From Streptomyces sp. SN-593 (lineage in GTDB: Bacteria; Actinomycetota; Actinomycetes; Streptomycetales; Streptomycetaceae), in NCBI RefSeq assembly GCF_016756395.1, contig NZ_AP018365.1, positions 3,881,001-3,945,000 on the forward strand: a DNA stretch of 64,000 nucleotides, read 5' to 3'. Below the pieces are notes generated by a model that worked only from the letters and a program-made list of their open reading frames with translations, was not told where the DNA came from and searched no databases. Shown here piece by piece: positions 1 through 64,000 of the stretch (positions are counted from its first letter, which is position 1; each line of letters starts with the position of its first letter). A program made the position numbers and the translations under genes.

Positions 1-100
1 GGCGGGGGGTGCCCGTAGGCCCGGCGCAACCAGCCCGCAGAGCACTCCCGCCGCCGACCGTGCCAACGCCCCGGAGCCGCCCACAGCCACGGAGTCCGCC

Positions 101-802
101 ATGCCGACCCCTGCCAGCAGCCACAGCCCAGCCTCCTCCGCACAGCCCGTACCCACAGCTGCGTCGACGTCCGTCGACCACGGCGACAGGCCGCCGTCCG
201 GCGGAGCAAGGTATGGCGCTGGACCGTCCAACGGCCGGTCCCGCGCAGGCTCCTCCGCCCCGGGGGTGGCGGAGGAGGAGCTCCGGCGCCAGGGGGCACC
301 GGAGGGAGGAGCCGCAGGCGCGTCCGCCGTCGAGACGCCCACCGAACCGCCGAGCCTGACGCGCGCCTCCGCCGAAGCCGCCGTCCACCGCGTCGCCCGC
401 CGTCGCCGCCGCGAACACACCCAGCGCACGTACCGCGTCGACGTCCGCTACAGCGCAGCCGAACACCACGCCATCAAGACCAAGGCGAAAACGATGGGAA
501 TCGCCGGCGCCCACCTCGTCGGCGCCGTCGTCATGGCGTTCGTCGAAGGAGCCCAACTCCTCCCCGGCCACCGCACGGCCACCGACGACCTCATCGACGA
601 ACTGGTCGCCCTGCGCACCCAGGTCGCCAAAATCGGCGGCAACGTCAACCAGATCGCCCACCGCCTCAACTCCGGCGGCACCCCACACCCCAGCGACCTC
701 CCCCTCCTCGCCCAGACCCAACGCACCCTCGACACCGCCCGCGCCGCCGTCTCCGCCATCGAAACGGCCGCCCACCAGACGACCCGCCGGAAAGCCGCCT
801 GA
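101..802 (+). CDS. MobC-like relaxosome accessory protein
   Basis: 233-residue protein. The first ~85 residues are Pro/Ala/Gly-rich low complexity. The conserved part (about residues 105-225) has a basic TYRVDVRYSAAEH strand followed by helices as in ribbon-helix-helix DNA-binding proteins, then the segment KIGGNVNQIAHRLNSGG, the hallmark of the bacterial mobilisation (MobC) family. These proteins bind near oriT and help the relaxase nick DNA for transfer. The ATG at 101 has GGAG about 7 bases upstream, but the frame stays open to the window edge, so an upstream start is possible. The stop abuts the relaxase ATG with no gap, the usual mobC-mobA arrangement. Confidence 0.8.
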   Translation: MPTPASSHSPASSAQPVPTAASTSVDHGDRPPSGGARYGAGPSNGRSRAGSSAPGVAEEELRRQGAPEGGAAGASAVETPTEPPSLTRASAEAAVHRVARRRRREHTQRTYRVDVRYSAAEHHAIKTKAKTMGIAGAHLVGAVVMAFVEGAQLLPGHRTATDDLIDELVALRTQVAKIGGNVNQIAHRLNSGGTPHPSDLPLLAQTQRTLDTARAAVSAIETAAHQTTRRKAA

Positions 803-2344
803 ATGATCGCGAAGATCACCCGAGGCAAGACCATCCGCCGCCTACTCGGCTACCTCTACGACACCGTCCGCTCCCAGGACCACACCGACCCCCACCTCGT
901 CGCCTCCTGGGACGGCTTCGCCCCCGACCCCGGCCGCGACACCAACCCCCAAGCCGCCATGCGCCAACTCACCCAATCCCTCGAACTCCGCCTCAACCAA
1001 GCCCGCCACAACGACGACCGCAACATCCCCGACCGGCCCGTCTGGCAGTGCTCGATCCGCGCCGCCCCCGAAGACCCGAACCTCACCGACGACCAGTGGG
1101 CCGCCATCGCCCGCCGCATCGTCCACGCCACCGGCATCGCCCCCAACGGAGACCCCGACGGCTGCCGCTGGGTCGCCGTCCGCCACGCCCCCGACCACAT
1201 CCACATCGCCGCCACCACCCTCCGCGGCGACCTCCGCACCGCCCGCCACTGGAACGACTACCTCCGCGCCGACAGAGAACTCGAAGCCGTCGAACACGAC
1301 TACCACCTCCGCACCGTCATCCGCGGCGACCGCACCGCCGCCAAACGCCCCACCCGCGCCGAAACGGAGAAGGCCCACCGCGCCGGCCGGCCCCGCACCC
1401 CACGCGAGCAACTCCGCACGATCGCGCGGACCGTCGTCGCCGTGTCCACCAGCCCCGAGGAATACCTCCACCTCCTGGCCGACAGCGGCGTCCGCATCGA
1501 GGTGCTCCGCTACCCGTCCGGGGACGTTCGCGGCTACAAAGCCGCCCTCGACGGCGACACCAACGCCGCGGGCGAACCCGTCTGGTTCTCCGGCTCCACC
1601 CTCGCCCCCGACCTGTCCTACCCCCAGATACGCGACCGCCTCACCACGACCGAACCCCCAGCACTTGTTGGCCCTGGCATCCGCCGCACCGACCCGTGGC
1701 ACCAGGCCACCGCCGCCATCGAACGCATCCCCCACCACCTGGACGGAACCGACGACGCAGCGTCCCAAGCCCACATCGCCGCCTTCGCCGAAGCCCTCGA
1801 CGCCCTCCCCCTCACCGCACCGGTGAACCTGCGGCCCCAACTCCGGCAAGCCGCCCTCGCCTTCGAACGCGCCAGCCGCTCCCGCATCCAAGCCGACCAC
1901 CAGCACGCCCGCGCCCTACGAACAGCCATCCGCGCCATCGCCCGGCAGCCCACCACCAGCGACAGCACCGGCCTCGCGATGTTCCTCGACGCCGCGATCC
2001 TCGCCGTCATCGCCATCCAGCGCTGGCACTCCACCCGCCACCACAACCAGCAAGTCACCGCCGCCCACCAGGCCCCCGCACATCTGCAAGCCGCCTACGA
2101 CCACGCCGCCGCGACACCCCTGACCACCCTCACCCACCGCACCCCCGCGCAGCCGATCGCCGACCGCCACGCCCACCGCATACGCCAAGCCATCCCCACC
2201 CACGCCGACCAGATCCTGGCCGACCCGGCCTGGCCACCACCCTCACCGACGCCGAAACCGCCGGCCACGACCCCACTCGGCTCCTCCAACTGGCCGCCGA
2301 CGAACGCGCCCTCACCGACGCGCGCTCACCCGCCCACGTCCTGA
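803..2344 (+). CDS. Relaxase / mobilization nuclease, C-terminally frameshifted
   Basis: 513 residues in the current frame. The N-terminus has the tyrosine-containing GYLYDT segment expected for the nicking residue, and about residues 130-140 carry HAPDHIHIAATT, the HUH metal-binding motif of MobA/VirD2-type relaxases. It would nick oriT and lead DNA into a recipient cell. The gene starts directly after the mobC stop. At about 2228-2236 the natural-looking sequence ILADPAW changes to a Pro-rich nonsense tail, while the neighbouring frame continues with LATTLTDAETAGHD and a plausible relaxase C-terminus to 2508. The N-terminal catalytic domain is intact, so nicking might survive; the C-terminal half may not fold normally. 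Confidence 0.82.
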   Translation: MIAKITRGKTIRRLLGYLYDTVRSQDHTDPHLVASWDGFAPDPGRDTNPQAAMRQLTQSLELRLNQARHNDDRNIPDRPVWQCSIRAAPEDPNLTDDQWAAIARRIVHATGIAPNGDPDGCRWVAVRHAPDHIHIAATTLRGDLRTARHWNDYLRADRELEAVEHDYHLRTVIRGDRTAAKRPTRAETEKAHRAGRPRTPREQLRTIARTVVAVSTSPEEYLHLLADSGVRIEVLRYPSGDVRGYKAALDGDTNAAGEPVWFSGSTLAPDLSYPQIRDRLTTTEPPALVGPGIRRTDPWHQATAAIERIPHHLDGTDDAASQAHIAAFAEALDALPLTAPVNLRPQLRQAALAFERASRSRIQADHQHARALRTAIRAIARQPTTSDSTGLAMFLDAAILAVIAIQRWHSTRHHNQQVTAAHQAPAHLQAAYDHAAATPLTTLTHRTPAQPIADRHAHRIRQAIPTHADQILADPAWPPPSPTPKPPATTPLGSSNWPPTNAPSPTRAHPPTS

Positions 2345-2508
2345 TCTGGCGTCTCCAGCGCTTGGCCCAACGTCCAGCGCCGAGCCCGCGGGCCCGAGCC
2401 GCGATGGCCCGCACCACCCTCACCGCCCACCGAACCCCGCCCACACCCAGCACGACACCAACCTCCACCGGCACGAGCGACGTCAACCACCAGAACCGGC
2501 GTCGTTGA
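2230..2508 (+). pseudogene. Out-of-frame C-terminal continuation of the relaxase
   Basis: Reading from the CTG at 2230 gives LATTLTDAETAGHDP, then LLQLAADERALTDARSP and VLIWRLQRLAQ, which resembles the end of Streptomyces relaxases; the annotated frame here gives only Pro-rich sequence. Restoring the frame requires a loss of 1 mod 3 bases. The expected DPAWPALATT would need about ten more bases between two CCTGGCC copies, consistent with slippage deletion. The restored stop at 2506-2508 would overlap the end of the convergent gene at 2483. Confidence 0.6.
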
Positions 2509-2743
2509 GCCCGCGCTTGCGTTCCAGGACCACCAGGGGGCAGTTCAATGCCGCAGCGATCTTGACCAGGTTGGTGGGTGTGGCGTTGCGCCAGCCCGAC
2601 TCGATGTCTCCCATGAGCTGCTCGGAGATCCCCACCCGCCCGGCCAGGGCCCGCTTGGTCAGCCCTGCCTTCTCGCGGGCCCACGTGACGGCCTCCGGTT
2701 CTTGGCACAGCCTTCTGGGCCGAGCCCGAGCACGTGACGGCAT
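2483..2743 (-). CDS. Small XRE-type helix-turn-helix regulator
   Basis: 86-residue protein. Residues ~14-75 form a Cro/CI helix-turn-helix: VTWAREKAGLTKRALAGRVG then ISEQLMGDIESGWRNATP, with recognition-helix spacing typical of XRE proteins. It should bind DNA as a dimer. The ATG at 2743 is preceded by GGGGGAG at a good distance; a longer frame reaching 2947 runs through the tandem repeat of the neighbouring gene and is not supported. It follows the microprotein gene by 62 bases and may be the last gene of the same leftward operon. Close Streptomyces relatives are common on integrative elements. Confidence 0.75.
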   Translation of the reverse strand: MPSRARARPRRLCQEPEAVTWAREKAGLTKRALAGRVGISEQLMGDIESGWRNATPTNLVKIAAALNCPLVVLERKRGLNDAGSGG

Positions 2744-2805
2744 TCCTGCTCCCCCGGTGATCGATCGCGGACCCACGCGCAGCCGGTCTGCCGTGCGGAA
2801 CAGGA

Positions 2806-2982
2806 TCACGGCGTGGGCTGGCTGGCGATGGCCAGGCCGAGGACGAGGCCGCAGGCGAGGGCCAGGAGCGCGATGAGCGCGATGAGCGCGATGAGCGCGA
2901 TGAGCGCGATGAGCGCGATGAGCGCGATGAGCGCGATGCCGGTCCAACCGGCGACGATGGCGGTCTTCCAGTGGCGGATCAC
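2806..2982 (-). CDS. Repeat-built membrane microprotein (IAL repeats)
   Basis: 58 residues starting GTG at 2982 inside the stop of the upstream gene (GTGA overlap). The sequence is a short basic head (IRHWKTAIVAGWTG), then eight consecutive Ile-Ala-Leu triplets, then LLALACGLVLGLAIA and a polar tail. About 40 uninterrupted hydrophobic residues suggest one over-long transmembrane helix or a helical hairpin. The repeats come from a 9-bp DNA tandem array, so length probably varies between strains without breaking the frame. Function unknown. Translational coupling to a DUF6907-like gene argues that it is expressed. Confidence 0.6.
   Translation of the reverse strand: MIRHWKTAIVAGWTGIALIALIALIALIALIALIALIALLALACGLVLGLAIASQPTP
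2868..2938. repeat. 9-bp tandem repeat (GCGCGATGA, ~7.9 copies)
   Basis: Seven perfect copies of GCGCGATGA run from 2868 to 2930, followed by eight bases of an eighth. Read leftward they encode the (Ile-Ala-Leu)n core of the microprotein. Copy-number change keeps the reading frame and would lengthen or shorten the hydrophobic segment by three residues per unit. Confidence 0.95.
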
Positions 2983-3557
2983 GGCGGCTCGGCCTTGCTC
3001 GGGCTGCTCGCGGGGGCCGCGGGATGACGGGCGGCCCAGTCCTCGCGGGCGGTGATCAGGTCGGGGAGAACGGTGCTCTCGAAGTAGTCGGCCTGGGTGC
3101 GGATCTGGGTGGCGAAACGCGCCAGGTCGGCGGGGGTCAGGCCCTCGAAGTCCCACGCGTCGACGATCGTCAGCGAGGCGGTGGGCACTCGTTCGTGCGG
3201 CTGCTGGGCGTAGGGGTGGCAGGCGATCTGGGCGGCGAACATCATGCTGGTCGACTCGCGGACGCGGGTGCCGTTGATGTCGGTGTCGAGGGTGGCGGGC
3301 GGGAGGACCGGGTCGACGGGCAGCATCGTGTAGTGGGCGTAGCCGCGCAGGTAGTCGATGGCCTGGGCGAGCGTCATGCCGGTGTCGCTGGGGTTGTCCA
3401 TGGACCAGTCGGGCTGCGTGCCGGTCAGGGTGATGCCCTCAACCGTGGTGACCGTCCAGGTGCACGGCGCGTGTTCCGCCGGTGGCGGCGTCATGGTCGA
3501 GTCCGGTTCGGGGGGCCGTGTCGTGGTGGGGTTGGTGAGCAGGGTCGTGGGGCTCAT
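2979..3557 (-). CDS. DUF6907-like protein, copy 2
   Basis: 192 residues. After a Pro/Thr-rich head, the conserved core begins at TWTVTTVEGITLTGTQPDWS and ends ATQIRTQADYFESTVLPDL. It is homologous by eye to the protein at 4471-4986: both share a W..(N/D)PS motif, a HYT..P motif, an Ile-Xaa-Cys-(H/T)PYA motif and the same C-terminal helix. I recognise the pattern as the small Streptomyces family usually labelled DUF6907; function unknown. ATG at 3557 has AGGAG upstream. It starts 35 bases after the XRE-DUF5753 stop, and its own stop overlaps the GTG of the microprotein. Confidence 0.7.
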   Translation of the reverse strand: MSPTTLLTNPTTTRPPEPDSTMTPPPAEHAPCTWTVTTVEGITLTGTQPDWSMDNPSDTGMTLAQAIDYLRGYAHYTMLPVDPVLPPATLDTDINGTRVRESTSMMFAAQIACHPYAQQPHERVPTASLTIVDAWDFEGLTPADLARFATQIRTQADYFESTVLPDLITAREDWAARHPAAPASSPSKAEPP

Positions 3558-3592
3558 GGGCGGCGGCTCCTGGGCGCGGTGGCGTTGGTTGG

Positions 3593-4474
3593 TCAGCGGG
3601 TGGTGTTGCGGAGGGTGTGGAGGTGTTCGATGGTCTGGGCGGGGGTGAGGGCGAGGTCGCGCACCTGGTCGTACTGCTGGCTGAGCTCCTCGATGTCGTC
3701 GGGGTCGTCGGTGATGTGGTCGGTGAGGGTGCCGTGCACGTACGCGAGGGTGGTGCCGACGCGGAAGGACAGCAGCTGAAGCGAGCCGCGCAGGTCGTAG
3801 GGGCCGGCATGCAGGGGGAGGAGTTGGAGGGTGATCGCGGGCTCGTGGGCCGTGGCGATGAGGTGGTCGAGTTGGCCGTCCCAGGTCGCCTTGTTGCGGG
3901 CGCCGCGGTGGAGGACCAGTTCGTCGAGGACGGCCCGGTAGCGGACCGGATGAGGCACGGTCCCGGTGAGGCGGGCCTGCCGTTCGCGGAGCACGTTGAC
4001 CTGGGCGGCCAGCACCTCCGGTGACTGCGGGTGGGTGGTGGCGAGGTGCTCTTCGGCGTACGCGGGCGTCTGGAGCAGAGCAGGGACGGTGGTCAGGGCG
4101 TATGCGCGGATGCTGGTCGCGGCCGCCTCCAGGGCGGTGAGTCCCCCGGCCGCGCGTTTGGCTTCGCGCTTGGCCAGCAGCCACAGCCCGGCGAGCAGGT
4201 CCCCGGTGCCGTAGAAGCGGTCCAAGGTCTCGGCGACGAGCATGTTGCCCAGCCGCCCACCAGTCTCCAGGCGGTGGAGATAGGACTGCTCGTAGTGACA
4301 CCGGTCGGCCAACTCGACCAAGGACAGACCGGCCTTCGCACGCAGGAACGCGAGATGGTGGGCATACAAGGCGCGAGCGCTCACCTGCCCGGAGGCGATC
4401 GCGACCCGGAAGGCAGCGAGCCGATCAGCGCTGGTCGTCACGGAGTCCACGACGGGCGTGGCGTCGGTGCTCAC
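3593..4474 (-). CDS. XRE regulator with DUF5753 sensor domain
   Basis: 293 residues. Residues ~35-95 form an XRE helix-turn-helix (FLRAKAGLSLVELADRCHYE, then QSYLHRLETGGRL); the remainder matches the DUF5753 / Scr1-type effector region, with conserved patterns such as VPALLQTPAYAEEH and LDELVLHRG. Such proteins are often paired with small partner proteins in Streptomyces. GTG at 4474 overlaps the stop of the upstream gene (GTGA), so I prefer it to the ATG at 4507. The gene sits between two homologous DUF6907-like genes in one coupled operon, so it may control them or be modulated by them. Confidence 0.85.
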   Translation of the reverse strand: MSTDATPVVDSVTTSADRLAAFRVAIASGQVSARALYAHHLAFLRAKAGLSLVELADRCHYEQSYLHRLETGGRLGNMLVAETLDRFYGTGDLLAGLWLLAKREAKRAAGGLTALEAAATSIRAYALTTVPALLQTPAYAEEHLATTHPQSPEVLAAQVNVLRERQARLTGTVPHPVRYRAVLDELVLHRGARNKATWDGQLDHLIATAHEPAITLQLLPLHAGPYDLRGSLQLLSFRVGTTLAYVHGTLTDHITDDPDDIEELSQQYDQVRDLALTPAQTIEHLHTLRNTTR

Positions 4475-4986
4475 GGGCGCGCTCCCGCACTGTGGTGGGC
4501 GGTCCATTCGGCGCGGACGGTGTTGAGCTGGGGAATGACGACACCGTCAAGCCGATCGGCCACCGCGCGCAGGCCCACGACCAGGCCCGCCACTCCCGCC
4601 GGGTCGAGGTCGGTCATCCAGTACTCACCGGCGACCCGCACCGTGACGACCGGGACAGCCAGTTCGGGAGCCGGGGCGTAGGGCGTGCAGGTGATGCTGG
4701 AGGACATGACCTCCAACTCCTCGGGCTCGTCCGTCACGTTGCCGGGCGAGTACGCCTGCAGGACCTGCCCCGGGAACTCGGTGTAGTGACAGACGTCGGC
4801 CAGCCGCGCGGCCAACTTCTCCGGCTGCACGTCCGCCTCGCTGGGGTCCTCGGTGGCCCAAGGAGGCAGGTATCCGGTGACCTTCTCGCCGGTGGTCGTA
4901 GTGATCGCCCACCGCCGGGCCGGGCGGGCAGCGTCGTCGGGCTCGGTGGCGGGTAAGGCGGCGGGCGAAGGGACTGCGGGCTTCAT
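4471..4986 (-). CDS. DUF6907-like protein, copy 1
   Basis: 171 residues starting ATG at 4986, with AGGAA upstream; the ATG overlaps the stop of the preceding gene (ATGA). The core has WAITTTTGEKVTGY, ATEDPSEADVQ, VCHYTEFPG, SSSITCTPYAP and the helical end LRAVADRLDGVVIPQLN. Each block has a counterpart in the 2979-3557 protein, so the two are diverged paralogues. Its stop overlaps the GTG of the XRE-DUF5753 regulator, so the two are translationally coupled. Function unknown. Confidence 0.7.
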   Translation of the reverse strand: MKPAVPSPAALPATEPDDAARPARRWAITTTTGEKVTGYLPPWATEDPSEADVQPEKLAARLADVCHYTEFPGQVLQAYSPGNVTDEPEELEVMSSSITCTPYAPAPELAVPVVTVRVAGEYWMTDLDPAGVAGLVVGLRAVADRLDGVVIPQLNTVRAEWTAHHSAGARP

Positions 4987-5489
4987 CGTGCGGGGTTCCT
5001 GTTCGTGGTGGGGCGGTGGAATCGGGTGGCGGCGTCGAGCACGCGTCCGTCGAGCGGCCGGTCCTGCTGCGCGAGGAGCGGAGCGAATGCCGCGAGGAGG
5101 GCGGGCGGCAGGGCCGGGTCGGCCAACTCCCAGCTGTGGACGCCGGGGTGCCCGACGAACTCGCTGCACGCCTCGTCACCGTCGGCGGTGGTGACGGGGC
5201 AGTCGGGAAGCAGGAGGGCGAGGCAAGGCTCGATGCCGTCGCGCCAGGCCGCCCAGACGGCACCGGCGTCCGGACCCCGCAGGTTCAGCACCACGCCGTG
5301 ATGCACCGGCCCACGATGGGCCTGGAGCGTGCAGACCAGCAGCGTCGCCGCGTCCTCCGCCACGTACACCAGCCCGTCCCACGCCGGTTCGATGGCGTTG
5401 GCCATGCCCAGGGCCACGGTGACGAGGTGGACCGGCACCACGGTCCGGCAACCGCAGATGAACCGCTGGGCGCGGGTAAACACGTTCAT
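4983..5489 (-). CDS. Unknown protein, first gene of the coupled operon
   Basis: 168 residues beginning MNVFTRAQRFICGCRTVVPV. I prefer the ATG at 5489 because GGAGG lies five bases upstream; a TTG one codon earlier would be too close to it. The body has a mixed alpha/beta look, with the conserved-looking patches AWDGLVYVAEDAATLL and HRGPVHHGVVLNLRGPD and a Pro/Leu-rich C-terminal helix. No family recognised. Its stop overlaps the next ATG (ATGA). The 247 bases upstream (5490-5736) should hold the operon promoter. Confidence 0.65.
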   Translation of the reverse strand: MNVFTRAQRFICGCRTVVPVHLVTVALGMANAIEPAWDGLVYVAEDAATLLVCTLQAHRGPVHHGVVLNLRGPDAGAVWAAWRDGIEPCLALLLPDCPVTTADGDEACSEFVGHPGVHSWELADPALPPALLAAFAPLLAQQDRPLDGRVLDAATRFHRPTTNRNPAR

Positions 5490-5736
5490 CAATTCCTCCC
5501 CTCTCAGGGGATCGTCGATATGCGCTGAACAAGTGGCCTGCTCCTGCTCCGACCAGCAGCGAGTCCGCCGTGAGTCCGTGCGGAGAGGGCCAGATCAGCG
5601 CGAGCGGCAAGGGGCGTCATCGAGAGCTGTCGGCCACAGAGAAGGTCACGTGCAAGACCTCCCATCAACGTCGGCACGAGCGCGTGACGATTCCGTTCCG
5701 GCAGCTCGCGAGCACCGTGTCCGGGGCGTGGATCGT

Positions 5737-6150
5737 TCAGTCGCCGCCGCCGAGGACGGCCCACACGCTTTTGCCGGAGGGCAGTTGGGTGACGCCCCAG
5801 CACTGCGCCAGGACGTCCACGACAGCCAGGCCACGGCCGTGCTCGTCGTCCGGCACCGAAACCCGAGGTACGGGAAGGACGCGCGAGCGGTCCACGACGC
5901 CGATCCGCACCGTTCCGGGGCCCGGGCGAACGACCGTGACGCGTACCGGCTGACCACCCGCGTGCTCCACAGCGTTGGAGACCAGTTCGGTGACGACGAT
6001 CTCGGCGTCGTCCGCGAGTGGCTCAAGTCCCCACGCGCACAGGGCGATACGTACCAGCCGCCGAGCGGTACCGGCACTGCCGACAACAGAAGGCAACTGT
6101 GCGGAGTAGCCAGGGTGTCCTCGGGGGCGTGCGACGGTTCTCACGGTCAT
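5737..6150 (-). CDS. RsbW-like ATP-binding protein (HATPase_c_2)
   Basis: 137 residues. It has the N-box VTELVSNAVEHA and the GRGLAVVDVLA glycine-box region of GHKL ATPases, the compact layout of anti-sigma-factor serine kinases of the RsbW/SpoIIAB type that abound in Streptomyces. Such proteins bind ATP and may phosphorylate or sequester partners in regulatory switches. ATG at 6150 or the adjacent GTG at 6153 are both possible, with GAGG upstream. It is divergent from the XRE-TPR regulator gene at 6334, a frequent pairing in this genus. No sigma factor or antagonist is nearby. Confidence 0.85.
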   Translation of the reverse strand: MTVRTVARPRGHPGYSAQLPSVVGSAGTARRLVRIALCAWGLEPLADDAEIVVTELVSNAVEHAGGQPVRVTVVRPGPGTVRIGVVDRSRVLPVPRVSVPDDEHGRGLAVVDVLAQCWGVTQLPSGKSVWAVLGGGD

Positions 6151-6263
6151 CACCGGGCCTCGTTGGGTAGCGGGCTGCCTTGTGGCCGCCCTTCCGTAAG
6201 GTGACTTGACTTAACCGCGGGTCACCGTTGCAGTACCAGGAGTCATCCGGCAGGCGCATACCG

Positions 6264-6282
6264 CTATGCATGCGCTGCATAG
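6264..6282. promoter_or_regulatory. Inverted repeat CTATGCA-N5-TGCATAG, possible operator
   Basis: Perfect 7-bp arms (6264-6270 and 6276-6282) with a 5-bp centre lie just upstream of the GGAGG at about 6287. The position is right for autoregulation by the helix-turn-helix protein encoded next, or for an mRNA leader hairpin. A TTGACT hexamer at 6206-6211 could be a -35 element, but I see no convincing -10. Confidence 0.4.
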
Positions 6283-6301
6283 AAGTGGAGGATCAGAGCG
6301 A

Positions 6302-6337
6302 ATGGCGAGGTACCAACAGATGCGGGAGCGCCGGTGA
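6302..6337 (+). CDS. 11-codon leader ORF coupled to the regulator
   Basis: ATG at 6302 encodes MARYQQMRERR and stops TGA at 6335-6337, overlapping the GTG start of the XRE-TPR gene at 6334. A GGAGG lies about ten bases before the ATG. The regulator's own site (GGGAG at about 6324-6328) lies inside this short ORF, so ribosomes terminating here could re-initiate. This is inference from layout; no homologue is recognised. Confidence 0.4.
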   Translation: MARYQQMRERR

Positions 6338-7599
6338 ACTGGACAGCTGCGGCAGTTCGGGAAGCCTCCAACAGCGGCAACTACGGGCAGGTGGTGAAGC
6401 TCGCCAGGATCGATGCCCGGCTCTCCCAAGCACAGTTGGGCGACGCATGCGGTCTGAGCCAGTCGGCCGTCTCCAGACTGGAGGGCCGCGGCGTCGCCAC
6501 CTACGACATGAGCCTCTTGGCAAGGGCGGCCACCCACCTCAAGATCCCTATGCGGATGGTCGGCCTCGCCGACCAATCGGCGGTCGCTGCCGCCCAGGTG
6601 GGAACAGACGTGGAACGACGCAGTTTCGTGAAGGGCGCGGCGGCCGTGGCGGTCGCGCCGGTGCTCTCCCCGGCCCTCGCGGCTCAGCCCGCCCAGGCCG
6701 GAGACGCCCAGACCGCTCCTCTGCGCCTGGCTACCACCGCATTTCGGCGGCTCGACGGTTCGACGCCTTCCCGCCAGTTGCAAGAGGCGGTCCTCGCCCA
6801 CTTGCGGCTCGCTCAGACGATCGCCGGCGAAGCGGAGGACCGGGCGGTCAAACTGCGCTTGGCCGCCGTCGGGAGCGAGGCCGCAAGCCTGGCCGGTTGG
6901 CTGGCATGGGACATGGGCGACTACGGCTCGGCCCGTACCTGGTACGGCAACGCCGTCAAAGCAGCCCGGTCCTCGGACGACCGCCTTCTGACCGCCTACC
7001 AGATGGGCAGCCTCGCGCAGTTCGAGGCGAACACCGGCAACGTCGTGCAAAGCCTCAACCTCCTCCACCAGGCCCGTCGACAACTGCCCGGTGACCGCCC
7101 CTTGGCCATCGCCGATGCCTGGCTACTGTCGGCCGAAGCCCTCGCCCACGCGGTGGCCGGCGACGCGCGGTCGAGCGACCGCGCTCTGACGCAGGCGGCC
7201 CGCGCCGCCGAACTCGTCGCCCACGAGGACCCCGCACCCTGGCCGTGGCTCTTCACGTTCAACGGTGCCAAGGTCGCAGCAGCCCGCATCTCCTGCGGGG
7301 CCCGCCTCGGTCTCCCACAGTGGGTGCAAGCCGCCCAGGACGAAGCAGGGGAAGCGCTCTCCTCCGGTCACGCGAAGCAGCGCGCGCTCCTTCAACTCGA
7401 CCTCGCACAAGCACGTTTGGCATCCGGGCGGGTCGATGGCGCATTCGCCCTCGCAACCCGGGCGTTGGAGACAGGCGTGCGCTACCGTTCCGGTCGGATC
7501 GTGGAGAGGGCGCGAGCTGTACGCCGCTCCCACACGTCGTCCACCCCGCCGAAGGTCGTCAGGGATTTCGACGAACGACTCCACGGCGTCTACCTCTGA
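6334..7599 (+). CDS. XRE regulator with C-terminal TPR-like helical repeats
   Basis: 421 residues, GTG start inside a GTGA overlap with the short leader ORF. Residues ~18-75 form a helix-turn-helix (KLARIDARLSQAQLGDACGL, then SQSAVSRLEGRG). Residues ~120-400 are alpha-helical pairs resembling tetratricopeptide repeats, a usual ligand- or peptide-sensing module in Streptomyces regulators. Between them lies RRSFVKGAAAVAVAP, which looks like a Tat signal but is internal and characteristic of this regulator family, so it is not taken as an export signal. It heads a rightward group with the SLOG, creatininase and broken NUDIX genes. Confidence 0.8.
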   Translation: MNWTAAAVREASNSGNYGQVVKLARIDARLSQAQLGDACGLSQSAVSRLEGRGVATYDMSLLARAATHLKIPMRMVGLADQSAVAAAQVGTDVERRSFVKGAAAVAVAPVLSPALAAQPAQAGDAQTAPLRLATTAFRRLDGSTPSRQLQEAVLAHLRLAQTIAGEAEDRAVKLRLAAVGSEAASLAGWLAWDMGDYGSARTWYGNAVKAARSSDDRLLTAYQMGSLAQFEANTGNVVQSLNLLHQARRQLPGDRPLAIADAWLLSAEALAHAVAGDARSSDRALTQAARAAELVAHEDPAPWPWLFTFNGAKVAAARISCGARLGLPQWVQAAQDEAGEALSSGHAKQRALLQLDLAQARLASGRVDGAFALATRALETGVRYRSGRIVERARAVRRSHTSSTPPKVVRDFDERLHGVYL

Positions 7600-7627
7600 T
7601 CAGCGACGAACGTAAGGGCAGGTCAAC

Positions 7628-8104
7628 GTGCGATTGGGCATCACCGGCCACCGCGGGCTGCCGGACCATGCGGCGCGGCTCGTCCGGGCCGCACTCACCA
7701 CGGTGATCGAGCAGTACCCGCCGACCGACCTGATCGGGGTCAGCTGCATCGCCGACGGCCCCGACGCATGGTTCGCGGAAGCGGTACTCGACCACGGCGG
7801 GCAGATCGAAGTCGTCATCCCGGCCGAGGAATACCGCGAGAACCTCCCCGAGTCCCATCACGCCACCTACGACGCGCTTCTCCGGCGAGCCTGCGAAGTC
7901 CACGTCACCGGGCTCAAGGAGTCCACCTCCGAAGCCCACCAGGCCGGCAGCGAAATCCTCGTCGGCGTCGTCGACCTGCTCCTGGCCGTCTGGGACGGCC
8001 AGCCCGCCCGCGGCTACGGGGGCACCGCCGACGTCGTCGCCTACGCGAAACGCACCGGCGTGCCCTACTCCGTCATCTGGCCCGAGGGCGCCACCCGGGA
8101 CTGA
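7628..8104 (+). CDS. SLOG-superfamily nucleotide-binding protein
   Basis: 158 residues beginning RLGITGHRGLPDHA, the GxTGHR-type first strand and loop of the SLOG (Smf/DprA-LOG) Rossmann-like fold. The C-terminal GGTADVVAYAKRTGVPYSVIWP matches the usual last segment of actinobacterial members. The family binds nucleotides or their derivatives, in some cases as sensors in conflict systems. GTG at 7628 has AAGGGCAGG upstream. It starts 28 bases after the regulator and 51 bases before the creatininase gene, so it is likely cotranscribed. The exact ligand is unknown. Confidence 0.7.
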   Translation: MRLGITGHRGLPDHAARLVRAALTTVIEQYPPTDLIGVSCIADGPDAWFAEAVLDHGGQIEVVIPAEEYRENLPESHHATYDALLRRACEVHVTGLKESTSEAHQAGSEILVGVVDLLLAVWDGQPARGYGGTADVVAYAKRTGVPYSVIWPEGATRD

Positions 8105-8155
8105 CGCCAACCGAACGCGATGCGGGCAGCAGCTGAGTCGTACGCGAGGAGAACC

Positions 8156-8884
8156 GTGAACCTGCTCCCCACCCTGACCACCACCGACGTCCAGCAGCAG
8201 GCACCGCAGGTCGCCGTCCTCCCCGTCGGCTCGTACGAACAGCACGGCTCCCACCTGCCGCTCGTCACGGACACCGCCATCGCCTGCATCCTCGTCCGGG
8301 AGATCGCCGCCGCGTACCCCGTCCTGCCGCTCCCACCGGTCACCATCGCGTGCAGCCACGAACACGGCACCTGGCCCGGCACCGTCAGCATCAGCGCCCG
8401 CACCCTCCACGCCGTGATCACCGACATCGCCCAATCCCTCGAAGCATCCGGCATCCGCAAACTCGTCGTGGTCAACGGCCACGGCGGCAACTACGTGCTC
8501 TCCAACGTCGTCCAGGAAGCCAACCTCACCGAACCCCGTATGACCCTCTTCCCCACCGCGGCCGAATGGACCCGCGCCCGCGAACACGCGGGCCTTGCCA
8601 CCAACTCCCACGACGACATGCACGCCGGCGAGATAGAGACCTCGATCCTCCTGCACGCCGAACCCGACCTCGTCCGCCCCGGCTACGAAACCGCCGACCA
8701 CGCCGCCCCCGAGCGCCCCTTCCTCCTCACCCACGGCATGCGCGCCTACACCGACACCGGCGTCATCGGCTTCCCCTCCCACGCCACATCAGCCAAGGGC
8801 AAAGCCGTCCTGACCAGCCTCACCCACGACTTCGAAACCCACCTCCACGCCCTCAACGAAACAGGGCCGACCACCAACGCGTAG
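8156..8884 (+). CDS. Creatininase-family amidohydrolase
   Basis: 242 residues. All family hallmarks are visible: PVGSYEQHGSHLPLVTDT near residue 22 (metal ligands Glu, His, Asp), VNGHGGN near residue 105, and DMHAGEIETS near residue 155. The family contains metal-dependent amide hydrolases, including creatininase, formamidopyrimidine hydrolases and mycofactocin-maturation enzymes; which reaction applies here cannot be told. GAGGAG lies five bases before the GTG at 8156, so I chose this over the ATG at 8120. The neighbourhood (SLOG, NUDIX) hints at a nucleotide-like substrate. Confidence 0.85.
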   Translation: MNLLPTLTTTDVQQQAPQVAVLPVGSYEQHGSHLPLVTDTAIACILVREIAAAYPVLPLPPVTIACSHEHGTWPGTVSISARTLHAVITDIAQSLEASGIRKLVVVNGHGGNYVLSNVVQEANLTEPRMTLFPTAAEWTRAREHAGLATNSHDDMHAGEIETSILLHAEPDLVRPGYETADHAAPERPFLLTHGMRAYTDTGVIGFPSHATSAKGKAVLTSLTHDFETHLHALNETGPTTNA

Positions 8885-8961
8885 GAGGTCTACCGGCATC
8901 AAGCCCGCCACGCAGCGCGAAGGACAGCTGGACAGGTGCTGGCGGCCATAAGCTCCCGGAC

Positions 8962-9432
8962 ATGAGTCCGCGCCTGAGCACCGTGATCCTGCCGATCTAC
9001 CGTTGGGCCGAGGGTCGAAAGGTATGGCAGGGAGCCGAGGAACTCGGCTCCCACACCGCCTACAAACCCGGCTGGGAGATCCCCGGCGGCTACCTCCACC
9101 CCGGGGAGACCCCGAGCGAAGGTGCCGCCCGCGAGCTCAAGGAGCTGGGCCTCACCACCCCCATCGGCCGCCTCCACGTCGCCGATTAGGAACCCCACCC
9201 GAGCGAGGGCGACAAGCTCCTCTTCGTCTTCGACGGCGGCCTTATCACCGACGCGGACCGCGCCCGGATCACCCCGGACGGCGTGGAGATCGGTGAGTAC
9301 GCCTTCCACGAAGAGAATCAGCTCGACGCCGTCCTGATCCCTCGCCTTGCTCGTCGGATTCACGCAGCATTCGCGGCGAAAGCAAACCGAAAGACCGTCT
9401 ACCTGGAGCACGGCAGCATGAGCGGATCATGA
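8962..9432 (+). pseudogene. NUDIX hydrolase pseudogene
   Basis: The frame from ATG 8962 gives MSPRLSTVILPIYRW, then KPGWEIPGGYLHPGETPSEG and RELKELGL, then a TAG at 9187-9189, after which the same frame continues EPHPSEGDKLLFVFDGG to a TGA at 9430-9432. The TAG sits where relatives have Trp (one base from TGG). The Nudix box GX5EX7REUXEEXGU is also damaged: RELKELGL lacks one of the two adjacent catalytic glutamates, as if one GAG codon was lost. The stretch before the box matches the fold poorly. Three defects together argue for a dead gene rather than a sequencing error. Confidence 0.75.
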
Positions 9433-9562
9433 CGTTCGCCGGTCTGCAATCGAGCGAGCGCAAGCCATCCCCCAGTCCGAGTGCCACGATCATCGAAACT
9501 CGGCAGCAGGACACGTTCTAATCGACGTTCAGGCGCCGTTCTTGATCGCCGCGGCGCCGAGC

Positions 9563-12500
9563 CTATGCCGCGAGGGTGATGGGCTTGGCCGTCTGCTCCA
9601 GTTCCTTGAAGATGACCTTGAGCCGTTCGAGTTCGTCACCCGTGAACAGGTCGTCCGGCCCCCCGGGGGCGAGGTCGGCAAACGAGTCCTCGTAGAGATC
9701 TCCCAGGCTGAGGATTCCGCGCCTGACAACCGCGTCGATAACCAGTGTCAGGAAGTCGAATTGGCGGGAGCTGAGCTCCTTGCCCGCGCAGAATGCCTCG
9801 AATGCCTTCTGCGCGGCCTGCCGATCCAACCCGCACAGCCCGCGCACGAAGAGACCAAGCCCTCCGGATGAGCGCACCTCGTCCAGGTCTTCGGGTGAGG
9901 CGACAGCCTCCGCGAGGAAGACCTCCTCCAGACTTGCAAGATCGAGCTCGGTGATCTGCTCGTTGAGACGCAGTTTGCGCACCACCGGCTGATCTTCATG
10001 GCGAAGGAGATAGGCCCGCGCCTTCTGCTTGAAGCGCTGCTCGTCCGTGCCTTGGGGCATGCCCTCGATCTCCGCCTCACTGATGTCGCCGAACTCGTCG
10101 ACGAAGTCGGTGTAGACGATGTTTCGCTTGACAGCGGGGTCGGTGAGCCGAGCGAGCTGGCGCAAACGACGCCGCATATCCTCCAGCATCGGGAGCGTCA
10201 CGTCGTTCCACCACTCCTCTCCGGACACCGCTTCCAGAAGTTCCGCTTGCTCGCGGACCACGGGGATGTTGGTCTTGGTCAGCAGGTTGGAGGCGATGTC
10301 CTGGATCTTCGTGCGCAGCTTGGCGAACTCATTGCCGCCTTCCAGCGCGGCGAGCTGGAGACCATACGCCATCAGGTCGAACCGCCTGGCCTCCTCGCCC
10401 GTCTCTTCATCGGGACGGAACTCGCTGGGGAGACCGAGCAGGTGGTCACGGATCTCGGTGTCCGCGGCGTCGTCCACCCGGTGCCAGCTGCCGAACTCGC
10501 CGAAGGTCTCGATCTCCCTACGGTGCGGGCGCACCAGGAAGTTGTCCAGGTTCATACCGGTGACAGTCCGATGCAGCCGGTGGGCGAGCGCCCAGCGGAT
10601 CTCGGCCTCAGTACTGATCGCATCGGGGCCAGCATCGCGTGCAGGATCGGGCTGCTGCCGCTTGTCCAGGACCCGCACCAGGTCAAGCTGGCGCCGTAGG
10701 AGCTGTTCGGTGAGGGTGACGGCTCTGCGTCCCTCTGACCGGTCGAGTTGGCTGTTGAAGAAGTCGATGTTGCCGCAGAAGTCGAAGACGTAGAAGTTCT
10801 GCTTGTTGTGCGCGGGGTTGGTGGAATCGGGACCATAGAGGGCCGGACGCAGGCGGGTGCCGCGACCGATCATCTGCCAGAACTTGGTCCTGGAGAAGAC
10901 CGGCTTGGCGAAGACCAGATTCACCACCTCGGGCACGTCGATACCGGTGTCGAGCATGTCGACGGAGATGGCGATGTCGGGAGCGTTCGGCGGGTTCTTC
11001 GGGTTGGAGAAGGCGTCAATGAGGGACTGTGCGTAGGTCTCTTTGTACGTGATCACACGCGCTGTATGGCCGGCACCCTTCGGATAATTGGCGTTGTAGC
11101 GGGCCTCGATGTAGCGGGCGTGTTCGTTGTTCTTGGCGAAGATGATCGTCTTGCCGAGCCGGTCACCGCCCTCGACGCGGTGACCACGCGTCATGAGCGT
11201 CTCCAGCATCTTGTCCACGGTGTTGTCGTTGAAGAGGTACTTGTTCATCTCGTCACGGCTCACCGCGTCCGGGATGTCACCGTCCTCGGTCCACTCCATG
11301 GCGTCCCACTCGGCCTTCTCCTCGTCCGAGAGGTCGGCGTAACGAATGCCGTGCTCCATGAACTTCAGCGGTACCTTGACCGCCTTGGGCAGGACGAGAT
11401 AGTGCTCGGCGGCCGCTTCCTGGAGGTCGTACGAGTCGGTCGGGACCCCGTCCTCCATGGCGAACAGCTTGTACGTGTTGTGGTCGATCTCGTTCTTGGG
11501 CGTGGCGGTCAGGCCGAGCAGCAGCGAGTCGAAGTAGCGGAACAGCTCGCCGTACTTCGCGTACACGGAGCGGTGTGCCTCGTCGATCACGATCAGGTCG
11601 AAGTGGCCGGGACCGAAGCGGCGACGGCCCGCGCCGTCGATGACATCGATCTGCTTCATCATCGTCTGGTACGTGGAGAGGTAGACACGGGCCGCCGCAC
11701 CCCTGTCGTCGAGGAGGCTGGCCACCGGGGTGTTCGGCAGGTTCTCCTTGAACGCCTTCATCGCTTGGGTGACCAATGCCTGCCGGTCGGCGAGGAACAG
11801 CACCCGCTGCGCCCACCCCGCCTTCATCAACTGGTCCACGAGGGCCACGGTGGTACGGGTCTTGCCAGTGCCAGTCGCCATGACGAGCAGCGCCTGCCGC
11901 CCCCGGTCCCGCTCGAAGGTCTCGCCCACACGCTTGATCGCACGAAGCTGGTAGGGACGGCCGGCGATCTTCTCGTTCACCGGTGTGGTCGTCAGGGAGA
12001 GGCGCCCGGCACGCTGCCGGATGTGCCAATGCAGCTCGTCCCTCGTGAAGAAACCCTGCACCTGGCGGGGCGGGTAGCCAAGGCCGTCGTCCCAGAGATA
12101 GGTCTCGTATCCGTTGGTGTAGAAGATCACCGGGCGGCGGTTGAACTGGCTTTCCAGCGCGTCCGCGTACAGCTTTGCCTGCTGCTGCCCGTCCCGGGCG
12201 TCACGCCGGGTCCGCTTGGCCTCGATCACGGCGAGAGGCTTGCCATCGTCGCCCCAAAGTACGTAGTCGACGAAGCCCTTGCCGCTCTTGGTGGGCATAC
12301 CGGAGGCGATCGGGTACTCCGTGTCCTTTCCGGGAGTGAGGAGGTCCCAGCCCGCTTCTTTGAGGAGCAGGTCTATGAACGCGTCGCGGGTCGCCTTCTC
12401 GTCGTAGTCGTGAGTGTCCTGCACAGCCTGGTTGGCGGCCTTCGCGGCGGCGATCTGTGCCTTGAGCTCTTCGAGTTGCCGGGCCAGGTCCGCGTTCTGG

Positions 12501-13138
12501 GCGCGTTCAGCCGCAAGTTGCTCGGCTTGCTGCTTAAAGCGCGCCTCGTCCTCTGCCTCTTTGGCCTTGAGCTCGGCCTGCCTTAGGGCGCGCGCCTGAG
12601 GGGAGAGGGGACGCGGTACAACGCTGGTGTCGAATTCCAGGCCGGCGGGGGGCAGTGCGGCGGGCCGGAGTGCATAGGTCCGGGCGAACCAGTAGAGGGA
12701 GTGGAACAGCTCCCTGACACTTGCCTCAGCGATGGACTTCGGGACCGGGGCGGCCTTGTGCACGGCATTGTTCCCATGCCGGCGGATGAGGTCCATCTTG
12801 GCGTTGACCCTCGGCCCCACGAGCTGCCGAAAGGTCGGCTCGTGGAGCATCGCCGCGAGGTCCTTCTTGTAGGGCTGGCTGAGGCTGCTGTCCTTGTCAT
12901 ACATCCAGCGGGCCGCGATCTCGATGGCGCGGCGGGCGTAGAAGCAGGCGGCTCGGGGATCGTGATGGATCAGCCGCTCGGCGCGGGTCGCTTCATCGTA
13001 GAGGGCGGGCCATTCGGCATAGAGGAAGGCGAAGTTGCCACCTGCGGCACGGCCGATGCTACCGGCGGCGGCGCGGTCGCGGGCGGCCCTGTCCTGCTGG
13101 GTCCGTCCCTGGCCGTCGCAGTTCTGCAAGTCACCCAT
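9563..13138 (-). CDS. hsdR: Type I restriction enzyme, endonuclease/translocase subunit R
   Basis: 1191 residues, normal length. Order: DUF4145-like helical domain (~35-140), coiled coil (~185-240), HsdR nuclease domain (~250-380) with catalytic Asp291 and Glu306-Ala-Lys308, then a superfamily 2 motor with Walker A ATGTGKT at 421-427 and the Walker B box DEAHRS, and an EcoEI R-like C-terminal region. It cleaves unmethylated DNA after ATP-driven translocation, in complex with HsdM and HsdS. ATG at 13138 has GGGGAGGGG upstream. It is transcribed in the same direction as hsdM-hsdS but separated by 186 bases with a strong hairpin. Looks intact. Confidence 0.95.
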   Translation of the reverse strand: MGDLQNCDGQGRTQQDRAARDRAAAGSIGRAAGGNFAFLYAEWPALYDEATRAERLIHHDPRAACFYARRAIEIAARWMYDKDSSLSQPYKKDLAAMLHEPTFRQLVGPRVNAKMDLIRRHGNNAVHKAAPVPKSIAEASVRELFHSLYWFARTYALRPAALPPAGLEFDTSVVPRPLSPQARALRQAELKAKEAEDEARFKQQAEQLAAERAQNADLARQLEELKAQIAAAKAANQAVQDTHDYDEKATRDAFIDLLLKEAGWDLLTPGKDTEYPIASGMPTKSGKGFVDYVLWGDDGKPLAVIEAKRTRRDARDGQQQAKLYADALESQFNRRPVIFYTNGYETYLWDDGLGYPPRQVQGFFTRDELHWHIRQRAGRLSLTTTPVNEKIAGRPYQLRAIKRVGETFERDRGRQALLVMATGTGKTRTTVALVDQLMKAGWAQRVLFLADRQALVTQAMKAFKENLPNTPVASLLDDRGAAARVYLSTYQTMMKQIDVIDGAGRRRFGPGHFDLIVIDEAHRSVYAKYGELFRYFDSLLLGLTATPKNEIDHNTYKLFAMEDGVPTDSYDLQEAAAEHYLVLPKAVKVPLKFMEHGIRYADLSDEEKAEWDAMEWTEDGDIPDAVSRDEMNKYLFNDNTVDKMLETLMTRGHRVEGGDRLGKTIIFAKNNEHARYIEARYNANYPKGAGHTARVITYKETYAQSLIDAFSNPKNPPNAPDIAISVDMLDTGIDVPEVVNLVFAKPVFSRTKFWQMIGRGTRLRPALYGPDSTNPAHNKQNFYVFDFCGNIDFFNSQLDRSEGRRAVTLTEQLLRRQLDLVRVLDKRQQPDPARDAGPDAISTEAEIRWALAHRLHRTVTGMNLDNFLVRPHRREIETFGEFGSWHRVDDAADTEIRDHLLGLPSEFRPDEETGEEARRFDLMAYGLQLAALEGGNEFAKLRTKIQDIASNLLTKTNIPVVREQAELLEAVSGEEWWNDVTLPMLEDMRRRLRQLARLTDPAVKRNIVYTDFVDEFGDISEAEIEGMPQGTDEQRFKQKARAYLLRHEDQPVVRKLRLNEQITELDLASLEEVFLAEAVASPEDLDEVRSSGGLGLFVRGLCGLDRQAAQKAFEAFCAGKELSSRQFDFLTLVIDAVVRRGILSLGDLYEDSFADLAPGGPDDLFTGDELERLKVIFKELEQTAKPITLAA

Positions 13139-13170
13139 GCCGGTGCCCCTCCCCTGTTACGCAGCTCAAT

Positions 13171-13202
13171 CGTACGGGTCCGGGGAGCCCCGGACCCGTA
13201 CG
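13171..13202. terminator. Perfect 15-bp hairpin between hsdS and hsdR
   Basis: CGTACGGGTCCGGGG (13171-13185) is perfectly complementary to 13188-13202 with only two bases between the arms. It lies 32 bases upstream of the hsdR start, after hsdS. No T-run follows on either strand, so it may be a GC-type terminator or attenuator, or a processing site lowering hsdR expression relative to hsdMS. A weaker stem pairs 13237-13246 with 13271-13280. Confidence 0.6.
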
Positions 13203-13324
13203 AGGTCGACAGATCTTGTCCGTCTCCTACGGCAGAGCCGCCCCTGGACCCGGGCTCCCCTGCTCGACCGCAGGGGCGGCGTGTGGTGCGGTCGGCGCTA
13301 TGCACCGGGTACACCGGAGGCGGC

Positions 13325-14524
13325 TTACGCCGCGCCGCCGGTCGCCTCATGATCCCAGAGGGCGCCGGAGAAGGCACGGTGTTGCAGGGAGGTGAAGAGT
13401 TCGTCGAGGGTGGCGAGGTGGGTCAGGTGACACTGTTTGACCTCCTGCAAACGGTTCAGCCGGCTCAAGAACGCGTGCTGCCGGCCCAAATCCGGCACTG
13501 CAATCGGGCTTTCCTTCACAGCGCCCGTACTAATGGTATTGAGTCCAGAAGTCGTGTTCGCCGACCTCAGCAAGTGACGTCTACCCACCGCAGAATTCAG
13601 ATACATCTCCACATATTCGGGAACGAGATACTGACGATCCACTCGAATCCGGATCAAGTGGTTCTGGTGCGTACAGACATCAATTGAACCGTCCCATAGC
13701 GCAACACGTCCAACTTCGGAAGGATTTCCGTGCCCTTCCACAACTAGCAGATCGCCAGCCGCAAGGCGAGTGCGCTCGATTTCTTGCGGACTCGCCTGCA
13801 GCGTTTTGATCACATCCAGTTTCAAATAGCCCCTGTAAACATTCGCTACGCGAAGGTAGGGCACCTCCTGAGGCTTGGAAGTCCGGGCGCTTGAAAGCTG
13901 GAGTCCTCCCTGCACTTGAGCGAAGTCGGCCAACCTTGCCGACTTCGGCAGATCGCCGAACGTGTCGAGGAAGATGGACTGGGCGAGGTCGTCGAGGAGG
14001 TCGATAGCCTCGTGGCGCTTGATACGGAGGGCGTCCACCTGGTCGAAGAAGGCGGCGATGCGCTTCTGCTCCGCAAGTGGGGGCAACGGGACCATAAGGC
14101 GTCGCAAGTAGGATTCTGGAACCCGCCTCTGACCGCCACTGCCAGTCATCCGAAGCTCACCCTCGACACGGATCCAATGCTGTCGAAGAAATCTCAGCAA
14201 GTATCGTGCGTCCGCGTCTTGCTTAGGCCGAATAACATGGAATTCCGTAGAACCTGCACCGATTTCGTGCTCAAGCCGCGCCTGCGCGATCTTGCCATTT
14301 TGGAAACATGGCGTGATTTTCGCGACAAGAATATCTCCGGTGCAGAAAGGCGTGTAACCGGTACGCACTTCACCGTACCGCCGCGTCACACCAGGAGCCG
14401 TAGTTCCGAGCTCAGAAACATCCGCCATACCCAGAAATGACACCTCGGTTTCAGGATCGATGGGTTTTTTATGCGACGGATTAATCTCAGCAATATCACC
14501 CAACGGCAGGGATGCGAAACTCAT
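13325..14524 (-). CDS. hsdS: Type I restriction-modification specificity subunit
   Basis: 399 residues with two target-recognition domains. The first (~1-150) ends PLPPLAEQKRIAAFFDQVDA, the typical central conserved helix entry; the second (~190-360) covers VQGGLQLSSARTSKPQEVPYLR onward. Each would read half of a bipartite DNA site. ATG at 14524 overlaps the hsdM stop (ATGA). The region 13480-14480 is visibly richer in A/T than its flanks, as is usual for horizontally exchanged recognition domains. The recognised sequence cannot be deduced from the protein by eye. Confidence 0.92.
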   Translation of the reverse strand: MSFASLPLGDIAEINPSHKKPIDPETEVSFLGMADVSELGTTAPGVTRRYGEVRTGYTPFCTGDILVAKITPCFQNGKIAQARLEHEIGAGSTEFHVIRPKQDADARYLLRFLRQHWIRVEGELRMTGSGGQRRVPESYLRRLMVPLPPLAEQKRIAAFFDQVDALRIKRHEAIDLLDDLAQSIFLDTFGDLPKSARLADFAQVQGGLQLSSARTSKPQEVPYLRVANVYRGYLKLDVIKTLQASPQEIERTRLAAGDLLVVEGHGNPSEVGRVALWDGSIDVCTHQNHLIRIRVDRQYLVPEYVEMYLNSAVGRRHLLRSANTTSGLNTISTGAVKESPIAVPDLGRQHAFLSRLNRLQEVKQCHLTHLATLDELFTSLQHRAFSGALWDHEATGGAA

Positions 14525-16041
14525 GCGAACATCCCTTTCAGCTCCGCCGTGCCCTTAGCGATTTCTTCGTTGAGTTGCTCCAAATCAGCCAGGACCTCCA
14601 CCGGGGTCCGCGTCACGATCTCCTGGTAAACGATTTCCTTGTATCGGTTCAGGGAGAGGTCGTAGCCCTGGGCCGCGATATCCGCCTTGGGTACGCAGAA
14701 ACTCTGCTCGGTCCGTGCCCGGCCTCGCTCCGCGCCATCCCGTTCCTGCCAGCGGGCCAGGATGTCGGGGAGGTTATTCCTCAAGAGTTCGTCGGCCGTC
14801 AGCGGGTCGCCCTGCGGGCGGACTCCTAGGCGCTCCTCGGGAAGCAACGGGTTCCGCTTGTCATCTAGACTCAGACCGTCCGCTTGCATGTCGTAGAACC
14901 AGACATGGTCCGTGCCACCCGAGTCCGTCTTCGTGAAGAACAGGATCGCCGTCGATACACCCGCGTACGGCTTGAACACTCCGCTCGGTAGCTTGACTAC
15001 CGCTTGGAGCTGCTGCTCCTCCACCAGGATGCGGCGCAGTTCCTTGTGTGCCTTCGTCGAACCGAACAGCACCCCATCGGGGACAATGACGGCCGCCCGG
15101 CCACCGGGCTTAAGGAGCCGCAAGAAAAGGGCCAGGAACAGCAGTTCCGTCTTCTTCGTTTTGACGATGCGCTGGAGGTCCACCGCCGTGGACTCGTAGT
15201 CCAGGCTCCCCGCGAAAGGTGGGTTCGCGAGGATCAGGGAGTAGCGTTCGGCCTCGTCGGCCGCGCTCTCCGCAAGCGAGTCACGGTGCCGGATGTCCGG
15301 GTTCTCCACGCCGTGGAGCAACATGTTCATGGAGCCGATGCGGAGCATCGTGTTGTCGAAGTCGAAGCCGTGGAACGTCTTCTCGTTGAAGCGCTTGCGC
15401 TGCTCGGCACCCAGCAGCGACTCGCGGTGTACCCGCTGCATGTACGACGCCGCCTGCACCAGGAAGCCAGCCGTGCCGCACGCCGGGTCGCAGATCTCGT
15501 CGCGAGGTCCAGGCTGGGTCATCTCGACCATCAGGTCGATGATGTGCCGCGGCGTGCGGAACTGACCGTTCTGGCCTGACGTGGCGATCTTAGCGAGCAG
15601 GTACTCGTAGATGTCGCCCTTAGTGTCGCTGGTGTCCATGGAGATGCCGTCGAGGAGGTCGACGACCTTCGCCAGCAGGTTCGGCCCGGGAATCGTGAAC
15701 CGGGCGTCCTTCATGTGGTGGGAGTATGTCGATTCGTCCCCGCCCATGCGGCGCAAGTACGGGAAGGCGCCATCGGCGACGACCCCGTACATGATCTCGG
15801 GATCCTTGACCTTGAAGTTCTGCCAGCGTAGATCCTGCTGGTCGTCCGTGAAGAAGGGGTCCGGGTCAGGCTTGCCCGTTGCTGTCGCCTTGCGGTCCTT
15901 ACGGGTCTGGATCTCGTCCAGCCGCTTGATGAAAAGCAGATAGGTGATCTGCTCCATCACCTCCAGTGGGTTGGAGATACCGCCGGACCAGAACGCGTCC
16001 CAGACGCGCCCCACCTTGCTCTTCAGTTCGCCCGTAATCAC
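14521..16041 (-). CDS. hsdM: Type I restriction-modification methyltransferase subunit
   Basis: 506 residues. Starts GTG at 16041 (VITGELKSKVGRVWDAFWSG), with AGGA upstream; the longer frame to 16131 lacks family character. It has the HsdM N-terminal helical domain, the AdoMet-binding motif DPACGTAGFLVQA and the adenine-N6 catalytic motif ILANPPFAGS. It methylates adenine within the HsdS target and forms the core enzyme with HsdS. First gene of hsdM-hsdS-(hairpin)-hsdR. Confidence 0.95.
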   Translation of the reverse strand: MITGELKSKVGRVWDAFWSGGISNPLEVMEQITYLLFIKRLDEIQTRKDRKATATGKPDPDPFFTDDQQDLRWQNFKVKDPEIMYGVVADGAFPYLRRMGGDESTYSHHMKDARFTIPGPNLLAKVVDLLDGISMDTSDTKGDIYEYLLAKIATSGQNGQFRTPRHIIDLMVEMTQPGPRDEICDPACGTAGFLVQAASYMQRVHRESLLGAEQRKRFNEKTFHGFDFDNTMLRIGSMNMLLHGVENPDIRHRDSLAESAADEAERYSLILANPPFAGSLDYESTAVDLQRIVKTKKTELLFLALFLRLLKPGGRAAVIVPDGVLFGSTKAHKELRRILVEEQQLQAVVKLPSGVFKPYAGVSTAILFFTKTDSGGTDHVWFYDMQADGLSLDDKRNPLLPEERLGVRPQGDPLTADELLRNNLPDILARWQERDGAERGRARTEQSFCVPKADIAAQGYDLSLNRYKEIVYQEIVTRTPVEVLADLEQLNEEIAKGTAELKGMFA

Positions 16042-16579
16042 ACCGTGGATCCTACGACCACCAAGCCCCCGGGAGGACCATCTTGCGGTCTCCCAGACAG
16101 CCCCCGCCCGTTCAGACCCCAACGTCCGCACGCCCGGTCGTGCCCGAACCGCCAGCCAGACGCGGCCCCACCGCAGAGCCGCCAGCCAGGGCCGATACCA
16201 GGCGCAGGCCGTACAGCCGGGCTCCGCGCTCCAGCTCGGGCGGCAGCGAGGGTGACTTCGGCAGGATGCCGCCGTCCCGGGTGTCCGTCATTTCCGCCTG
16301 CACGAGTCCTACAGCTGGTCGAACCACGGGCAGCTCAAGATCTTCCGCAGACCGGCCCAGCACACTTCCAGGCCGCCGTGCACTTGGATGGCGTTTTCGG
16401 CTTCGCCGCCAGAGCAGGCTGAAACCCGCTCACCAATCAACCGACGGTGACGCCCGTCTTGACTGCCCGTCGCTACCTTGGCAGGATCGGACTCAGCAAG
16501 CAAAACATCGCGCATATGGCTGCGCAGACCCTGTGGCCGTCCCTTCGGGGGCGGCCACAGACGTGTTTACGGAGGTTCG
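16042..16579. other. Divergent intergenic region between hsdM and the DUF3800 gene
   Basis: 538 bases with no supportable gene; the open frames here lack recognisable protein features. It should contain the outward promoters for hsdM (left) and the DUF3800 gene (right). The one clear element is the TTCG-loop hairpin at 16531-16560. Confidence 0.6.
16531..16560 (+). promoter_or_regulatory. 13-bp hairpin with TTCG tetraloop in the DUF3800 leader
   Basis: CTGTGGCCGTCCC (16531-16543) pairs with 16548-16560 around a TTCG loop, with a single T-G wobble on the RNA. It ends eleven bases before the GGAGG (16571-16575) of the downstream gene. UUCG-capped stems are exceptionally stable. The position suggests a leader structure, attenuator or 5' stabiliser rather than an end-of-operon terminator. 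Confidence 0.55.
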
Positions 16580-17521
16580 GTGCATCTTTGCTACATCGAC
16601 GAGGCGGGCAACGGGCAAACACTTGATCCCGCGCGGCCTGATGCCCCTCCGGTCCTCGTCGTCGGCGGATTCACCGTGCCCCGGAACCACATCAAGTCCC
16701 TCACCTGGGCCTTCCTCGACGTCAAGAAGCATTACCGACCGCAGCTTCGGAACGCGGACCAGCTCTCGGACGTGATCCAGCACGAGATCAAGGGCGCGGA
16801 CGTTCGCAAGAACCTGCGCGCCGGCAACCACGGCTGGCGGCGTGCGGCCATGGAGTTGATCGCTTCACTCCTCGACATGCTGGAGGCTCACGAAGCGCGT
16901 CTCCTCGCTCGTGTGTGGATCAAGGAAGAGAGGCTGGCGTTCGACGAGTCCGGAGTCTACCCGGCCTCCGTCGCCGCGCTGAACGAGACCTTCCAGGCGC
17001 AGCTCGCCCACGAGCACTCGCGCGGCATGATGGTGCTCGACAGCCGTACGAAGGTGAAGAACGCCCCCAACGTGCACTGCGTGACCACCCGCAAATACCG
17101 CACGGGTGGGGACAGCCTGCGCGGGGTCATCGAGTCCCCGGTCTTCGGGCACAGCGACACTCACACGCTCCTCCAAGTCGCTGATTTGGCGGTGTCCTCC
17201 CTCCTGTTTCCGATCGCGTGTCATGCCTACCTGAGCGACGTGACGTGGAATGTGCACTGCGACGATGCTTATCGGCCACTGCGAGAGCAGTTCGGTCAAC
17301 GGCTGAAGAAGCTGCAGTTCCGTTACCAGGACGCCGGAGGGAAGTGGCGGGGTGGGATCGTGGTGTCCGACCGACGGACGCAGCAGCCGTCGAATCTCAT
17401 GTTCGGCCCCCGCAAGACTCCTGCCCTTCCTTCGGCCTCCATCCCCTACCAGCAGGGCATGCGGTACGGCGATACTCTGCCGGGGGCAGGAGCAACAGAG
17501 GGTCTGCCATCCGCGCCCTGA
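16580..17521 (+). CDS. DUF3800 family protein
   Basis: 313 residues. VHLCYIDEAGNGQ at the start and LLQVADLAVSSLLFP near residue 200 are the two signature regions of DUF3800, whose Asp/Glu residues are arranged like an RNase H-fold active site. GTG at 16580 has GGAGG four bases upstream, decisive against a longer frame from 16478. Members are frequent in defence islands and on mobile elements, but the biochemical role is not settled. Here it sits between the type I restriction system and the attachment site, the last gene of the putative element. The C-terminal ~45 residues are low complexity. Confidence 0.8.
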   Translation: MHLCYIDEAGNGQTLDPARPDAPPVLVVGGFTVPRNHIKSLTWAFLDVKKHYRPQLRNADQLSDVIQHEIKGADVRKNLRAGNHGWRRAAMELIASLLDMLEAHEARLLARVWIKEERLAFDESGVYPASVAALNETFQAQLAHEHSRGMMVLDSRTKVKNAPNVHCVTTRKYRTGGDSLRGVIESPVFGHSDTHTLLQVADLAVSSLLFPIACHAYLSDVTWNVHCDDAYRPLREQFGQRLKKLQFRYQDAGGKWRGGIVVSDRRTQQPSNLMFGPRKTPALPSASIPYQQGMRYGDTLPGAGATEGLPSAP

Positions 17522-17748
17522 TCGAAGCATGTGAACGAAGACGAGGAGACGGGGTGGTAGCCGCGTCAGCTGCCACCCCTGTCGAGGCAGCGCAGCGTTG
17601 CTGCAGGAAGAGCCCGCCTTCTCTGGGAGAAATTTGGGAGACGATCATGGAAAAACGGCCTCCCGAGACCCGCTCAGACCAACCCCCACCCCACCCCCTG
17701 ACCTGCGGTTTCCCGAATCCCGCAGGTCACGCCAGGGCCTCAACTGCC

Positions 17749-17795
17749 TTCGGGACGAAGAGGCCGTGGGTTCAAATCCCGCCACCCCGACTCCA
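17749..17795 (+). other. Attachment site: 3' half of a proline tRNA gene (CGG anticodon)
   Basis: From the anticodon loop TTCGGGA (17749-17755) onward this is a proper tRNA 3' half: anticodon-stem strand CGAAG, variable AGGCC, T-arm GTGGG-TTCAAAT-CCCGC with all five pairs, acceptor strand CACCCCG, discriminator A. CACCCCG complements CGGGGTG, the usual 5' acceptor strand of actinobacterial tRNA-Pro. Upstream of the loop the match stops: CTGCC stands where CTTCG is needed to pair, and there is no D-arm or 5' acceptor strand. The truncation exactly at the anticodon loop is typical of an integration core repeat. Confidence 0.8.
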
Positions 17796-17805
17796 AAGCA
17801 ACAGG

Positions 17806-17841
17806 TCAGGGCCCTGATCTTTTCGAGGATCGGGGCCCTGA
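17806..17841. terminator. Hairpin downstream of the tRNA fragment
   Basis: TCAGGGCCCTGATC (17806-17819) pairs with 17828-17841 around an eight-base loop containing TTTT, with one wobble pair. It probably is the original terminator of the host tRNA-Pro gene, retained in chromosomal DNA beyond the integration point. Confidence 0.7.
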
Positions 17842-17994
17842 GTCGTTCCCGGGGTGGCTTGGGGGCCATGTGGAAGCCAGCCTCGGCATCCCGCTTCCGG
17901 GCGGGAACAACCCGACTCGGGGGAACGCCTGAGACGGGCCCCCGGACGGCGCTACCGTCGCCTCGACGGATTGCCGGCCCGGGGGGGACGCCAC

Positions 17995-18708
17995 ATGCAG
18001 GAAAGATCAGCGGAACAAGGCTCGGAGGCCGTGCCGACGTCCGGACCTCTCATCGCCGGCGAAGTCTCGCTGCCGGAGGTCATGGCCCGGCTCCGGCACG
18101 ATCGCCCGGTCTTCCACTCCGAGGCGGACCTCCAGCACAGCTTCGCGCGCGTGTTGTGGGAGTTGGCGCCCGAGGTCAGCTCTCGACTCGAAGTACGCCA
18201 GGACGTCCCGGACACGACCGGCCGAAGATACCTCGACCTACTCTGCATCGGACCCTCCGCCCGCACCGCCATCGAGTTCAAGTACCGCACGGCCAAGTGG
18301 ACGGGTACGGCCGGACCTGACCAGGAGCAGTACGCACTACGGTCTCACTCGGCCGCCGACCTGGCCCGGCTCGGCTTCGTCTCCGACATCGCCCGCCTGG
18401 AGCGCTTCGGCAACCGCCCCGACCAGAACGGCCTGGCCCTCCTCATCACCAACGAAGCCGGCCTGTGGCTGCCCTCGAAGCAGAACGACACCCGGGACCG
18501 TGAATTCCGCCTCCACGAGGGCCGCACCCTCCCGAACCGACTCCTCTGGGGCGGCGGCGACTACCCACGGAACACGCGAACCCTGCACGGCGCCTACACC
18601 CTCAACTGGCAGCCCTACTCACTGCAAGACGGACCCGGGGGCGAGTTCCGCTACCTCGCCGTCGTCACCGACCCGGTACCCGTTCCGGATCTCACGACCC
18701 GGCCGTAA
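17995..18708 (+). CDS. PD-(D/E)XK nuclease-like protein
   Basis: 237 residues. The central segment RRYLDLLCIGPSARTAIEFK has the Asp then Glu-Xaa-Lys spacing of PD-(D/E)XK nucleases, preceded by a conserved-looking helix (HSEADLQHSFARVLWELAP). No methyltransferase or helicase partner is adjacent. ATG at 17995 follows a GGGGGGGAC stretch; an upstream frame from 17854 has no support. First gene beyond the attachment site, so it may be host chromosome or an older insertion at the same tRNA. Could be a Mrr-like or other restriction-type nuclease; specific function unknown. Confidence 0.55.
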   Translation: MQERSAEQGSEAVPTSGPLIAGEVSLPEVMARLRHDRPVFHSEADLQHSFARVLWELAPEVSSRLEVRQDVPDTTGRRYLDLLCIGPSARTAIEFKYRTAKWTGTAGPDQEQYALRSHSAADLARLGFVSDIARLERFGNRPDQNGLALLITNEAGLWLPSKQNDTRDREFRLHEGRTLPNRLLWGGGDYPRNTRTLHGAYTLNWQPYSLQDGPGGEFRYLAVVTDPVPVPDLTTRP

Positions 18709-18909
18709 GGGCCCGAAGGCTGTTCCGTCGTCGCGCAGGCAACACGCCGTTGCCTCCTCGAAGTCGGTACGGCGTCGCCCGGGTGGCCTGGCCGGGTTGC
18801 CAGCTCATGGAGGAGCCACCGTAGTTGAGCCCTACGGGCCAGCTCAGCGGCTGTCCGACCTGGGCGGTAGGGCTCCATTGAACAGCACAGTCGACATGGG
18901 GGACCCCAT

Positions 18910-19923
18910 ATGAGCGCTCAAGCAGATCCATTCCTCAACGGTGTGCCCCCGATGAGTGACTACGAGGGGCAGGTGTGGGCCGCGCTCAACGCGCACTGGG
19001 AACGTCGCGACAACCGTCGTGGACTGCCGAACTGGGCGAACGCCGCGCTCGGTCGCACCGGTGAGGCCGCGGGGAGCGCAGTGGGCCGGGTCAGGGGCGC
19101 TGTGCCGGAGGCGGTCAAGGCACCGATCCGTCGCGCGGGTGACGCTGTCGCCACCAAAGCTGCCCGACCGGCGCTCGCAGCCGCTACCGCGCTGCTCGAG
19201 ATGGTCAACGAGTGGGCCTTGGAGCTCAACGACCCGAAAGGCGTCGAGAAGCTCGCCCGCAAACGAGGTGTGGAACTGGACAGCTTCACCGAGCTTCGGC
19301 AGAAGGATCTCAAGTCCTGTGACAGGCTCCTGACCTTCAACACCCTCACGTGGCGGACCGCCGGCGCGGTCGAAGGCGGTGCGATGGGGCTGCTGGCCAT
19401 GGTCCCCGTCGCCGGCATCCCCGTCGCGATGACAGCGGACATCCTCGTGGTCCAGGTCCTGAGCACGTCGATCGCGGCGCGCATCGCGTACTCCTACGGC
19501 TACGACGCCAAAGATCCCGACGAGCAGACCTTCATCCAGCGTCTCGTACGCCGGTCCTTCATGGCCCAGGCAACCAAGGTCGAGCCGTTGCGCGACACCG
19601 CTCGGGCGGCGGATGCGCTCAGAGGACGGATACGGTGGTCGGACAAACTCCGCCAAGACCATCACCTCGTGGCCGCCCTGGAGAAGCTGCTGCAGCAACT
19701 CGGTCCGGCCGGCTCCAAGGTGTCGGTCCAGGACGTCGCCAAGGTCGTGCCGGTCGTGGGTGTCCTTGTCGGTGCCGGTATGAATGCCGCGATCCTCGGC
19801 AGGGTGGCCGCTGACGCCCAGCGGTACTGCCAGACGCGATTCCTGTGCGACAAGTACGGACTGCCGCTACCGATCGCGCTCGCAACGGACCGGGGCGACG
19901 ACCTCGACGACCACGCCATCTAG
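18910..19923 (+). CDS. EcsC family protein
   Basis: 337 residues. The core from about residue 60 has EMVNEWALELNDPKGVEKLA, a hydrophobic glycine-rich segment (GGAMGLLAMVPVAGIPVAMT) and a second one (VVPVVGVLVGAGMNAAIL), the pattern of EcsC-family proteins. The family is named after a B. subtilis gene next to an ABC transporter and its function is poorly understood. ATG at 18910 has GGGGGA upstream; a second ATG at 18952 is possible. It stands alone with no obvious operon partner. Confidence 0.8.
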   Translation: MSAQADPFLNGVPPMSDYEGQVWAALNAHWERRDNRRGLPNWANAALGRTGEAAGSAVGRVRGAVPEAVKAPIRRAGDAVATKAARPALAAATALLEMVNEWALELNDPKGVEKLARKRGVELDSFTELRQKDLKSCDRLLTFNTLTWRTAGAVEGGAMGLLAMVPVAGIPVAMTADILVVQVLSTSIAARIAYSYGYDAKDPDEQTFIQRLVRRSFMAQATKVEPLRDTARAADALRGRIRWSDKLRQDHHLVAALEKLLQQLGPAGSKVSVQDVAKVVPVVGVLVGAGMNAAILGRVAADAQRYCQTRFLCDKYGLPLPIALATDRGDDLDDHAI

Positions 19924-20291
19924 CCAGGCCAGCCCGCACGACGACGATCCGGAACTTGTCACATCGACGCCTGCGAGCACCCCGTCCTCAACCCCACCGA
20001 GCAGGTCCTCCGCTAGCTGCAGGCCGGCGAAACGGTCCCCTCGAAGCAGTTGATGTCGGATGGACTGTCCGTCGCCGGCGACACGCACCGGCGGATCTAC
20101 GGCCGGCAGGGTCACCCTTTGCACTGCGGGCGTCGGCATCCGAGGCCGATCGTCAGACCTGACGATCGGCTACCGCACCGCGTCAGAGGCTCCCGACCCG
20201 GCGGCCCAGGTCGCCCACGGCGCCACCTGCGACGACCTCGACGACCTCGACGACCTCGACGACGGCACCCTCGTACCGCACGGCTCGCGGG
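19924..20291. other. Intergenic stretch with short tandem repeat
   Basis: 368 bases between convergent genes. Open frames exist on both strands but are interrupted and not recognisable. A 9-bp tandem repeat, GACGACCTC, runs from 20231 to 20263 (3.7 copies), just beyond the glycine-rich protein's stop. Confidence 0.6.
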
Positions 20292-21716
20292 TCACTCGAA
20301 ACCACCGCCGAAACCGCTGCCGTCTCCGCCACCGCCGCCGCCGAAGTCGCCCGGGTCGAAGTCGGACCCGGAGTAGTCGCCGCCCTCCGGGCCGCCTCCG
20401 CCTCCGCCCTCGCCCCCGCCCCCGCCCTCGCCGTCGTAGCCGTAGCCGTAGCCGGGCCCGAAGAGCGACCCGCCCAGCAGCGTGCCGACCAGCAGGCCGG
20501 GCAGCAGACCGCCGCCGAAGTAGCCGCCCGCATAGGGGGCGTACGCCGAGCCGGCGTTCCAGTACGGCCGCGGGCCGCGGGCGGTGTCGACCGTACGGGC
20601 CAGCGGCGCGTCGCCGTCGTCGATCCGAGCCGCGTCCGCGGCGCAGGCGGGCACGTCGCGAGGGGCTCCGCCGGGCGGCGCCCAGGACACGTCGCGTACC
20701 GAGGGACCGTGCCGGGGGTCGAAGAAGCACGGCGGACGCCGTTCGGGCAGCGGCTTGCCGGCGCGGCGGGCGTCGAGCGTCGCCAGGGCGAAGCGCCCCT
20801 CCTCCAGGGCCTCGGTGACGGGCTGCACGTCCTCCGGGCGGCGGGCCGCGCCCATCAGCGACTTGGCGCGCTCGTACGCGTCGAGGGCGTGGGAGTAGTC
20901 GGCGCGCATCAGGTCGTCGGACGACGGGTCGGCGGGCTGGAAGTCCAGCCGGTCCACCTCCTCACCGAAGGCCGTGATGTCCTCGTCCACGACCTCGCGC
21001 AGTCGGCGCAACTGGTCCCGCCGCTGCTCCTCGCGCGCCTTGCGCCGCCGCCGGACCAGCAGGTATCCGCCGCCGGCCAGGAGGACCACGACCACCCCCG
21101 CCACGATCGCGCCGGTCGCGCCGCCACCCCCGCCACCGCCACCGCCGCTCCAGGATGCCGGAGCCCGGCCGTCGGTCTGCGGCAGGGCTCCCTTGACGAA
21201 GTCGTCGAGTTGGGTGGCGGTACTGCCGCCGGAGGACCGCTGGACCTGCCCGACCAGGTTGTCGACCGCGGCGGGCGACATGACCTGCGGGTCGGCCCCG
21301 GCGTCGAACCGGCTACCGAGGTGGAGGGCGTAGAGGCCGGTGATGCCGACCGCCGAGCGGAGGTCCTGGAGGACGGTCCGCGCCGGGAACTGCGCGGTGG
21401 CCGGCAGGACCGCCACGAAGAGCGGTTTGTCCGCCGACCTGATCCGATCGGCCAGCGTCTTCGCCTGGCTCGGCGTGAGCTGGTCCGACACGCGCGGATC
21501 GACGTAGACGGGCCCCTTCCTGAGCTGCTCGGCGACGGTACCGATGGCGGTCGCGGACTGCGCGGTCTGCGCGAAGGGCGCGGACGGCGCGGAGGGCGCG
21601 GCCTGCGCGGGGGTCGCGAGGGACGTGCCCGTGAAGGCGATGACGCCGGTGAGAGCCGCGGCGACGGCGAACGGCACGGCGCGCCGCCGGAGAAGCCGTC
21701 CAGGACCGTAGCTCAT
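20292..21716 (-). CDS. Secreted/membrane protein with glycine-rich tail
   Basis: 474 residues. A signal peptide (basic head, hydrophobic core, processing near TPAQA-AP) is followed by an extracellular domain (~55-180) with the patch VYVDPRVSDQLTPSQAKTLA. Next come a poly-Gly hinge, one transmembrane helix (GAIVAGVVVVLLAGGGYLLV, ~205) and RRRRKAREE on the cytoplasmic side. A helical region follows (~235-330), then a long Gly/Tyr tail ending in runs of glycine. I recognise the layout from Streptomyces but not a functional family. It may be an envelope sensor or scaffold. ATG at 21716. Confidence 0.7.
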   Translation of the reverse strand: MSYGPGRLLRRRAVPFAVAAALTGVIAFTGTSLATPAQAAPSAPSAPFAQTAQSATAIGTVAEQLRKGPVYVDPRVSDQLTPSQAKTLADRIRSADKPLFVAVLPATAQFPARTVLQDLRSAVGITGLYALHLGSRFDAGADPQVMSPAAVDNLVGQVQRSSGGSTATQLDDFVKGALPQTDGRAPASWSGGGGGGGGGATGAIVAGVVVVLLAGGGYLLVRRRRKAREEQRRDQLRRLREVVDEDITAFGEEVDRLDFQPADPSSDDLMRADYSHALDAYERAKSLMGAARRPEDVQPVTEALEEGRFALATLDARRAGKPLPERRPPCFFDPRHGPSVRDVSWAPPGGAPRDVPACAADAARIDDGDAPLARTVDTARGPRPYWNAGSAYAPYAGGYFGGGLLPGLLVGTLLGGSLFGPGYGYGYDGEGGGGGEGGGGGGPEGGDYSGSDFDPGDFGGGGGGDGSGFGGGFE

Positions 21717-22103
21717 GATGGCGTCTCTCCTCGCTGCCGTCCCACTCGCGGCCTTCTCGCCGCCTTCTCACCGCACATCGGCAGATTACCGGACATAAAG
21801 GCACGGAAGGTCCAGCGGCCGACGCGACTGACGCACCATCAGCCTTCTGCCCCACATACTCCGGGCCGGGCCGTCGGACGTCTCCGTCAGGACGATGTCC
21901 CGCCGGTGGAGGCGTGGGCGCCCGGCCGGGACTCCGGCTGCCATGACTGCGATACGTCTTCAGGGTCTCCGCGGGGATCGGGCCGTCAGCGGCCGCGTTC
22001 CCGAGCCCTGTCGGCCCCCCGGTAACCAGCCCTGTCGGCCCCTCGGTACATAGCCGTGTCGGCCCTTCGGTAACCAGCCCTGTCGGCCCCTCGGTAAGCG
22101 GCG
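21717..22103. other. Intergenic region containing a 24-bp tandem repeat
   Basis: 387 bases between two leftward genes. The half next to 22104 is a tandem array (separate entry). The remainder, which should hold the promoter of the glycine-rich membrane protein gene, shows no clear motif. Confidence 0.55.
22004..22099. repeat. 24-bp tandem repeat, four copies
   Basis: Four head-to-tail units (22004-22027, 22028-22051, 22052-22075, 22076-22099), each starting AGCC and containing TGTCGGCCC and CGGTA, with 1-4 differences between units. The array starts four bases beyond the stop of the DUF262 gene (22104), so it would lie in its 3' untranslated region. Confidence 0.9.
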
Positions 22104-24689
22104 TCAGAGCGTGTCGGCTCCTTCCCCCGCCACCCGGCGGCGGTTGGTCCGCGCGACGGTGTGCGCGAACCACTCCAGTACCGCGCAGAGTTCCCCGGCG
22201 TGTTCCGCGAAGACCTCCAGCGGGAAGGACGGGCGCAGGTCCAACTTGGCCTCGGCCAGGCCGATGCCGTCGATGGCGTTCAGCCGGTCCAGCAGTTCGC
22301 GGCGCAGGGACTCGTCGTCGAACGGGGGACGTCGCTTCAGGTACTGGAAGACGACCTCGACCGTGCCGGACACCGGGTAGATCCCCAGGGGCCAGGTCGT
22401 ACGGAGATCCGGAGTACCGTCCAGCCGTGCCGTGGGGAAGCAACTCGTCTCGTTCGCCCGGCCGTAGGCGAGGTGGCCGCCCTGTTCCTCCCAGGAGTGG
22501 AGGGCGCGCAGGACTCCGCCGGCGGTCTGCTCGGTCTGGTTGTCGCGCAGTTGCGCCTCGAACCGGGCGGCGGCCGATGACCGTGCGCTGTCGCCGGCCG
22601 GAGCCAGGTCCGCGGAGTCCTCATCGGAGTCCCTGCCCAGAAGTGCCGCGAGGTCGGACGTCGTCAGCCGGTGGGAGCGTCGGGCCCGGCCGACCTCGTC
22701 GAAGGGAACTCCCTCTGCTTCCAGCCGGGTTCGCGCGTCACCGGACTCCTCGCCGTCCGGCCGGCGGAATCCCGCGGAGACGCGGCCGTCCGCCGTCAGC
22801 ACGCGGTAGGCCCCGTGGAGCCCGGCCTTGGTCGCCAGGTGCTGGCCGACGGGGACCGCGTGGGTGCCGATCAGCGCCGCGACGTCACCGTAGGTGGTCC
22901 AGGTGCCGGCGGGCATGGCGAGGAGAGCCCCGCGCAACTCCTTCCAGCCGGACCACTCGTCGTCGGCCAGGGTCGTCCCGGCGATCGGGCCGGGCCACAA
23001 CCGCACGGCACGCTCCGCGAGTTCGCCGGCGCGGGCCAGGACCTCGGCCCGGCCCCAGCGCTCCTGTCCGGCGATGGCCTGGTTCATGCGCAGGGCACTG
23101 GAGTCCAGGATCTCCTGCTTGCGGCGGAAGGGGTGGTTGGACAGCTTCGCGTTGTCCGCGGACAGCGTCAGGTTTCCCAGCGTGTGGACGAGCGAGGCGT
23201 GGAGTTCCTCCGGGGTCTGCCCGTCCTGGGTCTCCTCGGCGAGCAGGTCCAGCCACTGGTGGGCCGGGTGCTGCGGGAGGACGTGCTCCACCGTGAGGTG
23301 GGCCTTGGCGTAGTCGACCGGCTCGCTGCTCCCGTAGCTCTCCTCCAGCCTGCGCAGCACCTGGAAACGCTGGTTGCCGCGGCCGGCCTTGTAGAACGGC
23401 CGGGTGCGGACGGCCTCGCGGACCGCGTCGTCGTCGGGCCAGACGCGGGCTCCCACCTGGTTCTTGGACAGGAAGCGGCGGACCGCCTCCGCGGGGTCGT
23501 CGTCCTTCTCCAGTTCCTTGGGGATCTCCATGAACACGCGGTTGCTGCCCATGGTGGAGTAACCCGCCAGCAGCCGCCGCACCATGTAGCTCTCGGCGTA
23601 CGCGAGCGCCTGGGCCGCCTGGCGGCCCGTGGCCCGGCCGGCGTCCACCCGGTCGAGGAGCACGAGCGCCAGCGGGTAGTGGGTCTGGCCGCCCCAACGG
23701 GACATCCGCTCCAGGACTTCTCGGAGGTCGGGGTCCGGTTCGCGCTCGGGCTGGAGGATGCGCACGAGGCGTTCGGCGCGTCGCGCGAGAGCCGCGATCT
23801 CCTCCTCCAGGGCCGCCTCGTCGGCGCTGATCGGTTCCAGGCGCCGCTTCTGGTCGCGGTAGATCTCGCTCTGCTTGGCCCTGTTGTTGCCCGCCACCAC
23901 CAGGTCCAGCCACACCAGGAGTTCCAGGTTGGCCGGCCCCAGGAGCTCCTGCATCGGAAGCCAGCGGCTGCGGTAGACGTGCTCCCCGCGGGTCGGCAGG
24001 CACATGAAGAGGTAGTTCCGCAGCAGGTCGCTCTGGCTCAGGCCGACGCCGGTGTTGTTGATCGACTCGAAGATCCGGTAGACGTTGTCGCCTTCGGCCG
24101 CCGTGATCTCGACGATCGACAGCAGCCCGCCGAGGACGGCCTCCACCGTGTCCGTCCACGCCTCGCCCCCGCTCTCCTCCCCCTCGGTCAGCGCCGACAG
24201 GAAGAAGCGGTAGGCGGCGCCCACGTTGCCGGGGCCGCCCGCCTTCGGGGAGTTCTCGATGCAGGCGGTGAACGCGTCGCGGTCGGCCTGCGTCGGCAGC
24301 AGGCGGTAGTGGTCGTCGCCGCTGCGGTACTTGTTGACGAGGACGAGGTCGTGGATACGGTCGGCCTTCTGCTCCGCTCCCCGCGCGCGGTGCCGGTCGC
24401 GCAGCGCGGTGAAGGCGAGCATGAGGGTGGTCAGCCGCTGCTGCCCGTCGACGACGAGCCAGCGCTGCATCCCGCCCGCCGTGATCCGGCCGGGCGCCAG
24501 CACGACGGACCCGAGGAAGTGGGCCGCGGGAGCACGGTTCTCCGACTGGTCCTCGACCAGTTCCCGGACGTCGTCCCAGAGTTGCCGAAGCTGCTCGCGC
24601 TCCCAGCTGTACGTCCTTTGGTACAGGGGCACCTGGTACTGCTTCTCGCCCTGGACGAGGTTCTTGAACGTGGTCTCCTGAGCGTGCAC
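22104..24689 (-). CDS. DUF262-DUF1524 (GmrSD-like) protein fused to a cysteine-less alkyltransferase-like domain
   Basis: 861 residues. Residues ~5-240 are DUF262 (ParB-like) with the nucleotide-linked motif VDGQQRLTTL (80-89). Residues ~440-540 are DUF1524 with the HNH-like TVEHVLPQ (466-473) and GNLTLS. Residues ~585-660 (MPAGTWTTYGDVAALIG, VPVGQHLATK, GAYRVLTADGRVSAGF) match the DNA-binding domain of O6-alkylguanine alkyltransferase, but the PCHRV active site is replaced by GAYRV with no cysteine. A further unknown domain spans ~705-840. GmrSD enzymes cut modified DNA. GTG at 24689 has GGGGGAGAGG upstream; the longer frame to 25010 is unsupported. Confidence 0.8.
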   Translation of the reverse strand: MHAQETTFKNLVQGEKQYQVPLYQRTYSWEREQLRQLWDDVRELVEDQSENRAPAAHFLGSVVLAPGRITAGGMQRWLVVDGQQRLTTLMLAFTALRDRHRARGAEQKADRIHDLVLVNKYRSGDDHYRLLPTQADRDAFTACIENSPKAGGPGNVGAAYRFFLSALTEGEESGGEAWTDTVEAVLGGLLSIVEITAAEGDNVYRIFESINNTGVGLSQSDLLRNYLFMCLPTRGEHVYRSRWLPMQELLGPANLELLVWLDLVVAGNNRAKQSEIYRDQKRRLEPISADEAALEEEIAALARRAERLVRILQPEREPDPDLREVLERMSRWGGQTHYPLALVLLDRVDAGRATGRQAAQALAYAESYMVRRLLAGYSTMGSNRVFMEIPKELEKDDDPAEAVRRFLSKNQVGARVWPDDDAVREAVRTRPFYKAGRGNQRFQVLRRLEESYGSSEPVDYAKAHLTVEHVLPQHPAHQWLDLLAEETQDGQTPEELHASLVHTLGNLTLSADNAKLSNHPFRRKQEILDSSALRMNQAIAGQERWGRAEVLARAGELAERAVRLWPGPIAGTTLADDEWSGWKELRGALLAMPAGTWTTYGDVAALIGTHAVPVGQHLATKAGLHGAYRVLTADGRVSAGFRRPDGEESGDARTRLEAEGVPFDEVGRARRSHRLTTSDLAALLGRDSDEDSADLAPAGDSARSSAAARFEAQLRDNQTEQTAGGVLRALHSWEEQGGHLAYGRANETSCFPTARLDGTPDLRTTWPLGIYPVSGTVEVVFQYLKRRPPFDDESLRRELLDRLNAIDGIGLAEAKLDLRPSFPLEVFAEHAGELCAVLEWFAHTVARTNRRRVAGEGADTL

Positions 24690-25000
24690 GCGCGCCTCTC
24701 CCCCAAGGTCGGTCGATCGGCTCCCATGCTGCCATCGCCGCTGGGCAGGGGTGTCGATATCCGGGCACCGAGGCACGAGTCGGCCTCCCGGAGCGGGAAT
24801 CCGCTCCCGTGGGCCCGCTGCCCGGACGGGCGGTTCAAGAACGGCAGCCGGGACGCGTTGCCGTGGGGACGATCGTTCTTCCGATCGGCGCGGCGCACGG
24901 CTGATGATGCTTTCGGGGACCTGGGACGCGTCCACGCCCGACGCGGTGGGTCCCGCGTGTCGTCGGCGGTCGGCCGGGCGCGCTCGGCTAAGTCGTACAG
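24690..25000. other. Divergent intergenic region
   Basis: 311 bases between the outward-facing DUF262 gene and the glycosylase-like gene, expected to hold both promoters. A short inverted repeat (GATCG at 24871-24875, CGATC at 24882-24886) is the only symmetry seen; nothing else is recognisable. Confidence 0.5.
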
Positions 25001-25483
25001 GTGCAGACATTCCTTCCCTACGAGGACTTCGAGGCCGTGGCGCGGGTGCTCGACCCGCTGCGCCTCGGCAAGCAGCGGGTCGAGGCCATCCAGGTGCTGC
25101 GGGGGCTGACCGTGCCCGGGTACGGCTGGCGCCATCACCCGGCGGTGCGGATGTGGACGGGGTACGAGGAGGCCCTGGTGCGCTACGGCCTGGAGATCTG
25201 CCGGGTGTGGACCGAGGCCGGCCGGGCCGACACGTGCGCGGAGACGCTGCGGCGCGACCTGCCGGCCCGGGCGCGCGCCTCCCGGAAGGCCCGCGTGCGC
25301 TCCGAGGCCGAACTCGCGCGGGACGGCGACCTGCCGCCCTGGCTCGGCGATCCGGCCTTCCACCTCAGCCACCGTTCGGCCCTGGTGACCCGGGCGCCGG
25401 AGCACTACCGCCGCCACTTCCCCGACGTGCCGACCGGGCTGCCGTACGTGTGGCCGTCCTCGGACCGGGACCCGTCGCTCTGA
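25001..25483 (+). CDS. MSMEG_6728-type protein, pyrimidine dimer glycosylase-like
   Basis: 160 residues. MQTFLPYEDFEAVARVLDPL followed by RLGKQRVEAIQ is the conserved opening of the actinobacterial MSMEG_6728 family, related to the T4 endonuclease V-type pyrimidine-dimer glycosylases. The C-terminal HLSHRSALVTRAPEHYRRHF is also typical. It likely acts on DNA lesions or on pyrimidine-containing molecules, but activity of this subfamily is not established to my knowledge. GTG at 25001; the ribosome binding site is weak. It is divergent from the DUF262-alkyltransferase-like gene. Confidence 0.65.
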   Translation: MQTFLPYEDFEAVARVLDPLRLGKQRVEAIQVLRGLTVPGYGWRHHPAVRMWTGYEEALVRYGLEICRVWTEAGRADTCAETLRRDLPARARASRKARVRSEAELARDGDLPPWLGDPAFHLSHRSALVTRAPEHYRRHFPDVPTGLPYVWPSSDRDPSL

Positions 25484-25707
25484 GTCCCGCGGGACGGAGG
25501 TCCACCGCGTCCGCATGACCCGAGCGCGCCGAGACGGTCGGCGAAGGGGCCGAGGCCGTACGGGGCGCTGTGACGGGAAGGGCGCGGGTGTCGGGGGGCG
25601 TCGCTAGGGTCGGGGGTGCGGCGGGCTTCTCGACCGTCTAGGGGGGTCAACCGCTCGGCCACGGGGCTCGGTTGTGGCCCCCGTGCACCTACGACGAAAG
25701 GCGCAGC

Positions 25708-26256
25708 GTGACCGACCACCGCACGCTCCTGGACCGGGTACGCGGCAGGGCCGACGAGCAGACGGCGGACCTGCCCCCGTGTGTCGGTGAACAGGACGTC
25801 GCCCGGGCCGAGTCCGCGCTCGGGTTCGTCCTGCCGCCGCTGCTGGGCGGGTTGTACCGCCAGGTCGCCAACGGGGGTTTCGGACCGGAGTACTTCCTGC
25901 TTCCGCTGACGGGTGAGGGGCGGACCGTGGTCGGGGAGTACGGTTCGCTGCGCACGAGCACGTCGGAGAGCTGGCCGCACGGCGTCCTGCCCGTCCTGGA
26001 CTGGGGCTGCGGCATGTACGCCGCCGTCGACTGCCTGCGCCCCGGGGCTCCCGTCCTGCTCTTCGAGCCGAACGCCGTCGGCGAGGACTGGGCCGACGCC
26101 TGGTTCGAGGACTCCCCCTCGCTCGCCGCGTGGCTGGCCTCGTGGGTGGAGGGCACCGGCTGGTGGGAAGAGGAGGTCATGATGTCCGAGGACGCCAGAG
26201 AACTCGTCCCCTGGCCCGACGCCGCCCGACGGATCGCCGGGAGCGGCCGGGACTGA
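25708..26256 (+). CDS. SMI1/KNR4 family protein
   Basis: 182 residues. The patch VARAESALGFVLPPLLGGLY, followed by RQVANGGFGP, is the standard SMI1/KNR4 opening, and VLPVLDWGCGMYAAVDC fits the central strand. The family includes many immunity proteins for polymorphic toxins and general interaction modules. No toxin gene is adjacent, so an immunity role is unproven. GTG at 25708 follows AAAGG; an upstream start at 25672 is less likely. It could equally be a housekeeping member, common in Streptomyces as solitary genes. Confidence 0.75.
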   Translation: MTDHRTLLDRVRGRADEQTADLPPCVGEQDVARAESALGFVLPPLLGGLYRQVANGGFGPEYFLLPLTGEGRTVVGEYGSLRTSTSESWPHGVLPVLDWGCGMYAAVDCLRPGAPVLLFEPNAVGEDWADAWFEDSPSLAAWLASWVEGTGWWEEEVMMSEDARELVPWPDAARRIAGSGRD

Positions 26257-26346
26257 GCGGGGACGGAAGAACCGTCCGGTGCACCAGCGGAGGGTCCCCC
26301 GAGCAACCGGAACGCGTGGACGGAGCGGCGCGACGGACCGCGCCGG

Positions 26347-26925
26347 TCAGTCGTCGGCTGCGACGAGGAGCGTCAACGACCCCTGAGCGTCGTCGATCGC
26401 GAGGAACTCGTGGAACGCGCCGTGCACCCCGCCCCAGTCGTGCACCGCTTCCGCGCCGAGATCGCGCAGGCGGTACAGGCGCGAGGCCGCGTCCACCACG
26501 GCGAACAGGACGGTGTCGAGCGTGCGTTCCAACTTCCGCGGGAGCGCGCCGTACTGGTGGGCCCAGGCCCGGAGCACCCGGATGGCCTCCTCGCGGCTCA
26601 CCGGCCGGTACGCGTCCGGTCCGCACGAACGGAGCCAGTAGGGGCCGTGGCGCGTGCCGTTCGGGTCCACGCCCCCGCCGGCGTAGTCGTCACGGAACTG
26701 CTCGTGGGCGGTGACGGCCGCCAGCAGTTCCCCGTCCCGAGCGGCGCCGGGCCGCGCAGCGCCGGGACCCGCGGCACCGGGTCCCGCGGAACCGGTCCCC
26801 GTGGAGCCAGGCCGAGGACGGAACGACCGGAGGTCGACCCACCGGTAGCCGTGCCCGCCGCCTTCGGGAAAGGCGTGGTCCCTGAAGTTGACGAAGGTCA
26901 GCCCCGCGAGGTCCAGCTCGGTCAC
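26347..26925 (-). CDS. Hypothetical protein
   Basis: 192 residues from GTG at 26925 (TELDLAGLTFVNFRDHAFP). A proline/glycine/alanine-rich insertion at ~37-60 separates an N-terminal strand-rich part from a helical part (EEAIRVLRAWAHQYGALPRK, LDTVLFAVVDAASRLYRLRD). No family recognised. The start is uncertain because no strong ribosome binding site precedes it. It is convergent with the SMI1/KNR4 gene and divergent from the DinB gene. Confidence 0.5.
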   Translation of the reverse strand: MTELDLAGLTFVNFRDHAFPEGGGHGYRWVDLRSFRPRPGSTGTGSAGPGAAGPGAARPGAARDGELLAAVTAHEQFRDDYAGGGVDPNGTRHGPYWLRSCGPDAYRPVSREEAIRVLRAWAHQYGALPRKLERTLDTVLFAVVDAASRLYRLRDLGAEAVHDWGGVHGAFHEFLAIDDAQGSLTLLVAADD

Positions 26926-27039
26926 CCGGGCAGGGTATCCGGGGCCCGCGTCACCGACGCGCCCGGTGGGCCGGGGCGGCACGGCCGGCATCCGTACGGG
27001 ACGCTGGAGGACGGGAAGTCGCGAAGGGGGAGGGCAACC

Positions 27040-27522
27040 ATGACGGGACCGTTCGATGTTCCGCTGGAGGGCGAGCGCGTCCAACTCGACGCTTTCGTCG
27101 AGGAGTACCGCGGCGCGCTCGAACGCACGCTCGACGGGCTCACCGAGGAGCAGGCGCGCCGGCGGCTCGTCACGTCGTCGACCACGCTGCTGGGGCTGCT
27201 CAAGCACGTCACCTGGATGCAGCGGGTCTGGTTCGAGGAGTGCGTCGGCGGCACACCGCGTGGTCGACTCGGCCTGGTGCAGGGCCCGGAGGAGTCATTC
27301 CGACTCACCGGTGACGACACGGTTGCCTCCGTCACGGCGGCCCACCGGACGGCCTGCGCGACGGCCCGGGCGGTGGTCGCCGGCATGCCGCTGGACGCCG
27401 TCGTCACCGGCCACCGGGCCGGCCCGCGCACCCTGCGCTGGGTGTACCTCCAGGTCCTGCGCGAGTTGGCCCACCACTGCGGGCACGCCGACATCCTGCG
27501 CGAGCAGGTGCGGGCCCGCTGA
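27040..27522 (+). CDS. DinB family protein
   Basis: 160 residues. A four-helix bundle pattern with LVTSSTTLLGLLKHVTWMQRV, then a second helix set ending VYLQVLRELAHHCGHADILR; the spaced histidines (in LKHVTW and ELAHHCGHAD) are the metal ligands of the DinB/mycothiol-dependent enzyme fold. In actinobacteria such proteins are often thiol-S-transferases or uncharacterised. ATG at 27040 has GGGGGAGGG upstream. Convergent with the chitinase gene across a strong terminator. Confidence 0.75.
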   Translation: MTGPFDVPLEGERVQLDAFVEEYRGALERTLDGLTEEQARRRLVTSSTTLLGLLKHVTWMQRVWFEECVGGTPRGRLGLVQGPEESFRLTGDDTVASVTAAHRTACATARAVVAGMPLDAVVTGHRAGPRTLRWVYLQVLRELAHHCGHADILREQVRAR

Positions 27523-27538
27523 GCAAGGAGACGGACGA

Positions 27539-27577
27539 GCCCCGGCCGGCACCGGGGTGATCGGTGCCGGCCGGGGC
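27539..27577. terminator. Bidirectional terminator between DinB and chitinase genes
   Basis: A perfect 16-bp stem (27539-27554 with 27562-27577) around a seven-base loop, arms GCCCCGGCCGGCACCG. It sits between two convergent stops (27522 and 27619), so it probably ends transcription from both sides. Confidence 0.8.
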
Positions 27578-27618
27578 CGTCGGAAGGGCGGGGTCCGGTC
27601 GGGCGCCGGACCCGGAGG

Positions 27619-28755
27619 TCACATGCGCCGGCCCCGACCAACCTGGTGCGGCGCGGACTTGTGCGCCGGACCGGTGGAACGGCCGTTGTCCCAGTGCCAG
27701 GCGGGGTGCGCGAACGCCTCGAAGGTGTGGCTGAAGAACCAGTCGCTCTGCGCCACACCGGAGCAGACACCGGCGCCGGTCGTACCGGGGCAGCCCCCGT
27801 TGTCCCGCTGGAGCGCCCAGAACGAGAGGGTGTTGATCCCCTTCGCCGCGGCCCAGTGCTCCACCGTGGCGGCGTCCGCCGTGGTGAACGTCTCCGCCGG
27901 ACCGTAGTCGTCGATGCCGGGCATCTCGGTGACACCGATCCGCCCCCACAGCCGCGCGGACGGCACCGACGGGTAGAGCGCGGCCAGTTGGGCGTGCAGG
28001 CCCGCGGCGGCCGTCTCGGTGTCGGTCGCCATCTCGTGCGCCGCGCCGTCGTAGTAGTCGAACGTCATGATGTTGACGACGTCCACCCGGGCGTGGTTGG
28101 CGACGGCGTTCTGGAGCACCGCGAGGCCGGTGGCGCCGAGACCGGACGTGGTCGACGGGAGCGTGTACGAGAACTGCACGGTGCGGTGCGTGCGCTGCGC
28201 CCACTCCTCGACCAGGGCGACCGCCTTGTTGCGGCGGTCGATGCCGGCCGTGTCGGAGAGCGCGTCGACCTCGACGTCGAGGTCGATCCGGGTCACGCCG
28301 TAGGTGGTGACGAGGCTCTCGTAGACCTTCGCGATCGACTGGACGTCGGTGCAGCTGTCGGCGATGTCGGTTCCGGTGGAGTCCGCCGCGTAGCCGCCGA
28401 ACGACGGGATGGCGTCGCCGCCGCGGGACTGGAGGGCGGCGATGTCCTTGCCGTAGACCGACTTGGACACCGGCGTCGTGGGGTCGCCGTTCCAGGTCGC
28501 CGTGCAGGAACCGGCCGCGGGTGTCTGGAGGAACGCCAGCGTCAGGTACGTGTTGTGGGACTGGGCCGCGAGGGCGGCCGGGCTCCCACCGTTGTACGTC
28601 TCGTAGTACGGCGCGACCACGTGGGCCGGCATGGGCGCCCGGGAGGCCGGCGCGGCGGCCTGCGCGGTGCCTCCCCCCGCCACCACCAGTCCGGCGGACA
28701 CGGCGGCGGCCGCCGCTGCGGCCAGCAGCGCGCGAACAGGTCCAGATCGTCTCAT
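27619..28755 (-). CDS. Secreted GH18 chitinase-like protein
   Basis: 378 residues. ATG at 28755 with GGGAG upstream begins a signal peptide (MRRSGPVRALLAAAAAAAV, cleavage near AQA-AAP, ~33). The GH18 barrel has the strand motif with Asp158, Asp160 and the catalytic acid Glu162 (IDLDVEVD); the first Asp of the full DxxDxDxE motif is replaced by Thr, as in several actinobacterial members. No separate chitin-binding domain is visible. It should hydrolyse chitin or related polymers outside the cell. A dre-like operator about 177 bases upstream supports control by DasR, the N-acetylglucosamine regulator. Confidence 0.85.
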   Translation of the reverse strand: MRRSGPVRALLAAAAAAAVSAGLVVAGGGTAQAAAPASRAPMPAHVVAPYYETYNGGSPAALAAQSHNTYLTLAFLQTPAAGSCTATWNGDPTTPVSKSVYGKDIAALQSRGGDAIPSFGGYAADSTGTDIADSCTDVQSIAKVYESLVTTYGVTRIDLDVEVDALSDTAGIDRRNKAVALVEEWAQRTHRTVQFSYTLPSTTSGLGATGLAVLQNAVANHARVDVVNIMTFDYYDGAAHEMATDTETAAAGLHAQLAALYPSVPSARLWGRIGVTEMPGIDDYGPAETFTTADAATVEHWAAAKGINTLSFWALQRDNGGCPGTTGAGVCSGVAQSDWFFSHTFEAFAHPAWHWDNGRSTGPAHKSAPHQVGRGRRM

Positions 28756-28931
28756 CAGTGCTCCCACCAGAGGAATTGAGCAGCAGAACACCAGCACCAG
28801 CGGAACAGCTTGGGGCCCGCCCGGGTCCAGCGATGTCCGGGCGCGCTCGTCCGGTCACGACGCCTTTCCGGGGCACGGGAAAGGCCCCGCCGGGCCAGGG
28901 AATCGACCTGACGCGCATGACTGGGCCCATA

Positions 28932-28947
28932 TTTGGTCTAGGCCAAT
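28932..28947. promoter_or_regulatory. DasR-responsive element (dre)-like site
   Basis: TTTGGTCTAGGCCAAT closely follows the known dre consensus ACTGGTCTAGACCAGT, with a near-perfect inverted repeat around CTAG. It lies upstream of a chitinase gene, the classical DasR target, where glucosamine-6-phosphate relieves repression. The match is read directly; regulation is inferred from established DasR biology. Confidence 0.75.
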
Positions 28948-29102
28948 GATCTGTCAAGAGCGAGCCCCGCACCCGCGAAACCGAGCCTTCACCCGGTCCC
29001 CCGCCGACGGATGCGCACGGGACGGGAGGGGCTGCGGGGGCGGGCGCCGGGGTCGGGAGCGGGGCCGCGGGCGGGCGCGGGGCCTTGGGCGGGCGCGGGC
29101 GA

Positions 29103-29170
29103 AGGGGGCCCGGGGTGAAGGGGCCCCGGGTGAAAGGGGCCCCGGGTGAAAGGGGCCCGGGGTGAAGGGG
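29103..29170. repeat. 16-bp GC-rich tandem repeat
   Basis: About four units of AGGGGCCCCGGGTGAA-like sequence, with GGGGCCCC self-complementary inside each unit. It lies 58 bases past the stop of the DyP peroxidase gene on the minus strand and could help end transcription or simply be an unstable GC-rich array. Confidence 0.8.
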
Positions 29171-29227
29171 CAGGCCGCGTCGGCGCGTTCGCCGGCATCG
29201 ACGAGCGCGCGCCGCGCACAGGCGGCG

Positions 29228-30514
29228 TCAGGGGAAGAGGGTGGAGCCGAGGGGACGGTTCGGGGTGAAACCGGGCAGGACGAGGAAGGTCGCGCTCGCC
29301 GTCGCGGTGGTGAACCCGAGGAGCGCGTCGGAGTCGTCCATGTGCGCGAGAGTGCTGGTGAAGGTCCGCAGGTCGTTCTGGAAGCTGACGAACAGCAGCC
29401 CGGCGGTGGGGTCGTCGATGCTGTACGAGCGGCGCAGCATGAGGCCGGCGCCGACCGCGTTGGCGTTCGCCCTGCGGACGTGGGCGTCGGCCGGGACGAG
29501 GTAGCGCCCGTCCGGGGTCTTGGCGCCGAGGGCCGGGTCCGCGGCGACGGTGCCGCCCGACAGGGGCGCGCCCGTGGTCCGGCGGCGGCCGAACACCGCT
29601 TCCTGCTCGGCGACGGACAGCGCGGCGAACCGCGGCAGGTCGAGTTCCATGCGGCGCACCACCGCGAGGGTGCCGCCCGCCACCGGGGCCGGTCCGGCCA
29701 GCCACAGGTCGCGCGCCTGCGCGGCGGCGGTGTGCGGACCCACGATCCCGTCGATGAAGCCGAGCAGGTTGCGCGGCGCGGTGAGGGTCCGGTCCACGGG
29801 GACGTTCGCCCCGCGGCGCGCGGACTGGCGCCAGCGTTCGCGGAGGCGGCCGCCGGCCCGGTCCAGGAGCGCGGTGGCGACGACCGCGGGCACCAGCGCG
29901 TCGCTCGCGCAGATCTGCAGCAACAGGTCGCCGCCGCGCGCCTGGGAGGTGATCCGCTCGCGGGAGAAGCGGGGGAGGTCGGTGGCGCCGGGCAGCGACG
30001 GACCGGCCGCGCGTACCAGGCGGGGCCCCACCCCGATCGTGACCGTGAGGTCGCCCGGCGGCAGGCCGAGCAGTCGGGCGTCGGTCCCCGAGGCCAACGC
30101 ACTGACGGTGGTGCCGAGTTCGGCCAGCAGTGACCCGACGTCCCCGGTGAATGTGGTGGACGTGGTGGACGCGGCACCCCTCGTGGAACCGGTGGACGCG
30201 AGGTCGGCGACCACCACCAGCAGGTTGCCCTGCGCCGGCTGCGGGAGGACGACACCCGCCTGGTGCGCGCCCGTCGGCGGAACCGCCCGAACCGGCCCGC
30301 CCGGCAACGCCGTTGCCGCGCCGGAGGAACCCCCCGCACCGGCGGGCGGTGCACCCGAGGCGGTACCCGGAGCAGTACCCGACGCGGAGCCCGAAGGCGC
30401 CCCGTCCGACGTGGCCGCGTCCGACGTGCACCCCGCGGCGAGCCCGAGGGCCACCATGGCCCCGGCCGCATCGAGGAACCCGCGGCGTGACGGATGGTGA
30501 TCGGGCGGACGCAT
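29228..30514 (-). CDS. Tat-exported DyP-type peroxidase lipoprotein
   Basis: 428 residues. ATG at 30514 starts a Tat signal (SRRGFLDAAG at 9-18) that ends in a lipobox LAAGC with Cys29, followed by a Ser/Gly/Pro-rich linker. The catalytic region carries NLLGFIDGIVGP with the family Gly-Xaa-Xaa-Asp-Gly motif and PADAHVRRANAN with the proximal haem histidine. These enzymes use haem and peroxide to oxidise dyes, lignin-like phenols or porphyrins; EfeB-type relatives work in iron uptake, but no efeU/efeO genes are adjacent. The ribosome binding site is weak. Divergent from the beta-helix lipoprotein gene. Confidence 0.88.
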   Translation of the reverse strand: MRPPDHHPSRRGFLDAAGAMVALGLAAGCTSDAATSDGAPSGSASGTAPGTASGAPPAGAGGSSGAATALPGGPVRAVPPTGAHQAGVVLPQPAQGNLLVVVADLASTGSTRGAASTTSTTFTGDVGSLLAELGTTVSALASGTDARLLGLPPGDLTVTIGVGPRLVRAAGPSLPGATDLPRFSRERITSQARGGDLLLQICASDALVPAVVATALLDRAGGRLRERWRQSARRGANVPVDRTLTAPRNLLGFIDGIVGPHTAAAQARDLWLAGPAPVAGGTLAVVRRMELDLPRFAALSVAEQEAVFGRRRTTGAPLSGGTVAADPALGAKTPDGRYLVPADAHVRRANANAVGAGLMLRRSYSIDDPTAGLLFVSFQNDLRTFTSTLAHMDDSDALLGFTTATASATFLVLPGFTPNRPLGSTLFP

Positions 30515-30603
30515 GATGTGCAGCGTGCCACACCGGCAACCCCGTCTGCTGCCCAACTCCGCTATTCCCGCGGAGCCTTCACCGCCGTGTCAGACTGTCC
30601 CCC

Positions 30604-31959
30604 ATGCCTCGACCAGCACGTCGCGTGACGGCCGCCTTACTCTGCGCGCTGGCGCTCCTCGCCGGCTGCAGCGGCGGCGGCAGTGGCAGTGGCAGTGGCG
30701 ACGGATCGGACAAGGGCCGGCGGCCCAGCGGCGCGCACGTGGCGATCCGCGTGCCCGCCGACGCCCCGACCATCTCGGCCGCGGTGTCCCTGGCCCGGCC
30801 AGGTGACCTGGTGCTGGTCTCGGCGGGTACGTACCACGAGTCGGTGCGGATCGACACCGCGCGCGTCACCCTCCGCGGCACGTCCCGGCAGAAGGTCGTC
30901 ATCGACGGCCGGCTGCGCCAGGCCAACGGCGTCGTGGTCGCCGCGCCCGGCGTGGCCGTGGAGAACCTCACCGTGGAGAACAACACCCAGAACGGGGTGC
31001 TGGTCACCGGTTCGGCGGCGGCCGTCGCCGGGCTGCCGGGCAGCGGCGGCTACGACACCGGCGACGAACCCGTCACCCTCCTCAGCTCGTTCCTGGTCTC
31101 CTACGTCACCGCGACCCGCAACGGGCTCTACGGCATCTACGCGTTCTCCGCGCGCGACGGCGTGATCGAGCACTCCTACGCCTCGGGTGGGGCCGACTCC
31201 GGGATCTACGTCGGGCAGTGCAAGCCCTGCGGCGTCGTGGTGCGGGACAACGTGGCCGAACTCAACGCGGTCGGCTACGAGGGCACCAACGCGAGCGGGG
31301 ACATGTACGTGGTGGGCAACCGCCTCGTCGGCAACCGCGTCGGCCTGACCACGGACTCCGACCACCAGGAGAAGCTGCTGCCGCAGCGCGGCGCCGTCGT
31401 GGCGGGCAACCTGGTCGCGGACAACCAGCAGCCGCTCACCCCCGAACAGGCCGACGGGGGCTGGGGGATCGGCATCGGGGTCGACGGCGGAAGCGGCAAC
31501 GAGTTCGTCCGCAACCGGATCACCGGCAACGCCGACGCCGGGTTCGTGATCACCGCGAGCGCGGACCTGCCGCCGGACGGCAACCGCGTCACGGACAACG
31601 TCTTCGCCGCCAACGGCGTGGACGTCGGCTGGACCTTCCCCCACGCCACCCGGGGGCAGGGGAACTGCCTCCAGGGCAACACGCTCCGCACGACCGTGCC
31701 CGCCCGGCTGACGACCACCGCGTCCTGCCCGCTCCCGGCGTCGTCACGCAGCCCGTCGGGCACGTGGACGAGGCCCACGGCGCCCGCCGGCATCCCGTTC
31801 ACCGACGTGGCCGCGCCCGGCCCGCAGCCGGAGTTCCCGCACGCGACCACCGCCGGCGCCACGCTCGTGCCGTCCGCTCCCGAACTGCCGGACACCGCGC
31901 GGATCGCACTGCCGTCGCCGTCGCTGCTCGCCGGCGGCGCGCGGGTGCGGATCGCGTGA
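30604..31959 (+). CDS. Right-handed beta-helix repeat lipoprotein
   Basis: 451 residues. Signal with lipobox LLAGC (Cys22), a Ser/Gly linker, then a parallel beta-helix: TISAAVSLARPGDLVLVSAG opening and repeated N-G-V / N-x-I-x-G turns such as ENLTVENNTQNGVLV, SGNEFVRNRITGNADAGFVI and DGNRVTDNVFAANGVDVG. The fold is shared by pectate lyase-like and NosD-type proteins. A His-Glu pair in the first coils (GTYHESV) is usual for this family. Surface-anchored carbohydrate-active enzyme or binding protein; substrate unknown. Confidence 0.8.
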   Translation: MPRPARRVTAALLCALALLAGCSGGGSGSGSGDGSDKGRRPSGAHVAIRVPADAPTISAAVSLARPGDLVLVSAGTYHESVRIDTARVTLRGTSRQKVVIDGRLRQANGVVVAAPGVAVENLTVENNTQNGVLVTGSAAAVAGLPGSGGYDTGDEPVTLLSSFLVSYVTATRNGLYGIYAFSARDGVIEHSYASGGADSGIYVGQCKPCGVVVRDNVAELNAVGYEGTNASGDMYVVGNRLVGNRVGLTTDSDHQEKLLPQRGAVVAGNLVADNQQPLTPEQADGGWGIGIGVDGGSGNEFVRNRITGNADAGFVITASADLPPDGNRVTDNVFAANGVDVGWTFPHATRGQGNCLQGNTLRTTVPARLTTTASCPLPASSRSPSGTWTRPTAPAGIPFTDVAAPGPQPEFPHATTAGATLVPSAPELPDTARIALPSPSLLAGGARVRIA

Positions 31960-32133
31960 ACCGGGCCGCCCGGCACCGGACATGACGACTTCGGCGCCCC
32001 GGCCAGCCGGACACCCGGCCGCCCGGCCGCCACCCGAACGACCGGCCACCCGGTCGACCCGACCACCGAACAACCCGGCGGCGTACGGGAACCAGGGCGG
32101 TGCCCACCCCCACGGCCGCGCCCCCAGGACGCG

Positions 32134-32946
32134 CTACGACGCCGGCGTGACCCCCGGCAGCGGCCGGACGGACAGGTACGCATGTGTGTCGAAGTCGATG
32201 ACCACCGGCTGCGCCTCGGAGGCCACGCTCGCCCGTACCCGGTACATCGTCCCGTCCGGACCGACCCAGTAGCGCACGCTGCCCGAAGTCCCCTTCCCGT
32301 CCCGGTCGTGAGGGCCGTTCATGACGGTGACCCGATGGCCGCGCACCGTGGCCCGCCCGACGCGGGCGGCGCCGTTCTGGGGCAGCAGTTCCGCGTTGTC
32401 CGGCCGGTCGCTGCCGAGGCCGAGCACGATGGCCAGCGAGCTGTCCAGCGAACTGCCGGCCGTCGTCAACGGGCGTCCGTACCAGCCGGACCCGGGCGGG
32501 GAGGCGGGCGCGACGGCCGGGGCGTCCGCCATCGGGTGGACGAAGACCCTGGTGGCCGTCCACTCGATCAGCCCGTCGCTGGACGCGTCGCGCCCGCTGC
32601 CGCGCACCACCCCGTAACCGACGCCGGCGCGGTAGTCGACGGACCCGGTGACGGCCAGCCCGCCGGCCGTGCTCGGCACGGTGACCGTCACCGCGCGGCC
32701 CCCGGCCCGGTAGTTGAGGAACCGCGTGATCGCCAGCCGGTCGGCCTCGTCCGCGCTCAGCGCGCGCCGTCCGCCCGAACCGTCACCGCTGCCGCCGCCG
32801 GCAAGGACGAGAACGAGGACGAGGACGACGGCGAGCGCGGCCGCCGCGGCACCCGCCAGCGCGAGGGCGACGGCCGCCCCGCGCAACCGCGGCCGGCCGG
32901 AACGCCGGCCGGGCGGGCGCCGCGGGACGACCCTGGTGACTCTCAT
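32134..32946 (-). CDS. Single-pass membrane-anchored hypothetical protein
   Basis: 270 residues. A strongly basic N-terminus (RVTRVVPRRPPGRRSGR) precedes one long hydrophobic helix (~25-55, Val/Leu/Ala-rich), a Gly/Ser linker and an extracellular beta-rich domain with SADEADRLAITRFLNYRAG and VRYWVGPDGTMYRVRAS. The sequence VFVHPMADAPAVAPASPPGS suggests a lipoprotein-like substrate-binding or assembly domain. No family named. ATG at 32946; GGGGAG is very close to it. Convergent with the preceding beta-helix gene, divergent from the surface protein gene. Confidence 0.6.
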   Translation of the reverse strand: MRVTRVVPRRPPGRRSGRPRLRGAAVALALAGAAAAALAVVLVLVLVLAGGGSGDGSGGRRALSADEADRLAITRFLNYRAGGRAVTVTVPSTAGGLAVTGSVDYRAGVGYGVVRGSGRDASSDGLIEWTATRVFVHPMADAPAVAPASPPGSGWYGRPLTTAGSSLDSSLAIVLGLGSDRPDNAELLPQNGAARVGRATVRGHRVTVMNGPHDRDGKGTSGSVRYWVGPDGTMYRVRASVASEAQPVVIDFDTHAYLSVRPLPGVTPAS

Positions 32947-33104
32947 GCTCCCCACGCGGCGCGATGCTAACAGCCCGCGACTCGAACACCCTTCGAAACC
33001 GCGTGTTTCCGATGCGTGACGAAGTGTCAACTTGTAGCGTGGGCTGTGAGGTTGCTGTGGCGGTACCGGTGACCGGTGTCGCGTGGGACGAACAAGGGAG
33101 TGCC

Positions 33105-35579
33105 ATGCCATCACACAGGCTGGTCCGGGTGGGGCTCTCCGGCCTCCTCCTGGTGGGCGCGGCCACGGGCACGGTCGCGGCGGGCGCCGGTACCGCCGGG
33201 GCCTCGACCTCCGACGGCACCCTGACCGTCGAGGTGTTGCGCGACTTCCTCGGCACCGGCGTGATCAACGCGACCACCGACGTGCCGCAGCGGGGGATGA
33301 AGGTCGACGTCGCCGACGCCGGCGGGCACCACGTCACCGGGACCACGGACGCGACCGGGAAGGTCGTGGTGCCGGCCTCGGACCGGCTGACCGGCGGCCG
33401 CTACCGCGTCGACGTCACCGTCCCGGCGGCCTACAGCGGCTACCTGCGGGCGGCGCCCGCCTCGACCGCGGCGGACCACTTCGACAGCTTCACCAGCTTC
33501 GTGGACGTCTCGGACGGCAAGGACGCCTCGGTGATCACCGGGGTCTGGGACGCGGCGGACTACACGCTGCCGGACTCCCGGTACTTCGTTCCGGTCCAGA
33601 ACGGCGCGAACGGCACCGACACCCGGGCGCTGGTGTCCTTCGGCACGGACGCCCGCGGCACCTGTCCCACCGACGCGTCCTGCCCGACCACGCTGGACAC
33701 CCAGGCCGAGGTGGGCACGACGTTCGGCCTGGCGTACGACCGCTACCGCGGCCGGCTGTTCCAGAGCGCGTTCGCGCGCCGCTACGCCCCGTACGGGCCG
33801 GAGGGCGGCGGCGCGATCTACACCGTGCCCGCCGACGGCGGGGGCGCGAAGCCGTTCGCCACGGTGCCGGGCGCCGCGGTGACGCCCCACGACACCGCCG
33901 ACATGATCAAGGACCCCGCCTTCACCGAGGCGCCGGGCGAGGAGAGCATCGGCGGCCTGGCCCTGTCGGAGGACGGCTCGACGCTCTACGCGGTGAACCT
34001 CCTCACCCGCTCCCTGGTGAGCTTCGACGCGACCGGCTCCACCGCGTCGAAGCCCGAGGCCACCGTGCCGATCCCCGACCCGGGCTGCGCGGCGCCCGGC
34101 GACTGGCGGCCCTTCGCCCTCGCCGTCCACGACAACAAGCTGTACGTCGGCGGCGTCTGCGACGCGGAGAGCACGAAGCAGCGCGCGGACCTGGAGGCCG
34201 TCGTCGCCACGTACGACGGCAAGCGGTTCGCCACGGTGCTCACCCAGCCGCTCACCGCCGCGCGCGGCACCGTCTTCACCGGCATCGGCACCCCGGACCA
34301 GGCCACCCACTGGAACCCGTGGGACACCTCGCTGGCGACGTGGGACCAGCGGAAGGTGGGCAACAGCTTCATCGACCCGCAACCGGAGCTGTCCGGACTG
34401 GCGTTCGCCGGCGACGGCTCGATGGTGCTGGGCTTCCGCGACCGCTTCATGGACGTCCTCAGCGCGAAGGGACTGGACCCGCGCCCAGGGGACGACACCG
34501 CGGAGTTCGGCATGTCCGGTGGCGACATCGACATGGCCTGCGCCGACCCCGACGGCGGGTACGCCTGGGAGGGCACCGGTGACTGCCCCGACCACGCCAC
34601 GCCCGCCGGCGACGACAACGAGGCCGCCGGCGTCGTCGAGTACTTCCCCGGCGACTTCTACGCCGGCGGGCACCAGGAGACCGCGCTCGGGGCCGTGGCC
34701 CACATCCCGCGCGAACCCTCGGTCGTCAGCACCGAGTTCGACCCGACCGTCCACGTGGAGACCGCCGGCACCGGCTACTACGACCTGACGACCGGTCAGG
34801 GACCGGGCAACGACCCTGCCGCCAACGCCTACCAGTTCGTCGGCCAGGAGCAGAACGGCTTCGGCAAGGCGGGCGGCCTCGGCGACATCGCGTACGCCGC
34901 GGCCAACGCGCCGATCCAGATCGGCAACGTGGTGTGGTTCGACGGCGACCACAACGGCGTCCAGGACCCCGGTCAGCCGCTGCTCCCGGGCGCCACGGTC
35001 AGCCTGCTCGACGCGGACGGCGAGCAGGTCGCCACGACCACCACCGACGCGGACGGCGAGTACTACTTCGGCGGGGTCGGCGCCGACTACCGGTTGACGC
35101 CGGGCGCGAAGTACACCGTGCGGTTCGACGTGTGCACCGCCGACACCTCCGGCGTGCCGGGCGAACCCGGTGCGGACAGGCTGCGGTTCACCCTGCCGCT
35201 GGCCGGCGGCGACCGGGCGCACGACTCCGACGTGGTCCCGCCGACCACCGGCCGGCTGTGCGACGGCTCCGCGCCCGTCACCGCCCCGGCGGACCCGGGC
35301 GGCGTCGACCACACGATCGACGCGGGCGTCTACGTCCCGCAGAAGACACCGCCGACGTCCGCCCCGCCGACGTCCGCGTCCCCGTCCCCGTCGCCGACCT
35401 CCGCGCCGCCGAGCGGCCCTGCACCCTCGAACTCGGCCCGGAGCGGATCGGGTTCGGGCTCCCTCGCCGACACCGGCCTGTCCGGCGTCGCGGAGATCCT
35501 CGCGGTCGTCGCGCTGCTGGTCGGCACCGGCGCGGTGTTCGCCTACGTGAGCCGCAGGCGGCACGCCGGCCACCACTGA
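33105..35579 (+). CDS. Sortase-anchored surface protein with SdrD-B-like domain
   Basis: 824 residues. Signal peptide (MPSHRLVRVGLSGLLLVGAA), a first Cna-B/transthyretin-like domain (~35-130), and a beta-propeller-like central region with repeated GGLALSEDGSTLYAVN and LSGLAFAGDGSMVLGF. Then an SdrD-B-like domain (~602-740, NVVWFDGDHNGVQDPGQPLL), a Pro/Ser/Thr-rich stalk, and a cell-wall sorting signal: LADTG (~786), hydrophobic helix, RRRH tail. LAxTG motifs are used by class E sortases of Streptomyces. ATG at 33105 follows GGGAG. Likely a wall-anchored adhesive or structural protein. Confidence 0.8.
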   Translation: MPSHRLVRVGLSGLLLVGAATGTVAAGAGTAGASTSDGTLTVEVLRDFLGTGVINATTDVPQRGMKVDVADAGGHHVTGTTDATGKVVVPASDRLTGGRYRVDVTVPAAYSGYLRAAPASTAADHFDSFTSFVDVSDGKDASVITGVWDAADYTLPDSRYFVPVQNGANGTDTRALVSFGTDARGTCPTDASCPTTLDTQAEVGTTFGLAYDRYRGRLFQSAFARRYAPYGPEGGGAIYTVPADGGGAKPFATVPGAAVTPHDTADMIKDPAFTEAPGEESIGGLALSEDGSTLYAVNLLTRSLVSFDATGSTASKPEATVPIPDPGCAAPGDWRPFALAVHDNKLYVGGVCDAESTKQRADLEAVVATYDGKRFATVLTQPLTAARGTVFTGIGTPDQATHWNPWDTSLATWDQRKVGNSFIDPQPELSGLAFAGDGSMVLGFRDRFMDVLSAKGLDPRPGDDTAEFGMSGGDIDMACADPDGGYAWEGTGDCPDHATPAGDDNEAAGVVEYFPGDFYAGGHQETALGAVAHIPREPSVVSTEFDPTVHVETAGTGYYDLTTGQGPGNDPAANAYQFVGQEQNGFGKAGGLGDIAYAAANAPIQIGNVVWFDGDHNGVQDPGQPLLPGATVSLLDADGEQVATTTTDADGEYYFGGVGADYRLTPGAKYTVRFDVCTADTSGVPGEPGADRLRFTLPLAGGDRAHDSDVVPPTTGRLCDGSAPVTAPADPGGVDHTIDAGVYVPQKTPPTSAPPTSASPSPSPTSAPPSGPAPSNSARSGSGSGSLADTGLSGVAEILAVVALLVGTGAVFAYVSRRRHAGHH

Positions 35580-35596
35580 TCCCCGACCACCCCGGC

Positions 35597-35622
35597 GGGG
35601 CGGTGCACCGACGCACCGCCCC
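35597..35622 (+). terminator. Terminator hairpin after the surface protein gene
   Basis: GGGGCGGTGC (35597-35606) pairs perfectly with GCACCGCCCC (35613-35622) around a six-base loop, 18 bases past the stop at 35579. It separates the surface protein gene from the glycosidase locus. Confidence 0.65.
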
Positions 35623-35838
35623 GGCATCCGGCACCCCGGCGCGGCCCCTCCGCTCTTCAGCGAGGCGGCCGCGTCGGCGCGTGCACCGCGAACAGGGCGG
35701 GCCCACCGGGCGCGTCCACGTGCGCGCGGGCCGGATAACGCGCGCAGGCCGCGCGGGCGGAGACCCGGAGACGGGCACCGCCGCGGGAAGCGGTGCGCGA
35801 CCGGGGGTGCTGGTGCACGGGGTGGCGGAACACGCGCT

Positions 35839-35852
35839 TGTATGCGCTTACA
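35839..35852. promoter_or_regulatory. LacI-type operator 1 (before GH13)
   Basis: TGTATGCGCTTACA differs by one base from the perfect palindrome TGTATGCGCATACA found twice near lacI. It ends 39 bases before the GTG of the GH13 gene, where a repressor would block transcription or early elongation. Confidence 0.75.
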
Positions 35853-35890
35853 TAGGGTCGTACAATCGCCATCCCGACGAAAGGGCTCCC

Positions 35891-37528
35891 GTGGGGTTCA
35901 ACGGACAACCGATCGGCACGGCCCCCGTGCGCGCGCACCGGCGGCCGCCGTCGTGGCTCTCCGAGGCCGTCGTCTACCAGATCTACCCGGCGACCTTCGC
36001 CGACTCCGACGGCGACGGCATCGGCGACCTGCGCGGGGTGCGGGACCACCTCGACCACCTGGACTGGCTCGGCGTGGACACGCTGTGGCTGAGCCCCTGC
36101 TTCGCCTCGCCGTTCGGGGACGGCGGGTACGACGTCAGCGACTACCTGACCGTCGCACCCCGCTACGGCAGCAACGAGGACGCCGACGCGCTCATCGAGG
36201 CGGCCCGCGCCCGCGGGATGCGGATCATGCTCGACCTCGTCCCCGGACACACCTCCCACCAGCACCCCTGGTTCCAGGCGGCCGTGCAGGACCCGGACGA
36301 CCACCGGTACATCTGGTCCGACCGCGTCGCCTCGCCGGTGCGCGGCTGGATCCCCAACCACGCGGCGCGCGGCGGCTACTACCTGGCGAACTTCTATCCG
36401 ATCCAGCCCGCCCTGAACTTCGGCTACGCCCGCCCCGACCCGGCCGAGCCGTGGCGGCAGCCGGTGGACGCGGCGGGGCCGCGGGCCAACCGCGCCGCGC
36501 TGCGGGAGATCATGGGGCACTGGTTCGACCGCGGTGTCTCCGGCTTCCGCGTCGACATGGCCGCCTCGCTGGTCAAGGACGACCCCGGGTTCGTCGAGAC
36601 CGGCCGGCTGTGGGGGGAGATGCGGGAGTGGATCGACCGGGAGCACCCCGGGCGCATCCTGCTGTCCGAGTGGGGCGACCCGAAGACCGCGGTCCCGGCC
36701 GGGTTCCACGCGGACTTCTTCCTGCACTTCACCGGCCCCGCCCTGCGCTCCCTGTGGGACAACGGCACCGGCAGCCAGGGCCCGTGGGCCGACGGGCGGC
36801 CCTGCTACTTCGACCCCGACGGCCGGGGCTCGATGAGCACCTTCCTGGAGGCCTGGCGCGAGGCCGACGCCGCGATCGACGGCACCGGCCACGTCGCCCT
36901 GCCCACCGCCAACCACGACTTCTCCCGGCTGGCCTGCGGTCCCCGCACCCGCGACATGGTCGCGCCCGCCTTCGCCTTCCTGCTCACCTGGCCCTCGGTG
37001 CCGGTCGTCTACTACGGCGACGAGATCGGCATGCGGTACGTCCCCGGGGTGCCGGACAAGGAGGGCAGCCAGCTCGACTCCGAGGCGCGCCAGGGCTCCC
37101 GCACCCCGATGCAGTGGGACGGCTCCGCGGGCGCCGGCTTCTCAGAAGCGGCCGAGGACCGCTTCTACCTGCCCCTCGACCCCGACGGCGACCGGCCCGA
37201 CGTGGCCGCCGCCCGGGCCGACGAGGGCTCCCTGCTGCACCACGTGCGACGGCTGATCGCGCTGCGCAGGCAGACGCCCGCGCTCGGCACCGGCGGCACC
37301 GTGCGGGTGCTGCACCAGGACTACCCCTTCGTCTACCTGCGCGGCGACCGCCACCTCGTGGTGGTCAACGGGCGCCGCGAACCCGCGACCGCGCCCTGGC
37401 CCGCCACGGGCTCCGCGCCGCGCGCGCTCGCCGCCCACGGCGTGGAGGTGACCGGCTCGGACATCCGGGCGGCGGGGTTCTCCTACGGCGTCTACGAACT
37501 CGCTCCGGACGCGGCGGTGCCCGCGTAG
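35891..37528 (+). CDS. GH13 alpha-glucosidase family enzyme
   Basis: 545 residues, cytoplasmic. VVYQIYPATFADSDGDGIGD is the usual opening of GH13 glucosidases. Catalytic residues: nucleophile Asp222 (GFRVDMAAS), acid/base Glu260 (LLSEWGDP), stabiliser Asp343 (ANHDFSRL); the RTPMQWDGS motif is also present. It should hydrolyse alpha-glucosidic bonds in short oligosaccharides. GTG at 35891 has AAAGGG upstream; the open frame continues leftward through intergenic DNA, which is not coding. The single-site LacI operator just upstream links it to the transporter-GH1 operon on the other side of lacI. Confidence 0.88.
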   Translation: MGFNGQPIGTAPVRAHRRPPSWLSEAVVYQIYPATFADSDGDGIGDLRGVRDHLDHLDWLGVDTLWLSPCFASPFGDGGYDVSDYLTVAPRYGSNEDADALIEAARARGMRIMLDLVPGHTSHQHPWFQAAVQDPDDHRYIWSDRVASPVRGWIPNHAARGGYYLANFYPIQPALNFGYARPDPAEPWRQPVDAAGPRANRAALREIMGHWFDRGVSGFRVDMAASLVKDDPGFVETGRLWGEMREWIDREHPGRILLSEWGDPKTAVPAGFHADFFLHFTGPALRSLWDNGTGSQGPWADGRPCYFDPDGRGSMSTFLEAWREADAAIDGTGHVALPTANHDFSRLACGPRTRDMVAPAFAFLLTWPSVPVVYYGDEIGMRYVPGVPDKEGSQLDSEARQGSRTPMQWDGSAGAGFSEAAEDRFYLPLDPDGDRPDVAAARADEGSLLHHVRRLIALRRQTPALGTGGTVRVLHQDYPFVYLRGDRHLVVVNGRREPATAPWPATGSAPRALAAHGVEVTGSDIRAAGFSYGVYELAPDAAVPA

Positions 37529-37747
37529 GGCCCGCGTAGGCCGGCATCCCCGGCCCGCCCGAGCGCCCCGCCGCCCGGTGTCCGTACGGTCCGAACGGGC
37601 CCGGGCCGTACGGAGGTTCGCGGCGGGCCGCAGGGGCGGCGCCTCGCACAACGGTCCACCGTCGCCCGAACGGACCTGCCGGGCGGACCTGCCGCACACA
37701 GGAGTTCACCGTCGGCCGGGCGGAAGGGCGCCCGACCCGACACCCCG

Positions 37748-37797
37748 GTCCGTCACCCCCGGCGCGGCGCCGTGTCCGTCACCCCCGGCGCGGCGCC
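37748..37797. repeat. 24-bp direct duplication across the lacI stop
   Basis: The 24 bases at 37748-37771 recur exactly at 37774-37797, starting GTCCGTCACCCCCGG. The second copy contains the lacI stop (37779-37781) and its last codons, so the first copy is a downstream tandem duplicate. Possible recent slippage. Confidence 0.85.
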
Positions 37798-38993
37798 GGC
37801 ACCGGCTCGACGCAGCCGCAACTGGCCCGCAGCACCAGGGTCACGGGGAGCACCACTGCGTGCGGTTCGCGCGCCGGTGCGCCGATACGGTCCACGAGCA
37901 GCGCGACCGCCTCCTCGCCGATCCGCCGGCTGGGCTGGCGGACGGTGGTCAGCGGCGGCTGGGCCATCGCGCCGAGCGGGATGCCGTCGAACCCGGTCAC
38001 CGCGATGTGCTCGGGCACGCGGACGCCGTGCGCGGCGAACTCCTCCAACGCCCCCACCGCCATCTGGTCGTTGGCGAGGATCAGCGCGTCGGGCAGCCCG
38101 GCGGCCGGGTCCGGCCCGCCCCCGGAAGCGGCCCCGGAAGCGGCCCCGGGAACGGCCCCGGACGCGGCTGCGGACCCGGAGGCCGCACCCGCCCGGGAAA
38201 CCGCCCCCGACGCCGCCGCGTCGATGAGCACCCGCGCCGCGTCCCGCCCGGCGGTCCGCGTGAGGTCGCCGCGCAGCGCCGGCTCCGCCGGGACCGGCAG
38301 CCCGGCGTCCCGGCACGCGTCCCGGTACCCGAGGAAACGCGCCTCGGCGTCGGGCGAGTCCGCCGGTCCGCCGACGAACGCCAGGTCGGCCAGGCCGTGT
38401 TCCTCGATCAGGTGGCGGGTCAGCTCCCGCTGCCCGTCGCGGTTGTCGACCTGGACGTTGTCGAGGTGGTCCAACTCCGGCGGCCCGGCCAGCATCACCA
38501 CCGGCATCCGGCGGGAGACCGTCTCCAGTTCCCGGGCGGCCACGGTCCGGGACATGACCGCGAAGCCGTCGACGTGGCCGGCCACGGTGGCGACCAGGCT
38601 CGTCGGGTCGTCCCGCAGCGAGGCGGCGACCAGCAGGGCGAAGCCGCGGCTGCGGGCGGCGCGCTCCATGCCGCGGATGATGTGGTCGGCGTAGAGGGTC
38701 GCGGCGTTCTCGTCGCCGTCGCCGGGCGCGTCCGTCTCGGGGTCGGCGTAGTCGGGGATGCACAGGCCGAGGATGCCGGTGGTCCGGCTGGCCAGGCCGC
38801 GGGCGCTGCCGCTGGGGACGTAGCCGAGGTCGCGGGCGGCGGCGAGCACCTTCTCCCGGGTGGGCGCCCGGACCGCGTCCGGGGAGCGGTAGACCCGGGA
38901 CACCGTGGCGATCGACACGCTCGCCCGCTCGGCCACGTCGTAGACCGTCGGCGTCCCGGTCGTGCCGGTCGCCGGTTTCCGCGCAGTGACCAC
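37779..38993 (-). CDS. LacI-family transcriptional repressor
   Basis: 404 residues. The N-terminal helix-turn-helix with hinge is clear: TVYDVAERASVSIATVSRVY, then LGYVPSGSARGLASRTT. The periplasmic-binding-protein-like effector domain follows (~75-400), interrupted at ~265-305 by an Ala/Gly/Ser/Pro low-complexity insertion before LPDALILANDQMAVGAL. GTG at 38993 follows AGGAG with six bases between. A perfect palindrome lies 42 bases upstream, indicating autoregulation. Matching sites before the GH13 and binding-protein genes make it the likely local regulator of both. The inducer is probably a sugar taken up by the system. Confidence 0.9.
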   Translation of the reverse strand: MVTARKPATGTTGTPTVYDVAERASVSIATVSRVYRSPDAVRAPTREKVLAAARDLGYVPSGSARGLASRTTGILGLCIPDYADPETDAPGDGDENAATLYADHIIRGMERAARSRGFALLVAASLRDDPTSLVATVAGHVDGFAVMSRTVAARELETVSRRMPVVMLAGPPELDHLDNVQVDNRDGQRELTRHLIEEHGLADLAFVGGPADSPDAEARFLGYRDACRDAGLPVPAEPALRGDLTRTAGRDAARVLIDAAASGAVSRAGAASGSAAASGAVPGAASGAASGGGPDPAAGLPDALILANDQMAVGALEEFAAHGVRVPEHIAVTGFDGIPLGAMAQPPLTTVRQPSRRIGEEAVALLVDRIGAPAREPHAVVLPVTLVLRASCGCVEPVPAPRRG

Positions 38994-39034
38994 CTGGTGC
39001 TCCTCTTCCCGCGAGCGCGTACCCGCCTGCTCCC

Positions 39035-39048
39035 CGTATGCGCATACA
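39035..39048. promoter_or_regulatory. LacI-type operator 2 (before lacI)
   Basis: CGTATGCGCATACA contains the perfect 12-bp palindrome GTATGCGCATAC (39036-39047). It lies about 43 bases upstream of the lacI start and fits autorepression. Confidence 0.8.
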
Positions 39049-39207
39049 CGCCGGAGCAACACCGTACCTCCCCTGATCAGGGCACGATCTCGCCGCGCGG
39101 GCCCCTGGTGATCGCGCGCAGCGCCCGGCGGGGCACCGCAGGAGGTCCGCGGAGCGCCCGCCCGGACCCCGCGGGAGGCCCGCCCGGCCCCCGCGGGACC
39201 GCCGAAG

Positions 39208-39251
39208 GACGCCCGGGGGACGCCCGGGAGACGCCCGGGGGACGCCCGGGG
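39208..39251. repeat. 11-bp tandem repeat (GACGCCCGGGG, four copies)
   Basis: Units at 39208, 39219, 39230 and 39241, the second ending in A instead of G. It lies between the two divergent operators and appears non-coding. Confidence 0.85.
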
Positions 39252-39304
39252 GACGGCGGCAGACCGTACCCGGTTCACAGGACAGGAACCTTGCGGAAAC
39301 GAAA

Positions 39305-39318
39305 TGTATGCGCATACA
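39305..39318. promoter_or_regulatory. LacI-type operator 3 (before the binding-protein gene)
   Basis: TGTATGCGCATACA is a perfect 14-bp palindrome, 73 bases upstream of the solute-binding protein ATG, probably within the promoter or early leader of the transporter operon. Confidence 0.85.
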
Positions 39319-39391
39319 GTGCGGAAAGCGCAGGCAGGAAGCCTGTGCCCTCCCTTCTCGGAGGCGCCTCAAGGGAGAGGAACGCTCCACC

Positions 39392-41044
39392 ATGACGCGT
39401 GCCAGCGGGAGGCGGCTGAGGGCCGCTGCCGCTTTCGGGGTCGCCGCCATGCTCGTCGCCACCGGGTGCTCGGTCTCCGTCAGGTCCGGCACCTCGAACG
39501 TCGGCCCCACCACCCTGCTGGTCGGGGGCGCCGACAACGGCACGCCGGCCCTCTTCCGGAACTTCAACCCGTTCTCGCCGAACAAGCGCAACCTGACGAC
39601 GTGGATGTACGAGCCGCTGGAGGTCGTCAACAACCTCGACGGCGCCGAGACGCCGTTCCTGGCCACCGGCCACACGCAGCCGGACGCCCGGACCGTGGAC
39701 TTCCACATCCGGCAGGGCGTGCGCTGGTCGGACGGCACGGCGTTCTCGGCGGCCGACGTGGCCTACACCTTCGAGCTGCTGCGCAGCCACCCGGCGCTGG
39801 ACACGGCCGGCGTGTGGCAGCACATCAGCTCGCTGTCGGTCAGCGGCGACCACGTGGTCTTCCACCTGAAGAACGCGGACGTCCCCGCGGCGAAGGTGAT
39901 CGAGCAGACGCTCATCGTGCCGGAGCACGTCTGGCGCAAGGTGAAGGACCCGGTGACGTACACCGATCCGAACCCCGTGGTCACCGGCCCGTACACGCTG
40001 GCGCGCTTCACGCCCAACCAGTACACGCTGGCCAAGAACACGGCGTACTGGCAGGCCGACAAGGTCGAGGTGCAGAAGGTCATCGTGCCGGGCTCCAGCT
40101 CCGACCTGGCCATCGCCACGCAGGGCTACGACTGGGCCTACTCCTTCTTCCCGAACGTGGACAGCACCTGGGTGAAGGCGGACGCGCAGCACAACAGCTA
40201 CTGGTTCCCGCCCGGCGGCATCGTCGGGCTGCTGCCCAACCTCACCAAGGCGCCGTTCGACGACGTGGACTTCCGCACCGGTCTGTCGCTGGCGCTGGAC
40301 CGCCAGCAGATCGCCGACAAGGCGGAGCAGGGCTACGTGAAGGCGGCCAGCCAGACCGGACTGCTGCTGCCGAACGAGAAGGCGTCGCTCAACACCTCCA
40401 TCCCGGACCAGGGGATGGTGTCCCAGGACACCTCGGCCGCGCTGGCCGCGTTCGCCAAGGCCGGCTACACCCGGCGCGGCGGCAAGCTCGTGGACCGCGC
40501 GGGCAAGCCGCTGAGCGTGGGCCTCACGGTGCCGGACGGCTGGTCGGACTGGTTGCAGGGCGCCCAGGAGATCATCCAGCAACTGCGCGCGGTCGGCATC
40601 ACCGTCCGGCTCGACAAGCCGCAGCCGGCCGCCTACCAGCAGGACCTGCAGAACGGCGACTTCGACCTGGCGCTGGGCACCGTCGGCGGTTCCGGCTCGC
40701 TCTACCAGGACTACAACAACCTGCTGAACTCCGCGTTCAAGAAGGCGGTGGGCACCTCCACCGCCTCCAACTACGAGCGCTACGGCGACGCGACGACCGA
40801 CGCGCTGCTCAACCGGTTCCGGACCACCACCGACCCGGCCGAGCAGAAGCGGCTCGCCGACCGGTTGCAGAGCGTCGTCTACGCCCAACTGCCCGAGATC
40901 TCGCTCTTCTACGGCGGGCTGTGGGGCCTGTCCAGCGACAAGAAGTTCACCGGCTGGCCCAGCCAGAAGAATCCGTACGCGTCCTTGATGACCTGGGGTT
41001 CCACCCCGCTTCTGGTGATGACGCACCTGCGGTTGGCGCAGTAG
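39392..41044 (+). CDS. ABC transporter family-5 solute-binding lipoprotein
   Basis: 550 residues. Lipoprotein signal with lipobox LVATGC, then the two-lobed family-5 (DppA/OppA/CbtA-like) structure: VDFHIRQGVRWSDGTAFSAA is the family signature, and FRTGLSLALDRQQIADKAEQ marks the second lobe. Family 5 members bind peptides, opines, nickel complexes or beta-linked oligosaccharides. Here the GH1 and GH13 genes and LacI control favour an oligosaccharide. ATG at 39392 has GGGAGAGG upstream. First gene of a seven-step coupled operon. Confidence 0.88.
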   Translation: MTRASGRRLRAAAAFGVAAMLVATGCSVSVRSGTSNVGPTTLLVGGADNGTPALFRNFNPFSPNKRNLTTWMYEPLEVVNNLDGAETPFLATGHTQPDARTVDFHIRQGVRWSDGTAFSAADVAYTFELLRSHPALDTAGVWQHISSLSVSGDHVVFHLKNADVPAAKVIEQTLIVPEHVWRKVKDPVTYTDPNPVVTGPYTLARFTPNQYTLAKNTAYWQADKVEVQKVIVPGSSSDLAIATQGYDWAYSFFPNVDSTWVKADAQHNSYWFPPGGIVGLLPNLTKAPFDDVDFRTGLSLALDRQQIADKAEQGYVKAASQTGLLLPNEKASLNTSIPDQGMVSQDTSAALAAFAKAGYTRRGGKLVDRAGKPLSVGLTVPDGWSDWLQGAQEIIQQLRAVGITVRLDKPQPAAYQQDLQNGDFDLALGTVGGSGSLYQDYNNLLNSAFKKAVGTSTASNYERYGDATTDALLNRFRTTTDPAEQKRLADRLQSVVYAQLPEISLFYGGLWGLSSDKKFTGWPSQKNPYASLMTWGSTPLLVMTHLRLAQ

Positions 41045-41075
41045 GCGACCGCGGAAGGGACGAGGAGAACCCCTC

Positions 41076-42056
41076 ATGCGCTACATCCTGCGCAAGTTCG
41101 GGCTGCTGCTGCTCACCTTGTGGGCGGCGGTCACGCTCAACTACGCGCTCCCCCGGCTGATGCCGGGCTCGCCGGCCGACGCGGCCGTCGCGAAGCTCTC
41201 GCAGAACGGCCCGGTGGCACCCTCCACCCGGGCCGCGATCGAGGCGCAGTTGGGCGTGCCCAGCGGCAGTTGGTGGCACCAGTACGTGCAGTACCTGAAC
41301 ACCGTCGTCCACCTGCGGTTCGGGGTGTCCTACACCTTCTTCCCGCAGTCGGTGTCCAGCATGGTGGGCCAGGCGCTGCCCTGGACCCTCATGCTGGTGG
41401 GCCTGGTGACGGTGCTGGCGTTCGTCGTCGGCTCGCTGATCGGGGTGGCCGCGGCCTGGCGGCGGGGCACCTGGCTGGACTCGCTGCCCACCCTGTCCGG
41501 CGCGTTCCTGGCGGCGTTCCCGTACTTCTGGACCGCGCTGCTGCTGGTCTTCTTCGCCGGCTACGTGCTCGGCTGGTTCCCGACCTCGGGGGCGTACTCG
41601 GCGGACGCGGTGCCGAACTTCTCGGCGGGGTTCGTCCGCGACTCGCTCTACCACGCGGTGCTGCCGGCGCTGACGATCCTGGTGACCTCGCTGGGCGGCT
41701 GGATCCTCGGCATGCGCAACTCGATGATCGGCACCATCGGCGAGGACTACGTGACCTTCGCCGAGGCCAACGGCCTGCGCGGGCGCACCGTCGCCCTGCG
41801 CTACGCGGCCCGCAACGCGCTGCTGCCCAACCTCACCGGCTTCGGCATGGCGCTGGGCGGCGTGGTCGGCGGCTCGCTGCTGGTCGAGCAGGTCTTCAAC
41901 TACCCCGGTGTCGGCCACCTGCTGTACAGCGCGGTGACCAACCACGACTACCCGCTGATGCAGGCGCTCTTCCTGATGATCACGGTGTGCGTGCTGGTCG
42001 CGAACTTCATCGTGGACGTCCTCTACGGCGTCCTGGACCCCCGGACCAGGCGGTGA
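41076..42056 (+). CDS. ABC transporter permease, DppB type
   Basis: 326 residues with six predicted transmembrane segments. It opens MRYILRKFGLLLLTLWAAVT and has LMPGSPADA, the cytoplasmic EAA-type loop (FAEANGLRGRTVALRYAARN) and the final PGVGHLLYSAVTNHDYPLMQ, all characteristic of the first permease of oligopeptide-type transporters. GAGGAG precedes the ATG by eight bases, 31 bases after the binding-protein stop. Its stop overlaps the GTG of the next permease gene. Confidence 0.9.
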   Translation: MRYILRKFGLLLLTLWAAVTLNYALPRLMPGSPADAAVAKLSQNGPVAPSTRAAIEAQLGVPSGSWWHQYVQYLNTVVHLRFGVSYTFFPQSVSSMVGQALPWTLMLVGLVTVLAFVVGSLIGVAAAWRRGTWLDSLPTLSGAFLAAFPYFWTALLLVFFAGYVLGWFPTSGAYSADAVPNFSAGFVRDSLYHAVLPALTILVTSLGGWILGMRNSMIGTIGEDYVTFAEANGLRGRTVALRYAARNALLPNLTGFGMALGGVVGGSLLVEQVFNYPGVGHLLYSAVTNHDYPLMQALFLMITVCVLVANFIVDVLYGVLDPRTRR

Positions 42057-43039
42057 CCGAGATGACCTCCCCTGCTACGAACCCGCCGACGCCTCCGACG
42101 CCCCCGACGCCTCCTGTCCCGCCGGCACCGGCAGCGGCCACCGGGCCCGCCGCTCCGCCGAGTTCGGGTGCGCTGCGCGCGCTCAAGGTCTTCGGCCGCA
42201 GCTTCGGCACGGTGTGGAGCAACGGCAAGGCCCGCCTGGGCCTGGTGATCCTCGCGCTCTTCGTCCTGGTGGCCGTCCTCGCGCCGGTCATCGCGCCGTA
42301 CTCGCCGCACGCCAACGACTTCACGCCCGGTGCCGGCAGCAGTTCCGCACACCTGCTGGGCACCACCGGCGCCGGCGAGGACGTGCTGTCCCAGCTCCTG
42401 TACGGGGCGCGGGTGTCGATCGTGGTCGGGTTCGTCGCCGGCGGGCTGGCCACGCTGGTGGCGGTGGCCGTCGGGCTGTCCTGGGGCTACCTGCGCGTGT
42501 GGCTCGGCGACGTGGTCAACTTCGTCGTCAACCTCTTCCTGGTCGTCCCCGGCCTGCCGTTGATGATCATCATCGCCGCCTACCTGCAGAACGGCGGGCT
42601 GAAGATGGTCGTGCTGGTGGTCGTGATCACCGGCTGGGCGTGGGGCGCGCGCGTGCTGCGGGCGCAGACCCAGTCGCTGCGCAGCCGGGACTTCGTCACC
42701 GCGGCGCTGTTCAGCGGCGAGAGCGCCACCCGGGTGGTGTTCCGGGAGATCCTGCCCAACATGACCTCGATGATCGCCGGCTCCTTCTTCGGCGCGGCCA
42801 CCGCGGCGGTGCTGTCGGAGTCCGGACTGTCCTTCCTCGGGCTCGGCGACCCCTTCACGGTGAGCTGGGGCTCGATGCTCTACTGGGCACAGAACTCCAA
42901 CGCCCTCCTCACCGGCCAGTGGGTGCTGCTGTTCGCTCCCGGCCTGTGCGTCGCGCTGCTGGCCACCGCGATGACCCTGGTCAACTTCGGTGTCGACGGG
43001 CTGAGCAACCCGCGGCTGCGGGAAGGGAGCACGCGATGA
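42053..43039 (+). CDS. ABC transporter permease, DppC type
   Basis: 328 residues. A Pro/Thr-rich cytoplasmic head (~1-40) precedes the DppC core: KARLGLVILALFVLVAVLAP first helix, LLGTTGAGEDVLSQLLYGAR, the EAA loop VTAALFSGESATRVVFREIL, and SESGLSFLGLGDP near the end. It pairs with the preceding permease. GTG at 42053 (GTGA overlap) is preferred; an ATG three codons later is possible. Its stop overlaps the ATPase start (ATGA). Confidence 0.88.
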   Translation: MTEMTSPATNPPTPPTPPTPPVPPAPAAATGPAAPPSSGALRALKVFGRSFGTVWSNGKARLGLVILALFVLVAVLAPVIAPYSPHANDFTPGAGSSSAHLLGTTGAGEDVLSQLLYGARVSIVVGFVAGGLATLVAVAVGLSWGYLRVWLGDVVNFVVNLFLVVPGLPLMIIIAAYLQNGGLKMVVLVVVITGWAWGARVLRAQTQSLRSRDFVTAALFSGESATRVVFREILPNMTSMIAGSFFGAATAAVLSESGLSFLGLGDPFTVSWGSMLYWAQNSNALLTGQWVLLFAPGLCVALLATAMTLVNFGVDGLSNPRLREGSTR

Positions 43040-44880
43040 GCCTGCTCGACGTCAGGAACCTCAGCATCGTCTACGAGCCGCGCGGCGCCGAGCCGACCAC
43101 CGCGGTCAAGGACGCCTCCTTCCGGCTCGCGCAGGGCGAGTTCGTCGGCCTGGTCGGCGAGTCGGGGTCGGGGAAGTCCACCCTGGGCTTCGCGCTGACC
43201 CGGCTGGCCAAGCCCCCGGCCCGGATCTCCGGGGGCAGCATCCTCTTCGACGGCACGGACATCGCCGAACTGGACACCGAGCAGGTGCGGTTGCAGCGGC
43301 ACGGCGGCTTCGCCATGGTGTTGCAGTCCGGCATGAACGCCCTGAACCCGGTCCGCACCATCGGCCACCACTTCGGCGACGTCTTCGCCGCCCACGGCCA
43401 CGTGCCGCGGGCGCGCCGGCGCACCCGCGCGGTCGAGCTGCTGGAGAAGGTCGAGCTCACCGCGGCGGTGCTGGACCGCTACCCGGGCGAGCTGTCCGGC
43501 GGCATGCGGCAGCGCGTGTCGATCGCGCTCGCGCTCAGCCTGGAACCGCGGCTGATGGTCTTCGACGAGCCGACCACCGCGCTGGACGTGATGGTCCAGC
43601 ACGCGGTGATGCGCACCATCCGGGAACTCCAGGAGAGCGAGGGCTTCACCGCGGTCCTGATCAGCCACGACCTGGGGGTGGTGCTGGAGTCGACGGCCCG
43701 GGTACTGGTGATGAAGGACGGCGTCATCGTGGAGGACGCCCCGTCCCGGGAGGTCTTCGAGCGCCCGCGGCACCCCTACACGCGGACGCTGCTCGGGCAC
43801 TACGCCGACCCGCGCGCGGAGGTGGTGGAGCTGCCGGGCCTGCCGGCGGCCGCGCCGAAGGCGGCGGGCGGTGACGGGCCCGCGGGCCCGGACGACCGTA
43901 CGGGTACGGGTACGGGTACGGGCGGGGGCACGGGTACGGGTACGGCTACCGGTGACGGCTCGCGTACGGGCGAGAGCTCGGACCCGCGGGAGCGTGCGCG
44001 CGGTGCCGGCTCCGCCGGCGGGCACCCGGGCGGCCGTACGGGGACGCGCGCGGCCGCGCAGGACGCGATCGTCGTCACGGACGTCGGCCGGGTCTACCCG
44101 GGGCGGCGGCGCGGGGACGCGCCGGTGACGGCCGTGGAGGGGGTCTCCTTCCGGCTGGAGCCGGGCGCGTCGATGGCCCTGGTCGGGCAGAGCGGATCGG
44201 GCAAGTCCACCCTGGCCAAGCTGGTCACCGGGGTCGAGCAGCCCACCAGCGGCACCGTCTCCTTCGGCGACCTGCGGGTGGACCGGCTGCGCCGCAGGCA
44301 GCTCCACCGGCTGCACGCCGACGTCCAGATGGTCTTCCAGGACCCGTACGCCGCGCTCAACCCGCTGCACACCGTCGAGTACACGCTCACCCGGCCGGTG
44401 GTGAACTTCACCGGGCGCAAGGGCGCGGAGGCCCGCCGGCGGGTGCTCGAACTGCTGGAGATCGTCGGGCTGACCCCCGTCGAGCAGTTCGCCGCGCGGC
44501 TGCCGCACGAGCTGTCCGGCGGCCAGCGCCAGCGCGTGGTCATCGCCCGCGCGCTGGCGAGCGACCCGCAGGTGCTGATCGCCGACGAGCCGGTCTCCAT
44601 GCTCGACGTCTCGCTGCGGGCCGGCGTGCTGGCCCTGCTGCGCGACCTGCGCAGCGACTTCGGGGTGTCCCTGCTGTACATCACCCACGACCTGCTCTCG
44701 GCACGGGTGGTGACCGACCGGATCATGGTGCTGCACCAGGGCCGGGTGGTGGAGTCCGGGCCGACCGCTCAGGTGCTGCGCTTCCCCGAACACGACTACA
44801 CCACCCGGCTGCTGGACTCCATCCCGCAGCCCGCACGCCGCTTCGCGGACACCGCCGGCAGCGGGGAGGGGGCGGCATGA
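43036..44880 (+). CDS. Fused two-domain ABC transporter ATPase (DppD-DppF type)
   Basis: 614 residues. First nucleotide-binding domain (~1-260): Walker A GESGSGKSTLG, signature LSGGMRQRVSIALAL, Walker B LMVFDEPTTALD. Second (~345-600): Walker A GQSGSGKSTLAK, signature LSGGQRQRVVIARAL, Walker B VLIADEPVSMLD. Most such transporters encode the two ATPases separately; here a low-complexity Gly/Thr linker (~270-340) joins them, keeping a fixed 1:1 ratio. ATG overlaps the permease stop (ATGA) and the stop overlaps the hydrolase ATG (ATGA). Energises uptake by the family-5 transporter. Confidence 0.9.
   Translation: MSLLDVRNLSIVYEPRGAEPTTAVKDASFRLAQGEFVGLVGESGSGKSTLGFALTRLAKPPARISGGSILFDGTDIAELDTEQVRLQRHGGFAMVLQSGMNALNPVRTIGHHFGDVFAAHGHVPRARRRTRAVELLEKVELTAAVLDRYPGELSGGMRQRVSIALALSLEPRLMVFDEPTTALDVMVQHAVMRTIRELQESEGFTAVLISHDLGVVLESTARVLVMKDGVIVEDAPSREVFERPRHPYTRTLLGHYADPRAEVVELPGLPAAAPKAAGGDGPAGPDDRTGTGTGTGGGTGTGTATGDGSRTGESSDPRERARGAGSAGGHPGGRTGTRAAAQDAIVVTDVGRVYPGRRRGDAPVTAVEGVSFRLEPGASMALVGQSGSGKSTLAKLVTGVEQPTSGTVSFGDLRVDRLRRRQLHRLHADVQMVFQDPYAALNPLHTVEYTLTRPVVNFTGRKGAEARRRVLELLEIVGLTPVEQFAARLPHELSGGQRQRVVIARALASDPQVLIADEPVSMLDVSLRAGVLALLRDLRSDFGVSLLYITHDLLSARVVTDRIMVLHQGRVVESGPTAQVLRFPEHDYTTRLLDSIPQPARRFADTAGSGEGAA
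43898..43949. repeat. GTACGG hexamer repeat in the ATPase linker
   Basis: Runs of GTACGG (and single-base variants) encode alternating Gly-Thr in the linker between the two ATPase domains. In-frame hexamer changes would alter linker length by two residues. Confidence 0.8.
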
Positions 44881-45842
44881 GCGCGAACGGCACGGACGCG
44901 AGCGGCGTGAGCGGCGTGAGCGGAGGGGACGCGCGGGCGCGGGCCCGGACGGAGGCGGCCCGGCGGGTCCGGCCCGGGCAGCGTTTCAGCGTGCTCCCGG
45001 TGCCGGACACGGTCGAGGTGCTGGAACTGGACGTGCCGGTGGGCGCGTTGACCGCGCTGCGGGCGCGCCCGGCGGACCGGGCCCTGGGCACCGCCCTGCT
45101 GGTGCCCGGGTTCACCGGCTCCAAGGAGGACTTCCTCCCGCTGCTGCCGCTGCTGGCCGACCGCGGCTTCGACGCCTGGGCGTTCAGCCAGCGCGGGCAG
45201 GGCGACTCGGCCGCGCCCGCCGGCGAGGAGTCGTACACCCTGGACGCCTTCTCCGGCGACGTCATCCATGTGGCCTCGCTCCTGGCCGACCTGACGGGAC
45301 GCCGGCACGCGCACCTGGTCGGCCACAGCTTCGGCGGCACCGTCGCCCGGGCGGCCGCGATCAGCGGCGGGCGGGAGGCGTTCGCCGACCTGACCATGCT
45401 CTGCTCGGGCCCGCACGGCTGGCCGGGCCGCAAGGCCGCCGAGGAGGCGCGGCTGCGCGGCGCCGGCAAGCGGACCGACCTGTGGACCCTGGACCGCCCC
45501 GAGGCGGCCCGGACCGCCCGGCGCGCCCCCGAACAGCTCAGCCCGGCCGAGCGGTTCCTGCGCGAGCGGTCGCTGCGCACCAGCGTGGACAACCTGCTCG
45601 GGGCCATCGGCGTGCTCGCCGACCCGTCGGACTCCACGCCGCTCCTGGCCGCCACCGGGCTGCCCGTCCTGGTCGCCCACGGGCGCCACGACGACGCCTG
45701 GCCGCAGGAGTGGCAGCGCACGATGGCCGAACGCCTCGGGGCGCGCCACGAGATCATCGCCGACTCCGGCCACCTGCCCAACCAGGAGAACCCGGTCGCC
45801 ACCGCCGACCTGCTCTCCGACTTCTGGTCGCACACCCGCTGA
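44877..45842 (+). CDS. Alpha/beta hydrolase
   Basis: 321 residues. After a ~40-residue low-complexity head comes an alpha/beta hydrolase: LVPGFTGSKEDFLPLLPLLA (oxyanion region), FSQRGQGDSAAP, nucleophile elbow VGHSFGGTV with Ser151, Asp in a LLAATGLPVLVAHGRHDDAW segment, and His in IIADSGHLPN. Probably an esterase or amidase; in a glycoside operon it could remove acyl groups from sugars or aglycones. ATG overlaps the ATPase stop (ATGA), so it is translationally coupled. Confidence 0.8.
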   Translation: MSANGTDASGVSGVSGGDARARARTEAARRVRPGQRFSVLPVPDTVEVLELDVPVGALTALRARPADRALGTALLVPGFTGSKEDFLPLLPLLADRGFDAWAFSQRGQGDSAAPAGEESYTLDAFSGDVIHVASLLADLTGRRHAHLVGHSFGGTVARAAAISGGREAFADLTMLCSGPHGWPGRKAAEEARLRGAGKRTDLWTLDRPEAARTARRAPEQLSPAERFLRERSLRTSVDNLLGAIGVLADPSDSTPLLAATGLPVLVAHGRHDDAWPQEWQRTMAERLGARHEIIADSGHLPNQENPVATADLLSDFWSHTR

Positions 45843-45880
45843 CCGGTCGTCACCTGTACCGACACGAACGAGGTTCCTCC

Positions 45881-47056
45881 GTGCTGCACTTCCCCGACGG
45901 TTTCCTGTGGGGCGCCGCCACCGCCGCCCACCAGATCGAGGGAAACAACATCAACAACGACTGGTGGCCGCGCGAGCACACGCCCGGCACCAGCATCGTC
46001 GAGCCCTCCGGAGACGCCTGCGACAGCTACCACCGCTTCCGCGAGGACATGGCGCTGCTGCGCGACGCGGGCCTGGACACCTACCGGTTCAGCATCGAGT
46101 GGAGCCGGATCGAGCCCGAGGAGGGCGTGGTCTCGCGCGCCGCGGTCGACCACTACCGCCGCATGGTGGACACCGCGCTGGACCTGGGGATCACCCCGAT
46201 GGTGACGCTGATGCACTTCACGGTCCCGCGCTGGTTCGCGCGGGAGGGTATGTGGCGCAGTCCCCGGGCGGCCGACCGCTTCGCCCGGTTCACCGAGCTG
46301 GCGCTCCCGGTGCTGGGCGACGACGTGAAGTGGGTCTGCACCGTCAACGAGCCCAACATCGCGGCGATGATCGCCGGCGGGGAGGACCCGGCGAACCTCG
46401 TGGCGTACGGCCTGCCGGCGCCGGACCTCCAGGTCGCGGACACCCTGCTGGCCTGCCACCACCGCGCGCGCGAGGTGCTGTCCGGTGTGGGCGGGGTGCG
46501 CTCCGGCTGGACCGTCGCCACCCAGGCGTTCCAGGCCGAGCCGGGCTGCGAGCAGGCCGCGCACGCCTACGGCCACCACCGCGACGACTGGTACCTGGAG
46601 GCCGCGCGCGGCGACGACTGGGTCGGCGTACAGGCCTACACCCGTACGATCATCGGTCCGGACGGCCCCCGCCAGGTGCCGGAGGGCGTGGAGACCACGC
46701 TGACCGGCTGGGAGTACTACCCGCGGGCGCTGGAGCTGGGGGTGCGCAGCGCGTGGGAGAAGACCGGGGGCGTGCCGGTGTTCGTCACCGAGAACGGCAT
46801 CGCCACCGCCGACGACGCCCGCCGGATCGACTACACCCGCGACGCGCTGGCCGGCCTGCACGCGGCCGTCGCGGACGGCGTGCGGGTGGAGGGCTACCTG
46901 CACTGGAGCCTGCTGGACAACTACGAGTGGGCGTCCGGTTTCCGGCCGACCTTCGGCCTGGTCGCCGTCGACCGGCAGACCTTCGTCCGCACCCCCAAGC
47001 CGTCGCTGGCGTGGCTGGGGCAGGTCGCGCGCGAAGGCGGGCTCACCCCGCGGTAG
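45881..47056 (+). CDS. GH1 beta-glucosidase
   Basis: 391 residues, shorter than the usual ~440-480 for the family. FPDGFLWGAATAAHQIEGN is the GH1 opening; the acid/base Glu157 lies in CTVNEPN and the nucleophile Glu304 in VFVTENG. GTG at 45881 has GAGG upstream, 38 bases after the hydrolase stop. It would hydrolyse imported beta-glucosides or related disaccharides inside the cell. The shortness is spread rather than a clean truncation, so the enzyme is probably active. Last gene of the locus. Confidence 0.88.
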   Translation: MLHFPDGFLWGAATAAHQIEGNNINNDWWPREHTPGTSIVEPSGDACDSYHRFREDMALLRDAGLDTYRFSIEWSRIEPEEGVVSRAAVDHYRRMVDTALDLGITPMVTLMHFTVPRWFAREGMWRSPRAADRFARFTELALPVLGDDVKWVCTVNEPNIAAMIAGGEDPANLVAYGLPAPDLQVADTLLACHHRAREVLSGVGGVRSGWTVATQAFQAEPGCEQAAHAYGHHRDDWYLEAARGDDWVGVQAYTRTIIGPDGPRQVPEGVETTLTGWEYYPRALELGVRSAWEKTGGVPVFVTENGIATADDARRIDYTRDALAGLHAAVADGVRVEGYLHWSLLDNYEWASGFRPTFGLVAVDRQTFVRTPKPSLAWLGQVAREGGLTPR

Positions 47057-47242
47057 CCGGTCCCGACGCGGGGGACGGGCGTACGCAGGGGGCGGGCCCG
47101 ACGCGGGCGGCGAGGGGACGGCGCGGGCGGCGGGGGGGACGGCGCGGCGGCGACCGGTCTTGTCATGTTCACGAATCGGGCTAGCCTGAGAACCTGCCCG
47201 GCCCGCACGCCCCGCCTGTCCCCCACGCCACAGGAGGCCCCC

Positions 47243-47725
47243 GTGTCCGTCCACCCCCGCCGACTCGCCGCCGCCGCCCTGATCGCGGCCGGCGCCCTCG
47301 CGGTCGCGGCACCGTCCGCCCAGGCCAGCGGCACCAAGATGACCCAGGCGGCGGCCGCCGCCAAGCTGTCCGCCGCGGGCGTCACCTGGAGTTCGAGCGG
47401 CAACTGCACCACCCGCTCCAACTCCACCTGCACCTCCTTCGACCAGATCAACTCCGGCACGGTCGACGCCGTGATCACGCTGAAGGGCGCCAGCGGCTGC
47501 GCGATCAACATCACCGGCGGCACCGAGGTCGGGCACGCCTCCGGCACCTACAGCCACTACAACGGCTACAAGGTGGACCTCGCGCACAACGCGTGCATCG
47601 ACGCCTACGTGCACAACAGCTTCACCTACATCGGCTACCGCAGCGACGGCTACCCGCAGTGGCAGGCCGCCTCCGGCAACCTCTACTGCGACGAGGGCAA
47701 CCACTGGGACGTGACCGTCTACTGA
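47243..47725 (+). CDS. Small secreted protein with M15-like motif
   Basis: 160 residues. GTG at 47243 with AGGAGG upstream starts a signal peptide (basic head, Ala-rich core, AQA-SG cleavage near residue 32). The mature domain has four cysteines and GTEVGHASGTYSHYNGYKVD, whose His-x2-Gly-x3-Asp resembles the zinc site of D-Ala-D-Ala carboxypeptidase/M15 folds. An alternative is a related non-enzymatic secreted inhibitor family. Its leader region is extremely GC-rich. Stands alone. Confidence 0.5.
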   Translation: MSVHPRRLAAAALIAAGALAVAAPSAQASGTKMTQAAAAAKLSAAGVTWSSSGNCTTRSNSTCTSFDQINSGTVDAVITLKGASGCAINITGGTEVGHASGTYSHYNGYKVDLAHNACIDAYVHNSFTYIGYRSDGYPQWQAASGNLYCDEGNHWDVTVY

Positions 47726-47826
47726 CGGCGGCCCGTTGGGGCGACAGCGCGATCTCCCACCGCCGTACGGCGGCACCCGTGGTGTGTCGTACGGACGTTC
47801 ACGATCTTCGACGGTGAAGGTGTGGC

Positions 47827-50346
47827 ATGGCTGATTTCTCGCGTAGACGGCTCCTGAGGTCCGCGTTCGGCGTCGGCGGCGCCGCGGCGGCGATGTCGCT
47901 GCTGCCGCCGAACCTGCGGCGCGCCATGGCCGAGCCGGCCACCGCCCCGGGATCGCTCGACGACATCGAGCACGTGGTGATCCTCATGCTGGAGAACCGC
48001 TCCTTCGACCACTACTTCGGCACCCTGCCGGGGGTCCGCGGCTTCGACGACCCGGACGCGGTGACGCTGTCCACCGGACGGTCGGTCTTCTACCAGCCCG
48101 ACCCGGTCAACCCCGACGGCTACCTGCTGCCGTTCCACCTCGACACCAAGGCGAGCAGCTCGCAGGCGATCCCCTCGACCAGCCACGCCTGGTCGGTGCA
48201 GCACGCGGCGGTCAACGGCGGCCGGATGGACCAGTGGCTGCCCGCCCACCGCGCGGCCGACGGCCAGGCCAACGCCCCGTACACGATGGGCTACTACAAG
48301 CGCGACGACATCCCGTTCCACTTCGCGCTCGCCGAGTCGTTCACCCTGTGCGACGCGTACTTCTGCTCGCTGCTCGGCCCCACCTGGCCCAACCGCCTCT
48401 ACCACTGGAGCGGCACCATCGACCCGGCGGGGCTGGCCGGCGGCCCGGTGATCAGCAACGTGATCCCCGCCCCGTTCCGTTGGACGACCTACCCCGAGCG
48501 CCTCACCGCGGCCGGCGTGTCCTGGCACGTCTACCAGCAGGAGGACGACTACGGCACCAACCCGCTGGAGTGGTTCCAGGCCTACCAGGACGCGAAGCCC
48601 GGCGACCCGCTCCACGAGCACGCCCTGACCATCGGCCCGGCCGACCAGTTCGTGCGCGACGCGGTCAACGACCGGCTGCCGACCGTCTCCTGGATCATCC
48701 CGACCTCCGAGCAGAGCGAGCACCCGGACTACATGCCCGCCGCCGGCGCCGACTTCCTCGCCCGCCAGCTCGACGCGGTCGCGGCCAACCCCGACGTGTG
48801 GCGCAAGACCGTCTTCATCGTCAACTACGACGAGAACGACGGCCTGTTCGACCACATGGTGCCGCCGATGCCGCCGGCCGGCACGCCGGGCGAGTTCGTC
48901 GGCGGGCTGCCGATCGGCGCCGGCGTGCGGGTGCCGTGCCTGATCGTCTCGCCCTGGACGCAGGGCGGCTACGTCGCCGGCGAGCCCTTCGACCACACCT
49001 CGGTGCTGCGCTTCCTGGAGCGGGTCACCGGCGTGCGCGAGACCAACATCTCCGACTGGCGCCGCGACACCTTCGGCGACCTGACCTCGGCGCTGGGCCT
49101 GCCGAGATCCCGGCCCTTCCCCCGACTGCCCGACACCAAGCAGCAGTTCTGGGCCGCCGAGAACGAGGTCGCCACGCTGCCGCCGATCACCCTCCCCGGC
49201 GCCGACCAGACCCCGCCCCACCAGGAGGCGAAGGGCCAGGTGGCCGAGGAGGAAAAGGCGTCGCCGAACGCGCCGTTGGGGCCGACCTCGGCGCCCGTCT
49301 CCGGGTCCGCGCCGCACCCCCGCAACCGCCCGTACGCCATCAGCCGGATCGTCGAGAACGCCACCACGCACCGCTCGGACTTCCCGCACGGCACCGAGGG
49401 CACCAACTTCCCCGGCATCCAGGAGGCCGTCCCCGGTGTCGGCCCCACCACCGGCACCCACGTCTACACCGTCGGCGTGGTCAGCTTCACCCTCGCGGTG
49501 ATCGACGCGTCCAGCCGGCAACTCGTCGCCAGCATCAGGGCCGGCGTGAGCCCGTACGGCCTGGCGAGGACGAACGACGGCGCCAAGCTCTACTTCAGCA
49601 GCTCCGGCGAGAACTCGGTCTCCGTCTACGACACCACCACCGGCGTGGTCGGCGCGAGCATCGGCGTCGGGCCCTACCCGCACGGCCTGGCCACCTCCCC
49701 CGACGGCCGCAGCCTCTACGTCGCCAACACCGGCCCCGACACCGGGTCCGGCGGCTCGCAGACGCTCTCGGTCCTCGACACCGCCTCCGACACCGTCACC
49801 GCCACCTGGAGGACCGGCACCAGCCCGCACTCCATCGCCCCCGGCACGGACGGCAGCACGCTCTACGTCTCCTGCCAGGACGGGCTGTCCGTGGTGGACA
49901 CCGGCACCGGCGGTCAGCGCGCCCTGCTCGCCGACCAGGCCGGGTCCAGCGGGGTCGCCGTCCACCCCGACGGCAGCCGCGTGTACGTGGTCAACACCTG
50001 GCAGGACACCCTGTCGGTCGTCGACACCCGCACCCACCGGGTGCTCGCCCGCGTCCGCGTCGGCCGCACGCCCTGGCAGGTGGCCGTCAGCCCCGACGGC
50101 TCACGGGTCTACGTCACCAACTCCCGGGACGACACCGTGTCCGTGATCGACGCGGCCCGCAACAGGGTGGTCGGCACCGTCGGCGTCGCCCACGTCCCGA
50201 CCACCGTCACCGCGACCGCCTCCACCGTCTGGGTCGCGACCAACGCGTCCGCGACGATCGACGCGATCGACGCGAGGTCGCTGGCGTTCCTGGGCAGCAC
50301 GCCGCTCGGGCTGACCACCAGCCCGGCGGGGTTGCTCGTCGCGTAG
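47827..50346 (+). CDS. Tat-exported phospholipase C fused to a YVTN beta-propeller
   Basis: 839 residues. Tat signal SRRRLLRSAFGVGG (~5-18). The phosphoesterase domain (~45-440) has the family motifs MLENRSFDHYFGTLPGVRGF (~54) and NYDENDGLFDHMVPP (~334). Instead of the usual C-terminal domains of phospholipase C, residues ~530-839 form a YVTN-type propeller with repeating VSPDGSRVYVTNSRDDTVSV units, about seven blades. The propeller may bind surface or protein partners. ATG at 47827 has GAAGG upstream. No partner gene is adjacent. Confidence 0.85.
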   Translation: MADFSRRRLLRSAFGVGGAAAAMSLLPPNLRRAMAEPATAPGSLDDIEHVVILMLENRSFDHYFGTLPGVRGFDDPDAVTLSTGRSVFYQPDPVNPDGYLLPFHLDTKASSSQAIPSTSHAWSVQHAAVNGGRMDQWLPAHRAADGQANAPYTMGYYKRDDIPFHFALAESFTLCDAYFCSLLGPTWPNRLYHWSGTIDPAGLAGGPVISNVIPAPFRWTTYPERLTAAGVSWHVYQQEDDYGTNPLEWFQAYQDAKPGDPLHEHALTIGPADQFVRDAVNDRLPTVSWIIPTSEQSEHPDYMPAAGADFLARQLDAVAANPDVWRKTVFIVNYDENDGLFDHMVPPMPPAGTPGEFVGGLPIGAGVRVPCLIVSPWTQGGYVAGEPFDHTSVLRFLERVTGVRETNISDWRRDTFGDLTSALGLPRSRPFPRLPDTKQQFWAAENEVATLPPITLPGADQTPPHQEAKGQVAEEEKASPNAPLGPTSAPVSGSAPHPRNRPYAISRIVENATTHRSDFPHGTEGTNFPGIQEAVPGVGPTTGTHVYTVGVVSFTLAVIDASSRQLVASIRAGVSPYGLARTNDGAKLYFSSSGENSVSVYDTTTGVVGASIGVGPYPHGLATSPDGRSLYVANTGPDTGSGGSQTLSVLDTASDTVTATWRTGTSPHSIAPGTDGSTLYVSCQDGLSVVDTGTGGQRALLADQAGSSGVAVHPDGSRVYVVNTWQDTLSVVDTRTHRVLARVRVGRTPWQVAVSPDGSRVYVTNSRDDTVSVIDAARNRVVGTVGVAHVPTTVTATASTVWVATNASATIDAIDARSLAFLGSTPLGLTTSPAGLLVA

Positions 50347-50459
50347 GGGGGTGGAACGGCGACGGCCGCCGCGGGCCGGGCCGGTCGGTTGGCCGGTCGG
50401 CCGGCCTGGGACTGCCGTTCGTTCCGTGCGGCTCGGGGCGCGGCCCGGCGCGCGGCCGG

Positions 50460-51278
50460 TCACCAGGTGAGGGCCTCGTCCATCGTCTGCTGCCAGTAGG
50501 TGGTGGTGAGGGTGTCGTCGATGTAGACGCCCTCGGCCGGCAGCGCCGGGTGAGCGGCGGCGCCGACGCTGCCGGCGCCGGAGCGGCCGGAGAAGAGGAC
50601 GGCCAGGGTCTTCGCGGTGTAGCCGTACCGGCCGCTGCCGTCGGCCGCCGACAGTCGGACCGAGGCGTAGCCGGACTCTCCCGGGAAGAGGGTGACCACG
50701 GCCTGCGGGTGGGACTCCTCGACGACCGGCGGCACCGCCTGGGCGCCGGTGAAGTCCAGCGCGGGGTAGCCGTAGAGGTAACAGGTCCGGTCGCCGGTGT
50801 TGGTGACCGTGAGGAGCATGTGGTTCACCGGGCGGTTCAGCGGGGCGGCCGTCATCTTGGTGGTGGAGCCCTCGCAGGTCACCGCCCCGCCGGCTGCCCC
50901 GCCGCTTCCTGTCCTCCCCGACGCGCCGGCCGCCTTGCTCCCTCCGCTCTGGCCCGCCGTCCCGCCCGCGGCCGGCGCCTTGCTCGCCGCGTCGGTCTCC
51001 GGAGTCCTGGCGGCCGGGGCCGTGGGCGTCCCCGAGGGGTGCGGGGTGCCCGCGGGGGCCGGAGCCGTCGTGGACGGGCCGCCGTGCGCGGCCCCCTCGT
51101 CCCTGCTGCCCGTGCCGTCGTCGGTGCAGGCGGTCATGGACAGCGCGGCGACCACGACGGCGGCGGCGGTGACGGCGAGACGGGCGCGGGTGCCGCCGGT
51201 GCGGGTGTGGCCGGTGGCGTGGCTGCCGCCGGTGCGGGTGTGACTGGTGCGGGTGTGACTGCTGCGGGTGCTGGACAT
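50460..51278 (-). CDS. DUF4232 lipoprotein
   Basis: 272 residues. The N-terminus is a Ser/Thr/His/Arg-rich segment followed by a hydrophobic core and lipobox LSMTAC. A Pro/Ala/Thr-rich linker leads to a DUF4232 domain with CEGSTTKMTAAPLNRPVNHM, NTGDRTCYLYGYPALDF and YWQQTMDEALTW at the end. Such proteins are exported; function unknown. ATG at 51278 has GAGAGGG upstream; a longer frame to 51419 is not supported. Confidence 0.75.
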   Translation of the reverse strand: MSSTRSSHTRTSHTRTGGSHATGHTRTGGTRARLAVTAAAVVVAALSMTACTDDGTGSRDEGAAHGGPSTTAPAPAGTPHPSGTPTAPAARTPETDAASKAPAAGGTAGQSGGSKAAGASGRTGSGGAAGGAVTCEGSTTKMTAAPLNRPVNHMLLTVTNTGDRTCYLYGYPALDFTGAQAVPPVVEESHPQAVVTLFPGESGYASVRLSAADGSGRYGYTAKTLAVLFSGRSGAGSVGAAAHPALPAEGVYIDDTLTTTYWQQTMDEALTW

Positions 51279-51506
51279 CTGGGGTCCCTCTCTCGCCGGT
51301 TCGAGCCGGTGTGCCGGCCGGACACCCCGAGCCTGTGGCGCGATCCGTCCCACCCGCCACGTCCGCGGGCCGGTTCGGGACACTGGAACGCCGGAACGGC
51401 CGGTGACCTGGGAGGACACCCTCCCCCTGGAACGCCCGAACGGGACGCCCCGGCGTGCCCGCGCCCTTTCGACGGCATGCTCCGCGCCGCCGGCGCGGCC
51501 CCCGCG

Positions 51507-52937
51507 CTACCTTCCGCCGGGCCGCAGCCGGCGGTGGAAGCGGACGCGGGCGCCGCGCGCGGGCACGAGGGTGACCGAGAGCAGCCGGGCCGGCTCGGGC
51601 GGGCCCGCGGGCGCGGGGACGGCGCGGGCGAGGACCTCCCTGAGCACCGTCTCGACCTCCAACTGGGCCAGCGGCACCCCGATGCAGCGGCGCACACCGC
51701 CGCCGAACGGGGTCAGGGAGTACGCCGCCGGGTCCGCGTCGAGATGGCGTGCGGGCCGGAACGCGTGCGGCTGCGGCCACAGCCTGCGGTCGAGGTGGAC
51801 CGGCGGGAAGAGCGCGGCGACGAAGGCGTGCCGCGGCACCGGGCGGCCCGCGAGTTCGGTGTCGCGGGCGGCGGTGCGGATCGCGTAGTACACGGCCGGG
51901 CGCAGTCGGCCGGACTCCCTGACGGTCGCCTTGAGCAGGCGGTCGGAGCCCGCGTCGAGGTCCGCGATCAGCGCGTCCCGCTCGGCGGGGTGGTGCGCGA
52001 GCAGGTGCAGGGTCCACGCGATCGTGGTCGCGGTGGTCTCGTACCCCGCCAGGAGGAGGCCGGTCAGCTCGTCCAGCACCTGCTCGTCGTCGAGACCCGC
52101 GCCGTGCTCGTCGCGGGCGTCGAGCAGCATGGACAGCACGTCGTCGCGGGCGGCGCGCCCGGGCCGGGCGGAGCGGCCCGCCACGCCCCCGCCCCGGCCG
52201 GCCGTTCCGCCGACGCGGCCGGCGCCGCCGGTGCTTCCGGACTCCGCCCGGCGCAGCGCGATCTCCGTACGCGTCAGGTCCCGGACGGTCGCGCGCAGCC
52301 GCGCGAAGCGGCCGCCCGGGGAGAGGGGGCCGAGGTCGCGCTGCAACGGCCGCGGCAGGAACAGCACGGCGACGTTGTCCATCGCCACGAACGCGGTCAG
52401 CGCCCGCCGGAAGACCGCCACCCGCCCGGGGTCGGTCAGGCCGAAGACGACCCGCAGGATGACGTCGAGGGCCAGCCGCTGGGCCCACGGGCGTACGGCC
52501 ACGCCGTCGCCGGTCAGCAGGTCCGGCAGCCCGGCGCGCACCAGTTCCCGCATCCGCTCGGCCCAGCGGGTGACCCGCTCGCCGTGGAACGGCGGCAGCA
52601 GCAGCTTGCGGTGCCGCAGGTGGCGGGGCGGCGGGGTGCAGATGAGCGATCCGGCGCCGACCGCGGGCCGCAGTAGGGCCGCGCCGTGGCCGCCGACGAA
52701 CCGCTCGTGGTCGGTCAGCACCTCCCGGTTGGCGCCGAGGTCGGCCGCGCACACCAGCGCCGCCCGGTACGGGTGGGCCCGCAGCGAGAACACCGGGCCC
52801 AACTGCTCCCGCAGGGCGAGCCCGTAGCCCTGCGGGTCGTACAGCATCCGCAGCGTCTGGACGGCGCGGGGCGCGCGGGGCGCGGGCGGGAAGCGCCGCG
52901 GGTCCCACGAGGGCTCACGGGCGAACGCATTGCTCAT
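51507..52937 (-). CDS. Cytochrome P450
   Basis: 476 residues. ERRR-like motif (ESGR), I-helix oxygen-binding patch LLAGYETTATTIAW, ExxR region and haem-binding FGGGVRRCIG (~410-420, with the axial Cys) are all present. ATG at 52937 has GAGGAG eleven bases upstream; the GTG at 52949 is badly placed relative to it. It is 89 bases beyond the acyl-CoA oxidase stop and in the same direction, so likely cotranscribed. No ferredoxin gene is adjacent. Probable substrate: fatty-acid-derived or CoA-bound molecule, inferred from the neighbour. Confidence 0.85.
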   Translation of the reverse strand: MSNAFAREPSWDPRRFPPAPRAPRAVQTLRMLYDPQGYGLALREQLGPVFSLRAHPYRAALVCAADLGANREVLTDHERFVGGHGAALLRPAVGAGSLICTPPPRHLRHRKLLLPPFHGERVTRWAERMRELVRAGLPDLLTGDGVAVRPWAQRLALDVILRVVFGLTDPGRVAVFRRALTAFVAMDNVAVLFLPRPLQRDLGPLSPGGRFARLRATVRDLTRTEIALRRAESGSTGGAGRVGGTAGRGGGVAGRSARPGRAARDDVLSMLLDARDEHGAGLDDEQVLDELTGLLLAGYETTATTIAWTLHLLAHHPAERDALIADLDAGSDRLLKATVRESGRLRPAVYYAIRTAARDTELAGRPVPRHAFVAALFPPVHLDRRLWPQPHAFRPARHLDADPAAYSLTPFGGGVRRCIGVPLAQLEVETVLREVLARAVPAPAGPPEPARLLSVTLVPARGARVRFHRRLRPGGR

Positions 52938-53025
52938 GGCGGACGTCACTCCTCACATGGCCTGCGGCTGGCGGTGTACGCCGCCCCGCCCCTCCCCCCG
53001 ATCGGCGCTCCCGCCGCCCCGCCCC

Positions 53026-55149
53026 TCAGCCGACGACCACCTCCTGGTGCCACGGACCCGCCGGGTCGTCGTAGACCGCGCCGAAGCCCTCCGTCGCGAT
53101 CGGTGCCTCCAGGACCTCGTCCGGGATGGCGAAGGCGTCCACGAGCGTGAGCGCGTGCGGCGCCAGTTCGGCGGTGATCCGGTCCACGGCGGGGCCGATG
53201 CCGCGCACGGCCTCGGCGGTGAGGTGGCCGTCCGCCAGGAGTTCCCCCGCGTGGGGCGCGAGGCGTTGCAGCGCGAACAGTTGGAAGAGGCGGTCGAGCG
53301 TCCCGCGCGTCGCCGCGTCGCCGATCCGGTCGACCGCGGCAAGATACGCCTCCGCCGCCCGCCGGGTGGCGTACGCGTCGACGAGGTCGAGCGCCGGGTT
53401 CACCGCGTGGTTCCAACGGTCCATCGGACCGGTGCTGGGGCGGCCGAGCCGGTCCCGGGCGCGCCGCAGGCACTGCGCCTCATGGCGCGACAGCACACCG
53501 AGGAGCAGGCGCGAGTCGGTCAGCGTGCCGGTCGGCGGACCGGGCGGCACGGCGGCGCCGGCGGGTGGCCGGTAGCCGCGGCCGGTCAGCATGTCCGCGG
53601 CGGCCTTGGTCCAGATGACGAGGTTGTCCCCCTCCGCCGTGATGGTGCTCTCGATGGGAGTGATCAGGTCGACGATCCGGTTGGCGGACAGCAGGCCCTG
53701 GGCGCCGCAGCGTTCACGGCACTCCATCGCGATGTCCCGTGACTGCCAGGTGATCCAGCCCTTCGCCGCGGCGACGAGCACGTCCACCTCCGCCGAGTCG
53801 ACGGAGTCGCCGGGGCCGCCGGAGCCGCGGGAACCGCCGGGGCCGCCGTCCGGCTCGTCGATCCCGGTCGGCTCGCCGGGGACCGTATCCGCCGTGCTCC
53901 CCGTGCCCGTGCTCCCCGCGCCCGCCCAGGTTTCCGCGAACTCGCCGTCGTCCCTGCGGCCGCAGTCCCGCACCGCCTCCCGCAGCAGGAACGTCGCCGC
54001 GTACGCACGCGCCACCGCTCCCAGCAGCCTGGTCTGGTGGCAGCGGTAGGCGAACACGCTGACCCCGGCCCGGCCGGCGGGGGCGAAGGTCTGCCGGTGG
54101 TGGGCGTACCGCACCGCGATGGCCAGCGCCGACCGGGCGCCGCCCACCGCCGCCCCGCTGAGGCACAACTTGCCGGTGGTGACGCGCTGGATGGACCGGA
54201 GGAACCGGCGGCGCCTGCTGCCCACCGCGCTGTGGAAGGCTCCCTCGGCGGTCAACTCCGCGTCCTCGCCCGCCAGCAGCGCCGACCTCGGCAGCACCAC
54301 CCTGTCGAACGACGTGATGGCGTGGTCGACGGCGGAGCCCGGGATCTCCGACAGCCTGCGTATGCGGATGCCGGGCAGCGGTCCCCGGTCGTCGCGCAGC
54401 GGCACGAAGAACAGGTGGATGCCGCAGTTCTGGCCGCGGACGATCAGCCGGGCCGCGACCAGCCCGCTCTTGCGGCCGCCGGAGGGGCCGGTGTTGGGCA
54501 TGAACTTCTGCGCGCCCGCAGTCGGGGTGTGCAGGACGAGGTCGTCCGTCTCCGGGCGGTAGGTCGCGGTGGTCTCCAGGTCCGCCGCGTTGTTGCCGTA
54601 GCCGAGTTCCGTGATCAGGACCGCGCCGTAGTCGTGGAGCCGGACGAACGGGGCCGGGTCGAGCGCGCGCCCGGGGTCCAGCCGGAGGAGGCTGCCCAGG
54701 AAGAGGTTGTAGTGGATGGTCGCCAGCGTGGTCACCGATCCGTCGACCATTCCCAGCCATTCGTGCAGCGCGACCAACCGCGTGGTCGAGCCGACGAATT
54801 CCTCGACGGAGCCGATCGTGTCGTTGACGACCCGCAGGCGCTCGTAGGCGAGTTCGGAGCGATCGGGCAGCGACGAACCGTCGCGATAACGGAACACCTT
54901 CCGGCGGAGCACCTCCGCCCAGTGGCGGTGCGCCGCGTCGAAACGCCCGTCGAAGAGCACGTCGGTCAGCGGCTCCGCCAGCACCGGGCCCACCGGTTCG
55001 GCGTCCCCCGCACCGACCGGAGTGTCCGGGGCGCCCGGGGCGCCCGGCGGATCCTGCGCGTCAGGCGGGCCCTGCGTGTCCGGCGGGCCGTCCCCACCGC
55101 GGGGCATCGGCATCCACGCGGTCGCGGTCACCGTGCGGTCCTGGCTCAC
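53026..55149 (-). CDS. Acyl-CoA oxidase-like flavoprotein
   Basis: 707 residues, the length of peroxisomal-type acyl-CoA oxidases. TELGYGNNAADLETTATYRP and DLVLHTPTAGAQKFMPNTGP match the FAD-binding middle domain, and SIQRVTTGKLCLSGAAVGG with AVRYAHHRQTF matches the C-terminal helical domain. It would dehydrogenate acyl-CoA, passing electrons to oxygen. A Pro/Gly/Asp-rich head (~15-50) and a second insertion (~430-460) are unusual. GTG at 55149 overlaps the stop of the EF-hand gene (GTGA), so it is translationally coupled to it. P450 follows. Confidence 0.8.
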   Translation of the reverse strand: MSQDRTVTATAWMPMPRGGDGPPDTQGPPDAQDPPGAPGAPDTPVGAGDAEPVGPVLAEPLTDVLFDGRFDAAHRHWAEVLRRKVFRYRDGSSLPDRSELAYERLRVVNDTIGSVEEFVGSTTRLVALHEWLGMVDGSVTTLATIHYNLFLGSLLRLDPGRALDPAPFVRLHDYGAVLITELGYGNNAADLETTATYRPETDDLVLHTPTAGAQKFMPNTGPSGGRKSGLVAARLIVRGQNCGIHLFFVPLRDDRGPLPGIRIRRLSEIPGSAVDHAITSFDRVVLPRSALLAGEDAELTAEGAFHSAVGSRRRRFLRSIQRVTTGKLCLSGAAVGGARSALAIAVRYAHHRQTFAPAGRAGVSVFAYRCHQTRLLGAVARAYAATFLLREAVRDCGRRDDGEFAETWAGAGSTGTGSTADTVPGEPTGIDEPDGGPGGSRGSGGPGDSVDSAEVDVLVAAAKGWITWQSRDIAMECRERCGAQGLLSANRIVDLITPIESTITAEGDNLVIWTKAAADMLTGRGYRPPAGAAVPPGPPTGTLTDSRLLLGVLSRHEAQCLRRARDRLGRPSTGPMDRWNHAVNPALDLVDAYATRRAAEAYLAAVDRIGDAATRGTLDRLFQLFALQRLAPHAGELLADGHLTAEAVRGIGPAVDRITAELAPHALTLVDAFAIPDEVLEAPIATEGFGAVYDDPAGPWHQEVVVG

Positions 55150-55679
55150 AGGGGGCCGAAAAGCTGGTGGCTCGCCCCGTTGGCCGGGTCCTCGTCGCAG
55201 TAGTACTGCGCGGCCGCGGTCATCAACTGCTCCAGGGTGAGGGTGCCGCTCGGCCCCGACAGCAGGTCGAAGGTGTGTCCCGCGTGGTCCGCGGGGACGC
55301 CGACGGCCGCGACGACCGCGGCGAACTCGCCCCTGTCGACCAGCCCGTCGTCGTCGCGGTCGGCGAAGTGGAAGCCCGCTGAGTACAGCGGGCCGATCAG
55401 CGTGTCGAAGTTGTCGCTCACGTGCCGCACGGCACGGCGGAACTCGTCCTTGTCGATCCGGCCGTTCCCGTCGGCGTCGGCCGTCGCGCGCAGGGCGTGC
55501 CAGTAGTCCGCCATCGCGTCGGAATACCGCTGCCCCTTGGCGAGGCTGCGCTCATCACCGAACGAGGCGCGCACGCGATCGGCCATCGCCACGAAGTCGT
55601 CCTCCGCGATGGCGCCGTCGCCGTTGACGTCCAGGAGCGAGAAAAGCCGCTCGTACTTCTGGTCCAGCAACTCCCCCAT
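55146..55679 (-). CDS. EF-hand calcium-binding protein (calerythrin-like)
   Basis: 177 residues. Three canonical EF-hand loops: residues 17-28 (DVNGDGAIAEDD), 68-79 (DADGNGRIDKDE) and 107-118 (DRDDDGLVDRGE). A fourth site near residue 140 is degenerate (SGPSGTLTLEQL). Four-hand calcium sensors of this kind (calerythrin, CabC) occur in actinobacteria. ATG at 55679 has GGAGGGG upstream. Its stop overlaps the acyl-CoA oxidase GTG, which suggests that calcium may set the output of the operon. Confidence 0.88.
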   Translation of the reverse strand: MGELLDQKYERLFSLLDVNGDGAIAEDDFVAMADRVRASFGDERSLAKGQRYSDAMADYWHALRATADADGNGRIDKDEFRRAVRHVSDNFDTLIGPLYSAGFHFADRDDDGLVDRGEFAAVVAAVGVPADHAGHTFDLLSGPSGTLTLEQLMTAAAQYYCDEDPANGASHQLFGPL

Positions 55680-55754
55680 CAATCCCCTCCACCCTCCCAG
55701 TGCGGCCGCTCGGCCACATCAGGAATTTTCCCCGTGCATACCCGGGAATAATCA

Positions 55755-55768
55755 CACTCGATCGAGTG
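55755..55768. promoter_or_regulatory. Perfect 14-bp palindrome upstream of the EF-hand operon
   Basis: CACTCGATCGAGTG is exactly self-complementary and lies 76 bases upstream of the EF-hand start, inside an AT-rich pocket (55740-55815) unusual for this DNA. Its symmetry suggests binding by a dimeric repressor (for example TetR-type). No regulator gene is adjacent, so the partner is unknown. Confidence 0.55.
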
Positions 55769-55816
55769 AATCGGATTTTCGCCACACCTTGTTGACGATT
55801 AATAATCTCTTCCTAT

Positions 55817-58800
55817 TTACATCCGGGAGAATTCGACGGGCGCCCGACCGCGCAGCGCCACCAGTGCGGCCAGTTCGCCGTCGCCGAGTTCGCTGAACGC
55901 CGCCTCGCCCGATCCCAGGACGGCGTCGGCGAGTTCGCGCTTCCGCCGGAGCAGGGCGGCGACCCGCTCCTCCACGGTGCCCTCGGTGATCAGCTTGTGC
56001 ACCTGTACCGGCCGGGTCTGCCCGATCCGGTAGGCGCGGTCGGTGGCCTGGTCCTCGACGGCCGGGTTCCACCAGCGGTCGTAGTGCACGACATGGCTCG
56101 CGCGGGTGAGGTTCAGCCCGGTCCCCGCGGCCTTGAGGGACAGCAGGAAGACCTTCTCGCGGCCGGACTGGAAGGCGTCCACCATCTGCTCGCGCCGGGC
56201 GACCGGGGTGCCGCCGTGCAGGAGCAGGCTGGGGACGCCGCGCCGCGCGAGGTGCCGTTCGATCAGCCGCGCCATGGCCACGTACTGCGTGAACACCAGC
56301 ACCGAGTCGTCCTCCGCGAGCACCACGTCGAGGAGGTCGTCCAGCAGCGCCAACTTCCCCGACCGGCCGCCGAGTCGCCCGCCGTCCGGCTCCTTCAGGT
56401 ACTGCGCGGGGTGGTTGCACACCTGCTTGAGCCCGGTGAGCAGCCTCATCACCAGCCCGCGCCGCGCCATGCCGTCGGCGGACCCGATCTCGGCCATCAA
56501 CTCCCGTACCAGCACGTCGTAGAGCGCCGCCTGCTCCTTCGTGAGGGGCGCCGGCCGGTCGGTCTCCGTCTTCGGCGGCAGCTCGGGGGCGACCCCGGGG
56601 TCGGACTTGCGGCGTCGCAGCAGGAACGGCCGGACGAGCGCGGCCAGTTGCCGGGCCGCCTCGGCGTCGCGGTCGCCCTCGACGGCCCTGGCGTAGCGGT
56701 CCCGGAACACGCCCAGGGGGCCGAGCAGTCCGGGCGTGGTCCAGTCGAGCAGCGCCCACAGCTCGGACAGGTTGTTCTCGACCGGGGTACCGGTCAGCGC
56801 GACCCGGCCGCGCGAGGGGATACGGCGCAGGGCGCGGGCGGTCTGCGCGTGCGGGTTCTTGACGTGCTGGGCCTCGTCGGCGACGACCAGCGACCAGTCG
56901 CGTGCGGCGAGGAGCTCGGCGTCGCGGCGCATCGTCCCGTACGTCGTCAGCACGAAGCCGCCCGTTTCGAGCCCGGCGAGGTCGCGGCCGGGACCGTGGT
57001 GGCGGCGCACGGGCGCGGTCGGCGCGAACCGGCCGATCTCCCGCGCCCAGTTGCCGAGCAGCGAGGCCGGGCAGACCACCAGGGTCGGGCCCGCGGTGGC
57101 CCGCCGCTCCTGGCGGCGCAGGTGGAGCGCGATGAGCGTGACGGTCTTGCCGAGGCCCATGTCGTCCGCCAGGCAGGCGCCGAGGCCGAGCGAGGTCATC
57201 CGGTGCAGCCAGTTCAGGCCGCGGAACTGGTAGTCGCGCAGCGTCGCCGCGAGGGCCTTCGGCTGCCGGCGCGGCTCGCGGGCGGCGCGCGCCTCGGGGT
57301 CGGCGATCCGCGCGCGCAGTTCCTCCAGTTCGGCGCCGGCGGTGACCGCGACCTGCTCCCCGTCCACCTCCAGGCTGCCGGTCAGCGCGGCGCGCAGTGC
57401 CTCGACCGGCGCCGGCGACGGCGTGCCGCGGTGCGCCGCCGTCCTCAGCCGCCGCACCAGGTCCGGGTCGAGCAGCACCCACCGGCCGCGCAGCCGTACG
57501 ACCGGCCGGTGGGCGCGGACCAGCCGCTCGATCTCCGCGCCGGTCAACTCCTCACCGCCGAGGGCGATCCTCCAGCGGAAGTCCACCAAGGCGCCGGAGG
57601 ACAGGAAGGACCCGGCCGCGGACGTCGTGATCCGGCGGCGGTCGGGGGCCGGCTCCAGGACGCCCGTCGCGGTCAGCGCGCGGACCAGGTCTCCGGGCCA
57701 GTGCACCGCGACGCCGGCCGCCGCGAGCCGTTCGGCGGCCCCGCCGAGCAGGTCCCGCGCCTCCCCGTCGGACAGGTCGAGCCCGGTCGGGGCGGCGGCC
57801 GCCGACAGCCGTGCGAGCGGCGGCCACGTACGCGCGGCGCCGCGCAGCAGCCTGCGTGCGTCCGACCGCGCGCGCGGACCGAGGAGTTCGGGCGCCGCGG
57901 CCGTCCCCGCCCACACGTCGGCGGCGTCGGCGAGCACCGACGGGTCGGCGAGGCCGTGCAGTTGGACCACGGCGCGGAAGGAGGCGTCGTCGTCCCCGCC
58001 GGCGACCTCGACGCGCAGCGACACCCGCAGCCCGGGGGCGAGGCGTTCGGGTACCGCCTCCCGAGGTGCCTCCTCCCGAGGTGTCTCCCGAGACGCCCCC
58101 TCCCGAGGCGCCAGCACCGTCCGGGGCGGTCGCCCGTCCCGGTCCCGCACGGTTCGCGGGCCGCCGGCGACGTACGGCGAAGCTCCGGCCCCGTGCCGCG
58201 CGGGAGGCGTGCGCGTCAACGCGTCGGCCATGGCGTCGAGGAACGCCCGCAGCGTCGCTTCGGCGGCCGGGAGGACCGAGGGCGGACGGCCCGCGACCGG
58301 TACGGCCCTGGCGCCCGGCGGCATCGCGGCGGCCAGGGACACCACCCGCTTCTCGTCCGCGCCCTCCAGCCGGCCGATCCGCCACGCACCGTGTCCGGCC
58401 GGCGTCACCCAGGACTCCGCCCGCCCCTTGGCCAGCAGGCCCAGACCCAGCGTGGCCGCGGCGCCCCAGAACGCCATGCCCGACGACGCCCGCCCGCTCG
58501 CGCCGAGGCCGCGGCAGCGGGTCAGCACCGGCACGGCCCACTCCACCGGCACGCTCACCGCCGGCACCGTCTCCTCCCGCAGTCCGTCCCCGTCCGGCAG
58601 CACCACGGTCACCCACTCCGGCGCCACCCCCAGGTCCGGAACCGCGCCGCCTGCCGCCCAGAACGCGACCCGCCCCCGCCGCGCCGGGTCGCCGGCCACG
58701 AACAGGGCCTCCCCGCCCGCGAGTTCCGTCACTCCGGCCACCAGCCGCCCGCGATCCACCTCCACCTCCACCGACGCGAGCACCCCGTCCGGGCCGACCG

Positions 58801-58849
58801 GTACCGCACCCGCGCCACCGTCGCCGCCCGCACGAACCCCTGCCACCAC
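55817..58849 (-). CDS. SNF2-family DEAD/DEAH-box helicase
   Basis: 1010 residues. A long N-terminal half, poor in recognisable domains, precedes the SNF2 motor: YQFRGLNWLHRMTSLGLGAC, Walker A ADDMGLGKTVTLIALHLRR, Walker B VADEAQHVKNP (DEAQ), RPFLLRRRKSDPGVAPELPP and the C-terminal lobe HLARRGVPSLLLHGGTPVAR with SLKAAGTGLNLTRASHVVHY. It is similar to Streptomyces SNF2-type ATPases sometimes called HepA/RapA-like. It may remodel nucleic acid-protein complexes; the specific role is not known. GTG at 58849 follows GGTAGGTG. Confidence 0.85.
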   Translation of the reverse strand: MVAGVRAGGDGGAGAVPVGPDGVLASVEVEVDRGRLVAGVTELAGGEALFVAGDPARRGRVAFWAAGGAVPDLGVAPEWVTVVLPDGDGLREETVPAVSVPVEWAVPVLTRCRGLGASGRASSGMAFWGAAATLGLGLLAKGRAESWVTPAGHGAWRIGRLEGADEKRVVSLAAAMPPGARAVPVAGRPPSVLPAAEATLRAFLDAMADALTRTPPARHGAGASPYVAGGPRTVRDRDGRPPRTVLAPREGASRETPREEAPREAVPERLAPGLRVSLRVEVAGGDDDASFRAVVQLHGLADPSVLADAADVWAGTAAAPELLGPRARSDARRLLRGAARTWPPLARLSAAAAPTGLDLSDGEARDLLGGAAERLAAAGVAVHWPGDLVRALTATGVLEPAPDRRRITTSAAGSFLSSGALVDFRWRIALGGEELTGAEIERLVRAHRPVVRLRGRWVLLDPDLVRRLRTAAHRGTPSPAPVEALRAALTGSLEVDGEQVAVTAGAELEELRARIADPEARAAREPRRQPKALAATLRDYQFRGLNWLHRMTSLGLGACLADDMGLGKTVTLIALHLRRQERRATAGPTLVVCPASLLGNWAREIGRFAPTAPVRRHHGPGRDLAGLETGGFVLTTYGTMRRDAELLAARDWSLVVADEAQHVKNPHAQTARALRRIPSRGRVALTGTPVENNLSELWALLDWTTPGLLGPLGVFRDRYARAVEGDRDAEAARQLAALVRPFLLRRRKSDPGVAPELPPKTETDRPAPLTKEQAALYDVLVRELMAEIGSADGMARRGLVMRLLTGLKQVCNHPAQYLKEPDGGRLGGRSGKLALLDDLLDVVLAEDDSVLVFTQYVAMARLIERHLARRGVPSLLLHGGTPVARREQMVDAFQSGREKVFLLSLKAAGTGLNLTRASHVVHYDRWWNPAVEDQATDRAYRIGQTRPVQVHKLITEGTVEERVAALLRRKRELADAVLGSGEAAFSELGDGELAALVALRGRAPVEFSRM

Positions 58850-59025
58850 CTACCACCCACCGCCTCGAAAGCCCGACCGTCCCGCCGCCCGGCCGCCGCA
58901 CCACGCCGCCGCCCGGCCCGTCCAGGCTATCCACGGCCACCGACACGTCCCGCCCGGCCCCGCCGCCCCACGGGACCGGCACGTGCGGTAGACCTGGGAG
59001 CCGGCGACGACGAGGGGGACGTACG

Positions 59026-60033
59026 GTGCGGGCGGCGACGGGGGCGTTGGTGGGGCTGGCGATCGGGGACGCGATGGGGTTCCCGACCGAGTTCAACACC
59101 ATGGAGCAGATCGGGGCGAAGTGCGGCCCGTGGCGGGAGATGCCGCTGCCGGTCGCCTCAGGACGGGCGTACGTCACGGACGACACGCAGATGACGCTCG
59201 CGCTGGGTGAGGGGCTGGTGGAGGCGCTGGCCGAAGGGCCGTTGACGGCCACGCGGTTGGAGGGCCCGGTCCGCGCGCGCTTCGTCGAGTGGTGCCACTC
59301 GCCCGAGAACGACCGCGCACCGGGCAGGACGTGCCTGAGCGCGTGCGAGGCACTGGGCCGGGGCGGCAGGTGGCAGGAGGCGAGCGAGGTCGGCTCGAAG
59401 GGGTGCGGGGCGAACATGAGGGTCGCCCCGCTCGGCCTGGTACCGGGGCTCGATCCCGCACAGCGCGCCGGTGCGGCCCAGTTGCAGGCGGCCCTCACGC
59501 ACGGCCATCCGACCGCGCTGGCCGCGAGCGACCTGACCGCGCACGCCGTGTGGCTGCTCGCCGCCGGCCTGCGGCCGGACGCGCTGCCGGCGGAGTTGCG
59601 CGCGTACGCCCGGGCGGCGCGGGGCCGGTACCCGGCCGACTGGCTGGGCGACCTGGCCGACCACGCGCAGGACCCGGACCGCGCGTCGTTCGCCACCCGG
59701 GGCTGGGACGAGTGCCTGGCCGCGCTGGACCGGCTGGAGGCGGCGCTCCGCCGCCCCGACCCGGAGGCCGATCCCTGCGCGGCCACCGGGGCCGGATGGG
59801 TGGCGGAGGAGACGCTGGCCACCGCGCTGCACTGCTTCCTCCTGCTGCCCGACGACCCCGTGGCGGTGGTGCGCCGGGCGGCGTTCTCCTCGGGGGACTC
59901 CGACTCGGTCGCCGCCGTCGCCGGGGCGTTGGCCGGCGCGCGCCACGGCATCGCGGCGTGGCCGGACCGGTGGGTCGAGGTCATCGAGTACCGGGAGCGC
60001 CTGCTCGCGCTGGGCGCCGCCTGGGACGCGTGA
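59026..60033 (+). CDS. ADP-ribosylglycohydrolase family protein
   Basis: 335 residues. The metal-binding motifs of ADP-ribosylglycohydrolases are present: GALVGLAIGDAMGFPTEF at the start, TDDTQMT (~47) and SSGDSDSVAAVAGALAGA (~290). It removes ADP-ribose from proteins or related nucleosides. GTG at 59026 has GAGGGGG upstream. It sits convergent with htpG and divergent from the helicase; no ADP-ribosyltransferase gene is adjacent. Confidence 0.85.
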   Translation: MRAATGALVGLAIGDAMGFPTEFNTMEQIGAKCGPWREMPLPVASGRAYVTDDTQMTLALGEGLVEALAEGPLTATRLEGPVRARFVEWCHSPENDRAPGRTCLSACEALGRGGRWQEASEVGSKGCGANMRVAPLGLVPGLDPAQRAGAAQLQAALTHGHPTALAASDLTAHAVWLLAAGLRPDALPAELRAYARAARGRYPADWLGDLADHAQDPDRASFATRGWDECLAALDRLEAALRRPDPEADPCAATGAGWVAEETLATALHCFLLLPDDPVAVVRRAAFSSGDSDSVAAVAGALAGARHGIAAWPDRWVEVIEYRERLLALGAAWDA

Positions 60034-60063
60034 TCCCGGGAAGGCGGCGCCGCGCGCGGCAGG

Positions 60064-62019
60064 TCAGAGGGTGCGCTCCAGGCGGTCGGCCATCAGCTTG
60101 ACGAAGCGGGCCGGGTCGGCCAGTTCGCCGCCCTCGGCCAGCAGCGCCATGGAGTGCACGAGTTCGGCCGTCTCCTTGAGCGCCGGGTCGTCCTCGCGCT
60201 CGCCGTGCGCCCGGTTGAGGCCGGTCACCAGGGCGTGCTTGGGGTTGAGTTCGAGGATCCGCTTCACCGGGGGCAGTTCCTGCCCCATGGCGCGGTAGAT
60301 GTTCTCCAGCGCCGGCGTCATGTCGTTGGTGTCGGAGACGATGCAGGCCGGCGAGACGGTGAGGCGGGAGGACAGCCGCACCTCCTTGACGCTGTCGCCC
60401 AGCTCGGCCGTCATCCAGGTGAGCAGGCCGGCGAACTCCTCCTGCTGCTTCTCGCGTTCGGAGCCGGCCTCCGCCTTCTCCTCCTCGGTGCCGAGGTCCA
60501 CCTCGCCCTTGGCGACCGAGCGGAACTTCCGCCCGTCGAACTCGGGCACCGCGTCCACCCACACCTCGTCGACCGGGTCGGTGAGCAGCAGCACCTCGAT
60601 GCCCTTGGCCTGGAACGCCTCCATGTGGGGCGAGTTCTCGATGGACTGCCGGGACTCGCCGGTGAGGTAGAAGATGTGCTCCTGGCCGTCCTTCATGCGC
60701 TCCACGTACTGCGCCAGGGTGGTCGGGGCGTCCTTGTCGTGGGTCGTGGCGAAGGAGGACACGCCGAGGATCGCCTCGCGGTTGTCGGCGTCGTCGAGCA
60801 GCCCCTCCTTCAGCACGCGGCCGAACTCCCGCCACAAGGTGGCGTACCGGTCGGGCGCGGAGGACATCAGGTCCTTCACCGTCGACAGCACCTTCTTGGC
60901 CAGGCGGCGGTGCATCAACTGGATCTGGCGGTCCTGCTGGAGGATCTCGCGCGAGACGTTGAGCGACAGGTCCTGCGCGTCCACGACGCCCTTGACGAAC
61001 CGCAGGTAGGACGGCATCAGCGCTTCGCAGTCGTCCATGATGAACACGCGCTTGACGTAGAGCTGCACGCCGCGCTGGTAGCCCTGCATGAAGAGGTCCT
61101 GCGGCGCGTGCGACGGGATGAACAGCAGCGCCTGGTACTCGAAGGTGCCCTCCGCCTGGAGGCGGATGACCTCCAGCGGGTCGACCCAGTCGTGGCTGAT
61201 GTGCTTGTACAGCTCGTGGTACTCGTCGTCGCTCACCTCGTCGCGCGAGCGGGCCCACAGCGCCTTCATCGAGTTGAGCACCTCGGGCTCGGCCCCGGAC
61301 TTCCCGTCCTCGGGAGCCTCGGCGTCGGCGTCGGTGTCGCCCCCGTCCGCCGCCGCGCCCGGCGCGGGCTGCGCGGCCATCCTGATCGGCCACGTGATGA
61401 AGTCCGAGTACCGCTTGACGATGTCGCGGATCTTCCACGAGGACGTGTAGTCGTGGAGCTGGTCCTCGGAGTCCTCCGGCTTGAGCCGCAGCAGGATCGA
61501 CGTGCCCTGCGGCGCGTCCTCGACGGTCTCGACGGTGTACGTGCCCTCGCCGTCGGAGGTCCAGCGGGTGCCCTCGCTCTCACCCGCCCGCCGGGTCAGC
61601 AGCGTCACCTCGTCGGCCACCATGAAGCTGGAGTAGAAGCCGACACCGAACTGGCCGATCAGGCCCTCCGCCGCCGCGGAGCCCTCGGCCTCCTTCAGCT
61701 CCCGCAGGAACTTCGCGGTGCCCGAGTTGGCGATGGTGCCGATGAGCTGCACCACCTCCTCCCGCGACATGCCGATGCCGTTGTCGCGCACGGTCAGCGT
61801 GCGCGCCTGCGGGTCCGTCTCCAACTCGATGTGGAGGTCGGAGACGTCCGCGCCGAGGGAGTCGTCGCGGAGTGCTTCGAGCCGCAGCTTGTCGAGTGCG
61901 TCGGAGGCGTTGGAGACGAGTTCCCGCAGGAACACGTCCTTGTTGGAGTAGATCGAGTGGATCATCAACTGGAGGAGCTGGCGCGCTTCCACCTGGAACT
62001 CGAACGTCTCGGTCGGCAT
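60064..62019 (-). CDS. htpG: Hsp90 chaperone HtpG
   Basis: 651 residues, normal length. The N-terminal ATPase motifs of Hsp90 are clear ([48 protein letters not shown]), followed by the middle domain with Arg residues and the C-terminal dimerisation domain ([15 protein letters not shown]-like end). A short acidic insertion (~220-240, Asp/Glu-rich) is in the usual linker position. It assists folding of client proteins under stress. ATG at 62019; the gene is monocistronic. Confidence 0.95.
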
Positions 62020-62158
62020 TGTCCGTTGGTCCTTCGCAGATCACCGGGTGACAGGTACTGACCGAAGCACTGTAGATCAGCCGGGCCGCCGGTGGCCGGC
62101 CCACCGCGCAACGGCCCCGCGGGCGGGCGCCCGCGGAGCCGCTCGTCGCCCGGTCGGC

Positions 62159-63916
62159 TCAGGTGTAGATCCCGAACTCGTAGAGCGAGTAGCCGTACCC
62201 GGTGCCGCGCTGGGTGCCCAGGACCCGGACGTAGCGGCCGGTGCCGTTCACGTCGAGGTCGTCGATGTTGCCGTCCCCGTCCGTGACCGACCTCACCGTC
62301 GTCCAGTTGGTGCCGTCCTGCGAGGTCTGGACGGAGTACGCCTTCGCGTACGCGGCCTCCCAGTAGAGCTGCACGTGGCTGAACGTGGTGCTCCGGCCCA
62401 GGTCGACCTGGAGCCACTGCGGGTCGCTCCAGTCGCTGGACCAGCGGGTGCCGGTGTTGCCGTCGACCGCGTCGGCCGCGGTGCAGGGGCAGCCGCCGGT
62501 CGGGTCGGTCTGGTACGACGACGCCGTCGCGGGCCTGCCGAGCGCCACGTTCGTGCCGTTCTCCTTCGGAGGGACCACCTTCAGCGACCTGGAGCCGTAA
62601 CTCACGTTGCCGTGGCCGTCGGTGGCCTTGACGTAGACCTTCCACACACCCGGCCGGTCGGGGGCCTTGGTGGTGAGGGTGTTGCCGCTCACGGTGGAGG
62701 CGGCCGGCACCAGCGCGCCGTTGCCGTCGATGGAGATGCTGCTGAAGAGCACCTGGTAGCCGATCGACTCGTGCTCGGGGTCCGTGGTGTCCGTGGTGAT
62801 CGTCACGTCGCCGCCGGCCGGCACGCCGGAGGTGGCGTTGCCGACGGTCATGTCGGAGACCAGCGGTGCCTGGTCGTCGCCCGAGGTGTCGCCGCCGTAC
62901 GCCCGCTTCACCGCGTAGTACGACGGGCGCTTGAGGCCGTCGGGCACCAGGTTGAACCAGATGCCGCCGAAGTCGTCCTCGTTGCCGTAGTGGAAGAGGG
63001 TGGCGCCGAGCGCGACACCCGGGTGGGCGGTGACGCAGTTCCAGGCGGTGGTGTAGCCGTCGGCCTTCTGCTGGTCGGTCGGCTCGTCGGGCACCCCGTT
63101 GGCGTCGTTCGGCACCTCCCAGGAGCCGGCCGGACCACCCTCGGTGACGATGTACGGCTTGTCGTAGCCCCCGGCCTGCCAGGCGGACTTGACGTTGCAC
63201 ACGTCCTTGTACGAGTTGACGGCGTACAGGTCGAGGTGCGGCGCGTACTTCTTGAAGTACGGCCAGGCGCCGGTCCACGCGTCGGTGGAGGTCACCGGGT
63301 GGTTCGGATCGACGGCGTGGATCTTCTGCGCGATCTGGTCGACGAAGCTGACGTACGCGTCGCGCTGCTGCTCCAACGCGTCGCCGCTGTAGCAGTTCTG
63401 GAGGCCCAGCACCGACTCGTTGCCGACGTCCCACATGAGCACGCCCGGGTTGTCCTTGTAGGTGTCCACCCACTTGGGGAACTCGGCGAGCATGTCGTTC
63501 TTGTAGGTGTCGTCGGTCAGGTAGTTGACGCAGCCGCCGGAGCCGGGGCCGCCGCCGGGCTGGAGCCAGAACCCGGCGATCACCTTGATGCCGTTGGCCG
63601 CGGCGGCGTCGAGGAGCGGCGCGCTGGTCGCGTCGGTGCCCCAGGTGCGGACCGTGTTGACACCCATCCTCTTGAGGTCGGGCAGGTCCTTCGCCGCGTC
63701 GGTCGCCGCCGGCCCCCAGGTCAGGCCCTTCACCTCGTACGGCGCTCCGTCCACGGTGAGCTGCCAGTCGCCCTGCGCGCCGGTCACCTTCACCACGCTC
63801 CCCGCCGCGTGCGCGGCCGGCGCCTGGATCGCGGCGAGCCCGGCGACGGCGAGCGCGGTCGCCGCGAGCGGGGCGAGGACGCGGCGCGCCCGCCCCTTCC
63901 GGAAGGGTCGCTGCAT
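62159..63916 (-). CDS. Secreted GH5-like glycosidase with discoidin-type C-terminal domain
   Basis: 585 residues. ATG at 63916 with AAGGAGG upstream starts a signal peptide (AAHA-AGS, ~38). The catalytic domain (~40-340) opens YEVKGLTWGPAATDAAKDLP and has the acid/base in MWDVGNES and the likely nucleophile in IVTEGG. An Ig-like linker region follows (~345-440), then a discoidin/F5-8-type domain (~445-585, NVALGRPATASSYQTD to SLYEFGIYT) that should bind carbohydrate. Probable target: plant or fungal beta-glucan; not provable by eye. The family assignment (GH5 or a neighbouring clan A family) is tentative. Confidence 0.75.
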   Translation of the reverse strand: MQRPFRKGRARRVLAPLAATALAVAGLAAIQAPAAHAAGSVVKVTGAQGDWQLTVDGAPYEVKGLTWGPAATDAAKDLPDLKRMGVNTVRTWGTDATSAPLLDAAAANGIKVIAGFWLQPGGGPGSGGCVNYLTDDTYKNDMLAEFPKWVDTYKDNPGVLMWDVGNESVLGLQNCYSGDALEQQRDAYVSFVDQIAQKIHAVDPNHPVTSTDAWTGAWPYFKKYAPHLDLYAVNSYKDVCNVKSAWQAGGYDKPYIVTEGGPAGSWEVPNDANGVPDEPTDQQKADGYTTAWNCVTAHPGVALGATLFHYGNEDDFGGIWFNLVPDGLKRPSYYAVKRAYGGDTSGDDQAPLVSDMTVGNATSGVPAGGDVTITTDTTDPEHESIGYQVLFSSISIDGNGALVPAASTVSGNTLTTKAPDRPGVWKVYVKATDGHGNVSYGSRSLKVVPPKENGTNVALGRPATASSYQTDPTGGCPCTAADAVDGNTGTRWSSDWSDPQWLQVDLGRSTTFSHVQLYWEAAYAKAYSVQTSQDGTNWTTVRSVTDGDGNIDDLDVNGTGRYVRVLGTQRGTGYGYSLYEFGIYT

Positions 63917-63930
63917 GTCTTCCTCCTTGG

Positions 63931-63975
63931 TGCGAGCGGTGCGGGCAGTGCGGGCAGTGCGAGCGGTACGGGCAC
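63931..63975. repeat. 9-bp tandem repeat upstream of the glycosidase
   Basis: Five units of TGCGRGCRG-like sequence (63931-63939 onward) lie immediately upstream of the ribosome binding site of the leftward glycosidase gene; the region continues to the window edge as GC-rich repetitive DNA. It is presumably part of the leader or promoter. Confidence 0.75.
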
Positions 63976-64000
63976 CACGGGTGGGCGCGGTGCGGGTGGG

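Follow-up and report, generated by a model that had tools for sequence, protein, structure and literature searches.

A 3' half of a tRNA gene without its 5' half raises the question of which mobile element ends at this point, and of what kind of DNA follows. Such a fragment of tRNA-Pro(CGG) lies in a 64,000-nt stretch of the 8.97-Mb genome of Streptomyces sp. SN-593 (C1:3881001-3945000; hereafter the window, whose own numbering is used for positions given without a contig). The original prediction, made from the letters of the window, saw in it the right end of one element that had integrated at the 3' part of a tRNA gene, with chromosome beyond.

Core copies and elements at tRNA-Pro(CGG)

The fragment, which we call att3, opens with the first of the seven anticodon-loop bases (TTCGGGA) and reaches the acceptor end. 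The 5' half is absent and the break falls exactly at the anticodon loop, just as had been described; ARAGORN reported zero tRNAs in the window. The features on which the following analysis rests are:

17749-17792 (+): att3, the 44-bp core TTCGGGACGAAGAGGCCGTGGGTTCAAATCCCGCCACCCCGACT, truncated 3' half of tRNA-Pro(CGG), attR of element E2
17624-17647 (+): arm-type direct repeat TGGGAGAAATTTGGGAGACGATCA, left arm of the E2 att site
C1:3876119: TGGGAGAAAATTGGGAGAAGATCT, the partner of TGGGAGAAATTTGGGAGACGATCA, right of att2
1-17748 (no strand): right 17.7 kb of E2, the whole of which is C1:3876005-3898748

The genome contains three copies of the core, all on the + strand, one in an intact tRNA (att1) and two truncated (att2 and att3). 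att2, at C1:3876005, is identical to att3 over 44/44 bases and lies 22,744 bp to its left, 4,995 bp left of the window. att1 is an intact tRNA-Pro(CGG) at C1:3781631-3781705, 117 kb leftward, with one mismatch to att3, and a pattern search found no further intact copy of the core. When up to 3 mismatches were allowed, a 22-base T-arm/acceptor pattern had four matches in the 8.97-Mb genome, namely the three core copies and tRNA-Pro(TGG), and none with a reversed control; at up to 14/44 mismatches, no fourth core copy appeared in 3760001-3960000. Where one second copy had been predicted to the left, there are two, and the shared repeat, estimated at about 47 bases, measures 44 bp, about 42 of them tRNA.

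The fragment is indeed a scar left by integration at a tRNA 3' end, and the three core copies on one strand make the locus a tandem array with the order tRNA, E1 (a 94-kb prophage), E2 (22.7 kb), att3. Our main reading, to which we assign a probability of about 0.92, is that 17749-17792 is the attR of the 22.7-kb E2, one layer of a tandem array at tRNA-Pro(CGG). The intact + strand tRNA-Pro(CGG) expected to the left, with a tyrosine integrase beside it, is indeed present at 117 kb, but the element ending at att3 does not have its left end there: because the 94-kb E1 separates the tRNA from E2, the left end of E2 is att2.

The arm-type repeats show which ends belong together. The pattern TGGG[AT]G-N5-TGGG[AT]G has exactly four matches in 200 kb (0.15 in shuffles). 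GTGT-type repeats stand right of att1 and left of att2, and GAGA-type repeats right of att2 and left of att3. The types thus form pairs, the first being the arms of E1 and the second the arms of E2. The two elements share one site while each has its own paired arms and integrase, as in accretion, and both have the layout of elements at tRNA 3' ends, with the core as a direct repeat at both ends and the integrase gene by one of them (g19 in E1, g143 in E2).

The original reading, a single element from the intact tRNA to att3 followed by untouched chromosome, accounts for the core at both outer ends, and a 117-kb unit could still excise whole. As a single insertion it is refuted by the third core copy in between, with its own arms; the arm repeats moreover form two separate pairs, there are two integrases, and the right flank opens with an element-type arm remnant and the gene g163 (see below). 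We therefore consider it very improbable. Broken tRNA pieces do occur in genomes, and the fragment might in principle be a chance or degenerate one, or a terminator-type repeat, of no significance for recombination. We regard this as practically negligible, given the 44/44 bases kept between two truncated copies, the precise position of the break within the anticodon loop, and the recurrence of this architecture in relatives, with 29 truncated and 69 intact copies; the arm evidence, together with the attP evidence given below, refutes it.

The architecture recurs among the 98 non-duplicate core copies that we compared (the 69 intact ones include tRNAs with GTA for GTG in the 5' half). Beyond the core and the hairpin that follows it on the right, 46 of the 98 copies have a direct repeat of 11-bp period, with at least 9/10 positions matching at lag 11; many of the copies are not independent, since their genomes are related. 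Crude shuffles give 0.2 such repeats, and the lags from 6 to 16 other than 11 give 0 to 4.

Returning to the tandem array, we propose that every element would bring a copy of the tRNA 3' half together with its own terminator-like hairpin, and that the integrase would exchange strands within the anticodon loop. Exchange at that point would let each incoming element restore a full tRNA at its left and displace the old 3' half rightward. The elements would have arrived in the order E3 (an older element, now a remnant), E2 and then the prophage E1, which now stands at the tRNA. One base of the core is of interest here: it is T in the intact tRNA of this genome and C in att2, att3 and 21/21 intact tRNAs of the examined relatives. 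A T in att1 alone is what one would expect if E1 was the last to replace the 3' half, which is suggestive only; the same base is C in the E1-type relative pSITFR-21c (see below) and T in 43/47 intact tRNAs of the genome-contig loci, so that a later mutation could also explain it.

The array is thus a layered record of insertions and, as such, ordinary textbook accretion. AICEs and defective AICEs accrete at tRNA-Arg in Streptomyces (PMC9513070), and the accessible text of that report describes, as here, successive elements at one tRNA gene, direct repeats and an old remnant at the same site; the present array differs from those described there in its tRNA-Pro(CGG) target, its 94-kb prophage, an element that gave no TraB match, and integrases with a LacI-type helix-turn-helix (HTH). 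Tandem AICEs in one tRNA gene are also described for the pairs Sav3708/Sav3728 and Fean5518/Fean5534, the Frankia pair having been excised singly and together (PMC3218068). Those arrays involve other tRNAs and other element types, and the accessible part of that paper describes no HTH insertion.

Gene content of E1 and E2

The genes of E2 that bear on its classification and cargo are:

C1:3875978-3877690 (L013:15978-17690), left of the window (-): E2 integrase, at the left end of the element
266-802 (+): MobC/NikA-like mobilisation protein (MobC, E = 7e-6, weak)
803-2344 (+): relaxase (PF03432, E = 5.9e-6, weak match)
9563-13138 (-): HsdR, type I restriction
13325-14524 (-): HsdS, type I specificity
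14521-16131 (-): HsdM, type I methyltransferase
16478-17521 (+): DUF3800 protein, the last E2 gene

E2 additionally encodes a DUF2637 protein and a creatininase-family protein. Pfam returned no FtsK/TraB-type translocase among the 16 larger E2 proteins (a set that omits five small ORFs), and E2 is therefore better classed as an integrative mobilizable element than as an AICE. It combines an integrase with a relaxase, and no transfer apparatus was found, an assignment that relies on the weak relaxase and MobC matches. In two relatives (G013 and G005), an E2-type integrase (95% identical) and an E2-type hairpin stand directly at the intact tRNA.

The reading frame of the E2 integrase crosses the core, so that its C-terminal tail is encoded antisense to the tRNA and its last residues are set by the DNA beyond the junction. 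The protein has 570 residues here and 599 in a relative from A. bryophytorum (L102), whose core is part of an intact tRNA. Separately, the HsdR and HsdM encoded within 9563-16131 are 90% and 92% identical to a pair that stands right of the last core, after g163, in genome G016. From these sequences, cargo seems to move between elements at the tRNA-Pro site.

E1, which extends over 94 kb from att1 to att2, encodes terminase, portal, major head, tape-measure and endolysin proteins among the ten of its proteins that were scanned, and also has lambda-exonuclease/RecT genes. With this temperate-phage gene set (terminase, portal, capsid, tail and lysis), E1 is a prophage. A relative of it occurs as a circle: pSITFR-21c of Streptomyces sp. 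ITFR-21, a circular plasmid of 103,521 bp with major capsid, minor head, RecT and exonuclease genes, carries an integrase of the E1/E2 family and, in the approximately 100.7 kb scanned, a single core with 0 mismatches. Its left flank matches the DNA left of att2 in 172/227 alignment columns, compared with 130/259 for the DNA left of att3 and 123/259 for that left of the tRNA. On the other side, the plasmid flank agrees with the DNA right of att1 in 132/154 columns, compared with 106/160 right of att2 and 102/165 right of att3. As judged by these alignments, the site on pSITFR-21c is the junction predicted for an excised E1, that is, a natural attP of an E1-type relative. A joined attP in circular form was seen in this E1-type relative, and no circular E2 was seen; both E1 and E2 may be mobile at present.

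One E1-like prophage, at G004:C2:3831611-3930320 (L059, L060, L092), is inverted between direct core copies. Its integrase and both arm repeats, of which one was found by pattern and the other by eye, are inverted with respect to the core, and its attP should therefore carry the core reversed relative to the arms. In the IMG/VR locus L096, the core likewise lies on the strand of the integrase.

DNA beyond the last core copy

Immediately right of att3, the window contains:

17806-17841 (+): hairpin, probably a tRNA terminator, assigned to the right-hand element end (E3)
17860-17879 (+): decayed arm-type repeat TGGGGGCCATGTGGAAGCCA, probable left-end remnant of an older E3
18031-18708 (+): g163, a protein with a D-x(n)-ExK signature (PD-(D/E)XK-like, motif by eye)
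19201-19923 (+): g164, EcsC family, which follows g163 also in G006 and G025

The original prediction foresaw relatives in which a clean tRNA is followed directly by the hairpin of 17806-17841. Such an arrangement exists, but the hairpin itself is not constant: it occupies the equivalent place in most of the 98 core copies with stems that differ yet, by eye, remain self-complementary. The hairpin seems to travel with the elements. Similarly, att3 is a firm right boundary, as had been claimed, for E2 but not for a junction with the chromosome, since a decayed arm repeat and g163 lie to its right.

The decayed repeat TGGGGGCCATGTGGAAGCCA is 3/20 bases off the GAGCC-type pair of relatives and fails the strict arm pattern; a shorter arm pattern had five matches right of att3, each with 5/18 mismatches. 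An arm repeat and then g163 stand likewise at the left ends of elements elsewhere and follow core copies in six relatives (G034, G020, G006, G025, G004 and G016). g163, for which neither Pfam nor NCBIfam gave a match, was present in 19 of the 150 genomes searched. The core lay within the retrieved locus in 14 of these 19, and none was found within the short flank examined in G023, G117, G055, G118 and G009. From this sequence context, we infer that an older element, E3, probably left the DNA right of att3 as its remnant. A search for its right end, as a further core copy at up to 14/44 mismatches, found none.

The extent of the insertions can be gauged against relatives, 21 of 100 of which were examined closely. 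Three (G001, G012 and G033) have near-empty sites with the order g18, tRNA, g203 and 2.3-4.8 kb from the tRNA to g203; by eye, no arm repeats were found at these sites. Here g203, the first gene shared with the near-empty sites, lies at C1:3955137, 56 kb right of att3 and beyond the window. The stretch from att3 to g203 holds genes that relatives carry right of their last core (g172 and g192 in G006, g192 and g197 in G004, g188 and g194 in G025, g192 in G007), and part of it is therefore probably older chromosome of the group, although G021, where g192 lies left of the last core copy, is a counter-case.

It could also be that g163 and the hairpin are ancestral chromosomal flank and that nothing older than E2 was inserted. 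In one relative (G050), the tRNA, a hairpin, g163 and g203 follow each other inside 3 kb, and g163 could there be read as an old chromosomal neighbour of the tRNA. Against this, g163 lies between the tRNA and the integrase in G006, G034 and G020; in G034 it is 78% identical, compared with 93-98% for the tRNA-flank genes g13-g18; arm-type repeats follow the hairpin in G006, G034 and G020 and in G050 itself; and the three genomes with near-empty sites are without g163. We find an ancestral flank unlikely and retain the older element E3 as the preferred reading.

Two further observations concern this side of the site. A GmrSD-type (type IV restriction) protein is encoded at 22104-24689 of the window, less than 7 kb right of att3, in the company of g163 and g164, and defence-type genes thus cluster beside the core. 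In G033, about 31 kb past g203, a degenerate core copy with 5 mismatches stands at G033:C1:4448579 (L200); by eye, the 40 bases to its left resemble no element arm.

An integrase family with a LacI-type helix-turn-helix

The new part of this system is the integrase family. The E1 and E2 integrases are 56% identical. The E2 protein contains a LacI-type HTH (PF00356, E = 1.4e-16), to which the E1 protein aligns; this HTH follows the catalytic Lys hairpin (K249) and precedes the HxxR box (H422, R425). The analysis covered 87 loci of the family, 80 on genomes of several actinobacterial genera and 7 on viral contigs, and from these we chose 46 members for alignment (39/80 and 7/7, respectively). 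Pfam recognized PF00356 in 46/46 of them. By pattern or Pfam, the HTH was present in 85/87 loci; the narrow pattern missed 18/87, Pfam found the domain in the 16 of these that were aligned, and the remaining two are L142 and L154. Many HTH positions are at least 90% conserved. R212, K249, R425, H448 and Y457 are invariant in the 46 sequences and H422 is at least 90% conserved, which is the catalytic set of tyrosine recombinases.

Structural comparison points in the same direction. Among PDB sequences, lac repressor headpieces come closest to residues 303-356 (E 5.4e-8). In an AlphaFold model of the integrase (mean pLDDT 78.7, pTM 0.58), the HTH is a separate small domain with pLDDT of about 77-91, flanked by two linkers below 50. 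By VIA-align, the modelled HTH matches the LacI-family CelR (Z 9.9, 1.3 A over 49 residues, 51% identity), and the model minus the HTH matches the Tn1549 integrase (Z 15.5, 5.7 A over 280 residues). The family shares with the lambda Int, Tn916 and Tn1549 integrases the core-binding/catalytic fold, the catalytic residues and, from the covariation described below, an arm-binding N-terminus, and differs from them by an additional LacI-type HTH, some 46 residues long, that separates the Lys hairpin from the HxxR box. pSAM2, which integrates in tRNA-Pro of S. ambofaciens, is likewise a Streptomyces element with a tyrosine integrase and a tRNA 3' end as target; its Int is probably shorter than the integrases of the E1/E2 family. 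Searches of the open-access literature listed no paper that, as far as titles and the beginnings of abstracts tell, concerns a tyrosine integrase with a LacI-type HTH. Beta-strand insertions in the catalytic domain are known from two tyrosine recombinase subgroups, in a paper whose accessible text contains 'LacI' 0 times (PMC8138268).

In 52 of the 87 loci, a core copy on the strand opposite to the integrase gene is found at most 6 kb downstream of it, and in 46 of these 52 the tRNA 5' half is intact; reading frames below 480 residues count as misses in this tally, the downstream sequence of many loci is shorter than 6 kb, and both entries of this genome are excluded. Of 35 genomes from the genus, 17 (counting the present one) encode a relative at E <= 1e-60.

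The integrase would, in our model, have three DNA-binding parts: an N-terminal part for the arms, a core-binding/catalytic part at the tRNA, and the inserted LacI-type HTH. The site has as many motif classes, namely the core, the 11-bp arm repeats and a motif, GCAGGTCA, found in the window at:

17699-17706 (-): GCAGGTCA, inverted, 50 bp left of the core
17722-17729 (+): second left-side GCAGGTCA
17801-17808 (+): right-side GCAGGTCA with one mismatch (ACAGGTCA)

Allowing at most 1 mismatch, GCAGGTCA occurs within 60 bp left of the core in 22 of the 29 truncated copies (1.6 expected), and shows no enrichment left of the intact tRNAs (4/69, 4.2 expected). Within 60 bp to the right, it is found at 21/29 truncated (2.0 expected) and 66/69 intact copies (4.5 expected). 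At E2-type ends, one motif at -50 and an oppositely oriented one at +52 or +53 make up an inverted pair whose centre falls within the anticodon loop; at E1-type ends, the left motif points the other way. GCAGGTCA stands right of the core also at the near-empty sites, with one base different in G001 and G012, so that the right-side motif may simply belong to the tRNA terminator.

To connect protein parts with motifs, we compared their variation across 47 of 54 integrase loci, the 7 with an unclear arm being dropped. Variation in the arm repeat tracks that of the N-terminal domain (r 0.70, partial 0.65, 0/500 permutations), compared with r of 0.32-0.43 and partial values of -0.26 to -0.08 for the other domains. 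The sequences are related and the permutation counts are therefore not probabilities, which leaves a strong hint: judging by this covariation, the N-terminal domain probably reads the 11-bp tandem repeats (TGGGAGnn...). Because the arm repeats covary in this way, the specificity of the integrase is directly testable. The HTH covaries neither with the arm repeats (partial -0.08) nor with GCAGGTCA (partial -0.02). The core-binding and N-terminal catalytic parts show weak covariation with GCAGGTCA (partial 0.20 each, 2 and 3 of 500 permutations), which argues against the HTH as its reader.

The HTH inside the catalytic domain might read GCAGGTCA about 50 bp to both sides of the crossover and so fix the elements on tRNA-Pro(CGG) across actinobacteria, while the label 'LacI regulator' hides them from element-finding tools; taken as a whole, we hold this proposal to be rather doubtful. 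Alternatively, GCAGGTCA could be a Xis site, or the HTH an autorepressor. A role outside recombination altogether, as an autorepressor module or as a passenger that controls only int transcription, is a serious possibility, if somewhat short of an even chance. LacI-family HTHs are established repressors, the linkers of low model confidence may be flexible, and the covariation results, absent for the HTH and weak for the core-binding and N-terminal catalytic parts, fit such a role. Against it stand the insertion of the HTH within the catalytic domain in 46/46 members, with no end fusion, its conserved positions, and the presence of GCAGGTCA on both sides of the core.

Whichever DNA it contacts, the family joins a repressor headpiece to a DNA-acting enzyme by building it into the catalytic domain, and surveys that trust 'LacI' product names could miss the mobile elements concerned. 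In 50,697 phage records, the integrase had no match at 80% coverage. Two plasmid records gave long matches, over 97% and 79% of the query, and both label the integrase 'LacI family DNA-binding transcriptional regulator'. A figure legend in PMC3218068 marks a 'transcriptional regulator LacI' gene, which may or may not encode an integrase of this family, in maps of Frankia AICEs. The second of the two LacI-labelled plasmid relatives of the integrase (H15; 40% identity, 79% coverage) lies on the Streptomonospora litoralis plasmid NZ_CP036456.1, at 88393-89817.
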